Below are positions 1 to 64,000 of a stretch of 64,000 nucleotides of DNA, piece after piece. Below the pieces are notes generated by a model. The model ran no database searches. It was not told where the DNA came from and was given only the letters and a program-made list of their open reading frames with translations. The stretch covers positions 33,438,398-33,502,397 of the forward strand of contig NC_092577.1 in assembly GCF_037975245.1 (NCBI RefSeq), written 5' to 3'. Within the stretch, counting starts at the first letter, position 1. Each line of letters opens with the position of its first letter. The stretch comes from Apostichopus japonicus (lineage: Eukaryota > Echinodermata > Holothuroidea > Aspidochirotida > Stichopodidae). Made by a program: the position numbers and the translations under genes.

Positions 1-509
1 GTGTATATCGGTAAAATACAAAATATATTTCTAAATAAACTACCCTCCCCTCACTCACAACACCCAACCCCCATTTTTTCCAATTTTTCCCCATGAAAAT
101 CTACATATATATAAAATATATGAAAACACCATTTACATACAGTTTGATAGTAGGTAACTTCTGTGGAAATGGTTTTACCTTTACCAATAAAATAAGAACT
201 GAGTGACATTCGTGCTTTGTAACCCTATCATCTAGTGCAGCCGTGATACTGACAGCATATACTATCACCTCCCTTCCTCCCCCCTTCTTCCCCCTCTTCC
301 TCCCCCCTTCCTCCCCCTCCCAATAAAATTCAGGTTGTCGGAAGGAAAAATGGGGAAACTTTTTTAAATAATTGTTTGGGCTTAGAGAGATCATAAAAAA
401 AACGTACCAACATGAAGAAGATGTAATGAAATAAAACAAGCATGATTATTAATAAGTATTGCACTGTGTAACTTTAACAATAAAAGCAACATAAGTAAAC
501 CATGCTGAT
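1..509. other. Non-genic AT-rich flank
   Basis: No gene was recognised here on either strand. The stretch is AT-rich with a C/T-rich tract at about 268-325. The open frames are short and show no known domain or splice structure. It leads into the minisatellite that starts near 510. Confidence 0.5.
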
Positions 510-917
510 TCTCGGGCTGGGTAAACTGCCAACCTACCCGACCTGCTGGGGTACAATGCCAGCATACCCGAGAACCTGCTGGGTAAAATGCCAACATACC
601 CATCCTACTGGGTTAAAGCCAACATAAACGACATACTGGCTAAAATGCCAACATATCTGATCTGCTGGGTAAACTGTTAATATACCCAACGACCTGCTGG
701 GTAAAATGCCAATATACCCGGCCTACTTGGTAAATGCACACATACCCAACGGCCTGCTGGGTAAAATGCACACATACCCAACGGCCTGCTGGGTAAAATG
801 CCAACGCACCTGGGCTACTGGGTTAATGCCAACATACCTGACTTGCTGGGTAAAATGCCACATACCCGACGACCTGCTGGGTTTAAATGCAACATATCCG
901 ACCTGCTGGTTAAAATA
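510..917. repeat. Minisatellite block 1, about 30-32 bp period
   Basis: Tandem copies of a unit built around CTGCTGGGTAAAATGCCAAC and ATACCCGAC. Copies vary in length (about 28-33 bp) and are diverged. The same unit returns in a cleaner block at 985-1775 after a short unique spacer. The open frames over it arise because the unit lacks stops in some frames. Confidence 0.9.
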
Positions 918-984
918 ATAATAATGTACATTTATACTGCGCCCCTATGACACAAGTGTCGTCACAAGTGCCTAACAATCACAA

Positions 985-1775
985 TAAAATGCCAACATAC
1001 CCGACAACCAGCTGGGTAAAATGCCAACATACCCGACAACCAGCTGGGTAAAATGCCAACATACCCGACAACCAGCTGGGTAAAATGCCAACATACCCGA
1101 CAACCAGCTGGGTAAAATGCCAACATACCCGAAAACCTGCTGGATAAACTGCCAAGATACCCAAAAACCTGCTGAATAAACTGCCAACATACCCGACAAC
1201 CTGCTGGGTAAAATGCCAACATACCCGACAACCAGCTGGGTAAAATACCAACTTACCCGACAAACTGCTGGATAAACTGCCAAGATACCCGACAACCTGC
1301 TGGATAAACTGCCAACATACCCAACAACCGGCTGGGGTAAACTGTTAACATACCCGATATGCTGGGTATACTGCCAATGTATCCAACCTGCTGGGTAAAA
1401 TGCCAATATACCCGACAACCTGCTGGATAAACTGCCAACATACCCAACAACCGGCTGGGGTAAACTGTTAACATACCCGATATGCTGGGTATACTGCCAA
1501 TGTATCCAACCTGCTGGGTAAAATGCCAATATACCCAACAACCTGCTGGGTAAATTGCCAACATACCCGACAACCTGCTTGGGTAAACTATTAACATACC
1601 CGATATGCTGGGTATACTGCCAATATACCCAACCTGCTGGGTAAAATGCCAACATACCCAACAACCTGCTGGGTAAAATGCCAACATACCCGACAACCTG
1701 CTTGGAAAAACTATTAACATAACCGATATGCTGGGTATACTGCCAATATACCCAACCTACTGGGTAAACTGTTAA
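985..1775. repeat. Minisatellite block 2, 32 bp period
   Basis: About 25 head-to-tail copies of a 32-bp unit containing ACAACCAGCTGGGTAAAATG. The first five copies (985-1130) are almost identical, while later copies carry variants such as GATATGCTGGGTATACTGCC in a longer higher-order pattern (about 150 bp, roughly 1320-1750). This gives a minus-strand open frame of about 300 codons with WHFTQ- and FYPAGC-like peptide repeats. I regard that frame as a by-product of the repeat. Confidence 0.92.
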
Positions 1776-2284
1776 CATACTTTTAATGACTAAAACCAAT
1801 TCCTTTTCTAAGACACAAATACTTGAGCAAAGAAACATGGCAAACTGGTTGGTTCTGACAAAACATACATTTAAATGCCTCATCTATAACCTCTCTGCTC
1901 TAGGTTTGCATAGATTCCAATTCTAATTCAAAGATCTTACAAATGTATTCTTTTAGCAGGTCTACAGAATTTGCATACGTAACTCAAAGAAGGCAAAGAT
2001 GTTAAAGGGGTATTCCTGAGGCAGATATTGTAACACTTACCGTAGAGAGGGAAAAAAAGTTACTCCACAGTATCAGTTAGAAAACTCAACATTCTTAACA
2101 TATCGTCCCTCACTTGAGATAAGAATGATTGAACGTAACCAAAAAGCTTTTTCTTTTATAATTTATAACCTTTTTGCCTGATTTATTCTTTGAAAATGTG
2201 ATATATATTAGGAATGCTCCTTGAATTAATTCACTCAATTAATTCTGTAGTCATTCAACAGTATACAAATAATAAAAGGTTATG
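1776..2284. other. Non-genic stretch between repeats
   Basis: AT-rich, with no supported exon, RNA gene or clear repeat. It separates the minisatellite from the fold-back element at 2288-2403. Confidence 0.45.
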
Positions 2285-2287
2285 AGT

Positions 2288-2403
2288 GCAATAGTGCAAA
2301 TATTTCATGAGTTGAAATATGGAATTTTCTATTCAACGAGGCGCAGCCAAGTTGAATGGAACAAATTACATCTTTCAACGAATGACATATTTGCACTATT
2401 GCA
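2288..2403. repeat. Fold-back (inverted-repeat) element
   Basis: Arms at 2288-2321 and 2370-2403 are inverted copies with a few mismatches; the outer 17 bases, TGCAATAGTGCAAATAT, match exactly. The centre has a smaller inverted pair (TTCAAC/GTTGAA) around GAGGCGCAGCCAA. Small size, no coding capacity and strong self-complementarity fit a MITE-like or fold-back element. An open frame of 196 codons crosses it and is not a gene. Confidence 0.6.
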
Positions 2404-3879
2404 CGAATGGAAACCATTCATTATTTGTTTTATACAGCATATTATATTAAGATGGGTAAAATGCACTCATGCAACAGATTGTTTTGAACAGACATGTTTC
2501 TCTGCTCACTTACCATTGAAAAAAGTGCTACCAAAAAAGTATAACCCATGGTTCTATTTCATACAGTGGAATAGAGTGGATTTTGCATGCCATCAACGAG
2601 CAATTGACCAATCAAATGACCAGAATACAATAAGGTGTTGTATAATAGTCATTGAGTCATTCTGTAGTCATTCAGTTTCATTCAACATTCAATTTCCCTG
2701 GAATAACACATTAAGTACGCCATTTTCAGCCGTCGTTTCCTTCTTCCTTTTCTCTCTTCTTCTCATCTTCTTTCTCAACTTTCGTGTTCTCCAGAATCTA
2801 TATATAGATATATACCGCAGGCCTTGGCTGCCATCACCTTTCGTCGTCAGAGGAAAACTCTGTTGCGGATAATGGTGTCCATTCATGGGTCGAGAAAACA
2901 TTTGCACCTGCCAAGCAAAACAAAGTAAATCCTTGTTTCAAAGGCGGGTGATTATTTTTTTCTCAACCTGAATGTAATATAATACTACTGACATCAGCTG
3001 TTACTATGGAACAGTGTCCCTGTCCCAATCAAAATGGAAATTTGCATCATGAAAATTTGCATAACAGCAATTTTGCATAATTGACATTTGCATAAAATAC
3101 GCTTTGGAGGTCATTTCATGGACTGTTCTAGTTTTGTAAACAATTTCTCGAGTGTTCAATGTAAAATAAAAGTTTAGCCCCTTCCTGCGAGAAAACAATC
3201 ACCTTCACAAAGCACTTCTAGTGATACCAATGATGTTCAGAAATTGTTATCCTTCTCCTGCAAGAAACATTTGTGCCTCTCCAATGCCAGAATGGTATAG
3301 TCTTTCCACATTTGTTTCCATTGCTTCGGAAATGGTTAAGAAGTTATTAACGATGCCCCCCCCCCTCCCGCTTTGGAAATTATGGGCCATGAGTCATTGT
3401 AGTGACGATCGAAAAATGAGTCAAAGAGCTTAATACGGGTGGCTCACAGTCCGAGTAGCGGAAGGCCCAAATAAAAAAAATTAATCGATTAAAAACTTTT
3501 TGCAATAGAATCTGTCTTGTGGGGATTTCATTTCAAATTTTTTGTTCAATAACTTTCTGTTACTAATTTTTAGTATTTGCACTAACATATTATGTCAAAA
3601 CCATACAATGTGCATTTCTAGAAATCAGTCTTCGGGGAATATAACGTAAGATGATTTCAGGCATCACAAATTTATGGGTAGATGCTAGCATAGGAAAATC
3701 ACCACATGCAAAAATCAGGGACAGGTTTGGAAAGCCATTTTTTTCCAGACCAAAGGGGACGGGGGGGGGGTGATATAATGACATCTGTTACCCATTTTGC
3801 CAAAGAATGCCATAGCCTTAAAAGCCTATGGGGAATAAAACACTACAAGAGACCATTTTCATTATTGCTATGAAGTTGT
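2404..3879. other. Non-genic region downstream of the F-box gene
   Basis: No exon was recognised. This is the 3' side of the minus-strand F-box gene, so part may be its 3' UTR, but I found no convincing minus-strand polyadenylation signal close to the stop. It contains C- and G-rich runs (about 3355-3366 and 3760-3769) and an AT-palindromic patch near 2799-2815. Confidence 0.4.
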
Positions 3880-6800
3880 TCAGAGGTATCTCAAATCAGG
3901 CTTACTTGGTGCATCCCGAGCTGTTCTGGTGAAGACTTTTGACGTCTTTACCGGCATGACAGAGCTGACTGGTTTTGGTCTCAACGTGGCATCGTTTCCT
4001 GAGACCGTCTCTGCGTTCGTCACCTGCTCTCCATTCTTTTGAGCCCACTCTGGCCGATTGGACGACCGCCCGTTACTTCGACCGGACGAGGGCGATGCTG
4101 CTTTTTCCAAGTTCTGTGGATATCAAACGTTTTATCTTTCAAAACTTTTTCTACAGATCTTGGGGCAGTTTTCAAAATGCATTGAGGATGGCTCGGATGG
4201 ATGGCATGAAAATCCCCTTGATGCGCTTGTGGAACCCTTTTCCTGAAATCAAGTTTAACTGAACAGAGAAAGGCGAGTGGATAGGGCGAATGTTGTTTCT
4301 AGCGAAGTTGGAACTGGAGTAGGTAGGTTTTGGTTCGGGTTAGATTTTATACGGACCTCATTTGGCAGACACATGTAGGCTCTAGTTTTAGCCTGTAACT
4401 GACTAGAATAGATATGCAATGAATTTTTAAACGGGAAGCATTTCCTATTTTTTTTTCTGTCAAATCTCTTGAAATGCAAAGTTATTAGCATTACTCACAG
4501 ATACAGATCTGGATTTCTTCAACTTGTAACTCGTAACAGTGATGGGTGTATTGGATCGATTGACCAATGGTCTCTCGTTTTGGTTGTTCAGACCTCCGTC
4601 ATAGCTCGGACTTCGTCCCATCTTGGTAGTTTTCGCTTTGCCTTGCCTCCTCTGTCTGTGAAAAGATAAATCGAACTGTATCGGGAAGGGAAACGTTAAC
4701 GATGTCCTGACCTCGTAATGAAAATATCTGCAGTTTATCCAGACAGAGAGACAAACAGTTGGACAGACGGACTACAGAATGACACAGAACTGCCATCGCA
4801 GTAAAAGAGAAACGTTTCGTCGTCTCAACGGTCCTCTTTATAGCCCGCTTCGTCCACGGGATACAGACCTCTAGAAATTGATTCATCTTACACGGAAAAT
4901 TAGAATGTGAAATGCGATCTTACGCCAAGCGGGTAGGAGATGTTTCAACCAGTGCAAGACCGAGTAGAATCATCTCAATATTAACAGAAAAATTGAAAGA
5001 CGTTTATCGAAACAAAAATCTACGATGAATTTTCGGCTCTGTTTACCTCTTTCCCTCTGATCAGATTTGCAAATTAATGCCGAGCTACTTTTTTCATCGG
5101 ACGACCTACCCTGTTCCTTTTTGGAGTTTTTACCGAATGAATTTGAGTATGATCCTGGCACACTACTATGCAAGGGTCGTTGGGTTCTTAGAAACTTCTT
5201 ACGACCAAAACCTGTGATAATTTAGATTTACCTAGCAACGAGCAGATCGTCCTTGTTGTCGAGGTAATTGTTTCTGTGTATATCCTCAACTTTTGGATCT
5301 GTACCCCTCCAAGGTTTGTGATCCAAAGGTTTTGGCGGCTTAACTTTCAACGGCGTTCTCCTCACTTCTGGTTTTCTAGTCTTTTTATCGTCCTCTTTTG
5401 GCGATTTGTTAGCAGTCTTTTTCGCAGATTGGTCCTGCAGGTCAGAAAAATTTGGGAAACAAAAACTTTTAAAATACACTGAAAAAGTGTACCTGGATAC
5501 CTTTAACAAGTAATAAGCCTTCTGTCGAATGCTTAATCCAGTTGTACAAATCAAACTGAACTTCAGGTGAAGCAAAAGTCCACAAAACTGAGGGATATTT
5601 TTATATCGTAGGTACTAGATGTTCAAGAGTGGATAGATTATAGGAGGGGGGGGGGGGGAAGATATAGATGGATGTCAGATTGTTACAGACTGGATTCATA
5701 TAGTAAAAAAATACAAAATAAAATACAACTGTTAGCAAACTGCTTATCCACGAGAGAGTCTGTGTAATAGAATGTGTAAAAGTAAGTTGGCCTGACGTTT
5801 CGATCCTAGCAGGATCTTCTTCAAAAAAAGCTAAAATAATACAGCGGAAGGTTTTAAAGGGTTCATCACTGACCAGAAAATGGGGAGTTAGCACTCCGTT
5901 CATACCTAAACCGAGTTCTGCCATTTCCTTTTACGAGGATAGATACAGTAGCGTCCACCGGCTTTACATAGACATGGAGCAACCATTGCCAAATCAAGAA
6001 GAGAACCGATGATATGGGCTGCTAGTCATGAAACATGTTTGAGAGCTTTTTTGGGGGAAACCTGTCAATGAGTAAACATTGACAATTCCAGAAAAGACCA
6101 GATGAAATGGGCTGCTTGTCATGAAACATGTTTGAGAGCTTTTTTGGGAAACCATTGGATATTGGATGTTCTTAATTCAAGATGTCAAATGTTCCCCCGA
6201 AAATGAGTACAACGGTTGACTGTTTGCACATCAGTTCATGCATATATGCGTACATGACTACATTTATACTGGGAAGACGAGTAGTAGCTGTACGGTTCTG
6301 TCAAAATCACAAGCCCATCGTCAGCTCCACTTCAAAAATAGGTTAGAAATGCCCGATATACAGTTCATGAGTCCAGCAAGAGGTCATTCATTCCGGATGG
6401 AGGACAGTGCACAGAAATTACCGGACAGTCTAACCGCATGCTGGACATTCCGGCGGCCCAACCACCGAGTCTTCTTTACAGTAAGCAGCAAATGCACTCA
6501 CCTGGGTTGATATGTAGTTGAGACTTCGGACATTCTCCAGGTATAGCCTTTTCCAAACTCCTGTTTCACAAGGGTTTGGAGTAAATGTTAACTGCCAGCC
6601 TAGTTTGATTGCCTTGGGCATCCAAAGTTGGTCTAACTCTGTCAGATACTTCCAAAACCAGCAGACCTAGAAGAGAGAGGAGACACAAAATATATATGTG
6701 TTAAAGTTAGTCAGCCTGATGTTTCGATCCTAGCAGGATCTTCTTCAAAGGCTAAATGACAAGTAACAGTAACAGAAGGGACAAAAACACGCACAGAATA

Positions 6801-9692
6801 CAGACAGGTTAATGAGCACGGTGAATACAAAGAGATGGATGAAAGGGGATTAGTAGACAAGGGATGGAGAGAAGAAAGAAAGAAACCTACAGGGGAAGAG
6901 GAGAGGTAGGAGATAAACAGTGGAGGGACAAAGGGAGGATTAAAGGAACGGGGTAGGGAATAAACTGGAGAAGGACAAAGACAGAAAGGTGTGGAGAGAG
7001 AGGAAAATATATATGTGTAAAAGAAAACATATATGTGTAAAAGTATATATGTGTAAAAGTAAGTTGGCCTGACTTACTTTTACACATTCTCTTGTAACAC
7101 AGGCTCTCTAGTGGAGAAGCAGTTTGCTAACAGTTTTTATTTTATTTTGATATTTACAAAATATATATATATATATGATGCAGTCAACTGAAGAGCTTTT
7201 CAAAATGGCTTCTTGAAAATGATTTTGATTAAGTTTTCCTTCTTCTTGTATGATTTAAATTCAAAATTCTGACAGCATTTCAGTTGATTAGCTTGCCTAT
7301 AGTTGTAAACAATGCTATTAATGATTTAAAACAATTACCAATCCAGACATGATGGACATATGCTACATTGGATCTTGAGCAGCTAAAGCTGATTTTGAGA
7401 CCTAGTTTGATAATCTCTTCTAGGGTCTTGTTTGGGGCCAATGAAAGTAAACTAATTACATGATAACATTTTCATGTATTGATGATGTTGATTTCAGTTA
7501 AAACAAATCTTAGAGAGGGAAAGATAATCCTATTTGTTTTCTCTTTTCTTTCTGTTTTCCATAATTTAAAATTTTTGTCCAATATTTTGTTTCTTAATTT
7601 CTTTTCTATTGTTCCTTTATCATTTTCTTATCCTTTTTTTTTTTTTTCTTCTATTGTTTTCTTTCTTTCTTCCTTTTTTTAAAAATTATTTTATATTTTT
7701 TATATTTTTTACCTGTCTTACAGTCATTGTAAATGAGGGTCTTAGAAAAGATAAGCTCTGGTGATCTTCGCTTATTATAAGGTTGATATTAATAAGTTAG
7801 AAGAGGAAAGTTATATGGTTTAAATATCCTGCTATAGTACTGCATATATACTGTTCGGCAAAAATTAATAAGACCCCGACAATGACTTACACATTCAGCA
7901 AAGATTGCAAAAATTTTCTATACTTTCCTAAAAGCTGTTCATCAAGGGTATCTCCACCATACAACAAACTTACATAGATAAAGAAAAATTGTCGTTCCTT
8001 TGACAGATTATACAGACCAAAGAAACTTCCATCCCTGACATATTGGAGATGGGGTAGAAAAAGATATGAATATAACTGTGGCACGCCAAAAGCGACAACA
8101 AAAAATTGGTAAGAAATTACGTGCACCCAAGTCATTATTTACTGAATTTTTGTCGCTTTTGGCATTCCATATATATCACTGCAGTACCTGTGAGCATCTG
8201 CATAAACTTCTCGGGTCAAGGTAAGAGAACACATACAAGGACAGAGCACGTGGGAGCTGCCGTGTGAAGTCTTCTCTGTCAACCGGTAATCTCATAAGAA
8301 GAATCTTTTGAGCTTGTTGAAGTTGCGAGACTGAGCATCTCTCCATGATGTCTGTCAGAACGTTCCTCTTCTGAGCGTCGTTCCACTTTTCGAGCTGAAA
8401 TGATACATTTGATACCCGCATAAATGGCAGATTCATGATATGAAACAATTTTCGAGCTGAAAATACATGTATCCATGGGCAGACCTACATAGCACAAGAT
8501 ATAAAACAATGAACAAAGTTTAAGAAAAAAACAATCATAACATTTCGAATAAATTGAAAAGAACTTTGCAAAAAAGCAGCGTTTGGTCTATTAACCAATG
8601 CCACCATTATTCATATGTTAAGAGAGCTCGTGGATATCTTAAATTCAGCATTTGCAAAAACCCATCTCCGTCGCCGGAAGTAAAACATTCATAATGAAGA
8701 AAAAAAACATAACAAATTGAACCTCATGTGGCTTGATGATGTCATGATTAGACTTGATCAAGTCTTCAGCAGTATATGAGAAGGATGATTGTATCTGCTA
8801 CATGGAATAAGATGTTTTCCAATCTACAGCTGTTTACAGAATTTTTTCATGATATTTATATCTAGAGCTATATCACATAGAGCAATGATGTTGCTTGCAT
8901 TTGTGTCTCCTATGATATTATTAAGGGGCAGAGGTCTCACTGCAATGCAAGTATATCCTATTGCAGAATTCTAAGTTATCAAACAGTCTAAATAATACAG
9001 GGAAAGACCACATGGGATGGATACTATACTAACAATGTGGGTTCTGTGATAACTGAACATGATATCTATAGTGTTATAACAAAAAAAAGCACACAATAAA
9101 GCATCAAACTCAATTCCATCACACTAATGAAGTTAGTAACACAGAACAAATCCCTTTTTCACTATGGGTAGATAAACATGAAAGGAACTTGCTCACCCAT
9201 TTATTAAGTAATATTCTTCTTTCTTCAAATACCTGGAAAAAAAGGAAAAGAATAGGGAGCCTATCAAAGGTTTAGTTTGTATTTCATGTCATTTCCTTGT
9301 CAAAATAAAGTGTTTAATTCCCCTGAACTGAAGAGTTGACCTTTCTGAAAAAGAAATCAAAAAAGGTATGCACATTTTCAGTCGCGTGGACTGTACTCGT
9401 CAAACTAGCAGATGAGAAAATGTTAATAGAAAATTATGCTAAAGAATGTGTCAAAATGGGAACCACAGAAACAAGTAGTTTAAAAAATTAAACTCAAGTT
9501 ACCTTTTTCTATTCCATTTGTTTTTTAGAAAAATTGAATTGTAATTGTAATGTAACTTTTGTAAGCCTAACGTTACTGTACCTTATCATTAGCTGATGGA
9601 TCACTCATTGGTGTCCAAGCACTAAATCTTATTTTAGAATCAAGATTTTTCTTCTTGTTATCGATTAGCTTCTGTTGGGCTGACCAAGCCAT
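3880..9692 (-). CDS. FBXO16: FBXO16-like F-box protein (7 coding exons)
   Basis: Probable substrate adaptor of an SCF (SKP1-CUL1-F-box) ubiquitin ligase. Coding exons on the minus strand: 9692-9582, 9232-9197, 8394-8188, 6666-6502, 5434-5232, 4655-4499 and 4113-3880. All junctions are GT-AG and the phases add up to 371 codons including the stop. Residues 1-37 include the SAWTPM motif, 38-49 read VFEERRILLNKW, and the F-box spans about 96-140 (LSLYVFSYLDPRSLCRCSQ, then VCWFWKYLTELDQLW). NNYLDN lies at about 228-233 and the tail is basic and Ser-rich. Recalled human FBXO16 (292 residues) shares these blocks in the same order, including the WTP, FEERR, DPRSLCRC and NYLDN motifs. The start at 9692 is the only in-frame ATG that gives the conserved N-terminus. 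The C-terminal end is the weak part: a cassette at 5165-5047 would shift the frame and end the protein early, and a donor-like GTAAGC lies in the last exon. The substrate is unknown. Confidence 0.87.
5047..5165 (-). other. Possible cassette exon of the F-box gene
   Basis: This block is open in the phase left by the preceding exon (AG + T) and has a usable donor (GAG|GTAAAC at 5046). Its acceptor is a tandem TAGTAG with a poor pyrimidine tract, and the intron before it would be only 66 bp. If included, the next exon (from 4655) is read in another frame and stops at 4590-4588, giving a 302-residue protein. If skipped, the frame runs on for 370 residues. Both lengths are compatible with the family; skipping keeps the better-looking C-terminus (YKLKKSRSVS). 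Confidence 0.35.
5705..5830 (-). repeat. Dispersed repeat family A, partial copy
   Basis: Minus-strand copy of a family with the core GATCCTGCTAGGATCGAAAC followed by GTCAGGCCAACTTACTTTTA and ending in a short block with AGCAGTTTGCTAACAGTT. Other copies lie at 6702-7150, 33985-34270, 45585-45715, 53290-53340 and 55465-55805. The core is a perfect 6-bp stem (GATCCT/AGGATC) with a GCT loop. It lies in an intron-side or downstream part of the F-box gene. The class is not identified. Confidence 0.7.
6702..7150 (-). repeat. Dispersed repeat family A, long copy with internal rearrangement
   Basis: The core at about 6718-6752 is followed by a purine-rich body (GACAAGTAACAGTAACAGAA, GGAGATAAACAGTGGAGGGA) running to about 7010. 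A second fragment then gives the 3' block (7030-7145), where the core start is joined inverted to its own end (TAAGTTGGCCTGACTTACTT). This is a nested or rearranged copy in the F-box gene intron between 6667 and 8187. Confidence 0.7.
8085..8163. repeat. Short inverted repeat
   Basis: GCCAAAAGCGACAACAAAAA at 8085-8104 is mirrored by the complement TTTTTGTCGCTTTTGGC at 8147-8163, just downstream (transcript sense) of the F-box exon donor at 8187. The arms lie in the intron and probably belong to a small fold-back transposable element. No coding capacity. Confidence 0.55.
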
Positions 9693-10883
9693 ACTTGAAG
9701 TTTCAATACCAATTTGTGCTTATTCTTTTTAAAAAAAGTAAAGCAGCTCCGAACCGTCCGCAACTGGCCTACCCGGTAACAGGATCTAACAAATAGTAGA
9801 CGGGATTTGTTTGGTTCATGGAGGCCGCCATTACAATTGGAAATATTTCGTAGACTTTGGTGTCCAAACTTTGTGATCAATGTGGAAAATGTATTTCGTA
9901 TAGGATGTAAGTATCATGTTCACCATACAAAAAAGGAAAATAAATTTAATTTTTTGCAACCTTTTTAATAACTTCAAGCGTGAGAACATTATATTTAATC
10001 CAACTGTTTGCTTAAAACGAGTAAAACAGTTCTTCTACTAGAGCAAACGAACTTTGACCTATGCTCCAAAGTATATTGCCCTAATCAAAACAGTGTTCGT
10101 TCGCCTGACTGCTACTCAGGACAAATCCGGGAGGAAAACAGCGTTCTTTGGCGTTTGCCAATGTCTTAAAGTGTTAAGAATTGGCAGTTCAAACAGAGGA
10201 CAGCTTTGCAGAAACCTTGGTTTCACGTTTTGGTCCTGGTTACCATTATTGGTAAACAAAATACGTCTTTTACATACCATTTTCACCCACGTGAGGTGTA
10301 AGCCTACCATTGTGTCTTACTTAGTCCACTGTGTAAACTGCCGGACTAGGCCTACATCACAACCTAGGTTCTTGGTGTTTCTGTTACACCAGGTGTTTCT
10401 GAAATGAGTACTAAACCAATGTTTAAATATAAGTCATAAAAAATTTATTTCCTATACTAGGTGTTACTTTTCTTCATTTGCAAACTAAGTTAGTCTTAAT
10501 TTAGCCTAGGCCTACCCTAGTCCAGCCTCGGCCAATCAAAAGTTCAAACTTGTCTTTTCCAGTTCTACTTCTAGCCTAGTAAGTAGTAACTAATATGTAG
10601 TAAAATGTTACATAGGCTAGCCTAGCCCAAATCATGATTAGATACTTTCCAGTATTAGCCTAGGCTTATCACCTTCATTTAGATTAGAATACATATTATG
10701 GTAGGCCTATACAGTAGGTCTCAGTAAACAAAGCAGGTTCTATCTCTGTTTATGAATAAAATTCATAGGCCCATTTGCATAGGGCCTAGGCCTATATGTT
10801 ATATTGTGACTAAGAGACATGATCTAGTTAAATACTACAACAGACTATCTAATGGCGGTAATGTGACCTACCAACCTGAAGCT
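9693..10883. other. Intergenic region between head-to-head FBXO16-like and Staufen genes
   Basis: The F-box gene starts at 9692 (minus) and the first recognised Staufen exon begins at 12121 (plus), so this stretch is the likely promoter side of both. I cannot place either transcription start. The part from 10500 to 10800 is rich in GCCTAGGC-type motifs. The open frame at 10054-10407 has no recognisable domain. Confidence 0.45.
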
Positions 10884-11065
10884 ATCCCAGGATTCATCAC
10901 AGGATTCATCCCAGGATTCTGAAGCTATCACAGGATTCATCCCAGGATTCAGATTCATCCCAGGATTCATCACAGGATTCCAATCCTGGGATGAATCTGA
11001 ATCCTGGGATGAATCCTGTGATAGCTTCAGAATCCTGTGATGAATCCTGGGATGAATCCTGTGAT
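10884..11065. repeat. Long hairpin, 84-bp arms, 14-nt loop
   Basis: Position x pairs with 21949 minus x. The arms are 10884-10967 and 10982-11065. The inner 56 pairs (10912-10967) are perfect, and only three mismatches occur over 84 pairs. Each arm is built from short repeats of CAGGATTCATCC plus TGAAGCTATC, and further degenerate repeats continue to about 11115. It lies upstream of the first recognised Staufen exon, either in the 5' flank or in a 5' UTR intron. Confidence 0.95.
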
Positions 11066-11124
11066 GAATCCTGGGATGAATCTGAATCCTGGGATGAATC
11101 CTGTGATAGCTTCAGGTTGGTTTT

Positions 11125-11410
11125 GACCTAGTTTCGAATGAGGTGTAACAGAAGTGTTAAACACCACCATAGACCCCAGAAAGTACACACACAGCTTGCT
11201 ACCGTCAGTTATTAGACACTTGTGTACAGTCAGTACATACAGCTTTGGTCAATACCCACAGCACAGTATACAAACGATACAGCGACAGACATCTCAGGTC
11301 CAGCTAAAGATAACAAGGTATCACGTTTCATCACTGTCTGCATTTTGTAGCGACACAAACAAAACGTCACTTGCAAGCAACAGAAAGTTAACTTTTTCAG
11401 ATGGCCTCAC
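11125..11410 (+). repeat. Dispersed repeat family B, copy 1
   Basis: This element of roughly 290 bp starts with CCTAGTTTCGAATGAGGTGT and ends with CAACAGAAAGTTAACTTTTT. It matches 63690-64000 (same strand) and 58425-58735 (opposite strand) along its length at high similarity. It contains no supported coding sequence; the open frame at 11154-11441 is a repeat shadow. The class is unknown. Confidence 0.8.
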
Positions 11411-12120
11411 ATGGTTTGGGGCGAGTCTTCAATGCCTTTAAGTATCCATCTGTCATACAGTAGTCAGGGGTGAAATTAAGATTTTTGAGGTCAAAGAGCC
11501 ACTTTCTGTGAAAAGTGGCTCCAGGCTTTTATTTTGGTTGACCAAGGAGCCATTTGGTTGGGATCAGGAGCTAGTTTGTAATTTAAACATCATATAAAAT
11601 TATAGGTTATACCATGAACATAGTGATGGGATTTGCTGTATAACTAAACTGCTACTAATGTTGAACATTACATTTTAGTTTCTGTAATTGTAGTAGTGCA
11701 AATGCAACATCATCACTTCTTTCAATCTTATGAAAGAAGCATAGGCCCTATATACATTCAGATACATAATGCACACTGAAAAGTGACATATCTATGCAGT
11801 ACAACATTTAAAGTTCATCTCCTAAAAGACAAAAAGCGGTGCCAAGCCTATATGTTTATGAAATATCTGGGCACCAGTTGAGAAGTTATGGGCACTGTTC
11901 ACCCTGCATTGTAGCCTACACAGTGGGACAGGACACAACAACAATTATAGTGACACATAATCAAGGAATTTGTTCATATGTACAAATTAACTAGTACTTG
12001 ACATATACCTCAGATTCAGTTGTGAGACATTCTGTTTATATCCACTCTCAAGGCTTGATTTACTCTGAACAAAACGAAGTTGTTTACAACTTTAAACATG
12101 TAGCAGTTTCTCCATTTCAG
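11411..12120. other. Staufen 5' flank or first intron
   Basis: No exon was recognised. The stretch ends in a clear acceptor (TTTCTCCATTTCAG at 12107-12120), which implies at least one further 5' non-coding exon upstream that I cannot place. A short inverted pair (AGCCACTTT/AAAGTGGCT) lies near 11498-11520. Confidence 0.45.
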
Positions 12121-12160
12121 GTCGTCTGACTGAACAAAACTTGAAAACCACACATTGGAG
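12121..12160 (+). other. Staufen 5' UTR part of first recognised exon
   Basis: Bases between the acceptor AG at 12119-12120 and the ATG at 12161. The ATG context GGAGATGG is acceptable. An in-frame TTG two codons upstream is not needed as a start. Confidence 0.65.
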
Positions 12161-15100
12161 ATGGCCAATAACCAACCCTCTGCAAACCCGTCAACTGGGG
12201 AGACTAAGCCCTCACCTGCTCAACAGCCAGGTATCCTACCGATATCAGTAGAGATGATTGCCCTCCAGACAACCGAAGAATGTAAAGAAGGCAACTTGGC
12301 TGCAGTGCAGAGTAAAGGAAGCGGGGATGCTGGTGGTGCCATCAAAGAGGTACCCATACCTTGGGGTTTGTTTACCCATCTTCAGGGGGGGGGTGGGAAT
12401 GATTTATTTGCCCTATCATGGAGAAACTAAATGACCTGGGCACTTCGTCTGTTTAATTATTACCAGATTGTGAAAGAAAATAGAGAGAACGGAAGTTAGT
12501 GCTCAATCAGTTGATAATGCAGAAAATAAATTGTGGAACGTACTAGCATGAAATATGTGCAATCACGAAGAAAATACGGTATGCACTCATGCCCATTTGC
12601 CAGATAATCAAGAAAATAGTGAGGGCAATAGTCATCAAGAAAATAAAAAGGGCAGTTGTGCTCATTTAACCAATCATATGAAGTTAATGAGGCATTTGTG
12701 CTCATTCAGCCGAGATCATGATGAAAAGGAACAGGGCACTGGCAATCATTTACCCGATCATCAGGAAATAAAGAGGGAGATATATAATGCTTACCTGCCC
12801 TGTCATAAAGAAAATAGGGTGGGGGGGGGGCACTACTGCCTGTTCACCCAATCATGAAGAATTAACGGATGCTAGTGACTATGTAGTGGATGCTTGGGAA
12901 AGTAAGGACAAGTGTTAATTTGTGTTTTATTTCCCAAAATTGTTGCACCAATAGTATTGCATTAGATTGCTGTGAAATAAGACTCCTGATGATTTCAAAT
13001 CATGGCGTAATGTTATGATGTCCAAAGGAAAAGGTAAATTGCTTATAGGTGAGGGCAGTCTAACTATTTCAAAGACATGTATGTTGATGCAGCAAAGTTG
13101 AAAAGGATGTGCATGTAACACTTCTTGGGAGTGGTTTAAATGCACCTCATTCAGAATGAGAACGCTGTGCCACACCATTGTTATTGAATTTATGTTGAAT
13201 GTGAACTGATTTCTTGTTGAAATGCTATGTAAAAAACAATTGTCCACATAAAACATTAAAAAAGAATATATAAAGAGAACGTAGTGGCCAATTGGCTAAG
13301 GCGTCGGACTTGTGATTCAAGGATTGCTGGTTCGATTCCTGCCTAGTTCATTACGTTGTGTCCTTGGGCAAGATGCTTTATCTCACTTGCCTCTCTCCAC
13401 CCAGGGGTTAAATGGGTACCTGTGAGGTAACTTGTCATTGGGCGCAATATATAACTGCTGCCGCCTGGAGGGATTGTCTCTGGGACAGGTTATCATTGAG
13501 CAGGGGTAATATAACTTGTAAGCGCTGTGATATGGTTTACCATGAATAGCATAGCTAAATGCCTAATATTATTATTATTATCATTATATAAAAAGAATTA
13601 GATGGAGAAATATTCTTGATGAAGTCGAGTTACTTAATGGTATAATTTACAGCAGTCTTACAGGGTCGCTTTTTTTTTTTCGGTCACAACAGGCCTCTGC
13701 ACCAGGAGCAGCCCAGCAAGAAGGCATGGCAAACTCCAAAGAAAGCACCCCCATGGGCCTCCTCAACTCAGTCGCCCGGTATAACAATATGAAACCCAAC
13801 TATGAACTGATTCAGGAGGAGGGTCCAGCACACCAGAAGATGTTCTCCGTACAACTCACCTTTGGGGACGAGAAGTACAAAGGCACCGGCACCAGCATCA
13901 AGAGAGCCCAGCACGACGCGGCCCAGAAGGCCCTGGACAGCTGCAAGTTACCCACCCCCGAACGGAAGGAGAAACCCACCGGCTACAAGCTGCTTCGATC
14001 GCCAAATAAAAATGCCCTCACCCCGACAGTGCAACTCAACAGCTATTCCCTCAAGACGGGGGTGACCGTAGACTACGCCGTCCTGAACTCATACCCCTCT
14101 TACCCGCCGGGGGGTTTCAGACGGCCCCCGTATCAACAGCATAGATATTCAAACAGCACGACCGCACCACCACCGACGCAAGGAGGAGGAGGCGGCGATT
14201 CACGCCCAAAGGAGCAGGATGGTAATGTCGTGAACACCTTCCATGGAGAACCCAGGCAAGGTAACCCTGTACCGTTCCCCGGACCACCCGCCGGTGGTGG
14301 CGTTGGGCCGAGACCCCGGGGCCCGCGAGGGCCAGGACAACACCATTACAACTACATGCACTATTCACCCTATGAGATGAGGCCAATGTATCGACAGAGG
14401 TACCAAAGTCATTGTATTTTCTTTTTCATGATCTCATGTGCACAGTATTTCCAGTACAAAAATCAGGTTTTCACACCACTTTCGGACATCAAAGGTGAAG
14501 TGATATACTTTATTGAGGAATGGTTCAAAGACATGTTCATTTCATGGAGTTTTTTTTTGTTTTTTTGTTTTTTTTTGGGCAGCTACCTCTATAATATTAG
14601 GCTGACATTAATCAGGCAATATTCTGAGTTATTTGTTAAAAGAAATAGATTCTCTAACATTTTCATGTTGGCAGTTTCCAATGTGGATCCGCAGTTTTCT
14701 AGATGAAGACTCTTGAGACATCACAAAAAAACATTTCCTTTGGAATGTACATCTTTCACGTCACTGACCGGCCGTTTGATACATTTAGGAATCAGACACT
14801 CAATTTTAAACTTCTCCCGAAGAAATTTGAAACACATTATGCAAGGAAGTAAGCTTTTAATTGTGCAGTATTCGAACTACTGTAGTGGATGAGGTTGCAG
14901 ATCTGAGATTGTGATAATCATGAAAGAAAAATTATGATGATAACTATTTTAAGCTGGAAGTAGTTGTATCAGCTCGCTTCTGGCTTTTCTAGACTGTTCT
15001 CGATCCGTATCGTTATGCAATCATCCGATTTGTTTCCAATGCGAGACATGCCTACTATTTCTATTTCTGTAGATATAGACGCCCATATCCCCAGGTGTTC

Positions 15101-18100
15101 AACGTCAAGTTGACGGTCGGAAACCGAGAGTTTGTCGGACAGGGAGCAAACCAACGGCTAGCCAGACAAGATGCCGCCGGTAAGGCTATGAAGTCAATCG
15201 AAGAAAGTCCAATTCCTGTCAAGAAAGATCAGGTGATTTGTCATGTGACCGTTAGATTCTCAGAATGGGTTTTGAACTTTTTTTGGGGAAAAAAATGTAA
15301 ATAGTAGTGATATGTACATAGTAGAACGGGAAAGGAAAACCAGAGAATGGGTCGGACACTAAATGTTGCATCTTTAATGCGATGCTAAACACAGATGGCA
15401 CTTACCAGAAAGATTTTGAATTGCTTTTGAGATTTGGGCAGCAGAGACGCAAGTTGGTTACTCGGAAGTTAAGAAAGAGAGATACCTTTAGGATAGTACC
15501 CTGTTTCACCTCCCGACATCATCTGCCTCCTGGTTCATATCACACCAGGAGTATAGTTGTGGGAAATTGTGAGTGGTAAAGGAAAAAAGTTCCCTCTGGG
15601 TAAATTTGGTACCCTCCAGTAACCCCAGCTTGCTTCTATAATCTTAGTGACTATAGCATTGAGACATTGCCCTAGACTGGAGTGACCCTGTCTCTTCTTA
15701 GAATGCTTCTTTATCTTGCATTTAACAGGCTACATCCATGCTGGAAGAGGAAAAGAAGGAGACTGCCACATCGGGTACGTACCGATACGGCTTCAATTTC
15801 AATTTCAGAAGTGAAGGCTTTTGTTGATTGTTTAAATGGTTGCATGGCACCTGCCTTCAATTGTACTGAACCACCTCAGGAGGTGGTAGATCAGGTAGAA
15901 CTAAGTTGTGACCTCTCAACCTCGGATAGCATTTACCTCATTCTACGACCAGACTGGCCAGTCACTTAACTCTGTCAAGTATTGCTCCTTGTTTGCTTTA
16001 AATTGATTTATTATAGATACTACTTCTTATAAAGTATCCAATCTGCCAATATTTCTTCTTGGGTAAGCTGCCCCCCCTCCCCCCCCCCATGCTCCCCTCC
16101 CAAAGATCCCCTGCAAATTAGGTTGTTCACATTTGCTACAGTTTAAATATAGCCAATCAGTTGTTGACTATATAGAAACTAGAAAAATATTCAGATCTTG
16201 AAGTTCTCTTCCTCTGTCATTGTTAAGCAGGCTATTGTGTTTCCTATTGTTCTGCAGGCTATTGTGTTTCCTATTGTAATCACTATCCAAAAACACAGTC
16301 GTATTCCAAAGGGGAACTAGATGGCATTTTCAACATGTTTCAGTTGCAACGTTAACTTAGGATAATGTAACGGGTATAGTTATGGCCTTAAAGGGTTTTA
16401 GTCTATGCTTACCTGTGAAGGCTTTCCTGCGGAGCGAGGCGTAGCAAAAACAATAGGAAACATACAGGATTTGTTGGGCGCATTAATTACATATATTGAC
16501 AAATTGTCCCACTCCAGACTCTAGACACTTGAATGCCCTCCAAACCTACCAACAATTACAGCTTTGCCTACTGCAACGAATTAACATACAAATAACAGAA
16601 ATAATAATGACATACACAGCGGTATAAATACTTTCAATATGCAAATTAGCTTCGCTTGACAATATCAACAATTTACATAACAATAACATTATGTGGAAAA
16701 CTAGCATCTGATCCTCTGGCAAGCTTTGACATAGAAAATTACATCTTTTTATTTTGTTTGCTCTTTTTAATTATTTCAGCCTCTGGAGATGCTCCCAACA
16801 ATAACAAATCTGAGATTAGCCAGGTTTATGAAGTGGCCAATTTTAATGGACTCAACCTGGAATTTAAGGTAAATTCTAAAGATTTAAAAAAAAATGAATA
16901 AATTGGTCTGGGGAAGTAGTTATTATGTTTCTACAGATAATATGAAAAATGACATTTGAATAGAATGTCGGGGAAAAGAAGCAGTACATAAATTTTTATC
17001 TTTACACTTTATTTTTGTAGAAGTCTGCTACTGAAAATAAAATGTGATCATCATTTGCCGATAATAAAATATGAAAAGATTGTGGAAACAGGAATACTCT
17101 TTAATATTTGTGAAAAGAGTGGATGCAAGAAGGAAACTTAAAAAAAAAAAAATCTATGCTCTCTCTTCACTTGCTACCCTTCAACTCTCTGCAAGATTTC
17201 CCAAACCGATCCAACAAGCTCAAGAATGTGACTGTATTGTAAGAGTATCAAATGCTGTACAAGACTCACAATAGGGGACAATCTAGCTGTATCTTGCTAC
17301 CAACTATTTCTAACAAGATTGACTCCATTAGAAGGGGTTATCAAGAAGCTCTTTTGTCGCCATTTATGTAGGTCCTTGATGAAAGCGGACCTCCCCATCA
17401 GAAGGAGTACAAGATACAGTGCACTGTCGGAAACATCACCGTGGTAGAGACCGGCACCTCCAAGAAGGAATCCAAGCGAAAGGCTGCGGCCGCTGTCCTC
17501 CCGAAGCTAAAGTCCCTCCCACCGCCGGTCAAGACCGTCCGCCAAGGGCCTCGAATGGGTTGGAAGCCGGCGTATAAGAGGTCCACTATACAAAAGAAGG
17601 TTGGTCTACCGCTCTATGTGTTATTCCACTACCGAAAGAAATATGCGAGGAAGTAAATAAAAGTTAAAACAAGATCAAGCAGGTAAAAAGAAAGAGATAG
17701 ATGTTCAAGAAAAGATATTTGTTAAATTGGGATTCCCACGAACTGTGGTTAGGACAGCTCCGTTAGCAGAAACCATGTAGAACGTTTTGGTTTGAGTCAT
17801 GTAGTATCCCGAATAATTTCAGTGCTCTGTCCAAAAATTAAGGGGAAAAATAATTTTTGAATGGAATTATTGTTTTATAAATGATAAATTTGATGCAGAT
17901 ACATTCCAGAAGAGAAACGGCGATATGAAAGCGTAGGACTGATTAAATTACTGATTGAAAATTTCTGATTATATCGTTAAAAGAATGCTTGAGGATATTA
18001 CACTGAATTGGGTTTGGATGACGGAACTGGCCTAACCCTTGAAGGGTTGCAGTTACTCCCTTCCCCCCATCACTTCCCCCACCCCCAAAGAAATGTTGAT

Positions 18101-21100
18101 CTAACGCAGTCTATATTAGTAATATCCTACTGATTATTTGATCAGATTGCATTTGGGGATGTTACCCAATACACTGACTGAGTGGTTTCACTTTTTACAA
18201 ATTTGACAATCTTCTCAAAGCAGTCTTTAAGTATATCTAGTTCAGGGAAGCAGAATACCTTTCATGAGGAAAGACACTGTACTACTGTTGGTCTGTTCCA
18301 CTACATATTAATAGGAGTACCTACAGCAAAGAAAATATATTATCAAGATTGTTTTGCTTCCAGACAGTCCTCCCCTCTTCCCCAACCCCCCCTTCCTCCC
18401 CAGTCTAGTAGTGTTTACATAATCCAGGGCTTACTGGGTAATATTTGTCTCGTCCGTCTGTCTGATCTCGTCCTCAGAGCGCTGATGATTCTGATTTTGG
18501 TGCTTCCAGACACTCTTCCCCACCCCCCTTTCCTCCCCAGTCTAGAAGTGTTTACATAATCCAGGGCTATTGGGTAATATTTTTCTCGTCTTCAGAGCGC
18601 CGATGATTCTGATTTTGGTGCTTCCAGCCAAACTTCCCCAACCCCAGCCCACCTTCCTCCCCAGTCTAGAAGTGTTTACATAATCAAGGACTTACCAGGT
18701 ATTATTTTTCTCGTCCTCAGAGCGCTGATGATTCTGATTTTGGTGCTTCCAGACACTCTTCCCCACCCCCCTTCCTCCCCAGTCTAGTATTGTTTACATA
18801 ATCAAGGACTTACCAGGTATTATTTTTCTCGTCCTCAGAGTGCCGATGATTCTGATTTTGGTGCCGTGGGTATGAACCCCATCAGTCGTCTCGTTCAGAT
18901 TTGTCAGGCCAAGAAGATGAAAGATCCGTTCTTCGAGGTCTTGAACGACCAGCCGATACCCGATCGGAGAGTCCACCCGACAATCTATCGCCACATCTTT
19001 ACCATGAAGGTGAGGGTTCCTCAGAAGTCATGAATATTCAGTAGGATATTACCCGAGTCAGCCAGTTGGGACAATTTCCTAATGCTAATACCTCTCTAAA
19101 CTGTATACCAATATCATGCTCTCAAAGCACTGGTATTGTCAGTACAAACAGTTCCTAACCTTGATCTGATAGAAACATGATATTCACACTGCTTGTACTG
19201 ACAATACGAGTGCTCTGAAGCGGGACATGACACTACAGTATAGAAAAAATTGTCCCAACTGGGTGCCCAAGTCATCCATATTGTAATTTATATGTGACTC
19301 GCTGGGTTCTGTCGTTGTGAAGCGGTTGTATCGGTGTGGTTCTCCGGTCTCGAAATTTAATGCTATTAAGGGATTTCACCGTTTGCAAGTAGGGATTAAA
19401 GTAGGCGCTGGCAATTTTTCTTATTGTTGGTTGTGTGTATTAATGCGAGGAAAATGCAAGTTGGAATTCGATGGTAACCAGTAGATTTATTTATGCACTG
19501 GCACGTCGTTTTGAGAGTGACCAAAATTGTGAGATTCTAGGCCAGAGTTCTTGTTATTTTCATTGCAAGATTTATTTATAGGTCAAGCTTGCCGCAGGGA
19601 GGTTTCCTTTGCTCCTGTGTTCCCATCAGTGTATCTGCAAACAGCATATAAAGATGCTTTAGAGTTTCCAATGTCTTGCAATTAACTATATATATATCAT
19701 CATCATCATAAAGTTGGATCTTGAAAGAGATACTGTGAATAGGAATATATGTGAGTGAAAATAAATAGAGTTAATTTAATAATTACGGATCTGTGAGTGA
19801 GTGAGAATTTGCAGACACACTGTAGGAAAATAACCCAAGTTTTGTTGTACATAATTTGTATCTGGCTGAAGAAAGTAGTAGCAATTTATGAAGTAAGAGA
19901 AGAATTCATTACTTCTTTATTTATTCTTTTATGTATAAAAGTACCACATTGAGTACAAGAAGCCTATTGATTTTGGTGTAGGTCAAAGGTCATTTGGGGT
20001 CACCAGGGGTCCAATTGTGGAACCTCGTAAACACGTTATCTCAAGAAGGGAATCATGGGCAGACCTCATATTTAATGTGTAGAAGTACCACATTGAGTTA
20101 AAGAAGCCTATTGTTTTTGGTGGAGGCCAAAGGTCATTTGGGGTCATCAGAGGTCAAATCGTGAAACCCTTGAAAACATGTACACCCACACTATACATTA
20201 CGTCAGATTCATAAAGAAAACTGCTCATGCTACATCATCAAAACCACAATGCATTTTTGCTCTCTGCTTTTATTTCTTTTTAATTCAGGTGAGTGTAGGA
20301 GAACAATCAGCTGAGGGGAAAGGGTCAACCAAGAAAGAGGCTAAGAAGGAAGCTGCAGAGGGTATGTTGGTCTTGATGGGTTACAAACCCTCCAATCCAG
20401 ACACCCCCATCCCCATTCCTGGTGCAGACGCTACTCCAGGAAAACCTGCTCTCAAACAACCTCAAGAGAACAGAGAAGTGAAAAAGGTAGGTGTATAGGG
20501 TTTCGTGTTGCAGCGTTTTGAGAAGGGGTAAAGGGATGAGGGGGTGAGGGTTGTAAAGGAGCCAGATTGCCCCACCACGTGACTGATGACGAAACCAATT
20601 ACCCATTTCTGTTCATCTGACTCAAAAGAAATGATGAATGGAAATGAGGGAAATTACTCTAAGAATGTGAACGTAGCACCTTAGAAATCAATAGAAAGTT
20701 ACTTAAGTGACAACTTGTTCCTGTCTCTATTCTCTCTTGCCCTCTCTGTCCCAAGTCCCCCCCCCCCCCCCTTCATCTACCCAGTTTGTCGCTAGCTTGA
20801 TTCAAATGTTGTAGAAGTACTTGACACACGATGAGATCATCAGGAAATTTCCACAAATTTTTGCAGAGCAGTCCCCTCTCTCATTCTCATCGCCTAACCA
20901 GTCGTTACTCTTATCCACGGATGATAACATCTACATTGACGACAAGAAATCATTTTATTTAGACCCTTTTTTTCCCCCTCTCTTTTCTAGCAAGAAGAGG
21001 AAGCCCAGAATAATGACAGGAAAGTGACCTTTCAAGATGACCAGGTCAAAGGTAATAAATAATGTTGTCTTGACCTTTCAAGATGTACCAGGTCAAAGGT

Positions 21101-24100
21101 AATAAATAGTGTTGTCATGACCTTTCAAGATGACCAGGTCAAAGGTAAAAATAATGTTGTCTTGACCTTTCAAGACGACCAGGTCAAAGGTATTAAATAA
21201 TGTTGTCTTGACCTTTCAAGACGACCAGGTCAAAGGTAATAAATAATGCTGTCTTGACCTTTCAAGATGACCAGGTCAAAGGTTATAAATAATGTTGTCT
21301 TGACCTTTCAAGATGACCAGGTCAAAGGTAATAAATAATGTTATCTTGACCTTTCAAGATGACCAGGTCAAAGGTAATAAATAATGTTGTCTTGACCTTT
21401 CAAGATGACCAGGTCAAAGGTAATAAATAATGTTGTCTTGACCTTTCAAGATGAACCAGGTCAAAGGTAATAAATAGTGCTGTCTTGACCTTTCAAGATG
21501 ACCAGGTCAAAGGTAATACATAATGTTGTCTTGACCTTTCAAGATGTACCAGGTCAAAGGTAATCATCTCTTGAAATGGTTTGAGGATGTATTACTGTTG
21601 CAATCGACAAATTTATCGAAAGTCATCGTGAAAAGCTGTTTTTCTAAAGTGCAAAGGTGATTATAGAGCTTAACAGTAAGAGTCTTTACAACTTTACATG
21701 TTACAACTGGTGCAGGACATCGTACAGAGTTACACAAATTTATAGGCTAGCAAAATGCTGTCAATGGGCCTCTTTCATTCGATTTATATTCCACAAATAT
21801 TTTCAACCAATATATATATCTATGTTTGTATAGTTCACAGCTATTTTACATTTGACTAGGAAAAGAGTATTAACTGAGCAAATTTGTATTTTGCACATAT
21901 TCCTGTTTAGTAGAAACCATATTGACTACAAATCAAGATAATCATAAAATGGCAAACAAATTTCATCACAATGTCTGGATTAATTCTTTGTGTGTCTAGG
22001 TCAATAAACTAAACTATGACGTGTGTCTTATCTTGACGGAAAGGCATTTTATTCTCTTTCTGGTTTGTTTTGTTAATTAGCAGGCCTAACTGTAAAGAAG
22101 GAAGAAGAGGTGGAGAAACCAGAACTGGTCCCTGGGAGTCAACAAGGTCCCCAGATCCCTGGTATTACACCAGGTCTATTTCCAATGATGCCAGGCATCA
22201 AACCCATTCAACACCCGTTCCCCCAGCAGCCCCCGGTGCAACAGCCGCCAACTCAAGGTATGATGTGATGACCTGATACTTAAATGTTATGACTTGATAC
22301 TTGTGAAGGCCGGATACCACCTACTTATACATATTTAACCTGAGACTTTGACCTGATACTTTCATGTTATGACTTGATACTTGTGATGGCCTGATACGTA
22401 CTTGTGATGACCTGATACTACACATGATAACCTGAGACTGTGTTGACCTGATACTTTCATGTTATGACTTGATACTTGTGATGGCCTGATACATACTTGT
22501 GATGATACTACACATGATAACCTGAGACTGTGTTGACCTGATACTTTCATGTTATGACTTGATACTTGTGATGGCCTGATACATACTTGTGATGACCTGA
22601 TACTACACATGATAACCTGACACTGTGTTGGCCTGATACTTTCATGTTATGACTTGATACTTGTGATGGCCTGATACGTACTTGTGATGACCTGATACTA
22701 CACATGATAACCTGAGACTGTTGACCTGATACTTTCATGTTATGACTTGATACTTGTGATGGCCTGATACATACTTGTGATGACCTGATACTACACATGA
22801 TAACCTGAGACTGTTGGCCTGATACTTTCATGTTATGACTTGATACTTGTGATGGCCTGATACGTACTTGTGATGACCTGATACTACACATGATAACCTG
22901 ACACTGTGTTGACCTGATACTTTCATGTTATGACTTGATTCTTGTGATGGCCTGATATGTTCTTGTGATGACCTGATACTACACATGATAACCTGAGACT
23001 GTGTTGACCTGATACTTTCATGTTATGACTTGATACTTGTGATGGCCTGATACGTACTTGTGATGAGCTGATACTACACGTGATATTCTGAGACTGTGTT
23101 GGCCTGATACTTTCATGTTACGACTTGGTACTTGTGATGGCCTGATACGTTCTTGTGATGACCTGATGTCTACACATGATAACCTGAGACTGTTGACCTG
23201 ATGTTTCATCTTATGACTTGGTACTTGTGATGGCCTGATATGTTCATGTGATGACCTGATCCTTTCATATGATACATATGATAACCTGAGACTGTGTGTT
23301 GACCTAATACTTTCATGTTATCACTTGATACTTTTGATGACCTGATACGTTCTTGTGGACCTGACCTGATCCTTCATATGATAACCTGAGACTGAGTTAA
23401 CCTGATACTTTCATGTTATGACTTGATACTTGTGATGGCCCGATACTTTGTTGTGATGACCTGATATCTACACATGATAACCTGAGACTGTTGACCTGAT
23501 ACGTTCATCTTATGACTTGATACTTGTGATGATCTGATATGTTCATGTGATGACCTGATCCGACATATGATAACCTGAGACTGTGTTGTCCTGATACTTT
23601 CATCTTATGACTTGATACTTGTGATGACCTAATATGTTCATATGATGACCCGATCCTTTCATTTGATATGATAACCTGAGATTGTGTGTTGACCTAATAC
23701 TTTCATGTTATCACTTGATATTGTGATGACCTGATCCTTCATATGATTACCTGAGACAGATGACCTGATATGCTCTTTTGATGACCTGATATATTCGTGT
23801 GACGACCTGTTCCTATGATATGATACATATGATAACCTGAGATTGTGTGTTGACCTAATACTTTCATGTTATCACTTGATATTGTGATGACCTGATCCTT
23901 CATATAATTACCTGAGACTGTGTTGACCTGATATGCTCCTTTGATGTGCTCTTGTGATGACATGTTTCATTTGATGACCTGATACGTTCTGGTGATGACA
24001 TACTCCTTTTTTATTCATACCTAACATTCCTAAACCTTAAATGTATACTTTTTGTAACTCCAGCCAGAAAGTTTCTATTCTGATTTACCTTTAACAGCTC

Positions 24101-25071
24101 TAAACCGCGCTCCTGGTGCACCAGTTTCTACCCCTCTCTCAGCACCCCGTAAGACCTTTAACCCAGCCCTCACGGCAGACATCGCCAGTGAGTTGCTGTT
24201 GACCCAGCGGTCAATGACAGCTCAGACCATACTACAGTCTAGCAACTTGCCCATAAAACTGCAAACTAGTAGACCACAGCACATGCTAGAATATATGGGA
24301 GCTGTGACCGGACTAGATGTAGCTTTCAACGATTATCCACAGGTAGGTAGCCAATAACTTTCAGCTTGCTTGCGATTAATTTCAATCGTATCAGTCATTG
24401 TGCAATCGATAACGATCGATTCGTTCAATGTGCAGTTTGATCAGCAACAACCACCATGGAGTATATATATACAGTGTACATAAAATGTATACTCCATGGT
24501 GGTTGTAGGCCTTAGAAATTTATGGATCTCAGGTTGTCTAATGGCAATCCTAACATGTGTCACCAAGGAAGAAGTTCTGGAAAGCCTAGGCTTGGACAAC
24601 AAATGGTCCAATAAATAATGCTATACATGTTAATAAGACAATATGGGAGCTGTTACCGAAGTATTTTTTTTAACAGTTTAAACAAATACCGCCTTCCGAA
24701 TGTAGAGAGCCTTAACCTTCATCCCAGAAATTTGCAGATTGTCGTTCTCAAGTAGTTATTTTTTTACCACTCAACAAATAAACTCTGCTCCTCAAAGACC
24801 ACAACAAAAATTTTCTTAATTTCAAGATAGGGTTTGTCCATTTATTTCTTGTATGCAACAGAGCACCCAAAACGAATTTTTAACAGAGGTGAGAATATCC
24901 ACGGAACCACCGGTCGTGTTTCACGGGACGGCGCAGACCATGGACGCCGCGCACGATCTTGCCTCGCTGAACGTCCTGCGGGCCTTGGCGGGATGTCCAC
25001 CAGAAGAGGCCAACCGGGTGGTAGCTCAGAATCGTTCCATGGTGCAAGGAATCGGGATAAACTCGCAGTGA
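12161..25071 (+). CDS. STAU: Staufen orthologue, five dsRBDs (12 coding exons)
   Basis: Double-stranded-RNA-binding protein for mRNA localisation, translation control and, in vertebrates, Staufen-mediated decay. Exons: 12161-12349, 13693-14399, 15073-15232, 15729-15774, 16780-16868, 17372-17599, 18839-19009, 20289-20486, 20991-21051, 22084-22257, 24098-24342 and 24862-25071. All are GT-AG and total 2,478 nt, giving 825 residues plus stop. Domains: dsRBD1 about 80-149; dsRBD2 about 170-345, split by an insertion of about 105 residues rich in Pro, Gly and Arg; dsRBD3 377-444; dsRBD4 486-565; a Staufen-swapping-like motif 700-721 (ADIASELLLTQRSMTAQTIL); dsRBD5 733-803. The helix-2 basic motif is strong in dsRBD3 (KKESKRKAA) and dsRBD4 (KKEAKKEAA). 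It is missing in dsRBD5 (TMDAAHDLAS), as expected for a protein-interaction domain. The gene is single and complete, and several of its splice sites sit inside or beside tandem arrays. Confidence 0.96.
12370..12870. repeat. Degenerate tandem repeat, about 50 bp, in Staufen intron 1
   Basis: Diverged copies of a unit resembling GGGCA..TG.GCTCATTTACC followed by CAATCATCAAGAAAATA recur from about 12370 to 12860 (for example near 12590, 12660, 12705, 12750 and 12845). Divergence is high, so copy borders are approximate. The open frame at 12555-12857 is a shadow of it. Confidence 0.55.
13276..13588 (+). repeat. tRNA-derived SINE
   Basis: The polymerase III A box TGGCCAATTGG lies at 13285-13295 and a consensus B box GGTTCGATTCC at 13329-13339. 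A conserved-looking body follows (GTGTCCTTGGGCAAGATGCT), then a tail ending in ATT repeats at about 13567-13588. The body resembles the central domain shared by several metazoan SINE superfamilies (Deu-/Nin-like; from memory, not searched). It lies about 100 bp before the dsRBD1 exon of Staufen. Confidence 0.85.
14400..15072 (+). other. Staufen intron 2, inside dsRBD2
   Basis: Unique-looking intron that splits the dsRBD2 coding region. The frame of the preceding exon stays open for about 100 codons past the donor (to 14706), so an unspliced transcript would add a tail and lose the second half of dsRBD2 and everything after it. Confidence 0.6.
15775..16779 (+). other. Staufen intron 4
   Basis: No internal gene. 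It contains a C-rich run near 16071-16089 and a 25-bp direct duplication (CAGGCTATTGTGTTTCCTAT at 16229 and 16256). It separates a 46-nt microexon (15729-15774) from the dsRBD3 exons. Confidence 0.5.
17600..18350 (+). other. Staufen intron 6, first half
   Basis: No exon or clear repeat was recognised in this part of the intron. The second half, up to the acceptor at 18838, is the tandem array listed next. Confidence 0.45.
18360..18862 (+). repeat. Tandem array carrying a Staufen 3' splice site and exon start
   Basis: Four copies of a unit of about 120 bp: a C-rich stretch, CCAGTCTAGAAGTGTTTACA, then CTCGTCCTCAG, then the first 27 or so coding bases of the next exon. Three upstream copies have pseudo-acceptors whose exon-like parts begin at 18478, 18596 and 18721. 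The fourth is the real exon start at 18839. All four read SADDSDFGA in the native frame. The three decoys end in GCTTCCAG instead of continuing into the exon and have no following donor. Confidence 0.9.
19062..19263. repeat. Fold-back element in Staufen intron 7
   Basis: The outer ends CCAGTTGGGACAATTT (19062-19077) and AAATTGTCCCAACTGG (19247-19262) are inverted. The inner arms AGCACTGGTATTGTCAGTAC (from 19126) and their complement (19193-19214) match with one mismatch, and much of the sequence between is partly complementary. It looks like a MITE or fold-back element of about 200 bp. No coding capacity. Confidence 0.8.
19940..20172 (+). repeat. Duplicated repeat with DR1 nuclear-receptor motif
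   Basis: Two direct copies (about 19945-20045 and 20080-20172) share AGTACCACATTGAG, AAGCCTATTG and AGGTCAAAGGTCATTTGGGG. The first copy has a perfect AGGTCAAAGGTCA at 19980-19992, and the second has AGGCCAAAGGTCA at 20124-20136. A third fragment in the opposite orientation lies at 31026-31080 in ADHFE1. The family is otherwise unidentified. Confidence 0.75.
20487..20990 (+). other. Staufen intron 8
   Basis: Unique-looking intron with a C run at about 20757-20771. It ends in a strong pyrimidine tract and acceptor (CCCCCTCTCTTTTCTAG at 20974-20990). No other feature was seen. Confidence 0.5.
21013..21565 (+). repeat. Minisatellite, 46 bp x 12, grown from a Staufen exon end and donor
   Basis: The first unit is the last part of the coding exon (GTGACCTTTCAAGATGACCA then GGTCAAAG) with its donor GTAATAAAT at 21052. 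Eleven more copies follow at about 46-bp spacing. Most keep the exon end and the donor sequence (CAAAG|GTAATA), with variants such as GTATTA and GTTATA. The period varies by 1-2 bp (ATGTACC, ATGAACC). Reading past the true donor gives GGT AAT AAA TAA, an immediate in-frame stop. Confidence 0.95.
22079..22083 (+). promoter_or_regulatory. Tandem NAGNAG-type acceptor
   Basis: The acceptor before the exon at 22084 reads TTAG|CAG|GCC. Both AGs keep the frame: using the first adds one residue (A-G-L instead of G-L). Such sites are commonly alternatively used in animals. Confidence 0.6.
22262..23995 (+). repeat. Tandem array, about 95 bp higher-order unit, in Staufen intron 10
   Basis: The array begins only four bases into the intron after the donor at 22258. 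The unit consists of variants of a 12-24 bp block: TTGACCTGATACTTTCATG, TTATGACTTGATACTTGTGA, TGGCCTGATAC, GATGACCTGATACTACACAT and GATAACCTGAGACTG. The first kilobase is highly homogeneous; copies after about 23200 are diverged. TGACCT (AGGTCA on the other strand) recurs about twice per unit. Minus-strand open frames over it are shadows. Confidence 0.93.
24343..24861 (+). other. Staufen last intron, inside dsRBD5
   Basis: It contains a perfect 19-bp inverted repeat, ACAACCACCATGGAGTATA (24447-24465) and its complement (24488-24506), with a 22-nt AT-rich loop. No other feature was recognised. The intron splits dsRBD5 between helix 1 and strand 1. Confidence 0.75.
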
Positions 25072-27470
25072 GAAAATTTGAAACGATGACAAAACTCCTC
25101 TCTCAAAAGTATGACTACAAAGCAAACATCAAGAAAGACGAGTTTAATTTGATTAGGTGCCCTCTTGTTCTTGTGGTACCTATTCAGTGATTATTGTTTT
25201 GTTGTTGTTGTTGTTTGATATATTTACCAAGAGATATCATAATTCTCTGCCTATTGTTTTAATCAAACAGAACAAGATATTTTGTAAGTGATTGTATTTG
25301 TGGAGTCAAACCCCCCCAAAAAAAATATATATATCATAAAGAAAATAAAAGGAGTATTGTGGAAAAGGCGTTAATTTTTTCCGAAGGTCGGGTCGTTGGT
25401 GATTTGGCCTGAATCATTCAAAAATAATATTTGTAGCTGTTACAGTGATGGTATATCAAAGTTTAGAATTTTGCCAATGTTTGTGAAAATATAACAAAGA
25501 CAAGTAAAAGACAAATTTGTGCAAAAATGTTCATTTTTCCACCTGTATGGCGATGGATATTTTTCTCTGCGTATCGAAAGAAAACCTGTGCTCGTAGAAG
25601 CGAGGATATAGACTTTTCCAGTGTTTATGAAAATATAACCAAGCATGAAATTGATAAGGCATATATGTTTGTGCATAAGTGTTCATTTTTCTCAACTTTT
25701 AAGAGGTTTTTTGTTTGTTTTTCAAAAGGGGGTTACTTTGTTAGAATATTTTGACTTCGAAACAGTAACCGGGTATCAATTTGTAGGGGTACACGATGCT
25801 TGAAAAAAGATAAAAGAAACAACACACAAATTTCTACTCTTTTTGGACGTTTTTCTACAAATTTCCAAATTTTGCAACCCTAACGAAAGCTATGCTCTCT
25901 GTTGAAGAATATGAAATGTCATGAATGCCTTTTTTATCATAAATTTGCTCAATGTTTTTTTTTCGTTTTCCAACTTTTGCATTCAGAATTGTGATGTGCA
26001 AGTGACAATATTTTCACACAAATCCCACTTTTTTTTTTTCTATTTTTTTTTTTTTTAGTTTTTCATGAACATACAGACCTCACCAATATTTTATAGAAAG
26101 GTGCACCAAAAGTTCAATACATGTATTTTTATCTCTTCCATTCATTTTCAAGGCCTTGACATTGTTTTCATAACCTTCCTCCTCCCCCACCCCTCCCCCT
26201 TTTTTTTATGTAGAGAGTGGTGGGAGATCATCTTTATAGCAACAGATCAGATTTTTGGCATACCCAAACCTCAGCAATCTGTGTTTTGTCATTTTTATAT
26301 ATAGTTTTACAGAAAAGTTTAATTTATTACTAATCAGAGTATTCAGCATTGAAGTTTCAAAAAATTTTCTTTTGCTGTTTACTAAAGACCTTAAAAGTTC
26401 CCATTTTGATTTATTTTAATGCAAATATTGAAAGATTGGGAGTACGATGTAAGGAGCAATTGTTATTTCATCTATAATCTCTTTCTGTTGCATGGCTTAA
26501 TCTTTCTTGTTTGTTCACATTTCCTCATTAGGCCTCATTTCACAACTTCAGTTAAGTTGTTATCAACCGACTTGTGAAATATTATTTTATTCAGGAAAAG
26601 TGAACAAATTTTTTCCCCTTTTTTTTTGGCAACATTAGAGGGGATGAAAGGGGTCACAAATGTGGAATGATGTGATAACAGAAAATGAAAGTTGTGGCAT
26701 TTTGTGAGTGGGGGTGGATGTTGCTAAGAAGTTGTTAATGAAATTCAATGTATCTTTGTTTTTGTGTTTTGTTTTGTTATATAAAATCTGTCCATTCACA
26801 TAGCCACTGGGATTATTAAAATTGTAGTGCTTGTGCTATTCAGTGGACATTATGCAGGAAGCTAAAATCGTCTTGTGTCTATCATACTGTCTCCCTAGGA
26901 ACTCAAGTTACAGTCTAAAGTCAAAGCATGTGCATGGCTGGCGATCTAATTTCTCACAGATTTCCCTCCCAATTCTTCATTTGAGACGTCTTGTCGTTGC
27001 CAATTTAACAGACTTTTAGCGAGGCTGTACTTGTCTACTAGCATAGATAACTGTACTCCTATTTGTACACACTTGGATTTGTACTCTAACTGGAAATCTA
27101 ATTTATGTAGTACTAAACTGCAGAATCAAGTACTCCTATTCGTGGCTTATACATAGCCTTGTACTTTGTGAATTCTGCTTGTACTCATACTGCGGTACTT
27201 ATAGTACAAGGCTACACAAGCCCCTCCCAAATCAGCGGTAGTTTTAACTATCTTCGTATCATTGATAACATTAAGTGTCTGTAATCCAACATCAAATCCG
27301 TAATGCATTGTTAAGTGTGCAGCTATAATATTGTTGTGTTTTGCTGTATTAGCAAATATATATTCAAAGAGTGGCCAAAAATGTCTGAATGAGCAAACCT
27401 CTGTAAGAAATAAAGTATCATACTCCGTGTGAAAATATAGGTGGAAAATTGCACATGCTTTCATTGCTGT
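25072..27470 (+). other. Staufen 3' UTR and downstream flank
   Basis: Downstream of the TGA at 25069-25071. The sequence is AT-rich with long T runs (26026-26058, 26198-26207). Loosely similar blocks near 25455-25550 and 25605-25690 suggest an old duplication. No second gene was recognised and the open frames are short. The 3' end of the mRNA cannot be fixed from sequence alone. Confidence 0.45.
25344..25349 (+). terminator. Candidate Staufen polyadenylation signal
   Basis: AATAAA lies 273 nt after the stop codon, followed by a G/T-rich stretch (GGTCGGGTCGTTGGTG) at about 25385-25400. Other AATAAA hexamers occur further downstream, so a longer 3' UTR is possible. Confidence 0.35.
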
Positions 27471-27835
27471 ATGCCTCCAATAAAATGGGGATTAACAAAG
27501 TTGAGAAAATAAAATAAAAATATCAAGGGATTCCTTGGTATCCATGGCAATTATTTATCTCCTACATATTCATGATATGTGATGTCATCGTGGAATTGGA
27601 TATAGAGGTTTATAAAAGATGAATAGGTTCTCATTGATGATATCAATGCAAACAAGCGCTGATGGTCATTCTCGTCATGACCTTTGACATCGGCATAAGC
27701 TCATCTTGGCATTAGGCACTGTGTCAAAAAGAGGAGCTGCAGCAGCTGCAAAATTCCCTGCAGCATGCAAACTATATCTCAGCAGTCCAACAGATTTGCC
27801 TGTAATGTGAAACGGCTGTATCTATTGTGTAAAAT

Positions 27836-28495
27836 TGCACAATACAAAATTTATTACAACCTATGCATCCTGGCTGCAGCTCTCTCAATATCCTACTAAT
27901 TGATGCAGTACCTAACCAAGTTCGAAAAGGTTTTGATACGGTTACTGTATAGACTAGTCTTCTAAAAGGGAAACTGATATAGACGGGAGCATTATTCAAA
28001 ATATTGCACAATACAAACAAGAACAACCTATGCAGCCTAGCTGCAGCTCCCTCAATGGCCAACTAATTGACACAGTACCTAACCAAGTTGGAAACAGTTT
28101 AATATAGTGCTGTATGGACTAGTCTTCCAAAAGGGAAACTGATAGATGGGAGCATTATTCAAAATATTGCACAATACAGACAAGTATAACCTATGCAGCC
28201 TAGCTGCAGCTCTCTCAATGGCCAACTAATATGACACAGTACCTAACCAAGTTGGAAACAGGTTAATACGGTTACTGTATAGACTAGTCTCCCAAAAGGG
28301 AAACTGATATGGACGGGAGCATTATTCAAAATATTGCACAATACAGACAAGTTCAGCCTATGCAGCCTGGCTGCAGCTCTGTCAGTGTCCTACTAATGGA
28401 CACCGTACCTAACCAAGTTGGAAACAGGTTAATACGGTTACTGTATAGACTAGTCTTCCAAAAGGGAAACTGATAGATGGGAGCATCATGCAAAA
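27836..28495. repeat. Tandem array, about 160 bp x 4
   Basis: Four copies (starting near 27836, 28003, 28165 and 28337) of a unit with ATTGCACAATACA, CCTATGCAGCCTAGCTGCAG, GTACCTAACCAAGTTGGAAA and AGGGAAACTGATAGATGGGA. Similarity between copies is high, with small indels. It lies between Staufen and ADHFE1, possibly in a long Staufen 3' UTR. The 96-codon minus-strand open frame over it is not a gene. Confidence 0.88.
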
Positions 28496-30825
28496 TATTG
28501 TTATAATCTGTTCCCATTATATAACTGACTATTTTAAACCAGTGATGGGTGACTCTGAGAAGAATGTTGATTTTGAAGGTGGCATTGTCATTATTTTGTA
28601 CTCTTTTTGCAGTTAAACAAATTTGTATTTAGGATAGTTATTAGTTTTAAAATTTGCATAAATGGAGTTCAAAATAAAGATAACATGTTGGTGAATGAAG
28701 AAATTCAAATGGCCTTAATTATTTTGATCGTCTCTCAGCAGCTGTTAGTCTCTTTATTATTTTTAAATGATCCTTCCAGCCTCACATCCATGGGGGCATA
28801 TTGTCGTGTTGTATTATGGAATGGATGTAATTTATTCTGTTAGCTCCTTTAAAAACCCTTATAGCCACCCCAAAGATTTGTTCCTAGATTTGTTAATTTA
28901 TAGGTGGAGTAGCCAAACTTTTGAACAGTCCCCCTGGGCAAGATTTGCTAACCCTACCCTCTACCCTTGAAGCTAGACCATCCTGTAACACCATAATAAG
29001 TATGTAGTACATACTATGTACATTTCCATCCTAACCCAGGTCAGGTAGATTTTTTGAAGGTTTTTTTTTAGGTTTTTTTCAATCTTTGGTAGTGCTTTTA
29101 TTTCCATTGAGAAACAAGTTCGTATCTGAGCCACTCGAGGCTTTTTTGATCAGTTGAGTACTACAGAAACTAATGCCAAGCACAGAAACATACTCGGTGC
29201 AGCTCTCAGTGTGAAAGCCTGCCACACACTGCCCCTGCTGGTCACGATTCCATTCAACTCAAAAATCATATGGAAAAAATCGAGGATCTTCAGGCATTGT
29301 GCATATATACTCTTAGACCATGACTGAGCACAATTTTGGCAGTTCGAGTCCCGCTGGCATTGGTCGTGAAAACTGAATACATAGCGTTTTCTAGACTGGC
29401 AGTCGAAAGTGTTAGCCGGTTCATCTTAAATATGTAACCAATCACAGGAAATTAATTTGTATTTAATAGTCTTAAATGAGCACAGGTCATTGACAGGAAA
29501 CGGTTGTTTGCATTTATCAGCCGTTTCAGTGTGCAAGGGGGGGGGGGGGTCAGTTGAACCACCATTAGGTATCCAAGAGTCTCGGAATGTAGGTTACGAC
29601 CGTCGGATGGAATCGTGTAGCGGTTAGTTGGGGGAGTGTGTTTAATGTTTAATAGAAATCTGGTATTTATGTCCCATTACTATTACCCAAACTGCAGCTA
29701 AGGGAGACACAGGTGGTCACTGGCAATGAATCAGTGAACTGGGCCCCAAAGTCAGGGCCCACCGACAGCAAACAGTAGGGTCCATGTCCCCCTTCAATAA
29801 ACCCCTTGAAACTACAATGACACATACAACGCAGAAATTAAACTTTATCAACCTTTATTCCATATATACTTTGACAATTAAAAATCTTAAAATTAGTGGA
29901 AGACATGATTGAAACATTTAGCATTTTTTATCTTATATTTTCTTATCCTTTTTTATCTTACAATAATCAAGGTACTTTTTAATGTTTAAAACACTTTACA
30001 TGACAGATGCAATAAACATTCTGAAGGAATTCTCATTTTTGATTGATCGGCAGGCCTGCATGCTGAGGAGTAGGTTAGGGGGGAGGGGGGTTAAAGTCCA
30101 GCATCCAGGGTGAACTAGGGGACCTGGGGAAAAATATGGCATAAAGAACAGCTATTCTCATTTCCATAATATAGTTAGGAAACATACGTACTTCAAAGGG
30201 TGGACACTGACGGACTTGCGAGTGGATGCTCCACCTGGCACTCAATGCATGGTAAGAGTGACAGACATGTTCGAGCCGTGCAAGACACGGCTCCTGCAGG
30301 TAAATTGGAACTTCTTTTTTGTTTTGGATGATGAAACACAGACAATTGAGTAATTTAAAGCAACAAATGAGGTTGAAGACACAGTACAAAAATTTAGAAG
30401 CCTTAAGAGAGAAAGGAGCTACTAAGGAAAAATAATGGGAGGTTGCCCCAGACATGGCAAACCCACCCTGCTGGGATGTACTCTTAAGCTAATAACAAAG
30501 TAAATATAAATGGTCCTGATCCTCATCTTAGGTTTAATTGTATCACCATTATTTCATACACCTGATTAGCTACACCAAACATGCAAATGGTAAATTAAAC
30601 ATCATAGCTAGATGACTGGCCTTACATAACTTAATATTCTGTTTTGTTTTTTGTTTCTAGGAAAGAGTGGATACAATTCTATATTCGTGCAATTAATTGT
30701 CTTTACAGTTCTTCTGTTCCATGCAAATATGTGAAGGTTTATGATTGGTCATTATTATATGTGGCTTCCATATCCTCTTGCCATTCCATCGTCACATTTA
30801 ATCCATAGATCAATCCATCCGTTAA
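28496..30825. other. Convergent intergenic region, Staufen to ADHFE1
   Basis: The two genes end toward each other here. No complete gene was recognised. There is a G run at 29539-29550. A GC-richer block at 30192-30299 has splice-like ends on both strands and may be an orphan exon (see findings). Part of the region must be 3' UTR of ADHFE1 on the minus strand. Confidence 0.45.
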
Positions 30826-33800
30826 CTAATAGACCCTCATTGATTTCTCAAAGAGCATAGAGAGGTCTTCTTCAGTTTGTGGTTTGGGTGCTAAAACTGT
30901 TACCCTTTTCTGTAAAATAAAAACAATATACATTTGAAAAGCTGCTTCTAGGTGACAGTATCACTGGGAGGCTGTAACCAATCCACATCATCATTCAATA
31001 GTATGCAGAGGTGGTTGACAATATCGTGTTTACAGGGATTTCACAATTTGACCCCAAATGACCTTTGACCTCCACCAAAAACAATCATATCTCTTATCCA
31101 AATCACTAAGTGATTGATTGGCTAACTGATTAATTGACTGAATGATTAATTCTTTAGTTACGATATTCACTAAGACCGGGATCGCTAAGTCATTGATTGG
31201 CTAACTAATTAATCGATTGATTCTGTAGTTGGGTTATTAACTAAGACTGGGATCGCTAAGTCATTGACTGGCTAACTAATTAATCGATTGATAGATTGAC
31301 TCTGTAGTTGGGTTATTAACTAAGACTGGGATCGCTAAGTGATTGACTGGCTAACTGATTAATCGATTGATTGATTAATCCTGTAGTTACGTTACATTAA
31401 TCCTGTAGTTAGGTTATTAACTTAGACCGGGATCGATACGTACCTGTGGTAACGTTCCTTTCACTAAAGCTGGTATGTCGTCGGACTTGTATCCAAATTC
31501 AGCGATACCGTTCTCCACCTTCATATCCTGCATGTAGGTTTTAAGGGTATCGGTTAAAATCAGACCTGCATCGTCCTTCTTGGCGTTGGTCACGTCAGCG
31601 CCTGTCAAAGGAAGCGGTTATATGAGCCATTGACAAAATGACGTATGTATTCTATGCACTATCAGCATGTTTAGGATCACAACTAGAACCCCTCCAAGTT
31701 TATAGGTACTGTATTGCTTCTTTGGTGTAATAGTAACAATAACTTATGTATGTATGTATTTTAAATCCTCCTGCAAGCAGGAACTCACGAAGAAGCCATC
31801 ATTGGCTTATCAAAGCCGCAAGCCGACCGAGGTCAGTCTCTTAGATTCATATTTATCGTCCATGATTATGAATTACCAATTGTCAACAACTCTGTAACTG
31901 GACGACATACATTAATATTGGAGTGACTCGAACCGGGGACCTTATGATTGAAAGGCACTGGTGTTAACCTGCGTTAACTTTAAAATTAGACAAGGACTAT
32001 ATGGAGAGTACAGGAATACTACTACTTGGGAACCACACCTTCCTAAATCAAAAAGTGCAGTTAATTCAGGGACCAACAGGTAAGACGGCACTTCAACATT
32101 TCCAGTAGCCAGACCTGTATAAATATCTATACTTGTTTTTATAGCATATTTACCTGTAATCCTACTTTCTCTCCTGGAGTTAATACCAGTAGTAGGAGAT
32201 AGATACTAGTGCAAGACACTTGTACTCACTTTTACAGCCTTGCATTTTTTACTCATACCAAAGGGGAAGTCCACTTTGTCCTGGTACTCATGCGCTGTTT
32301 GTACTCGTAAGTACCCACAGATCTGTTAGCAGCTCAAAGATTCAGAAATCAACAACAATAACACGGACCTTACCTAGCAACCCTGCTGCTTCCAAATGTC
32401 TCTCTGGATTGGACGGAGCTGTAAACTCAAACACTGCTGGAGCTGTTATCACAACAGACAGGCCATGTGGCTGAGAAATATGAAAGTGTGAAAAAGAAAA
32501 AACAGAGAGTTCTGATGAGAGATTTAAATGATTTAAATTAAGAAACAGATTGTGCTAAAGTTTACAAAATAAGTAAAATTTTACAACGTAGATTATTTCG
32601 GGTAGCTGTTTCAGTGCTCCATACATATGATATATGCAGTAGATGATGTTTCTTTTGGGTCACAAAACATGTGCTATTGATTGGCAAACCACCTCCTGCA
32701 TTTTAAGGGTATCATGATGCTAAAACCAAGCCTGCCTCAGTACTACTTATATGCAATGTTGACTAGATTTATGTAGCTCTGGTATAAAAGTATTCTAGGC
32801 CGGTGATTAACGCTATCATGGTTTCATATGAAAGGTGACAGACATATCTACAAAAGTCATTTTCGACAACAGCAGGTTATATTTGTAAGTGTTTTTGAAT
32901 GAGTGAAGATACTACTTTGCAATTATTATCAGTTGTATTCACTGATGAACACAGAATCACTTACAAGTTCAACCTGGTTTAGCCCTCGCTTGGTTTAACC
33001 CCCCCCCTCCCCCCCCCCCCGCTAAAATAATGGTGATTTTCTGGGTATCTGGTGTGATCTACAGAATAACCAAAGCTTTCTTCCTTGTCTTACTCCTCAA
33101 ACTCTTTTGTGAAAGTTTATTCCTGCTGCAGCTGCTTCTTTAGCTAGGTACTTACCACAAGAGCGTGATCCACCTGGTAATCTGAAACTGATCTGTAGGT
33201 ACTTAGAGTACCTAACTAGCTCAGTGGTTAATGCCGGTGCCTTTCAATCATGAGGTCCCGAGAGTTTGAGTCACTCCAAGATTAATTTATGTCATCCAGT
33301 TACAGAGTTGTTGACAATTGACAATTCATAATCATGGACGTTAAAACATGAATCTAAGAGACTGACTTCGGTCAGCTTGTGGCTTTGATAAGCCAATGAT
33401 GGCTTCTTCGCAAGTTTCTCCTTGCATGAGGATCTAAAATACATACATACATACATACTTACCACAAGAGGGTGATCCACCTGGTAATCTGAGGCTTGGT
33501 GTTTCTTCACCATCCCTGATATCGGGTAGGACATGCCATGACTGCAAATAAGGATGAACGAAGGTTAACATATTTTGGTGACCATAATCATATGAGTGCT
33601 ATAAGTCTAAAAGAAAGGAGCCACTTTACAGAAACAAGTTGGATAAGGCACAACAGGAAACAGTGTTACCACATACTAACGTCCTTTACTAACGATGTCG
33701 CAAGTTTGTGATGCGTGTGATAGTAATTAGGAGTTCAAAAGTTCTTTTCTTTTAAGTAAAGCAATGATTTATTTCACATTTCATATTCAAAATCATCTGG

Positions 33801-36800
33801 ATATTAAAACAACAATATGCACCTTCTTGGCTGTTAAATAAAAGATAAACAGATATCGGGAATTGATTAAAACTTACCACAAGTGGACACCAGCATTGCC
33901 AAATCCAACTCCTGCGAAGACACTTGCCAGGTGCATCTGAGATCTGGCTTCAAGGTCTTCCGGGTCATAAACAGCTCTTAGAAGGAAAAAAAAATTCTTA
34001 GAAGGTTCTTCCTTATCCCCTTCCCTTAATCCTCTCTTTGTCCCTCCACTGTTTATCTCCTACCTCTCCTCTTCCCCTGCTGGTTTCTTTCTTTCTTCTC
34101 TCCATCCCTTGTCTACTAATCCCCTTACATCTATCTCTTTGTGTTCACCCTGCTCATTAACCTGTCTGTATTCTGTGCATGTTTTTGTCCCTTCTGTTAC
34201 TTGTCATTTAGCCTTTGAAGAAGATCCTGCTAGGATCGAAACGTCAGGCCAACTTACTTTTACACAAGGTTCAGTACACTATAAAACAACCTTTTCAGTC
34301 ATTATAAAGGATAAAATTACACTATGCAATTAATTTGGTCCAGAGTTATATCAATAGAGGTGTGAGCTACCTGTTATAGGTAACACTCAACATGAGAGCA
34401 AGCATACCCACACACAAACAGCAACTTCATTAGCCTTTAACACAGCGGGCTTGGTACCTACACGTACACATCGTTCAGCAATCGTACTTGTATGCTTAGC
34501 TATAGCAATAGAGGTGTGAGCTTCCTGTTATGGGTAACACTCAAAACGAGAGCAAGCATATCCACGCACAAACAGCCACTTCATTAGCCTTTAGCACAGT
34601 GGGCTTGGAGCCTACTTGTACACATCGTTCAGCTATCGTATTTGTATGCAAAACTACTCGCACTGGGACTTTAAGTACTCAGCTCTAACTGGGTATGATA
34701 TACCCATCCCGACCTACCTGACCTACCTATACACTATACTGCTGCTAGCATAGCTTGGACTTACAAAAGAGATATATAATTTGCTTGCTTCACCTTAACG
34801 GCAATCCACTTTGTGTGGAAAGAAATTAACAAATAAATTAATTAATATTTCCAGCTATGCATCATTGGTGTATTTCATTTATATCTTGTAAAATTCTCTT
34901 AAAATTGACAAATACTTAACTTTATTAAGAATTTTTTTTTTTTACCTTTTGAAGTACTTTTTCAACATTCTAAGAGCATGAGTGGACCAAATATCACTGA
35001 TGGGGTTGCTTCCTTGGTAAGCTGGCCTGTTGATGGGGTTCTGAGGACGGGGTGTTCTCTGATGATAAGGGATGGCCGTGTAGGACTCCAAAGCATGACT
35101 GAATGAAACAAAAACTATTAAAGCATGAGGTATATACTTTTTTTCAAATCTGAAGATTTGTCTTTGAAATCAATATTGCAAATGTGCAAACCAAGACACC
35201 GTCCTATTCAGTTACAAATGTATCTGCAGACGATTTCTGGTCGTAAGTTTAAAATATATATCTGGAGATGTATCTAGATAGATATAGTCAAATTTGGCTG
35301 TTCCAAGCTACAAATCTTTTAAATATCAATGCAGAAAATATTCTGTCCCATATCTAAATGTCATGTTTTCTGTAGGCCCCTAGCTAAAATCCCCTCCCCT
35401 TCTCCAATGTTGGACTAAAGAAACATCTTTAGGTTTTCAAAATTGAAATGTAGACTCACCATAAAACGTCAAAGCCACTGTAGGCTGCCACTTGTGTAGG
35501 CATGTGCACAGTGTGGAGAGGATCAACAATTCCCAGTAATGGACGCAGGGATCTATGAGCTATCCCTAAAAACATTGGAAGAAGTATTCCATTAAAGATA
35601 GTAAGCATTTCTTGGACTGGGGGGCAGGGGGGGGGACACTGTTCAATGATATGACTAGCTAATGCAAAAAGTCACCTTTGTTCTGTAGGGAAATGTACCC
35701 TATAGTCTGCCTTTGAAAAGATCCTGCTGGGATCTAAATGGTAAATCATTATTCATTTTCTAACTTACTTCACTAGCATAACTGTTATTATAAATAAAAA
35801 TAGATGTAATTACCTATGAATACACAAAGAAATAATTCCAAATGGATAAACATGAATAAAAAATTGTCACCTTTTTATCACAGTATGGCATAATATTCAG
35901 GAATATATCCATTGGAGAGTACAGTTCCATGAACAAAAGAACACAGTTCCTTTGCATTAATATGTTAATTATATAAAACTTGTTAATAAGAAAGAAGGCT
36001 CATAGGTTTTAGCACATCCGCTATCAAAGAAATAGATTTTCTCTAGGTTTTTGTGCTTAGGTTTATCAAAATTGAATTAGACAGTTACGGTCCCACGAAA
36101 CACTAGGCTGTCACGTGACAGGATGACATTTACGGAAACAGACCACACTGTAATATTATAAAGGAAGATTAATATTAAATTTGTACTGATATATTTAGGA
36201 TAGAACTGAGATTAAGAAAAAATTACCTGTCTTAGCTTTCAATGGTGTGTAGTCAAAAATGGCGACACCTGTGGTTTCACTACCAGTACCAGCAGTTGTT
36301 GGGACTGTCGTAAGAGAGAGGAAAGTTTGATGGTACACATCAGGCACATTACAAAGGGAGGTAGCTTAACATAAAAGGAGCGGGGGGTGGGGTGGGTGAG
36401 TGGGGGTGGTGGAAGGGAATGTAAGAAATCTGGGCTACAAACAGTAAGGTTTCTACGAATGAGCTAAATTGGATAAAGGCCACCTCATGCACCGTCAATC
36501 CCCCACTCACCCACACACTGCCCAACCCCTCTCCCCCCCCCCCCCCCCCAATGAAGTAGTAGAATACTCACTGGCAATGAGGGGTTTCAGCTGCTTTGTA
36601 ATTGGAAGTCCTTTTCCAATCGGCGCATTCACAAAGTCAAGGAACTCTGCTTCTGAATGACAGGCATAGAGATTAGCTGCTTTACAAGTGTCCATAACAG
36701 AGCCTCCACCAACTGCCAGAAAAGCATCAAACTGATTCTCACGAGCAAAGGAGATGGCTTCCTGGAAGCTGTTTTCAGGAGAGCAGAGAAATAAGTCCTT

Positions 36801-39673
36801 CCAGCAAGATTCTTACATGATGGTATCTTTCTTTTTAAGTCATTTTTGGGGGGGTTTATCTCATAATTCTTTTGAATTCCAAATTCTCTCTTCTGCTATG
36901 TATTCTTATGTCTCCCTCTTCATCTCATCTTCACTTAATTAACAGCCGAAATAAATCAGATACATTCAACGTGTTGCTGCGTGATAGCTCTGTAGCTCAA
37001 GATGGAAGCACATATGATGGATCAAAAGATGCTGAAAGGTCCTTGAACATTATGTTCAAATTGCTCCTGTTTTTGACCAAAAAAGGCTGGCGAACCACAA
37101 GCCACCTGGTCCTGAAATCCTGAATTTCAACCCGTATTGAGATATTTACCATCTGTTGTGACAGTAGTACAGCAACCTCCCATTCTTAATCAAAAGAGCC
37201 TCAAAAGAAATAATGATCATAATTTCTCAAGGCTCAACCTTTTACATTTTTTAGTTTGTCACAGAGCCTACAGGGAAAAAATAAGTGTTTAACACTTTGA
37301 ATAGCAATTCTCACATTTCCTTTATTTTTCCTAATTAGAAAATATTGAAAACACTATTGTTTTGTGTACAAAAAATGCAACAGATCTTTGATTTGTTGAG
37401 CACCTTGTCATATTAGCAAATTAGGATGTGATTCCGGATGAATTTATTCCCTGCACCATCAGAAGTTAAATAAATGATCAATAAAGGTATAAGCAACATA
37501 GTCAAAAGAGTCTTACCTCTCGTCAGTTGGCTCCACTCTTACTTTGTCAAAAATCTCAAAGTTGACATGATGTTTCTGTAGGGAATCCAGAACTGCCTCC
37601 ATGATAGGGAGACCACCGACCTGTACGAGGTTAAAAAAATCATTCACTTTTTACTTATGGCAACATTATTAATAGTTAATTGTTTAATTTAATATAAGCC
37701 AGAGATACATCAGCAAGATAACTTGGATAAGAAGTTACCAACCTTCTGAAAGCTTGAATTATTCTCTGCACAGGTTCATTTGGTAAATATGTTCTTATTA
37801 ACATTTTAAAATTTGTACCAAAAAATATCTTTGACTTACCGTTTTATCAGTCATAACAGCAACTTGCTTTGCACCAAGATTGATGAAATCCTGGGGTAAA
37901 AAATTCAAACAAAAAGCAAGGAATATGAGTAGCTATTGTTTTCATTTTTTTTTAAATTTATTAATTAATGAAAACAAGTATGCCTATATGAATAACATTA
38001 CTTTACTTACTCCACAAATTGTTCTCAGACATTGTTAAGGATAACACAATATGACTGAATGTCCCAGTGAGGAAAAATTCCTCGAAGGTTGTAATAAAAA
38101 CAGTATAAGAATTTTGATCAAGGTGACCATATTTGAATATCTAGTATATTTTGGGCCAATACAGCATACCTTTAACCATCTTAATATCTTACCATTCCAA
38201 CCTCTTGTGTGACTCCTGGTCCGAAACGAATATTTGAGCACGCCATCTGGAGAATGGAGAATTCTTTATGAGATATTTATGACCAAGATGTTTGTGTTTG
38301 TTTCTTCATATTGAAGAAACCCGAATCAAGGAAAGGTTGGCAGACACATGTAGTCAGTAGACAAAGTCAAAACTGAAAACAAAACTAGTTCACTTGAGAT
38401 TAATTGTGTGAGCTGTAGGCCTTGCAATTAATATGACTTTGTTATTTGTCTAGAGACAGCCTAAAATGATAACGTTTTAATGACACAAACTGACACAGAG
38501 ACATCAGAGAATGAGTGACTAGTTACCAGGTTATTTTTTATTACAATATTTATTCACAGGTGGGAAATTTGGAATTAGGGGAAATTCTCCTAGCACTGTT
38601 CCTTGTCCAACCATGTTAACTTCTTATAGAGAATTTTTTTATGCACTCAAAAGTTAACACATGGGTGGAAACAGACAATCCATGGGGTTATGTATTAGTC
38701 ATTACCAAGAATAGTATGACTAGATGAGGATTCGCGAGTTCCTGCTTGCGGGAAGATCACATATACATACATACATACATTCTGGAAGGATCTGTAAGAG
38801 GCCTTAAACTTAACTTAGGGGTTGGCCTATCAAATGCCAGGGTTAACACAGTGGGTGCCTTTTACCCGGCAAATTGTAATTGAGCACTAATGCTCTATAC
38901 ATAATAAGGCCCTGACAGAACTACTACAAATACTGTTATTGTTGGCCATTAATGCTTACCTCAAATGCATAGTCAGGAGCTTCTGATGACATTGTAGTCA
39001 TTTTGTGAAGGGCTGACGCAGATATTCCTCCACCAAAAGATTGGGAATGTGCTGGACAGCCACATCTAGTAAACAATTAGACATGAATCATTATAAAATA
39101 TGTGGTGATATCAGTCAAATACAGAGTAGGCAGGTCTGTGTTAATTTTGCCATTAAGGTCAAAGCAATTAGCCCAACGTCTACCAGATTACTAACTTGTA
39201 AACAATGGTGGCAGGTACATTGGCCTGCTATATACTATACTATTAATGGTCTACTAATATTAAATAGGCCTAGTACTTAAAGGCCAACATACTGGTACCT
39301 GCGCTTCTAACTTCAGTAGGCCAACATGCATATCATAAGTTTAACTTTAAGTTGAATTTGTTATATGCCAGGCTTATGCCTGGTTAAAAGTTAACTCCAC
39401 AAGCATCGCAAACGTTGTCTCATAGAGAATGTCCTGAGTACGGTTAGGTCTGCACCTCGAAGTTAGAAGGTCGCAGTTAGCCTAGGAATAAGTTAGGCTA
39501 GCTTCATTCATATAGGACTAGATCCGTTACTCCGTTAGGCCTAACTTTAATTACGCCTAACCAGTTCTAGGCTATGATTCGTACGAACTATTTACACGGT
39601 AACGTCAGGTAACTTACGCCGCTCTGCCAATGTCGTGCATGAGAGAAAACACTTTTCGAGCCTTTGATGACAT
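30826..39673 (-). CDS. ADHFE1: ADHFE1, hydroxyacid-oxoacid transhydrogenase (14 coding exons)
   Basis: Iron-type alcohol dehydrogenase family. The family enzyme transfers hydride from 4-hydroxybutyrate to 2-oxoglutarate, giving succinic semialdehyde and D-2-hydroxyglutarate, in mitochondria. Exons (minus): 39673-39618, 39065-38960, 38246-38193, 37890-37840, 37620-37517, 36768-36572, 36304-36227, 35565-35460, 35098-34946, 33976-33878, 33541-33463, 32470-32374, 31601-31444 and 30909-30826. All are GT-AG with phases consistent, total 1,422 nt, 473 residues; recalled human ADHFE1 is 467. Nucleotide-binding motifs GGGSVMD (144-150) and PTTAGTGSE (191-199) are intact. Metal ligands by family alignment are D248 and H252 (FDVLCHALE), H336 (CHGMSYP) and H363 (PHG). 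The N-terminus ([19 protein letters not shown]) is basic and uncharged by acid until D14, fitting a mitochondrial presequence. The C-terminus ends MRVY. No lesion was seen. Confidence 0.97.
31026..31080 (-). repeat. DR1-bearing repeat fragment in ADHFE1 intron
   Basis: Reverse-oriented fragment of the repeat at 19940-20172 in Staufen. It contains a perfect AGGTCAAAGGTCA on the minus strand (31059-31071) and the following TTTGGGGTCAAA. It lies in the last ADHFE1 intron. Confidence 0.7.
31090..31440. repeat. Tandem repeat, about 78 bp x 4, reaching an ADHFE1 donor
   Basis: The unit contains CTAAGTCATTGATTGGCTAA, CTAATTAATCGATTGATT, CTGTAGTTGGGTTATTAACT and AAGACCGGGATCG. The last partial copy (TTAACTTAGACCGGGATCGA) ends right at the donor of the exon 31601-31444 (GTACGTATC read on the minus strand from 31443). 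Confidence 0.85.
31742..31972 (-). repeat. tRNA-derived SINE, family C, copy 1
   Basis: Minus-strand copy with B box GGTTCGAGTC (plus positions 31925-31934), a shared body (GTCCATGATTATGAATT on plus) and a tail of CATA/GTAT repeats at 31744-31759. It is the same family as 33205-33455 but in opposite orientation, in the ADHFE1 intron between exons 31601 and 32374. Confidence 0.85.
33149..33492. repeat. 37-bp direct repeats of an exon end flanking a SINE
   Basis: 33149-33185 and 33456-33492 are identical except at one base. The right copy contains the last 30 bases of the ADHFE1 exon 33541-33463 plus its donor. The left copy is a decoy that carries the same exon end and donor (GTAAGTA) further into the intron. 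Between them lies SINE family C. The length is long for a classical SINE target-site duplication. Confidence 0.85.
33205..33455 (+). repeat. tRNA-derived SINE, family C, copy 2
   Basis: A box TAGCTCAGTGG (33217-33227) and degenerate B box GAGTTTGAGTC (33262-33272), then a body with ATCATGGACGTTAAAACATG and CAGCTTGTGGCTTTGATAAG, and a (CATA)n tail that ends at the exon donor. Copy 1 (31742-31972) is inverted relative to it. A truncated 3' copy is at 38728-38780. Confidence 0.88.
33985..34270 (+). repeat. Dispersed repeat family A, plus-strand copy
   Basis: Pyrimidine-rich body (CTCCACTGTTTATCTCCTAC, CTGTTACTTGTCATTTAGCC) followed by GAAGAAGATCCTGCTAGGAT and CGAAACGTCAGGCC, ending TTACTTTTACACA. 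It lies in an ADHFE1 intron, immediately beyond the acceptor of exon 33976-33878 (the acceptor's pyrimidine tract is at 33981-33993). Confidence 0.85.
34345..34660. repeat. Direct duplication, about 156 bp x 2
   Basis: TATCAATAGAGGTGTGAGCT (34349) and TAGCAATAGAGGTGTGAGCT (34505) start two copies sharing GTAACACTCAA, GAGAGCAAGCATA, TCATTAGCCTTTA and CACATCGTTCAGC. It is intronic in ADHFE1, with moderate divergence. Confidence 0.8.
35566..36226 (-). other. ADHFE1 intron between exons 36304-36227 and 35565-35460
   Basis: It holds a weak, degraded family A core at 35708-35770 (CCTTTGAAAAGATCCTGCTG) and a G run at 35620-35634. No exon was recognised. Confidence 0.45.
36769..37516 (-). other. ADHFE1 intron between exons 37620-37517 and 36768-36572
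   Basis: No recognisable element. Plus-strand open frames at 36754-37123 have no domain and are not supported. Confidence 0.45.
38247..38959 (-). other. ADHFE1 intron 2
   Basis: It contains the 3' remnant of SINE family C (38728-38780: GAGTTCCTGCTTGCGGGAAG, then ACATACATACAT). Otherwise unique. Confidence 0.55.
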
Positions 39674-42598
39674 CTTCGATCATTCACTGTAAAACTCAAT
39701 TAAGTAGTCAAATGATTTAACAGAAAAATATTGGATTTTCGAATTCACAGACACGGTTGCATAACTTCACATATTTATCGTTTGTTCTCCAGTAGATCAA
39801 AGTTACTAGGCTATGTAGCTGTTTGGCCTAAGACCTTGTTGACTTTTCCAGGGCAGTGGTAATTACGATTACGTAATATCAGATATGAAATACACACAAC
39901 TCGGATGTTCAAACTCTTTACAAAGCTACAAAATTTATGAAAGTTTAGAGCTAATATGGGTGTGAGTTTTTTAGTGATATATTTTGATTGTCAAGTTGGC
40001 ATTGAAAGTTTAGGGAGAATGATAATATTGATGAGTATTGATATGAATAGTCCAAGGGAAAAGAGAGAGACAATAGTGGTACTGTAAATGTTTTTGTATA
40101 GCTATTCCGGCAGTTTCAAGATATTCAGCTCTGGAACGCTCCTTTTTGCTAAATTAATGATGACGACACTTAATTGCTCAGTTATTCCATTGTCAGTTTA
40201 TTAATTCTAATAATAACCCAGCCAAGATAGGCAATTTGCTATATGTATCAGTAACTGTAAGCATGATAGCTCTCGGTCATAGAAATGGGATAAATATATT
40301 TCATTTTAGAGAAGCACGGATAAATGTATGAAGTAAAAGATAAACAGCGCCAACTTCAGTCTCTCCCTGCTCTACCTTTTACAGCCATGATTGTTTGTTT
40401 GTTTATTTATTTATTTGTTTATCACAATTTACAATGTGAAGGGAAGTCTCCAATAAGCCTGCAAGTAGAAGACTCCCCAAAACGGAAAAAAAACTGAAGA
40501 ATAGGAAAAGAAAAGCAAAAGTTAAGAGCAGTATCTACCATATGAAATAATTTAAATTATGCATAATGAAAGCAATATATGCAATGAAATAGTATATGCA
40601 AATTATATGATAATTGTAAATTATATAATTGTATGCAAATTGTATGCAGATTATATTATTGTATGTAATTTGTTCCAAATTGCAGCCATGATGAATGATA
40701 TTGGGGAGGGGTGGTGGGGGGGGGGGTTGGCTCATGGTTTTAATATTGACCTGTCTTTTAGTCATGTGAAAGTGTCATAAGAGTACAGCACCCAGCAAAA
40801 TTCATATCAGGTACAACTATATTCAAATGCTGTCAAATATTCGTTACAATATATAATTAAGGAAACATAATTGTGTGCAGTTAGGCCTAATTATAGACCA
40901 AAATTATCTTTTAAACATTCCTCATAATGCACCACTTGACATCTTAATTTTAACCTCTTTCCTAAGGGGGGGGGGGGCGGGGGTATCCTAACTCCCGGAT
41001 CCGCATCTGGATAAATGTCTCTAATTGAAGTTTTAAAATGAGTGACCATTATTCGAATTTATAGCATATTTGTTAGGCAATATTGCTGACCATTAAAAAA
41101 AATGTGTGACTACAATGATTAAAATTATTGCATATTAAACAACGATTGGAGGAAAAAAAAAGTGAAATTCAAATTTCGGATTAATAACATTATATATTAA
41201 TCATAAAAAACAAATAGAATTTTAGTCTTTTAGAATAGTTGGGCAAATTTACCATAATCAAACTCTTCGGAAAAACACATCAAGTTAGCATTTTTTTATG
41301 ATACTTAATACAAGTAACATAAAAGTAGGCCTAATGACTTTTAATGAAGGCATTATATGCAGTGCCGCATAACGTATGCTTGTGCGTTTCTCTTCCTTAC
41401 AAGTATATCTATATATAAGTTTATTAAAATGCTTATGTATAAGTGCTTCTTTGTTTCTCTAGTTTAAATGAATCTATTTTATTGCTGTTATTTCTATGTG
41501 GGTTTCACGTGAGGGGTATAAGGAGCTAAAACGTACCCACTTACTCCAGCCAATTCAATCCCCCTTCCCATGGGGACATACAGGCTCGCTGTTAACTTAT
41601 TTCGGTTTTCATCTATATTCACTGTGACGAACACTTGGATCTTACGCGCATGGTATAGTCACCTTGTTTGATCCATTTATTTATTTTTTTGCCATCGATT
41701 GAAAAAAGTTAAGGTCTGTATTATTATTGTTAAGGCTTGGATAGAATGCATGTCTCGCATCTTTAGAACGTTCAAAGATTCTAAACATGCTAATCTAAGC
41801 TTTTCGAAAGAAGTACTTTTGTACCAAAAAAAAATTGTCACATCTTAATTCACTCCTCTCCCTAATTTCCCATGAAAATATATTTGTGCGTTTCTACTTG
41901 CCTTACCGTGTGTAGTACGAAAACAGAACACCTAGTCACCGACACCCCATTGTGAATACATATTTTCGTCGAGCAGAAAAAAAAAATATATAAGATAACT
42001 GCGGTTGTTTACCCTTACAATTTAGGTCAGTAAACATCGTTATATAAATACGTAAATGATAAGCGAATGTTTCCAAAGAACGCATGCGTTAAAGTTGTTT
42101 TTCTCCATCTGCAGGTGACCTTTAATGCCCTCAGAGTATGACGTTGAACGTTAGTCTTTAATTTTGTACAGTATTTACAGAAATGTATATATTTAAGCGT
42201 TTCAAACTATTTCTTGCATCAATAATTTTATAATAAGAATATTATTGTATTTGAAAAATATGTTTATTCGATTGTTTCCCAGAATTGAGTGCTTTATGAT
42301 TTATAATCGATAATCTCATTTACGGTGTCATTGTATCTGGCAATATTGAAACATCTTTGTACTCTGTTACTTGAATCTGTCTCTGGTTGAAATTCTGTCG
42401 TCTGGCCAGCTCGACACGAGACGTAAGTTGTAAACAACACGGTGAATTCGGTACTGCGTACTTGACGGTACTTATAACAGGATCAGTGTCAGGCCTGGTA
42501 TACAATTTCTATCGTTAATGTGCAATGTTATCACTGCCCCCTTTAGTTACATTGTCTGTTGAATGTCTGAACATCTAACCAAACATCTTTACTGTCAG
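39674..42598. other. ADHFE1 5' flank
   Basis: Upstream of the ADHFE1 start. The first part (39300-39600, partly intron 1) is rich in GGCCTA motifs like the region upstream of Staufen. A T-rich patch with TTTG/TTTA repeats lies at 40392-40425, and G runs lie near 40710-40722 and 40967-40981. No gene was recognised; a divergent transcript toward 42.6 kb is possible. Confidence 0.4.
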
Positions 42599-42673
42599 GT
42601 TAAGTCACTATTATTCGAAGGAACCTACGAAACTAATTTTGATGGGGCAACAACAGCTGGATCAGTGTTCATG
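42599..42673 (+). other. Candidate non-coding 5' exon
   Basis: Flanked by a plausible acceptor (CTTTACTGTCAG) and a strong donor (ATG|GTAAGTC). The 75 bases are unique and have no family match that I recognise. It could be a 5' UTR exon of the downstream PH-domain gene at 63.6 kb, with a very long intron, or chance. Confidence 0.18.
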
Positions 42674-45584
42674 GTAAGTCAAACTGTGAAAGAGAAATAA
42701 AGTTAAATATGCAAAGCTCTTGTCCACTGTACATCATGGCATACCTTGACCGTGGTATGCCTTACCTATACTAGGCTAGATCAAGTTGGAACCTAATTTG
42801 CGGCTAGCGTAAGAACTAAGTAAACTACTGTAGCTTAGTTTTATGTATCAATCAAGAGTTACTAGGAGTTACTAGGACGACTCTGGAATATACGGTAAGT
42901 ATTCCCGACATTTTAGTAATGCAAGGATAGGTCATAGGCCTACCCGAACTTCGGAGTGAAAGTATAAAATAACTTTTCTCGTTAGGCCTTGGCCTAACTT
43001 AGGCAAGAGAAAGCTAGCCGAATACAAGTTAGGCCACAGTTATCCTAAGGTAGGCCACAATTAGCCTAAGTTAGGGCTAATGTAAGATTCTTCATAAAAA
43101 ATGTCTAGCCTAGCTGAGTTGTGAACTTGTGTGTTCATGATCACTTGAATTACAAATTTCATTGAATACTTAGGGTGTTGGGGGGGGGGGGGGTGGGGAA
43201 GTGCAGGAGTCAGTCTAATGTGCAATATGCTGAATTGGTGCCTTTGGCATCACCATACCATGTGGAAATCACAAATCATTGGTTTGAAAATGATTTTAGT
43301 TAAGGGGGGGGGTGGGGAGGAGGAGGGGGTTCTTTAGTTGAGGCAAAAGATTTAACCAAATAGGCCAATACATTCTCATTGCCAAAAGCATTCAAGATAC
43401 AAAAGCCCTGATAAATAAGTTAACTGTCATGAAAAAAATTCACATTTGAGTAGAAGTGAATGCTCTTGATGTATTCAAATTGTTCTCTGAACATTGCGCA
43501 CACATTGTGGATTGTTTTTTCATTGTTTGTATATTTGAAAATTGTTGGGTTGGTTGTCATCTCTTGTTTTTGCATGATATTGAAACTACATTGCATGAAC
43601 TATAAACTCTTGCACAAAAGATAAGTGGAGTGGGATTGCTTCGATTTTCTGTGGCATCTGAGAAGTTGGTCTGATATTGGAGGAAAACAGAAACTAGTCA
43701 CTAGGATGCAGTGGAAGTGAAGTGGTGGGTTCGTTGAGCAAGAATGGATGCAAACCATTTCATCCCTTCCTCATAATTTTGAATATTAATCCCAAAAGAG
43801 AATGTTTGGTAAATATTCAATGTTCAAGTGATAAACATGTAAACCACCGGAACCAGGCTTGTGTGTAATTTACTCACGCAACAAGTTAAAAAAAAAAACG
43901 AAGAAGAAGAAGAAGACGAAATGCAGAAGAAAACATATACAATTTAAGGATAGTTAATAAAGAAAAAAAAAACATCAGCCAGCTAGTGTAGAACTTTTCT
44001 ATTAAGTTCACTCCCAGTCTTACCTGTCTCTGTCTTAAGTAAACATGTGCACTTTCCTATCTGCCTTAACTATATGATTGGAATGTTTTAGCACTGCGCC
44101 TCCACTTTTTGGGTCCAAATCTACAATCATAGTTTACCCTTATAATCTGTCTGGAATTCTCGATTATCTGAAAATGTGAACAATTGTAGGAAATCGTCAG
44201 ATCTGGCAAACATGTTTGCAGAATACTTGGGTAAGGTTTCCCAACCTTGTATTGTTCATTGACTTTACAATATAACATGGAATGAATTTCAAACTAGTTT
44301 ACTGTAAAGCTTCCTAACTGATTGGTCCGCGCAAGCAATAGCTGTAATCCTAGTTAATGCTCTTCACCTAGTCACAAAAGATATTCAATCAGAGTGAAAT
44401 GATAAAATCAGACATGTTACAAGCTCAAAAGTTGGAACTGACAACTCTAAAAAATAATTAATAACATGTATAAAAATCGTACAAAACTAATTGGCTTCTG
44501 TCTTTATTCAGTTTAATAATATTATGCCGTTTCGTGAAGAGAGCGTGACGATATGGCCGAATGTTATGACTTCCTTCAGAACTATATCATATGGCGAACA
44601 GTAAAATCCAGCATACCCCTATAGTAACATTACCAATCTGAGAGTTTTATGTGCATGGCATACAGTAGCAAGTTTAAAAATTATTCTGACAGCTTTTATG
44701 TTTCTGTCATTTGAACAGGATATCCAATCAGATTAAAATGTGATTGAATCGTATGAAGCTGACAGAGCATAGATTCTCTCTCATTCGTTGGCTGATATAT
44801 CCAAAACAAGTTCAGATGAAAAAAATTACTCTTAGGTCACTCTAAAACGGTACTGTAAGTGTTAGTGCAATTTTACCCCCCAAAGTACATATATTCTGGG
44901 CTTAATAAGTTCACAGAATTTGAAAATACAGTAGTTGAAGAACACCCTTTTGAATGGTTTGTGTAGCGTGACGTAAGATAGCAGAAAGTCAACGCTACCT
45001 AAAGATTAAATGTGTGTGCAAACAATTCCAACATATGTATTTAACCAATTTTTACATTAATAATAATCAAGATGAAAGGAAGTAGAGTACATGCAATCAC
45101 TGCAGTGAATAATTTTAAGTGTTCAAAATTTTGTGCAGCAGGATCTGTCTCATATACAATAAGTACTATGCCTGCGTTATAGAAATTTAGAATAGCTACC
45201 TTCATCTTTGCCTGCGTTATACAACAGCTACCTTCATCTTTTGAACTTGTATTGCGACTCGACAATTTCGCATAGCATGCAGATACTGTGTAAACTCTGT
45301 ATAAACTCTGACAATATAGTATATATGGTATTAACCAGTAGCAGTGCCTTTATTGGACCAGTTTTGTAGTCAACATAATAATGAAGCTATCATAATAAAA
45401 AACTTAGATTTTGAGCCCGACTGCCCTCCTGGATGGCCAGATGTCCGGCATTAAGACGGAACAGTTCGGCAATACAATGCACTGTCCTCCATGTGGTATG
45501 AGGTCTCTCATTGGACACATGTTCTGTACACTGTGTACAATACTGTACATGTGTGAGACATTTCTCATGAAAATCTATATATCT
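42674..45584. other. Non-genic region
   Basis: No coding exon was recognised. G runs lie at 43180-43197 and 43304-43330, and an AGAAGA purine tract at 43901-43922. A 30-bp duplication (CCTGCGTTATA and AGCTACCTTCATCTTT) lies at 45171-45240. Confidence 0.4.
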
Positions 45585-45715
45585 ATCATTTAGCCTTTGA
45601 AGTAGATCCTGCTAGGATTGAAACGTCAGGCCAACTTACTTTTACACATTCTCCTACACAGGCTCTCTAGTGGATAAGCAGTTTGCTAACAGTTTTATTT
45701 TATTTTGAAAATCTA
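45585..45715 (+). repeat. Dispersed repeat family A, 3' part
   Basis: TTTAGCCTTTGAAGTAGATC then CTGCTAGGATTGAAACGTCA, TTACTTTTACACATTCTCC, CTCTAGTGGATAAGCAGTTT and GCTAACAGTTTTATTTTATT. This copy shows the full 3' end of the family. The core stem is broken by a C-to-T change (AGGATT). Confidence 0.8.
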
Positions 45716-48700
45716 TACAATCGGCATTCTGCATTATTTGCAGAATCATACAGAGCTCTACACATTTTTAGAGCTGCTGTACAATTCTATACTATATATC
45801 TATATACTATATATGTGAAGGTGTACAATAACATATGCATGCATTCACCGCAGTGAAAACAAGTACAATTTCATCTCAGTCTTGTATTTTGTTTTTTGTC
45901 AATTTTCTTATCAGCATTATTAATATTTTAATAATTGATTGTGTACATTTACAGGTATTAACATTGTAAAATATTTCTGCAGATCTGTTTTCCCCAAAGG
46001 CATGGAAACATGGTTCATATAGTAAACTAAAAGCCCCATGTCATCTTGTCATGTCATCTCCTCAAGTCATTTAAGCGTCCTCAGTTTTTGATATCGTCGT
46101 CGTGTCAGTGGTCACCCTTGCTCTGCAGATTCCTGTCTCTTCATCCAGTAGTTCAGATTCCAACTCTTTGTCAACCCTGTGATACCATCCCATACTTGTT
46201 CACCACTTCAGTATTAATTCTGTCATTCTTGTCTCACATGTACAGTACTGTATCTAGATAGCCACAGCTGACACTCTTGGGGGAAGAATTGGCCACAAAG
46301 ATGTGTGAAATGTTTTGATTTTAATTTTAAAGAATGCATGCTATAAAAAGACTCTCAGGAGTTGGAGTACTGCATAGTGTACATGTATGTTACAGTATAG
46401 ACACACACTGATACATTAAGAACCTACATAGTGACATGGCACCCTCCTCCTCTCCACAATTTTCCTACGTGGGAGGACAGGTACAGTACTGGGACATTGT
46501 ACAAGACTGATGTGTACTGCCACCATATGAAAGACAAGTATGCAGTGTATGAGGAGAATCCCGAGGAAGATGCTAGCTTAGTTTCACTTCAGCAGTCTGA
46601 CTGACTGACTAAAAGAAAGTAGAGAAAATCCTTCTTACCAAAAACACAAACTGAGATGAGATGGAAAAACCACAAATATGTTGGCTTCCTTTGTCCTTTA
46701 ACCATCAAAAGGGTAGAGAGGCAAGACCTTGGAAAAAGTGCTCTCATTAAAAGTAAAACTTGATAAGGCTTTAAACAGCATGGGGTTTAGTTCAACTGGG
46801 AGAATACAATGAATTATTGTGTGTGTATATGTACAGTAGTTAATAATCCATCCAGTGTGTCCTGCTGTAGGATGGATGATATGTACAGGCTCTAACAGTA
46901 ACTTCACACACACTGTGGGAATGTTACTTCACAGAAATCAAGTGACATTGCTATGGCTGACATGTTGGGAGACTGGGTCATGAACCTCTCACAATTTTGC
47001 CCTTCTCTTTTAATTCTCTTGATCGTCCTTGGCATTTACAGTACTACTGTTTGTTACAATTTGCTATCCTGGCAAAATCAGACTGTTGTACATTCAAAAT
47101 TTTTGACTTTCTTTTGAGTTTGTAGAAAGTCATTGACAAAACACGACCATTGTATGAGTGATTGCGCCTTGATTAGACTAAGATGGCCAATCTTAACTTA
47201 TTGGAAATACAGTACTAAAAGATGGTGTAGTGATTAATTGATATATTATTCCAACCTGCAGTGATAGGTTAATAAGTATTGAAAGTGATCTGATAGTTTG
47301 CCTGACTTGTGAACTGATCTTGATGATGATCTTGAGTTCATATGGGTTTTTGATCCGTGATCCGATAACACAATCGTCTTCAGACTGTGATCTGATGACG
47401 AGCGGGTGATCACATGTGAACACAACCAAAGTTACTGTATCTCTCAGTGATCGCCTAAAATGAAAACTGTATGGGACATTGAATGAAAAAATCCTATTTA
47501 CTCATCAGAGCTCTTTCCCTTTGAAAGTAAACGTTGGCTTTCTGATTTTTTCATTGAACGAAAGTAAACGTTGGCTTTCTGATGTTTTCATTGTCCAAAA
47601 TACAGACTTCTCACTCTGCCCTGAGCTGTTTTCGCATCCATGTCAAGTTGTGAACACACGTAATCTTTGCCTCAAGCTGTTGAACATCATTTTTTGCACA
47701 TTGGCAAGTTAACCGGCAAACAAACAGCTGCGTATCTAGTCACTATCAGTTTTTAATCTTGTGTTTCTTTGATATCCAACCCTCTCACTCTCCCTCCCCT
47801 CCCGCCCCTCCTTTCATTCCTCCTTCCTCTCACTGCCCCTCTCACTGCCCCTCTCACTGCCCTCATCCTCCTTCCTGTTTTTGCCATGTAATCTTACCAT
47901 GTAGATGTTTGTGATAGAAGGCTTGTGTAATGCATTTTGTTAATAAGATCTCCTCATGACTTTCATGAGGCCCATAGCAAGGGAAAGCATACATATGAAG
48001 CCATGTTTGTCTTCCTTCTTATTTCTCATTAGAAAAACATCTGTCATTGAAATTTAAGTTTATTAATTTATTGGCTTGCAGTTTCGCCATCGCAAAGTTT
48101 CTTCCTTTACTTTGTTTATGTTCTCTTGGTTTGAAACCATCCTCTGGTTTTTTTTGCAACTAATATGTTTTATTTTGATATATACAGTATATCCTACTTC
48201 CGAAAGATTCCTCAGTGAATGAATAATGATGCAGAGCTTTGACGTTTGGGGATTAGGTGTCGTCAATGAAACGTGGAATAATTCAATGAAATGAATGACT
48301 GTATTTCCAAAGTCAAGTGGATTTCACCCTACAGCAGCGGTTGAAGAGTTCACTCTCACAGGATTAGCAGGAAATGGGCAAGGTGTTTTTTTTTTGGTCA
48401 TTGAAAACCTTCATCTGGATGGAAAATTTGAATTTGCATTTAATTGTGGTTTATATCCTTTAAAAGTGCTATAAAGCTTTTCTTTTTCTTCTCAACTTGT
48501 TTATTTTGATCATTTCTCTTGTGCTGTCAATAAAGGCCATTTAAGTTGTTTACAATCTAAGTGAATTTGAAAAGGAGATCAGAATATACGGAAATTAAGT
48601 AGCAACGGAGAATTATTATTAAAGTCAAGAAGGAATGAAAACTACGGTATGAAATATTTCCTGAAAGGGAATGAGGGCGGTATTGAAGAACTTAGCATGC

Positions 48701-49327
48701 ATAGACCTGATGAATTCACTTTGGCTTCGGCTTTGAGTACGTTTCTGTATGCTGCCCTGTTGGATGAATCTATAAACCGTAAATAGTAGAAACAGACTTT
48801 GCGATCCGTGTTATGCTCATTGCCGACTTTGCAGTCCGCTGTCACCCTCACAATTTTACAAGGTCGGTAAGAGTGACTCCATAGTTTCCCCTTTCGGGAA
48901 ACCAAAGATGAACGGAAAAATATAGACAACTTTTGAAAGAGCACAGAAATGGTTGGCTATATTAATATATGAAATGGGATTTTTATTAGGTTACTACAGG
49001 AATACAACTTACAAGGCCTACATATTCAATGCATATTGTACTCCCAAGAGTGCCAGTCAGAACCCGCCGTATATCGCACACACTTTTTGACAGCTCAGTA
49101 GCTTGCATAATATTTAGTAGCCTAGTGTACTACTTGAAGAAACAAACATACTTTCAGCTGTTTCGTTGCACACAGGTATAAACGAAAGAATAGAGCTGTG
49201 CAGATAGTGGACTAATAACAGAGCTATGAAAAACAGATCAAGCTCTATGAAGGTAAAATAGTTTCTCCTGTGAGACTTTATTCTCATAATAATACTCCTC
49301 AATTGGTTACATGTAACACACAAAAAA
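45716..49327. other. Non-genic region
   Basis: No supported exon. It contains a direct duplication of GAAAGTAAACGTTGGCTTTC (47522 and 47559) and CTC-rich repeats near 47780-47870 (CCCCTCTCACTG in tandem). If the gene at 63.6 kb has an upstream exon, this could be its first intron. Confidence 0.4.
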
Positions 49328-49715
49328 ATGCAAGGGGGGATCAGGATTGTTTCTTCACCTCAGGAAGGTTACAAAGCTGACCCAGACGGAAGCGTCCACA
49401 TTTGGGAAGAGTGGTGGATCAGTGCCAAACGAGAAAGCCTGAAACGGTGGTAGTAGTTTTTTGACGAATCAAAGAGATAGTATATTACAGTTCCTTGCTG
49501 TTGAGACTTGTGTCGTGAGACATGGCGAGGGCAAGTATTTAGTGGAGATCACCCCCCACCTCCACCCCCACCCCAGTGTTAACGCTACAAACTTGAAATT
49601 TAAGCTGTTTTCTGGCTAAATGTCAGTGATTTGTCAGTACATTAGAAAGAAAAAGGCCCTATCATTTTCTGCCAACTGGTACATGTATGTAAACTATAGT
49701 ACTACTGTAAGCATG

Positions 49716-49820
49716 GGCGGCGATCATGGGGGGGGGGACAGGGAGACATGTTGCTAAGCGCCTGCACCCAAGCAAATGTCCCCCCCCCCCAATATTTGAA
49801 ACAAATTGCCGCCCCTGACT
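49716..49820. repeat. Small inverted-repeat element
   Basis: GGGCGGCGATCATGGGGGGG near 49718 is mirrored by CCCCCCAATATTTG...TTGCCGCCC near 49785-49815: GGGCGGCGA/TTGCCGCCC ends with G- and C-run inner arms. It looks like a MITE of about 100 bp. Confidence 0.5.
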
Positions 49821-50507
49821 GTAAGTCTACAACCACATAATGCCTACTGTATACGTACAGTAACTGATGTGTTTTATAATTCGGGAAAATGCAAAGTGCA
49901 AAACTTCATTTTTCATCAAGTAGATTTGTTATTCTGTTATCTAGCAGGTGTCTTTAAGTACTTCTGAAATTCTCTAGGTCTGAGCTTGCTCCCCCAAAAG
50001 AAGAATTCTCGATCATCGTCGTGGTGGGGTCTTATCCTGAATACACAAACGAATGTTTACACTTTTGTATCAGGTTGTCCTTGCCTTTTCAAATGCAAAC
50101 AAGGCTGTGAAGGTGAAGGTAAAATAGTACTTGGAGAACCTTATGTACCATAATAGTAAAACTATCTACAGTGCTACTCAAGGGTTAGTTAGGACTGTAA
50201 AACGTAATTTGACAAGCTCAGATCCTCAAGCAAGTGACAATGTGATGTCATCATTCCACAGACGTTCACTGTAGTTTTCTTCACTGTCTTTATTTTTCTT
50301 CAATGATTTTAAATGTTATAGCAAATTTTATAGTTTTGGGATGTTTTTGAGTGTTTTAAGGGAAAAGGTATCATTCCTGTATCATTCATAGTTAGTTGAC
50401 CTTTCTTTAATTGTGGCTTATTTTGCTGACCAGAGACCCCAGGTACATTTTAGTGACTTTTCCTGCTCTCCAGGCCCCCACAGAGGGCAAATCATGATGG
50501 AAGCATT

Positions 50508-50885
50508 AGCGGAGCGTCCATACAGTCAGGGGGGGCGGATGCCCCCCCTGACGGAAACGAATGGACTGCTGGCGCCCTTTTCAGCTCTTTACCACCTTTT
50601 ACTTATTCGCGATTATTGACTTTTTTATTGCGCTCTCATCTACCTATTGACATTTTTCACATTTTGTTGGTGTAATTTTGCGATGACACCTATTTATTCT
50701 TCGTTTATATGCAAATTAGTCAGGCCCGGAAAGGGTAATTTCCGGCGATCTAGGGCGTATCTTTACTCAAAACATTTCTGTACGCTACACGCCAACCGTG
50801 GTGGTGCTTCGCTTAGATAGTGTCGAAAGCGCCCCTACAGACCATTCTCGCCCCTCTTGACCAATACCCTTAGCTCCGCCACTGG
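50508..50885. repeat. MITE-like element with short terminal inverted repeats
   Basis: The left end TTAGCGGAGCGTCC and right end TTAGCTCCGCCACTGG are imperfect inverted repeats (GCGGAGC/GCTCCGC). The interior is moderately GC-rich compared with the flanks and has its own G/C hairpin (GGGGGGGCGGATGCCCCCCC at 50530). No transposase was seen. Confidence 0.5.
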
Positions 50886-53287
50886 ATGGAAGTGCCAGAC
50901 AGTACAAATTATTATTATAAAGTACTATGCAATGTTTTTCTGTTAAAAAAACTTTTCTCTGTGGGCAACTGGGCATATATGAAAATGTTCAGGTGCTGTT
51001 GAAATTTCAGCATCGATTCGTTTATGGCACTGTATCCCATTCATATCCTAAATTGGTATTGAATTTTTGCTATCATCCTTCTTAAAAATTTGTAATTTCC
51101 CCCTAAGTTCACCTTTTTCAGGTTGTATTTGAAACCTTATAATGAGGGTATATCTAGTACAGTACTTGTGTATTTAGCATCTTAGCGCTGTATTTATCAC
51201 CTCACTTGCCGAATTGACACTTTTATTTTGTAAATCTGCCAGGCCTCTAAATTGAGGTTATTTATTGGCTAAATGTCAGTTGATTTTGATGTTTGCCACA
51301 AAGAGGAAAATAAGAAATCATTGGCATTTTCTGCCAGTAGATATTTAACAATATATTGTTATATAGTGTTGTTTATATACATAACAAAACTATAGTAAAT
51401 TCATGTATCATAAGACAGGTAACAAAAACATTACAACGATTTCTATGTATATCTAACAAAATAAGCCCAGTATTTTTGCTCACTAGTAGCAAATTTATTG
51501 GGCTGCTCCTACGATATGCCATAAGTGTACAGTACATTAGCTGATGTGTGCTGTACTCAAGAAATGCCAACTGGTAGGAACTTGATTTAATAAGATGTTT
51601 TTTTTATGCATATATGCATAGTTTAACAATTGGCTAAAGGTTTGAATTTCTAGGCCCGAAACACTGTCATCTCTCTCTGTCATTCATATAATTGTACTTT
51701 ATTTGTTCCCACTTGGTAAAATTCTCTCAGATTGCATTCTCCCCTCTGCTGAAGTTGCGTACTTTACATTCACCAATTTTTCTAAACACCTTCAGTCAGC
51801 CCTTTAATAAACTTTACATGTTTGTGTTTGCATAGTTTCAAAATGTAGGTCTCCCTAATGTGACTTGCACTTTAGAAAGTATACAACACTTTTGCTCTGA
51901 TATATCCTTGAAAAAAAGGAAAAAGGGTACTTTAATAGCATCTCATCAAGCTTGAATTGAAATTTCCCTGTTAGTACTTCAATGGAGAGTGTAACACCCA
52001 CTTCCCAGAATAACTTGAAGATTGTGAGTGGTTGCCATGGTGATGTCCTCCTGGGAAGCCGTTATTATCGTACTAGTAAAGTGCCATCACCGTATACTTT
52101 GAGGTGAAAAGCCCTCCAGAGACTTTTGGCATTTATTTTGCAATTTTTTCAAGTCGTGGAAGCACTTGTACAGTAATTAATGATTTCCGAAAACAAGACG
52201 GTGAAGTTTTAAACCGAAACTTTCGTTTCATGGAATTAAACGTCCGAATAGTTCCATTTTAATTAAGGATAAGAAAAATTTAAAGAAATGTCTCAAATTG
52301 CCAATGGAACTTTACATAATTTGTGAGAGTATATATAATGGTGTTTGTTATAATGTAGTAAATTTTGTGCAGAAAACTGAGATTTGAACATTTGGTAAAG
52401 AATCATTGGCTATTAAGACTACATTCATTTTGATGAGTTTCCCCTGTTTTTCTTGTTTATATTTTAAATTTTTTTTTATTTAAAGTTGATTTCATCTGAT
52501 ACCTTCTTTCTGTATGCAGTTTTGTGTGTAATTTTATTTTCAAATTTTGTGTACAAGCTTTGAAGGCTCGGAAGTCTGTCTCTGATAAATTAATATGGTT
52601 CTTACCTTCAAATCTGTGTAGGTACATCTTTGCACTAATTATATACAGTACCAATGTGACCATTTTACAGAGCATTTTGTAATGCTGCAATGCCTGATAA
52701 ATGATTCATTTTAACTTTTTATATTCTTTGCCCATCATATTATCGATGAAAATTCAGGTACAGTACAGTGGATTGCCACAAAAATTTAGTCTGTAAAGTG
52801 TAAACAATTATAAACTTATTTTGAGTTATATAGCTAAGGTACATGTTCCATGTTTTGATAATTTACTGGATGTTGAAAGCACCAATAATCTAGATGATTT
52901 CATAGATTAATTACACAGGTCTACCTCTTGTACCACTATTGAAGAAAGCAATGCATTATCAGTTTTTCATATTTTTTTACCAACTTCATAACAAATACCT
53001 CAAAAAATGTAGATTGTTCTTTGAAATTTTGTGAGGACAGATCTGGGTAGTCTATTGTGTTTGCAGACTTTGGAAGGTTCCTACAGTACTTTGAAGAGAG
53101 AGAAAAAAGCTCTTGCAAAATTGTTGATATTACAGTTCTGCAAAAAAGGCCATAGCCTTTTCACCTCCTTAGCTGTTTCATCTCCATTGTTCATCATTCT
53201 ATTTTTATACTCATATTCCAATTTTAGTTGGCTGTCTATCCATTTTTAGTTTAGATGTGTCCTAAACTGTTTCTGTTTCTGTTCAGT
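50886..53287. other. Non-genic AT-rich region
   Basis: No coding exon or clear repeat was recognised in either orientation. Open frames are short and without domains. Confidence 0.4.
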
Positions 53288-53345
53288 TTGCCGTTATAGA
53301 TGATCCTGCTAGGATCGAAATGTCAAAATTTCTACTTTGCAGTCG
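53288..53345 (+). repeat. Dispersed repeat family A, core fragment
   Basis: GATGATCCTGCTAGGATCGAAATGTCA shows the perfect stem core without the usual flanks; only the core and a few bases remain. Confidence 0.6.
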
Positions 53346-53372
53346 ATGAAAGAATAAATACAGTAGTCACAC

Positions 53373-54225
53373 CAATATTTTGGGGATAATCCCCATCCCA
53401 CCACACCCCCTCCTTCCCTACTCTCCCACTCCTAAATAAACAATTTCAAAATGAAATATACAAGAGGATTAAGGAATGAAAGTAGTTTTTGAATATAACA
53501 GTTTGAACAATGAACACTCTCTAGACATTGCATTGGTGTTGTGGTTGCATTGGTGTTGTGGTTGCATTGGTGTTGTGGTTACAACATTACTAAACTATTT
53601 AGATCAGCTTAATGAAGCTGTTCTCACATTGTGAGAGGGTGCGTGATGTCATGTTGCCAGGAGATCTCTTAATGTTGGGATGCAGGTTATTTTCGGTAGG
53701 GTGTTTAGATTTAAGCCCAGCTGAACAGGAAGGAAGCTTACGGTTTTAGACACAGTGCCAACAGCTGTGAACAATTAATCAATTCTTGACATATGCATAA
53801 CAATATTTTGGGGAATATCCCATCCCATCCCACCACTCCCCCCCCCCACCCCACTCTCCAACTCCTAAATAAACAATTTCAAAATGAAATATATTTAAGA
53901 GGATTAAGGAGAGAAATTAGATTTTAACAGTTTGAACAATGAACACTCTCTGGATATTGCATTGGTGTTGTGGTTGTATTGGTGTTGTGGTTGCATTGGT
54001 GTCATTGGTGCTACAACATTACTAAACTATTTAGATCAACTTATTGAAGCTGTTCTCACATTGTGAGAGGGTGAGGTAATGTCATGTTGCCAGGAGATCT
54101 CTTAACATTTGGATGCAGGTTATTTTTGGTAGGGTGTTTAGATTTAAGCCCAGCTGAACAGGAAGGAAGCTGAATGGTTTTAAACACCGTGCCAACAGCT
54201 GTGAACAATTAATCACTTCTTGACA
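53373..54225. repeat. Tandem segmental duplication, about 430 bp x 2
   Basis: Copies at about 53373-53790 and 53808-54225 share a C-rich start, CCTAAATAAACAATTTCAAA, ATTGCATTGGTGTTGTGGTT (itself repeated two or three times), CTGTTCTCACATTGTGAGAG, AGGAGATCTCTTAA and AACAGCTGTGAACAATTAAT. Similarity is high, so the duplication is recent. No exon lies inside. Confidence 0.92.
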
Positions 54226-54417
54226 GAATAGTGTACTGCAACATGAATGCATTGAAAGACAAAAAGAATTTAGAATTAAAACTTTGACAGCTTTCAGATA
54301 CGGCTAGATCCAATGATGCCATGGTACATGCATGTGAGTACATATGACTAAATCCCAACACAGGTTTATGGTATTCATACTGTATGTGCCTCCATACTCA
54401 CACAAGCAAATTATTCT

Positions 54418-55002
54418 AGCATACTGTAGTTGCCTGTACTCATACTGTGGTTGCCTGTACTCATACTGTTGATGTCTGTACTCATAGTGTGGATGCTTGT
54501 ACTCATACTGTAGTTGCCCGTACCCACAGTGTAGTTGCCTGTACTCATACTGTAGTTGCCTGTACACATCCTGTTGTTGCTTGTACACATCCTGTCGTTG
54601 CCTGTACTCATACTGTAGTTGCCTGTACTCATACTGTGGTTGCCTGTACTCATACTGTTGTTGCCTATACTCATATTGTAGTTGCCTGTACTCATACTGT
54701 TGTTGCCTGTACTCATACTGTAGTTGCCTGTACTCATACTGTAGTTGCCTGTACTCATACTGTAGTTGCCTGTACTCATACTGTAGTTGCCTGTACTCAT
54801 ATTGTAGTTGCCTGTACTCATACTGTTGTTGCCTGTACTCATACTGTAGTTGCCTGTACTCATACTGTAGTTGCCTGTACTCATACTGTAGTTGCCTGTA
54901 CTCATACTGTAGTTGCCTGTACTCATACTGTAGTTGCCTGTACTCATACTGTAGTTGCCTGTACTCATACTGTAGTTGCCTGTACTCATACTGTGGTTGC
55001 CT
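54418..55002. repeat. 21-bp minisatellite, about 28 copies
   Basis: Head-to-tail unit GTAGTTGCCTGTACTCATAC plus T. Because 21 is a multiple of three and the unit lacks stops in several frames, four long open frames cross it (minus: YEYRQLQ and MSTGNYS repeats; plus: VVACTHT and CLYSYCS repeats). Right-hand copies are nearly identical and left-hand copies (54418-54600) are diverged. It is not supported as a gene. Confidence 0.95.
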
Positions 55003-55464
55003 GTTCACCGTTAGCTTAGGTGATCGTTTAATAATGTTTCAATCATAGTTCATCCTTTAATACACAGAGCCAGCAATCTACTAACTATTCAGAAAATAAT
55101 GACTATGTACAGATTCAACATTACCAGATAGGCAGTTCACTACAATGTCTGCACATTACTTAAATTGCATATGCACTGTACAGTATGTAGGCCTCCAACT
55201 TTGCCTCTGGCTCTTCTGCTCTCAAGCTTGTCTCTGTGGGACAGGAGTTGCTATACCTGTAAATTGTTAGAAAGTCTTAACCACAGCTGCAATTTTTTGG
55301 ACAATTTATGGGTATTTGAAAGTGGGTGATGGGGGGAGGGGAGGCATTGGGAATGGAGATAAATAGTTTTATTCTCTTTAAGGTCTGATAGAGTATGAAT
55401 GGTTGATGTGTATAAACAGGATGAATCAGATGCTTGGAAAGCTAAACCTGTGAATAAATGTAAA

Positions 55465-55805
55465 GTGTGTAAAAGTAAGTTGGCCTGATGTTTCGATCCT
55501 AGTTCAGGATCTTCTTCAGAGGCTAAATGACAAGTAACAGTAACAGAAGGGACAAAAACACGCACAGAATACAGACAGGTTAATGAGCATGGTGAACACA
55601 ATGAAATAGATGTAAGGGGATTAGTAGACAAGTGATGGAGAGAAGAAAGCAACAGGGGAAGAGAAGAGGTAGGAGATAAACAGTGGAGGGACAAAGAGAG
55701 CATTAAAGGAATGGAGTAGGGAAAAAACTGGAGAAGGACAAAGACAGAAAGGTTTGGAGAAAAAAAGGGGTGGAAGAGAGCTGTGAGAAGAGGAGTGAGG
55801 GGGGG
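55465..55805 (-). repeat. Dispersed repeat family A, minus-strand copy
   Basis: It contains GTGTAAAAGTAAGTTGGCCT, then GATGTTTCGATCCTAGTTCA and GGATCTTCTTCAGAGGCTAA, then the purine-rich body (ACAGTGGAGGGACAAAGAGA). The loop of the core stem is longer here (GAACT instead of GCT). It is similar over its whole length to 6702-7010. Confidence 0.85.
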
Positions 55806-58424
55806 GGGAGGGAACAAGGGAACTATGAATAAATGTATAGTGTGATTAAATCACTGTTTTGAAAAGAAATGAGAGAAGTACTTTATAGTCCTGTAGGCTG
55901 TACAGTATTATATAAAGTTTGCTATCCTATCAGAGCTAGTATAGGTTGGCCTTGATTTAAATGGAGTCGGGACGATAGGCATGTTAGCAGATACCGTAGA
56001 TCTGTGCCAATACCATAAATCATGCATATCATGTGGTACAATACAAATACATTTAAGAAGGTAATGTACCTCATATAACCATGTATCAGATTTACAAAAC
56101 AACACAAACTAGCTTTAATTTTGAATGTCAGAATCAAAAATATCAATGTGCTTTAATGACAGTGACAGCATGAAATGAAAGTCCATATTTTGTATTCCAA
56201 ACCAAATTCTAGCAAAACTTAAAGTTATTCTTTGTAGAACTTTGTAACAGTATGTTAACTAGTGTTTAATTTTTCGGGCTTAAAAAACATCAGAATTTAA
56301 GTATTAAAATTAGATAAGAATAATGCATTAGGAGCCACCCCATATATTTAGCTAAGAGCAATGCAAAAAACTACCTAATAGCTGCATATTATGTGAGATT
56401 GGCCGTTGAATCCTGCATGGGTGCTGCTTTAAATTAGTGTCAGTAAAACGAACACAGATAGTGACCTAGCTATACTGTACAATAGTTAGTCACAGGGTCG
56501 TGGTAAGTCTGTATTTAAGCCACTTGTGCAATAAGAGTGCAAGTGCTAAAAATATCCACTGTAGCTTAAAATCAAGTTCATAACTGGCATTATTTTTTTC
56601 AAATTTGCCTAATAGGAACAGGCCCAATAATCATTGCTGGATAGTAAGGGAGTAATAAGGGGCTATCGTTACATACGGAAATCATGTGATGTTTGTACTG
56701 ACTAATATTGTTACCAGACTGTGTCATACATTTGTTTTATGTTCTTAGAAAAATACAACTGCCTTACTTAAGTAGTCTTTGCTTCTGGCAATTTAGGCAA
56801 AATATTATATGAGGCATTTAGCCAATAAATAGCCTGAATCACGAGGCCTGTGTCGCACGGCACATTCTATGACAACGGACTGTTAGTCTCATCTTTCATA
56901 CATGTTCTATAAAGAGGAGAATGAAAAGTCTCTGGTGTGTCACTGCGGATATTGGATACCACGGTTAATCCTCAGAAAAATTGGATATTGATATTCTAAC
57001 TTTATTAGAATTATATGGAAATGTGGTGTACATGTTTAGAGTTGTTTTCAGAAACTGAAATTTCAACCTTGTCCCTTCTCAGACTTACAGAATTGTTATT
57101 TCAAAATGAAAATGAATCGTAAGGTAGACAATGTTTGTTTGACAAAATAGGTAATATACTCTGGTTTCATTGAGCTTCTAAGAATACAATGTTCCTCTTT
57201 TATCAGCCAAGAAATAAATTTTCACTCAGACTATATCCTTGCAGCTGCCGAATAAGAAGACAGAGGTCTTCATAAAGTAAGTCGAGTGCAGTCTCGAATA
57301 GAACGCTGAAGAAAGAATAAGACAGTTGAATCATTTACATCTCGTTACTCTTTAAGAGATCTATGGATGGCTGACTTCCAGAGGAAAACCTGGAATGATG
57401 ACTGATGTTTTAATGCTTTCTGGAGAGTGGGAGGTATAAATTACTGAAAAAGATCTTTGACTCAACAAATATTTTTTTTTGGTGGGGGGGGGATGGTTCT
57501 CTCCTCTTCTATCTTTTGTTACTTTGTCTGTCTTCTTTTGCATAATTAATTTATAAAGCATGTTTGCGCGATACCCGGAGCAAACTGCAGCAAGTATAAA
57601 GAGTGATGAGTTTAGAACACGAGAGGAAGATGTGTTGCACATATTACAACTACAGGATTGGTCTGTGCGGTAAAGTGCATCACATTGGTGTGATAGACAG
57701 CCTCTAAATTCATTTTGCATCGTGATTAATTTAAATCAAATGAGTTGGAACACAAAGAACTTCCTCTCAAAGGACAGGAAATTAAAATGTCAGATGTTGA
57801 TTCCAGGAGTATCTATAGGGGGATATAAATACCTGTATATGCATTCCAAATTACTCTTTTCATTCTTTTGCTGTTGATGGATAGATAGCCTGTACTGTAA
57901 CCACAAAGAGTCTTGACCAGTAAGAAAAGAATAAAACCCTATTGTTCATTTTGGGACTGATTAAACTTTACTCCTGATGTTTTCAGAGCATGGAGGTGGT
58001 CAGAGAGAGTACAGGCACACCTGGAGCGTGATATGAAATCTTTAGAAGCTGTCATTTTGGTGGTTTAGTACTTACGGTTCAGAGCTGCGTGACGTTTTCA
58101 GAGATTATCTCATGTTTATTGAGCCGATGTTTGGGCCAATCTCAATGTGATAACACTGTACAGTACCTTTGTACGTAATCATCAAACTACTAGGGAAATG
58201 CCCAAAGTAGGTTGGACATTTCACATGAAGTTAAACATGCTTTCTATCAAGAGCTTAGTTTGATCATAGAAACAACTTTCTTCAAACTGCTAGATAATGC
58301 CCTATTTGGGTTGAACATTTCCAAACAAGTAAACAAATCTAGCAGTTTTGATTTTACTTACAATAGCGTATTTCTATTTAAAGGCATTGAAGACTTGCCA
58401 CAAACAGCGTGCCGCCATCTTTAA
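55806..58424. other. Non-genic region
   Basis: No supported exon. The 119-codon minus-strand open frame (57361-57720) has scattered Cys residues but no recognisable domain or splice context. Confidence 0.4.
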
Positions 58425-58735
58425 AAAGTTAACTTCCCGTTGCTTGCAAGTGAAGTTTTTCTCTTGTCGCTACAAAATGCAGACAGTAATGAAACGTGAT
58501 ACCTTGTTATCTTTAGCTGGACCTGAGGTGTCCATCGCTGTATCGTTTGTACACTGTGCTGTGGGTACTGACCGCAGCTGAATGTACTGACTGTACACTA
58601 GTGTCTAACTACCGACGGTAGCAAGCTGTGTGTATTTTCTGGGATCGATGGTGGTGTCTAACACTTCTGTTACACCTCATTCGAAACTAAGTCAGATTAC
58701 CGGCATTAGAAGTTTCTTTTTGCGCAAGTTTTCAC
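58425..58735 (-). repeat. Dispersed repeat family B, copy 2 (inverted)
   Basis: Reverse-complement copy of the element at 63690-64000: AAAGTTAACTTCCCGTTGCT at the left, TCGATGGTGGTGTCTAACAC, then TCATTCGAAACTAAGTCAGA and TTACCGGCATTAGAAGTTTC at the right. Three copies in this window show it is a multi-copy family. Confidence 0.85.
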
Positions 58736-61700
58736 ACCCTTTAAACGAACCTAGACTAATTTGTTTTTAAATCCAGGATAATCCATTTTAGTCCTGGGTC
58801 CCTGATCAGCAATGTAGATTGTAAACTTTCTTTTATATATATTCCCTTTAAAATTTGAAATTTAAATGAAGACCATCCATTTTTCCTGGAATTTGAAGGT
58901 ATTATTTTGATTGGAAAAAGGTGATAAGAAATAACGAATCTGAGTAGGCCCACTGCCGTATGAATGAAACGATCATGCAAAACTTTAAGCCAGTAGAAAC
59001 TCAATTTCTTACTGTTATGGTATCCTTTAGCTATCTCCTGAGACTCCTAATGACCACTTTGGGAGTATCTTGTTTCTTGTACAATGAACCGGTCCCAGTT
59101 TGAGCAGTTGATAATGATAAATTTAGGCCATTTTTGTTGATAAATTGATTTTGCTGTAGGGCATGGATCTGAATAGATCTCCAAATTAAACCATGTACAT
59201 GTTTATCAAGTCTGTTAACCAGTGGTGGGTTCATGTACATAACCTGTATACTGTATGCATATATGTACAAAATGCAAGTTGAAGACAATTTTGGACGTGT
59301 TTTATTTTATGTTTGCTTTATTTTGGTTACATATTTATCAGTTTTCTTTATTCACTTTATCTACTTTTTTTTTTTCTTTCTTTAATCACAGAGAAAATGA
59401 AGCACTTCCACTTCAGTTGTAGTTACAGCTCACACATGGAGTGATGAAAGGAGCACATACTGTGAGTTAATTTTTCCATCTCCAGTAGGAATAGTAATGT
59501 ATTGTAAAGGGGGGGGTGGGGGGAGGAGGAGAGTGGGGAAAGGGATGAAGCAAGTGTAAATCATGAGAGATGACAAATAGGATCCTTAGACTTGGGTGAG
59601 CTATCATTTACCTTTGATTAGTACTGTGATTGCCCTTCGAACTTCCTGTATTAAAATGAGAATTTCTGTGATACTATTTAAATTTTTGAAATTTAGTCCA
59701 GTGTTATACCAGTCATCAGTCTTACATCATCCAATTAAAGCTTAAATTTGTATTGTGGGTGGTGATCACAAATTCGGTATTTTGGATGTAGATATTTGTT
59801 GATAAGTATGACATATCTATGGATATGTGTGGATATGTATGGATGTATATATATATATATCTGGATATGAATAATATATGAGTAGATACAGTATGTGGAT
59901 ATTTCTTTCCTTCATCAATTAATTTGGCTAGTAACATATTGGATATGAGGACTGTTTTATTGGGTTTGTTGGGATCCAAGGGTATCCATATAAATGTGTA
60001 CCGTATCATATATTTTGTTCTCTTTCCCACAATCGATTTCGCAATATATATGTCCAGCCGCTCCTAGTGTCATCTAGGACCGCACAAAGCTCTGAGCTCC
60101 CCTGCTGCACTTGTTAATGTTACTAAGGCCAATGTCTGTGTGGATAAGACATGTATACACTTACCTGTACATAAAGTTAACCTCAGTATCTTATCTCTGA
60201 CAAAGTTCTCATTTTCCAAACAACTCACAGGAAACAGAAAGAAACACATCTCAAGCAGTACAAATGGAAAGTGTGTCATTTAATATATATACTGCTAGCA
60301 AAATAATAATTTCTCATTTTTAGTCTATTTCCCAGCAAAATAAAAATGTGATTCATGGCATGATTCATTGTAAAGTTACATTTTATTTGTTAACTTAATT
60401 TACTGTGAATGCGCGGCTATTCATCGTCTAGGCTGATATTGGGAACAAAAAGTGACATATGTCACGAGACATACAGTATGGCGGATATTGTCATATCAAA
60501 ACAGCACCGTTGTATTTGTTACGGAACAGACGTGCAGATGTATTCCAGTATGTTAAATCTATACTAATACTCAGATATCAGGAAATAATTTATCCAGTAA
60601 ACTCATGGCAAAATGAAATTGCATTTAAGTCGATTAATAGTTTTGTTTTACACAGAACACAGTTAATTTGATGATGAGGGACAGAAGCCATAACACCTGC
60701 TACACAAACTTGTTCGACACTAAATTATTCTCTGGACATACAGTACATGCATGTGTACACTGTGTACTGTAAGGTCAGGAATGTCATACTGTACAATGAA
60801 TATCCAATTACCATCCATGGTTGTTTGCAGTGTGCTACTACTGTACATGTCTAAATATGTGACCAGCATACATGAAGGCAGTGCATACTAAAAACATCAT
60901 GGCTGTCCACCTGGGCAAGATATGAATTACCAGGCAATAATTCATTACATGCAGATTAATGGTAATGATCTAATAACGAGGTTTCGTCAAATTTCTTTCT
61001 GAAGGTCGACTCTTTTTTCGCTAGTTTTCATTGGATGATGCAGAGAAGAGGTTTCTAGCTGTGTAATGACTTCTCTTAATGAGATGTGGATGTTTACTAT
61101 TTAAAAGGAAAAAAAAAAAAAAAATTAGATTTTTTTTTTCTAAGGTCATCTTTTTTTGTGATAACTATGTGTACAGTATATAAGGCCTATGAATGTATTC
61201 GTCAGTAAGACTTGCACTATCATGTCTACAAGTAACGTGACAGACATTTGAAATATTTGACACTCAAAAAAGACAGTCTATTGTGGAGACAAGTAAAATT
61301 TATACAGACATGATCCTGCTGTACATAGTTAAGATTAGTTCAGTAAATTCCCAAGGGAATTAGGAAGCCAAAAGAAGCTCATTTTGAAACCCTATCCATG
61401 CAATGATCTTGTACGAACACCGGATTATACCAAGCCTTCTCTATTCGATAAGTGTTCAGAAATTTACAAAGCAGCAGGGGCTTCATTGTAGCACCCATTC
61501 CTGAGACCGCCATCTAACGTCCCCATCCTGTGGATGAGCGTGTACCTCAGCATCTGACCACTTTCTCAAATACTGAGGATGGTGAAGATGTACCAATTCA
61601 TCATCACTGCAGTGCAGAGCTATGGTAGAAAATGTTGTTTAAAAACCATTGAAAGAACAGAACCAATGCTTGTAGAACAGGGTCACATACCCTATATTTT

Positions 61701-62185
61701 AAAGGTGTCCAACTGTTGCCATGTTTACCAGTGCTAGATACTGCAGATCAGACCCTGTGCTCGGTGTTCAGCTCGTTAAAATAAGTTAAATTAATTGACC
61801 AGTGAGGCTGTGCTTTGTATCAGACCCCTCACTTAAGATCAGCGAACAGAGGGTTGGGTCCCTTGGACGTGAAGAAATTACCCCAAAAAATAAAAAGTCA
61901 TGTGTTCTTCAGCTCTACAGCAAATTTCTTTCTCTGAGAGGAAAAAAGAAAGAAAAAAAGTTAAAACACTGCTTATAAATGCAGGTAAGACAGTTGCTGT
62001 ATGTAGGTAAAGTACATAGAAAAGTAATAATTTAGCTGGTATTGCTTCAGAAAATGCCATGCTAAATGAGCAAATCGCTAACTTGCATGATGCAAATGCA
62101 AAGATGCGTGTATCAGGTTTTGAACTGCACACAGTGCACAGGAACCATACTGTTTATATTAGACAAAGTTCAGAGCCTCAAAACG
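58736..62185. other. Non-genic region
   Basis: No supported exon. TA-rich microsatellite-like patches lie near 59840-59870, a G run at 59510-59525 and A/T runs at 61108-61140. Open frames are short. Confidence 0.4.
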
Positions 62186-62189
62186 GGTA

Positions 62190-63275
62190 CGCAAAATTAC
62201 GACACTAAATTACAATATAAATTACAACACTAAATTGCAACACTAAAGTACAACTCTTAATTACAACGCTTAATTAGAACGCTAAAGTACAACACTTAAT
62301 TACAACACTTAATTAGAACACTAAATTACAACACTGAAGTACAACAGTTAATTAGAACACTAAATTACAACACTAAAGTACAACTCTTAATTACAACGCT
62401 TAATTAGAACACTAAAGTACAACACTTAATTACAACACTTAATTAGAACACTAAATTACAACACCCTAATTACATCGCTAAATTACAACACTAAATTACA
62501 ACACTAAATTGCAACACTAAAGTACAACTCTTAATTACAACGCTTAATTAGAACGCTAAAGTACAACACTTAATTACAACACTTAATTAGAACACTAAAT
62601 TACAACACTGAAGTACAACAGTTAATTAGAACACTAAATTACAACACTAAAGTACAACTCTTAATTACAACGCTTAATTAGAACACTAAAGTACAACACT
62701 TAATTACAACACTTAATTAGAACACTAAATTACAACACCCTAATTACATCGCTAAATTACAACACTAAATTACAACACTAAATTGCAACACTATAGTACA
62801 ACTCTTAATTACAACGCTTAATTAGAACACTAAAGTACAACTCTTAATTACAACGCTTAATTAGAACACTAAAGTACAACTCTTAATTACAACACTTAAT
62901 TAGAACACTAAATTACAACTCTTAATTACAACACTTAATTAGAACACTAAATTACAACACTGAAGTACAACAGTTAATTAGAACACTAAAGTACAACACT
63001 TAATTACAACACTTAATTAGAACACTAAATTACAACACTGAAGTACAACAGTTAATTAGAACACTAAATTACAACACTAAATTACCACATTAAATTACAA
63101 CACTACTGTAAATTACAACACTTAATTGCAACAGTAAGTTACAACTCTAATTTACAACGCTAATTTACAACACTTAAATACAACAATTAATTACAACAAT
63201 AACTTAAAACACTAAATCACAACACTAGATTACAACACTAGATTACAACACTAAATTACAACACTAAATTATTCC
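62190..63275. repeat. Short-unit satellite with higher-order structure
   Basis: The basic unit is 11-12 bp (AATTACAACACT, with variants TTAGAACACT, AGTACAACTCT, TTGCAACACT). A higher-order block of about 277 bp marked by CACCCTAATTACATCGCTAA recurs at 62463 and 62740 with nearly the same variant order. The right end (after 63080) decays. It lies about 300 bp upstream of the IRS-like first exon. Confidence 0.95.
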
Positions 63276-63577
63276 CTGTTAGTTCTGTTCATATGTAGCA
63301 ATTAAGTACATGATTGCAAATTGCAAATATATTTATGTAACCAGCATTATCATCGAATCGTCCGAAACTGTCGCAACGAAGAAATGTCAGATGCAAAGAA
63401 AGTTCTTTACTTAAACTGTGTCTTCCTTTGTCTCTTCATTTCTAGATTTCCTTTCCAAAGCTCTCAACTTGTATTCAACCAAGGTGCAATAATAATATTC
63501 CATCCTCTATTACGCACCCTCTATCGAGGGGGGGTCTCCTTCAACACCTTGTCATCTATCCTCAAGGATAAGCCGTC

Positions 63578-63661
63578 ATGCAGCCCGAGATGAACAACCA
63601 CCCTGGCGAGTATGTAGATGTTGGCAATATAGTCAGGTCCGGCTACCTCAAGAAACTCAAG
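63578..63661 (+). CDS. First coding exon of an IRS/Chico-like PH-domain protein (partial)
   Basis: The exon encodes 28 residues, starting MQPEMNNHPGEYVDVGN and ending IVRSGYLKKLK, then a GTGAGA donor at phase 0. GYLKKLK is the first strand of a pleckstrin-homology domain. The same segment opens the PH domain of Drosophila Chico, with a similar short leader in vertebrate IRS proteins (recalled). These proteins dock to insulin/IGF receptors and pass signals to PI3-kinase. A second in-frame Met lies four codons in. The rest of the gene lies beyond the window, so other PH proteins remain possible. An acceptor just upstream is not clear, so this may be the first exon. Confidence 0.6.
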
Positions 63662-63676
63662 GTGAGACACAAAGGG

Positions 63677-64000
63677 TTTGAAGACTCGCGCAAAAAGAAA
63701 CCTCTAATGCCGGTAATCTGACCTAGTTTCGAATGAGGTGTAACAGAAGTCTTAGACACCACCATCGATCCCAGAAAATACACACACAGCTTGCTACCGT
63801 CGGTTATTAGACACTAGTGTACAGTCAGTACATACAGCTACAGTCAATACCCACAACACAGTGTACATAGCAGCGATGGAAATCTCATGTCTAGATAAAA
63901 GATAACAAGGTAGTATATCACGTTTCATTACTGTCTGAATTTTGTAGCGACAAGAAGAAAACTTCACTTGCAAGCAACAGAAAGTTAAACTTTTTCAGAG
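63677..64000 (+). repeat. Dispersed repeat family B, copy 3
   Basis: It begins 15 bases after the IRS-like exon with GACTCGCGCAAAAAGAAACC and runs to the window edge (CAACAGAAAGTTAAACTTTT). It is the same family as 11125-11410 and inverted relative to 58425-58735. The element therefore occupies the 5' end of the intron. Confidence 0.85.

Follow-up and report, generated by a model that had tools for sequence, protein, structure and literature searches.

The human CBS gene carries a 31-bp VNTR, c.1444_1467+7(16_21), which spans the boundary between exon 13 and intron 13 and is listed with 16–21 copies (PMC2630376). According to a review, CBS activity decreases with rising repeat number (PMC5188458). 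As read from the variant name, the CBS unit consists of 24 exonic and 7 intronic bp, compared with 27 and 19 in the Staufen array described here. The primary paper on the CBS VNTR reportedly also describes the use of alternative donors. In a second CBS variant, 844_845ins68, an intron/exon junction is described as duplicated, so that competing splice sites lie near the exon, a situation that may be compared with the acceptor array of the Staufen gene (18466–18864). It differs in being a single duplication and not an array, and in that the more distal site is said to be strongly favoured, giving normal mRNA. Tandem duplication of AGGT-containing segments has furthermore been presented as a route to intron gain, with the Rogers model, ATP2A1 and, in fission yeasts, 24-bp exonic repeats in multiples as examples (PMC4974935). 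There, as in the Staufen gene, an exon segment with splice signals is tandemly duplicated; the Staufen intron, however, most likely existed beforehand, with the array now at its 5′ end.

Here we describe a minisatellite in a 64,000-nt stretch of Apostichopus japonicus DNA (the window). Its unit, like that of the CBS VNTR as described, runs from the end of a coding exon across the adjoining donor, and both systems contain many near-identical copies. Whereas the CBS copy number varies and tracks activity in the published summaries, the Staufen array is known from one haplotype. It also differs from the CBS VNTR in that the Staufen donor overlaps an AATAAA hexamer in 7 of 12 copies, with an in-frame TAA after it. 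The CBS VNTR is the close precedent, and the Staufen array is thus unusual and yet no new kind of thing. Among papers listed by literature searches on the subject, no title points to a further junction minisatellite with repeated donors, although other published cases are quite possible.

A minisatellite that begins inside a Staufen exon

The window has a GC content of 38% and is eukaryotic by gene content. A Staufen gene model was built by linking exons via GT/AG boundaries and matching phases (Table 1). The 11 exons read as 773 aa with zero internal stops, and the product matches Pfam dsrm in three stretches (2.8e-42) and Staufen_C (4.4e-22; residues 647–747 of the model) as well as the PDB entries of human STAU1 6htu (2.7e-33) and 4dkk (4.2e-17). 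Combining several dsRNA-binding domains with the Staufen C-terminal domain, it qualifies as a Staufen protein. The exon 20991–21051 is bounded by TAG/CAA and AAG/GTAATA, is entered in phase 0 and left in phase 1, starts with the purine-rich stretch GAAGAGGAAG and ends AAG/GTAATAAAT. Given the open model, the domain and structure matches and the splice boundaries, the Staufen exon proposed in an earlier sequence-only reading is real.

Table 1. Positions of the Staufen gene and of its repeated splice sites in the window
Feature	Position	Strand	Remarks
Staufen gene model	13693–25071	+	11 exons; 5′ end provisional
Staufen exons	13693–14399, 15073–15232, 15729–15774, 16780–16868, 17372–17599, 18839–19009, 20289–20486, 20991–21051, 22081–22257, 24068–24342, 24862–25071		
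Mirror acceptor array	18466–18864	+	Units of 118/125/118 bp; same Staufen gene (Tandem Repeats Finder)
Staufen exon, QEEEAQNNDRKVTFQDDQVK plus one base	20991–21051	+	61 nt; the final 27 nt belong to repeat copy 1
46-bp minisatellite	21025–21564	+	12 copies, last truncated (Tandem Repeats Finder)
Native 5′ splice site AAG/GTAATA	21052–21057	+	Donor of exon 20991–21051
AATAAA hexamer	21054–21059	+	Overlaps the native donor at +3 to +8
TAA	21060–21062	+	In frame; met by every transcript skipping the native donor (11/11 alternatives)
11 downstream donor copies	21099–21565	+	G of GT at 21099, 21145, 21190, 21236, 21282, 21328, 21374, 21420, 21467, 21513, 21560
Acceptor of the next exon	22079–22083	+	AGCAG in tandem, read from the sequence; frame kept with either exon start, 22081 or 22084

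For the array that follows, Tandem Repeats Finder gives a period of 46, 11.7 copies, 94% matches and a score of 969, far above chance. Copy 1 is made up of the final 27 coding bases (21025–21051) and 19 intronic bases, and across the copies 27–28 nt matching the exon end are joined to 18–19 nt matching the intron start. With 12 copies of a tandem unit that carries a coding exon end and a donor, the locus has the architecture of an exon-boundary VNTR of the CBS kind. Mean pairwise identity among copies 1–11 is 0.948, and copies 1, 8 and 9 are identical. The earlier claims of a homogeneous array that starts inside the Staufen exon are thus borne out, and so is a unit composed of the coding exon end plus donor. 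The coding share of the unit, however, amounts to 27 bases and not to about 39, the bases before TGACC having no match in it, and the proposed interval of 20991–21565 takes the start of the exon for that of the array. Searches for decayed copies gave nothing beyond chance either after the array, where the score of a 13th copy was reached by 914 of 1000 shuffles, or ahead of the array (577 of 1000). Scans with three of the exons (viral_contigs) and one repeat-unit pattern (three scans of viral_contigs and one of genome_contigs in all) gave no relatives in these two collections, which are not intended for animal DNA.

Near-equal donors followed by a stop codon

CAAAG/GT is retained in all 12 copies, the native site at 21052 included, and 7 of the 11 downstream copies repeat the native donor sequence over −3 to +6. 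Duplex energies were computed with what we take to be the sequence of the U1 end. Predicted pairing equals or exceeds that of the native donor (−6.6 kcal/mol or better) at nine of the 11 downstream donors, the two weaker ones being 21190 (−5.7) and 21282 (−4.1 kcal/mol). The ladder of near-equal 5′ splice sites that had been read from the letters alone therefore stands, with AAAGGT in 11/11 downstream copies. The native donor itself ranks seventh by U1 energy among the ten donors of the gene, i.e. among the weaker ones. In 6140 scanned intron bases, the three arrays of the gene left out, its energy is reached by 9 of 358 GT sites, one of which (21657) lies further along the same intron. Sites of this energy are about 12 times denser in the array than in the other intron sequence of the gene, a ratio to be read with the non-independence of the copies in mind.

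Use of the later donors would extend the exon to 108–569 nt. As the exon ends in phase 1, read-through past the native donor gives G/GT AAT AAA TAA, and the prediction that any later donor brings in a TAA proved correct for all 11 alternatives, each of which stops at 21060. Three coding exons lie downstream of this stop, so that two or more further junctions come after it. A premature stop that is brought in by an alternative site and followed by later junctions is the pattern of a poison exon, and it is found for 11/11 later donors; by the standard rule, such transcripts are predicted targets of nonsense-mediated decay (NMD). To judge from the reading frame, a protein made from a transcript that escapes decay would terminate in QVKGNK, short of the Staufen C-terminal domain.

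The bases shared by the native donor and AATAAA are repeated as well. GTAATAAA, in which the donor is joined to AATAAA, occurs in 7 of the 12 copies and at just one other site on the + strand of the window (7/8), and ATTAAA, TATAAA and AATACA occupy the place of AATAAA in three more copies. The + strand of the window contains 69 AATAAA hexamers; the other introns of the Staufen gene have seven in sense orientation, of which the closest to a donor lies at +29. GT content after the array hexamers is 0.53–0.55, compared with a mean of 0.48 (sd 0.09) at other AATAAA sites, an excess of less than one standard deviation. According to a survey across eukaryotes, introns are depleted of AATAAA by selection, above all adjacent to weak 5′ splice sites (PMC5499120). 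The amplified overlap of donor and AATAAA is thus unusual and runs against the rule as given there.

Sequence changes and folding of the repeat copies

Changes were counted in copies 2–11, omitting copy 1, which is the exon itself, and the truncated copy 12. Donor positions changed in 3 of 90 site-copies, compared with 11 of 370 elsewhere in the unit (Fisher p 0.74). Since the donors change no less than the remaining positions, nothing in copies 2–11 points to selection that either keeps or removes extra donors, although with 14 changes in total modest selection could escape. The exonic part was not significantly more conserved across these copies than the intronic part (4/240 vs 10/220 changes, p 0.10).

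Relative to plain dinucleotide shuffles, the array has a more stable fold (z −6.04, 0/100), but the individual units and the piece of two copies tested were unremarkable (z −1.07, −1.07 and −1.58). When a six-copy consensus array was compared with arrays of shuffled units, 34 of 300 equalled or surpassed its fold. The folding score thus largely reflects repetition, and RNA structure was rejected as a function of the array. In the folding model, a hairpin formed with the next copy could possibly hide the donor (−10.5 vs −1.0 kcal/mol without the next copy), but for the native donor the unpaired probability, as a mean, falls only from 0.57 in a single copy in silico to 0.41 in the array. Several of the changes between copies disrupt this hairpin, according to our own reading of the aligned copies.

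A mirror array of acceptors and other repeats in the window

The same gene harbours a second array that mirrors the first. Its units carry an acceptor and the first 26 coding nt of exon 18839–19009, with small differences, and place acceptors at 18478, 18596 and 18721 upstream of the native one at 18839. When read from phase 0, each of the three upstream acceptors gives a stop codon ahead of the native start of the exon. The two arrays appear alike in that the sole productive site would be the one that adjoins the intact exon body.

Tandem repeats abound in the window (51 rows from Tandem Repeats Finder). For tests of junction preference, ten large arrays, hand-picked and partly merged from these rows, were placed randomly and compared with the 21 edges of Staufen exons. 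Arrays that overlap at least two Staufen junctions are ordinary under random placement (P 0.37), and for three within 10 nt P is 0.13. An array edge lies at most 30 nt from an exon edge in 3 of the 10 arrays (P 0.005); the corresponding values are 1/10 for 10 nt (P 0.13), 3/10 for 50 nt (P 0.019) and 3/10 for 100 nt (P 0.077). One of the three near-edge arrays depends on merging, a small repeat of 21 bp at 22263 having been joined to the main array that begins at 22336. As the distance thresholds were chosen after the data had been seen, we do not claim that arrays prefer splice junctions. None of the signs of function looked for, in sequence changes, folding or array placement, held up. The unit of the donor array also contains AGGTCA nuclear-receptor half-sites in a near-DR1 arrangement; 36 such half-sites lie outside the ten arrays, compared with 23 expected from base composition.

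Possible origins and consequences of the donor ladder

It is reasonable to propose, at about even confidence, that this minisatellite is a by-product and causes no more than a passive, copy-number-dependent leak into nonsense mRNA, in the manner reported for CBS, rather than a regulated switch. Tandem duplication of the 3′ end of the Staufen exon together with its donor would have given rise to the minisatellite, probably in the direction from exon to intron. This direction is suggested in part by the RKVTF (PP1-docking) motif, which vertebrate Staufens presumably share at the array-bearing exon. The native donor would still win, as the first to be transcribed and the sole one to complete the normal 61-nt exon with the start GAAGAGGAAG; the open reading of 773 codons suggests that it is used often enough for the gene to stay constrained. 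Some transcripts may take a later donor and thereby include the TAA at 21060, and these would be lost to NMD or yield a shortened Staufen in which the C-terminal domain is missing. The net effect would be a passive loss of output that scales with copy number. A leak is favoured by the nine of 11 later donors that equal the native one in U1 pairing, and by the rarity of such sites elsewhere in the introns of the gene. On the other hand, the donor copies bear no mark of selection in either direction, and exons of 108–569 nt might simply be ignored by exon definition. Where equal donors compete, the intron-proximal one is often favoured, which would predict heavy misuse at this locus.

If exon definition and transcription order fixed the native donor entirely, the later ones would be ignored, Staufen output would be unaffected and the minisatellite would be neutral. 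We regard this as a serious possibility, albeit less than probable: donor changes are neither depleted nor in excess in copies 2–11, and in a window so rich in repeats the junction overlaps of the ten arrays are ordinary. It accords less well with the roughly 12-fold density of sites of native U1 energy, and with a native 9-nt site that is indistinguishable from 7 of the 11 copies. The sequence-only reading had gone further in the other direction and proposed an on/off switch, in which controlled donor choice along the ladder tunes Staufen via NMD. A TAA that awaits all later donors would suit such control, as would the similar acceptor array with its stop after 3/3 upstream acceptors, but the donors bear no sign of selection and the fold stays within the range of shuffled-unit arrays. 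This proposal is thus unsupported, and we consider it very unlikely. That the copies were collapsed or expanded during assembly is scarcely credible, for although three of them are identical, the others bear different substitutions and indels, and the array is just 540 bp long with copy 1 anchored in an intact exon.

The hexamers allow for a different outcome. Because AATAAA overlaps the weak donor at +3 to +8, U1 could compete with the cleavage/polyadenylation complex at each rung, and premature polyadenylation would give a truncated Staufen ending QVKGNK. The occurrence of GTAATAAA in 7/12 copies with variant hexamers in three more, the slightly raised GT content behind them and an amplification that runs counter to the intronic counter-selection of AATAAA, as far as reported (PMC5499120), all point in this direction. 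Yet AATAAA is common in this AT-rich window, the GT excess is below one standard deviation, and the signals would be suppressed by the equal U1 sites with which they share the rungs; on balance we judge such a competition very unlikely. Highly improbable, too, is an extension in which each rung works both ways: as U1 pairing covers the AATAAA bases at +3 to +8, splicing and premature polyadenylation would be mutually exclusive at at least seven rungs, copy number would set the ratio of full-length to truncated Staufen, and the acceptor array would act as a second gate, with every alternative site being poison.

Significance

With up to twelve near-equal donors, of which the first alone would be productive, the Staufen gene offers a natural setting in which to test the choice that the spliceosome makes between identical 5′ splice sites, and the ladder could gauge the reach of first-come or exon-definition rules in vivo. 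Since donor and AATAAA reside on the same bases, U1 protection and cleavage could be tested on one element. If the copy number varies, the array would constitute a length-coded dosage allele of Staufen, a factor of RNA localisation and decay.

Splice-site and repeat architecture around the Staufen gene

The donor array of Staufen, a 46-bp minisatellite made of copies of an exon end with its donor, has an acceptor-side counterpart in the same gene. This array comprises four acceptors together with the first 26 coding nucleotides of exon 18839-19009, and all three upstream acceptors lead to a premature stop. Tandem acceptors precede two further Staufen exons. At the AGCAG site the frame is kept with either exon start, and at the AGCCAG site the later start is required by the gene model. 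In the intron following exon 22081-22257, a 21-bp repeat (1.9 copies) starts at 22263, five bases past the donor's first base. The main array there, with a 95-bp unit, begins at 22336.

Features in the window
Feature	Position	Strand	Remarks
Acceptor array of Staufen exon 18839-19009	18466-18864
Tandem acceptor AGCAG	22079-22083		5' of Staufen exon
Tandem acceptor AGCCAG	24062-24067		5' of Staufen exon
Tandem repeats rich in TGACCTGATACTT	22263-23946		fill intron 3' of Staufen exon 22081-22257
F-box protein exon	8176-8484	-	Pfam F-box-like, 5.8e-08
tRNA-like stretch	13278-13350		Rfam RF00005, 35.3 bits
79-bp array	31102-31416		~27 nt past GTACGT donor of minus-strand exon
Dispersed repeat	6711-7073	-
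Dispersed repeat	33971-34333	+
Dispersed repeat	55251-55850	-
Two facing arrays	10884-11107		GGATTC-type units, opposite orientation

The minus-strand exon beside the 79-bp array, which we take to be a putative ADHFE1-like C-terminal exon, had no match in Pfam or PDB; an exon near 36629-36812 matches Fe-ADH (1.7e-12). The tRNA-like stretch, for which ARAGORN made no tRNA call, is perhaps the head of a SINE. The open reading frames of the dispersed repeat have protein stretches in common across its three places, for example one of 11 residues. As for the facing arrays, the consensus unit of one is the reverse complement of that of the other, and together they would be able to form a long hairpin.
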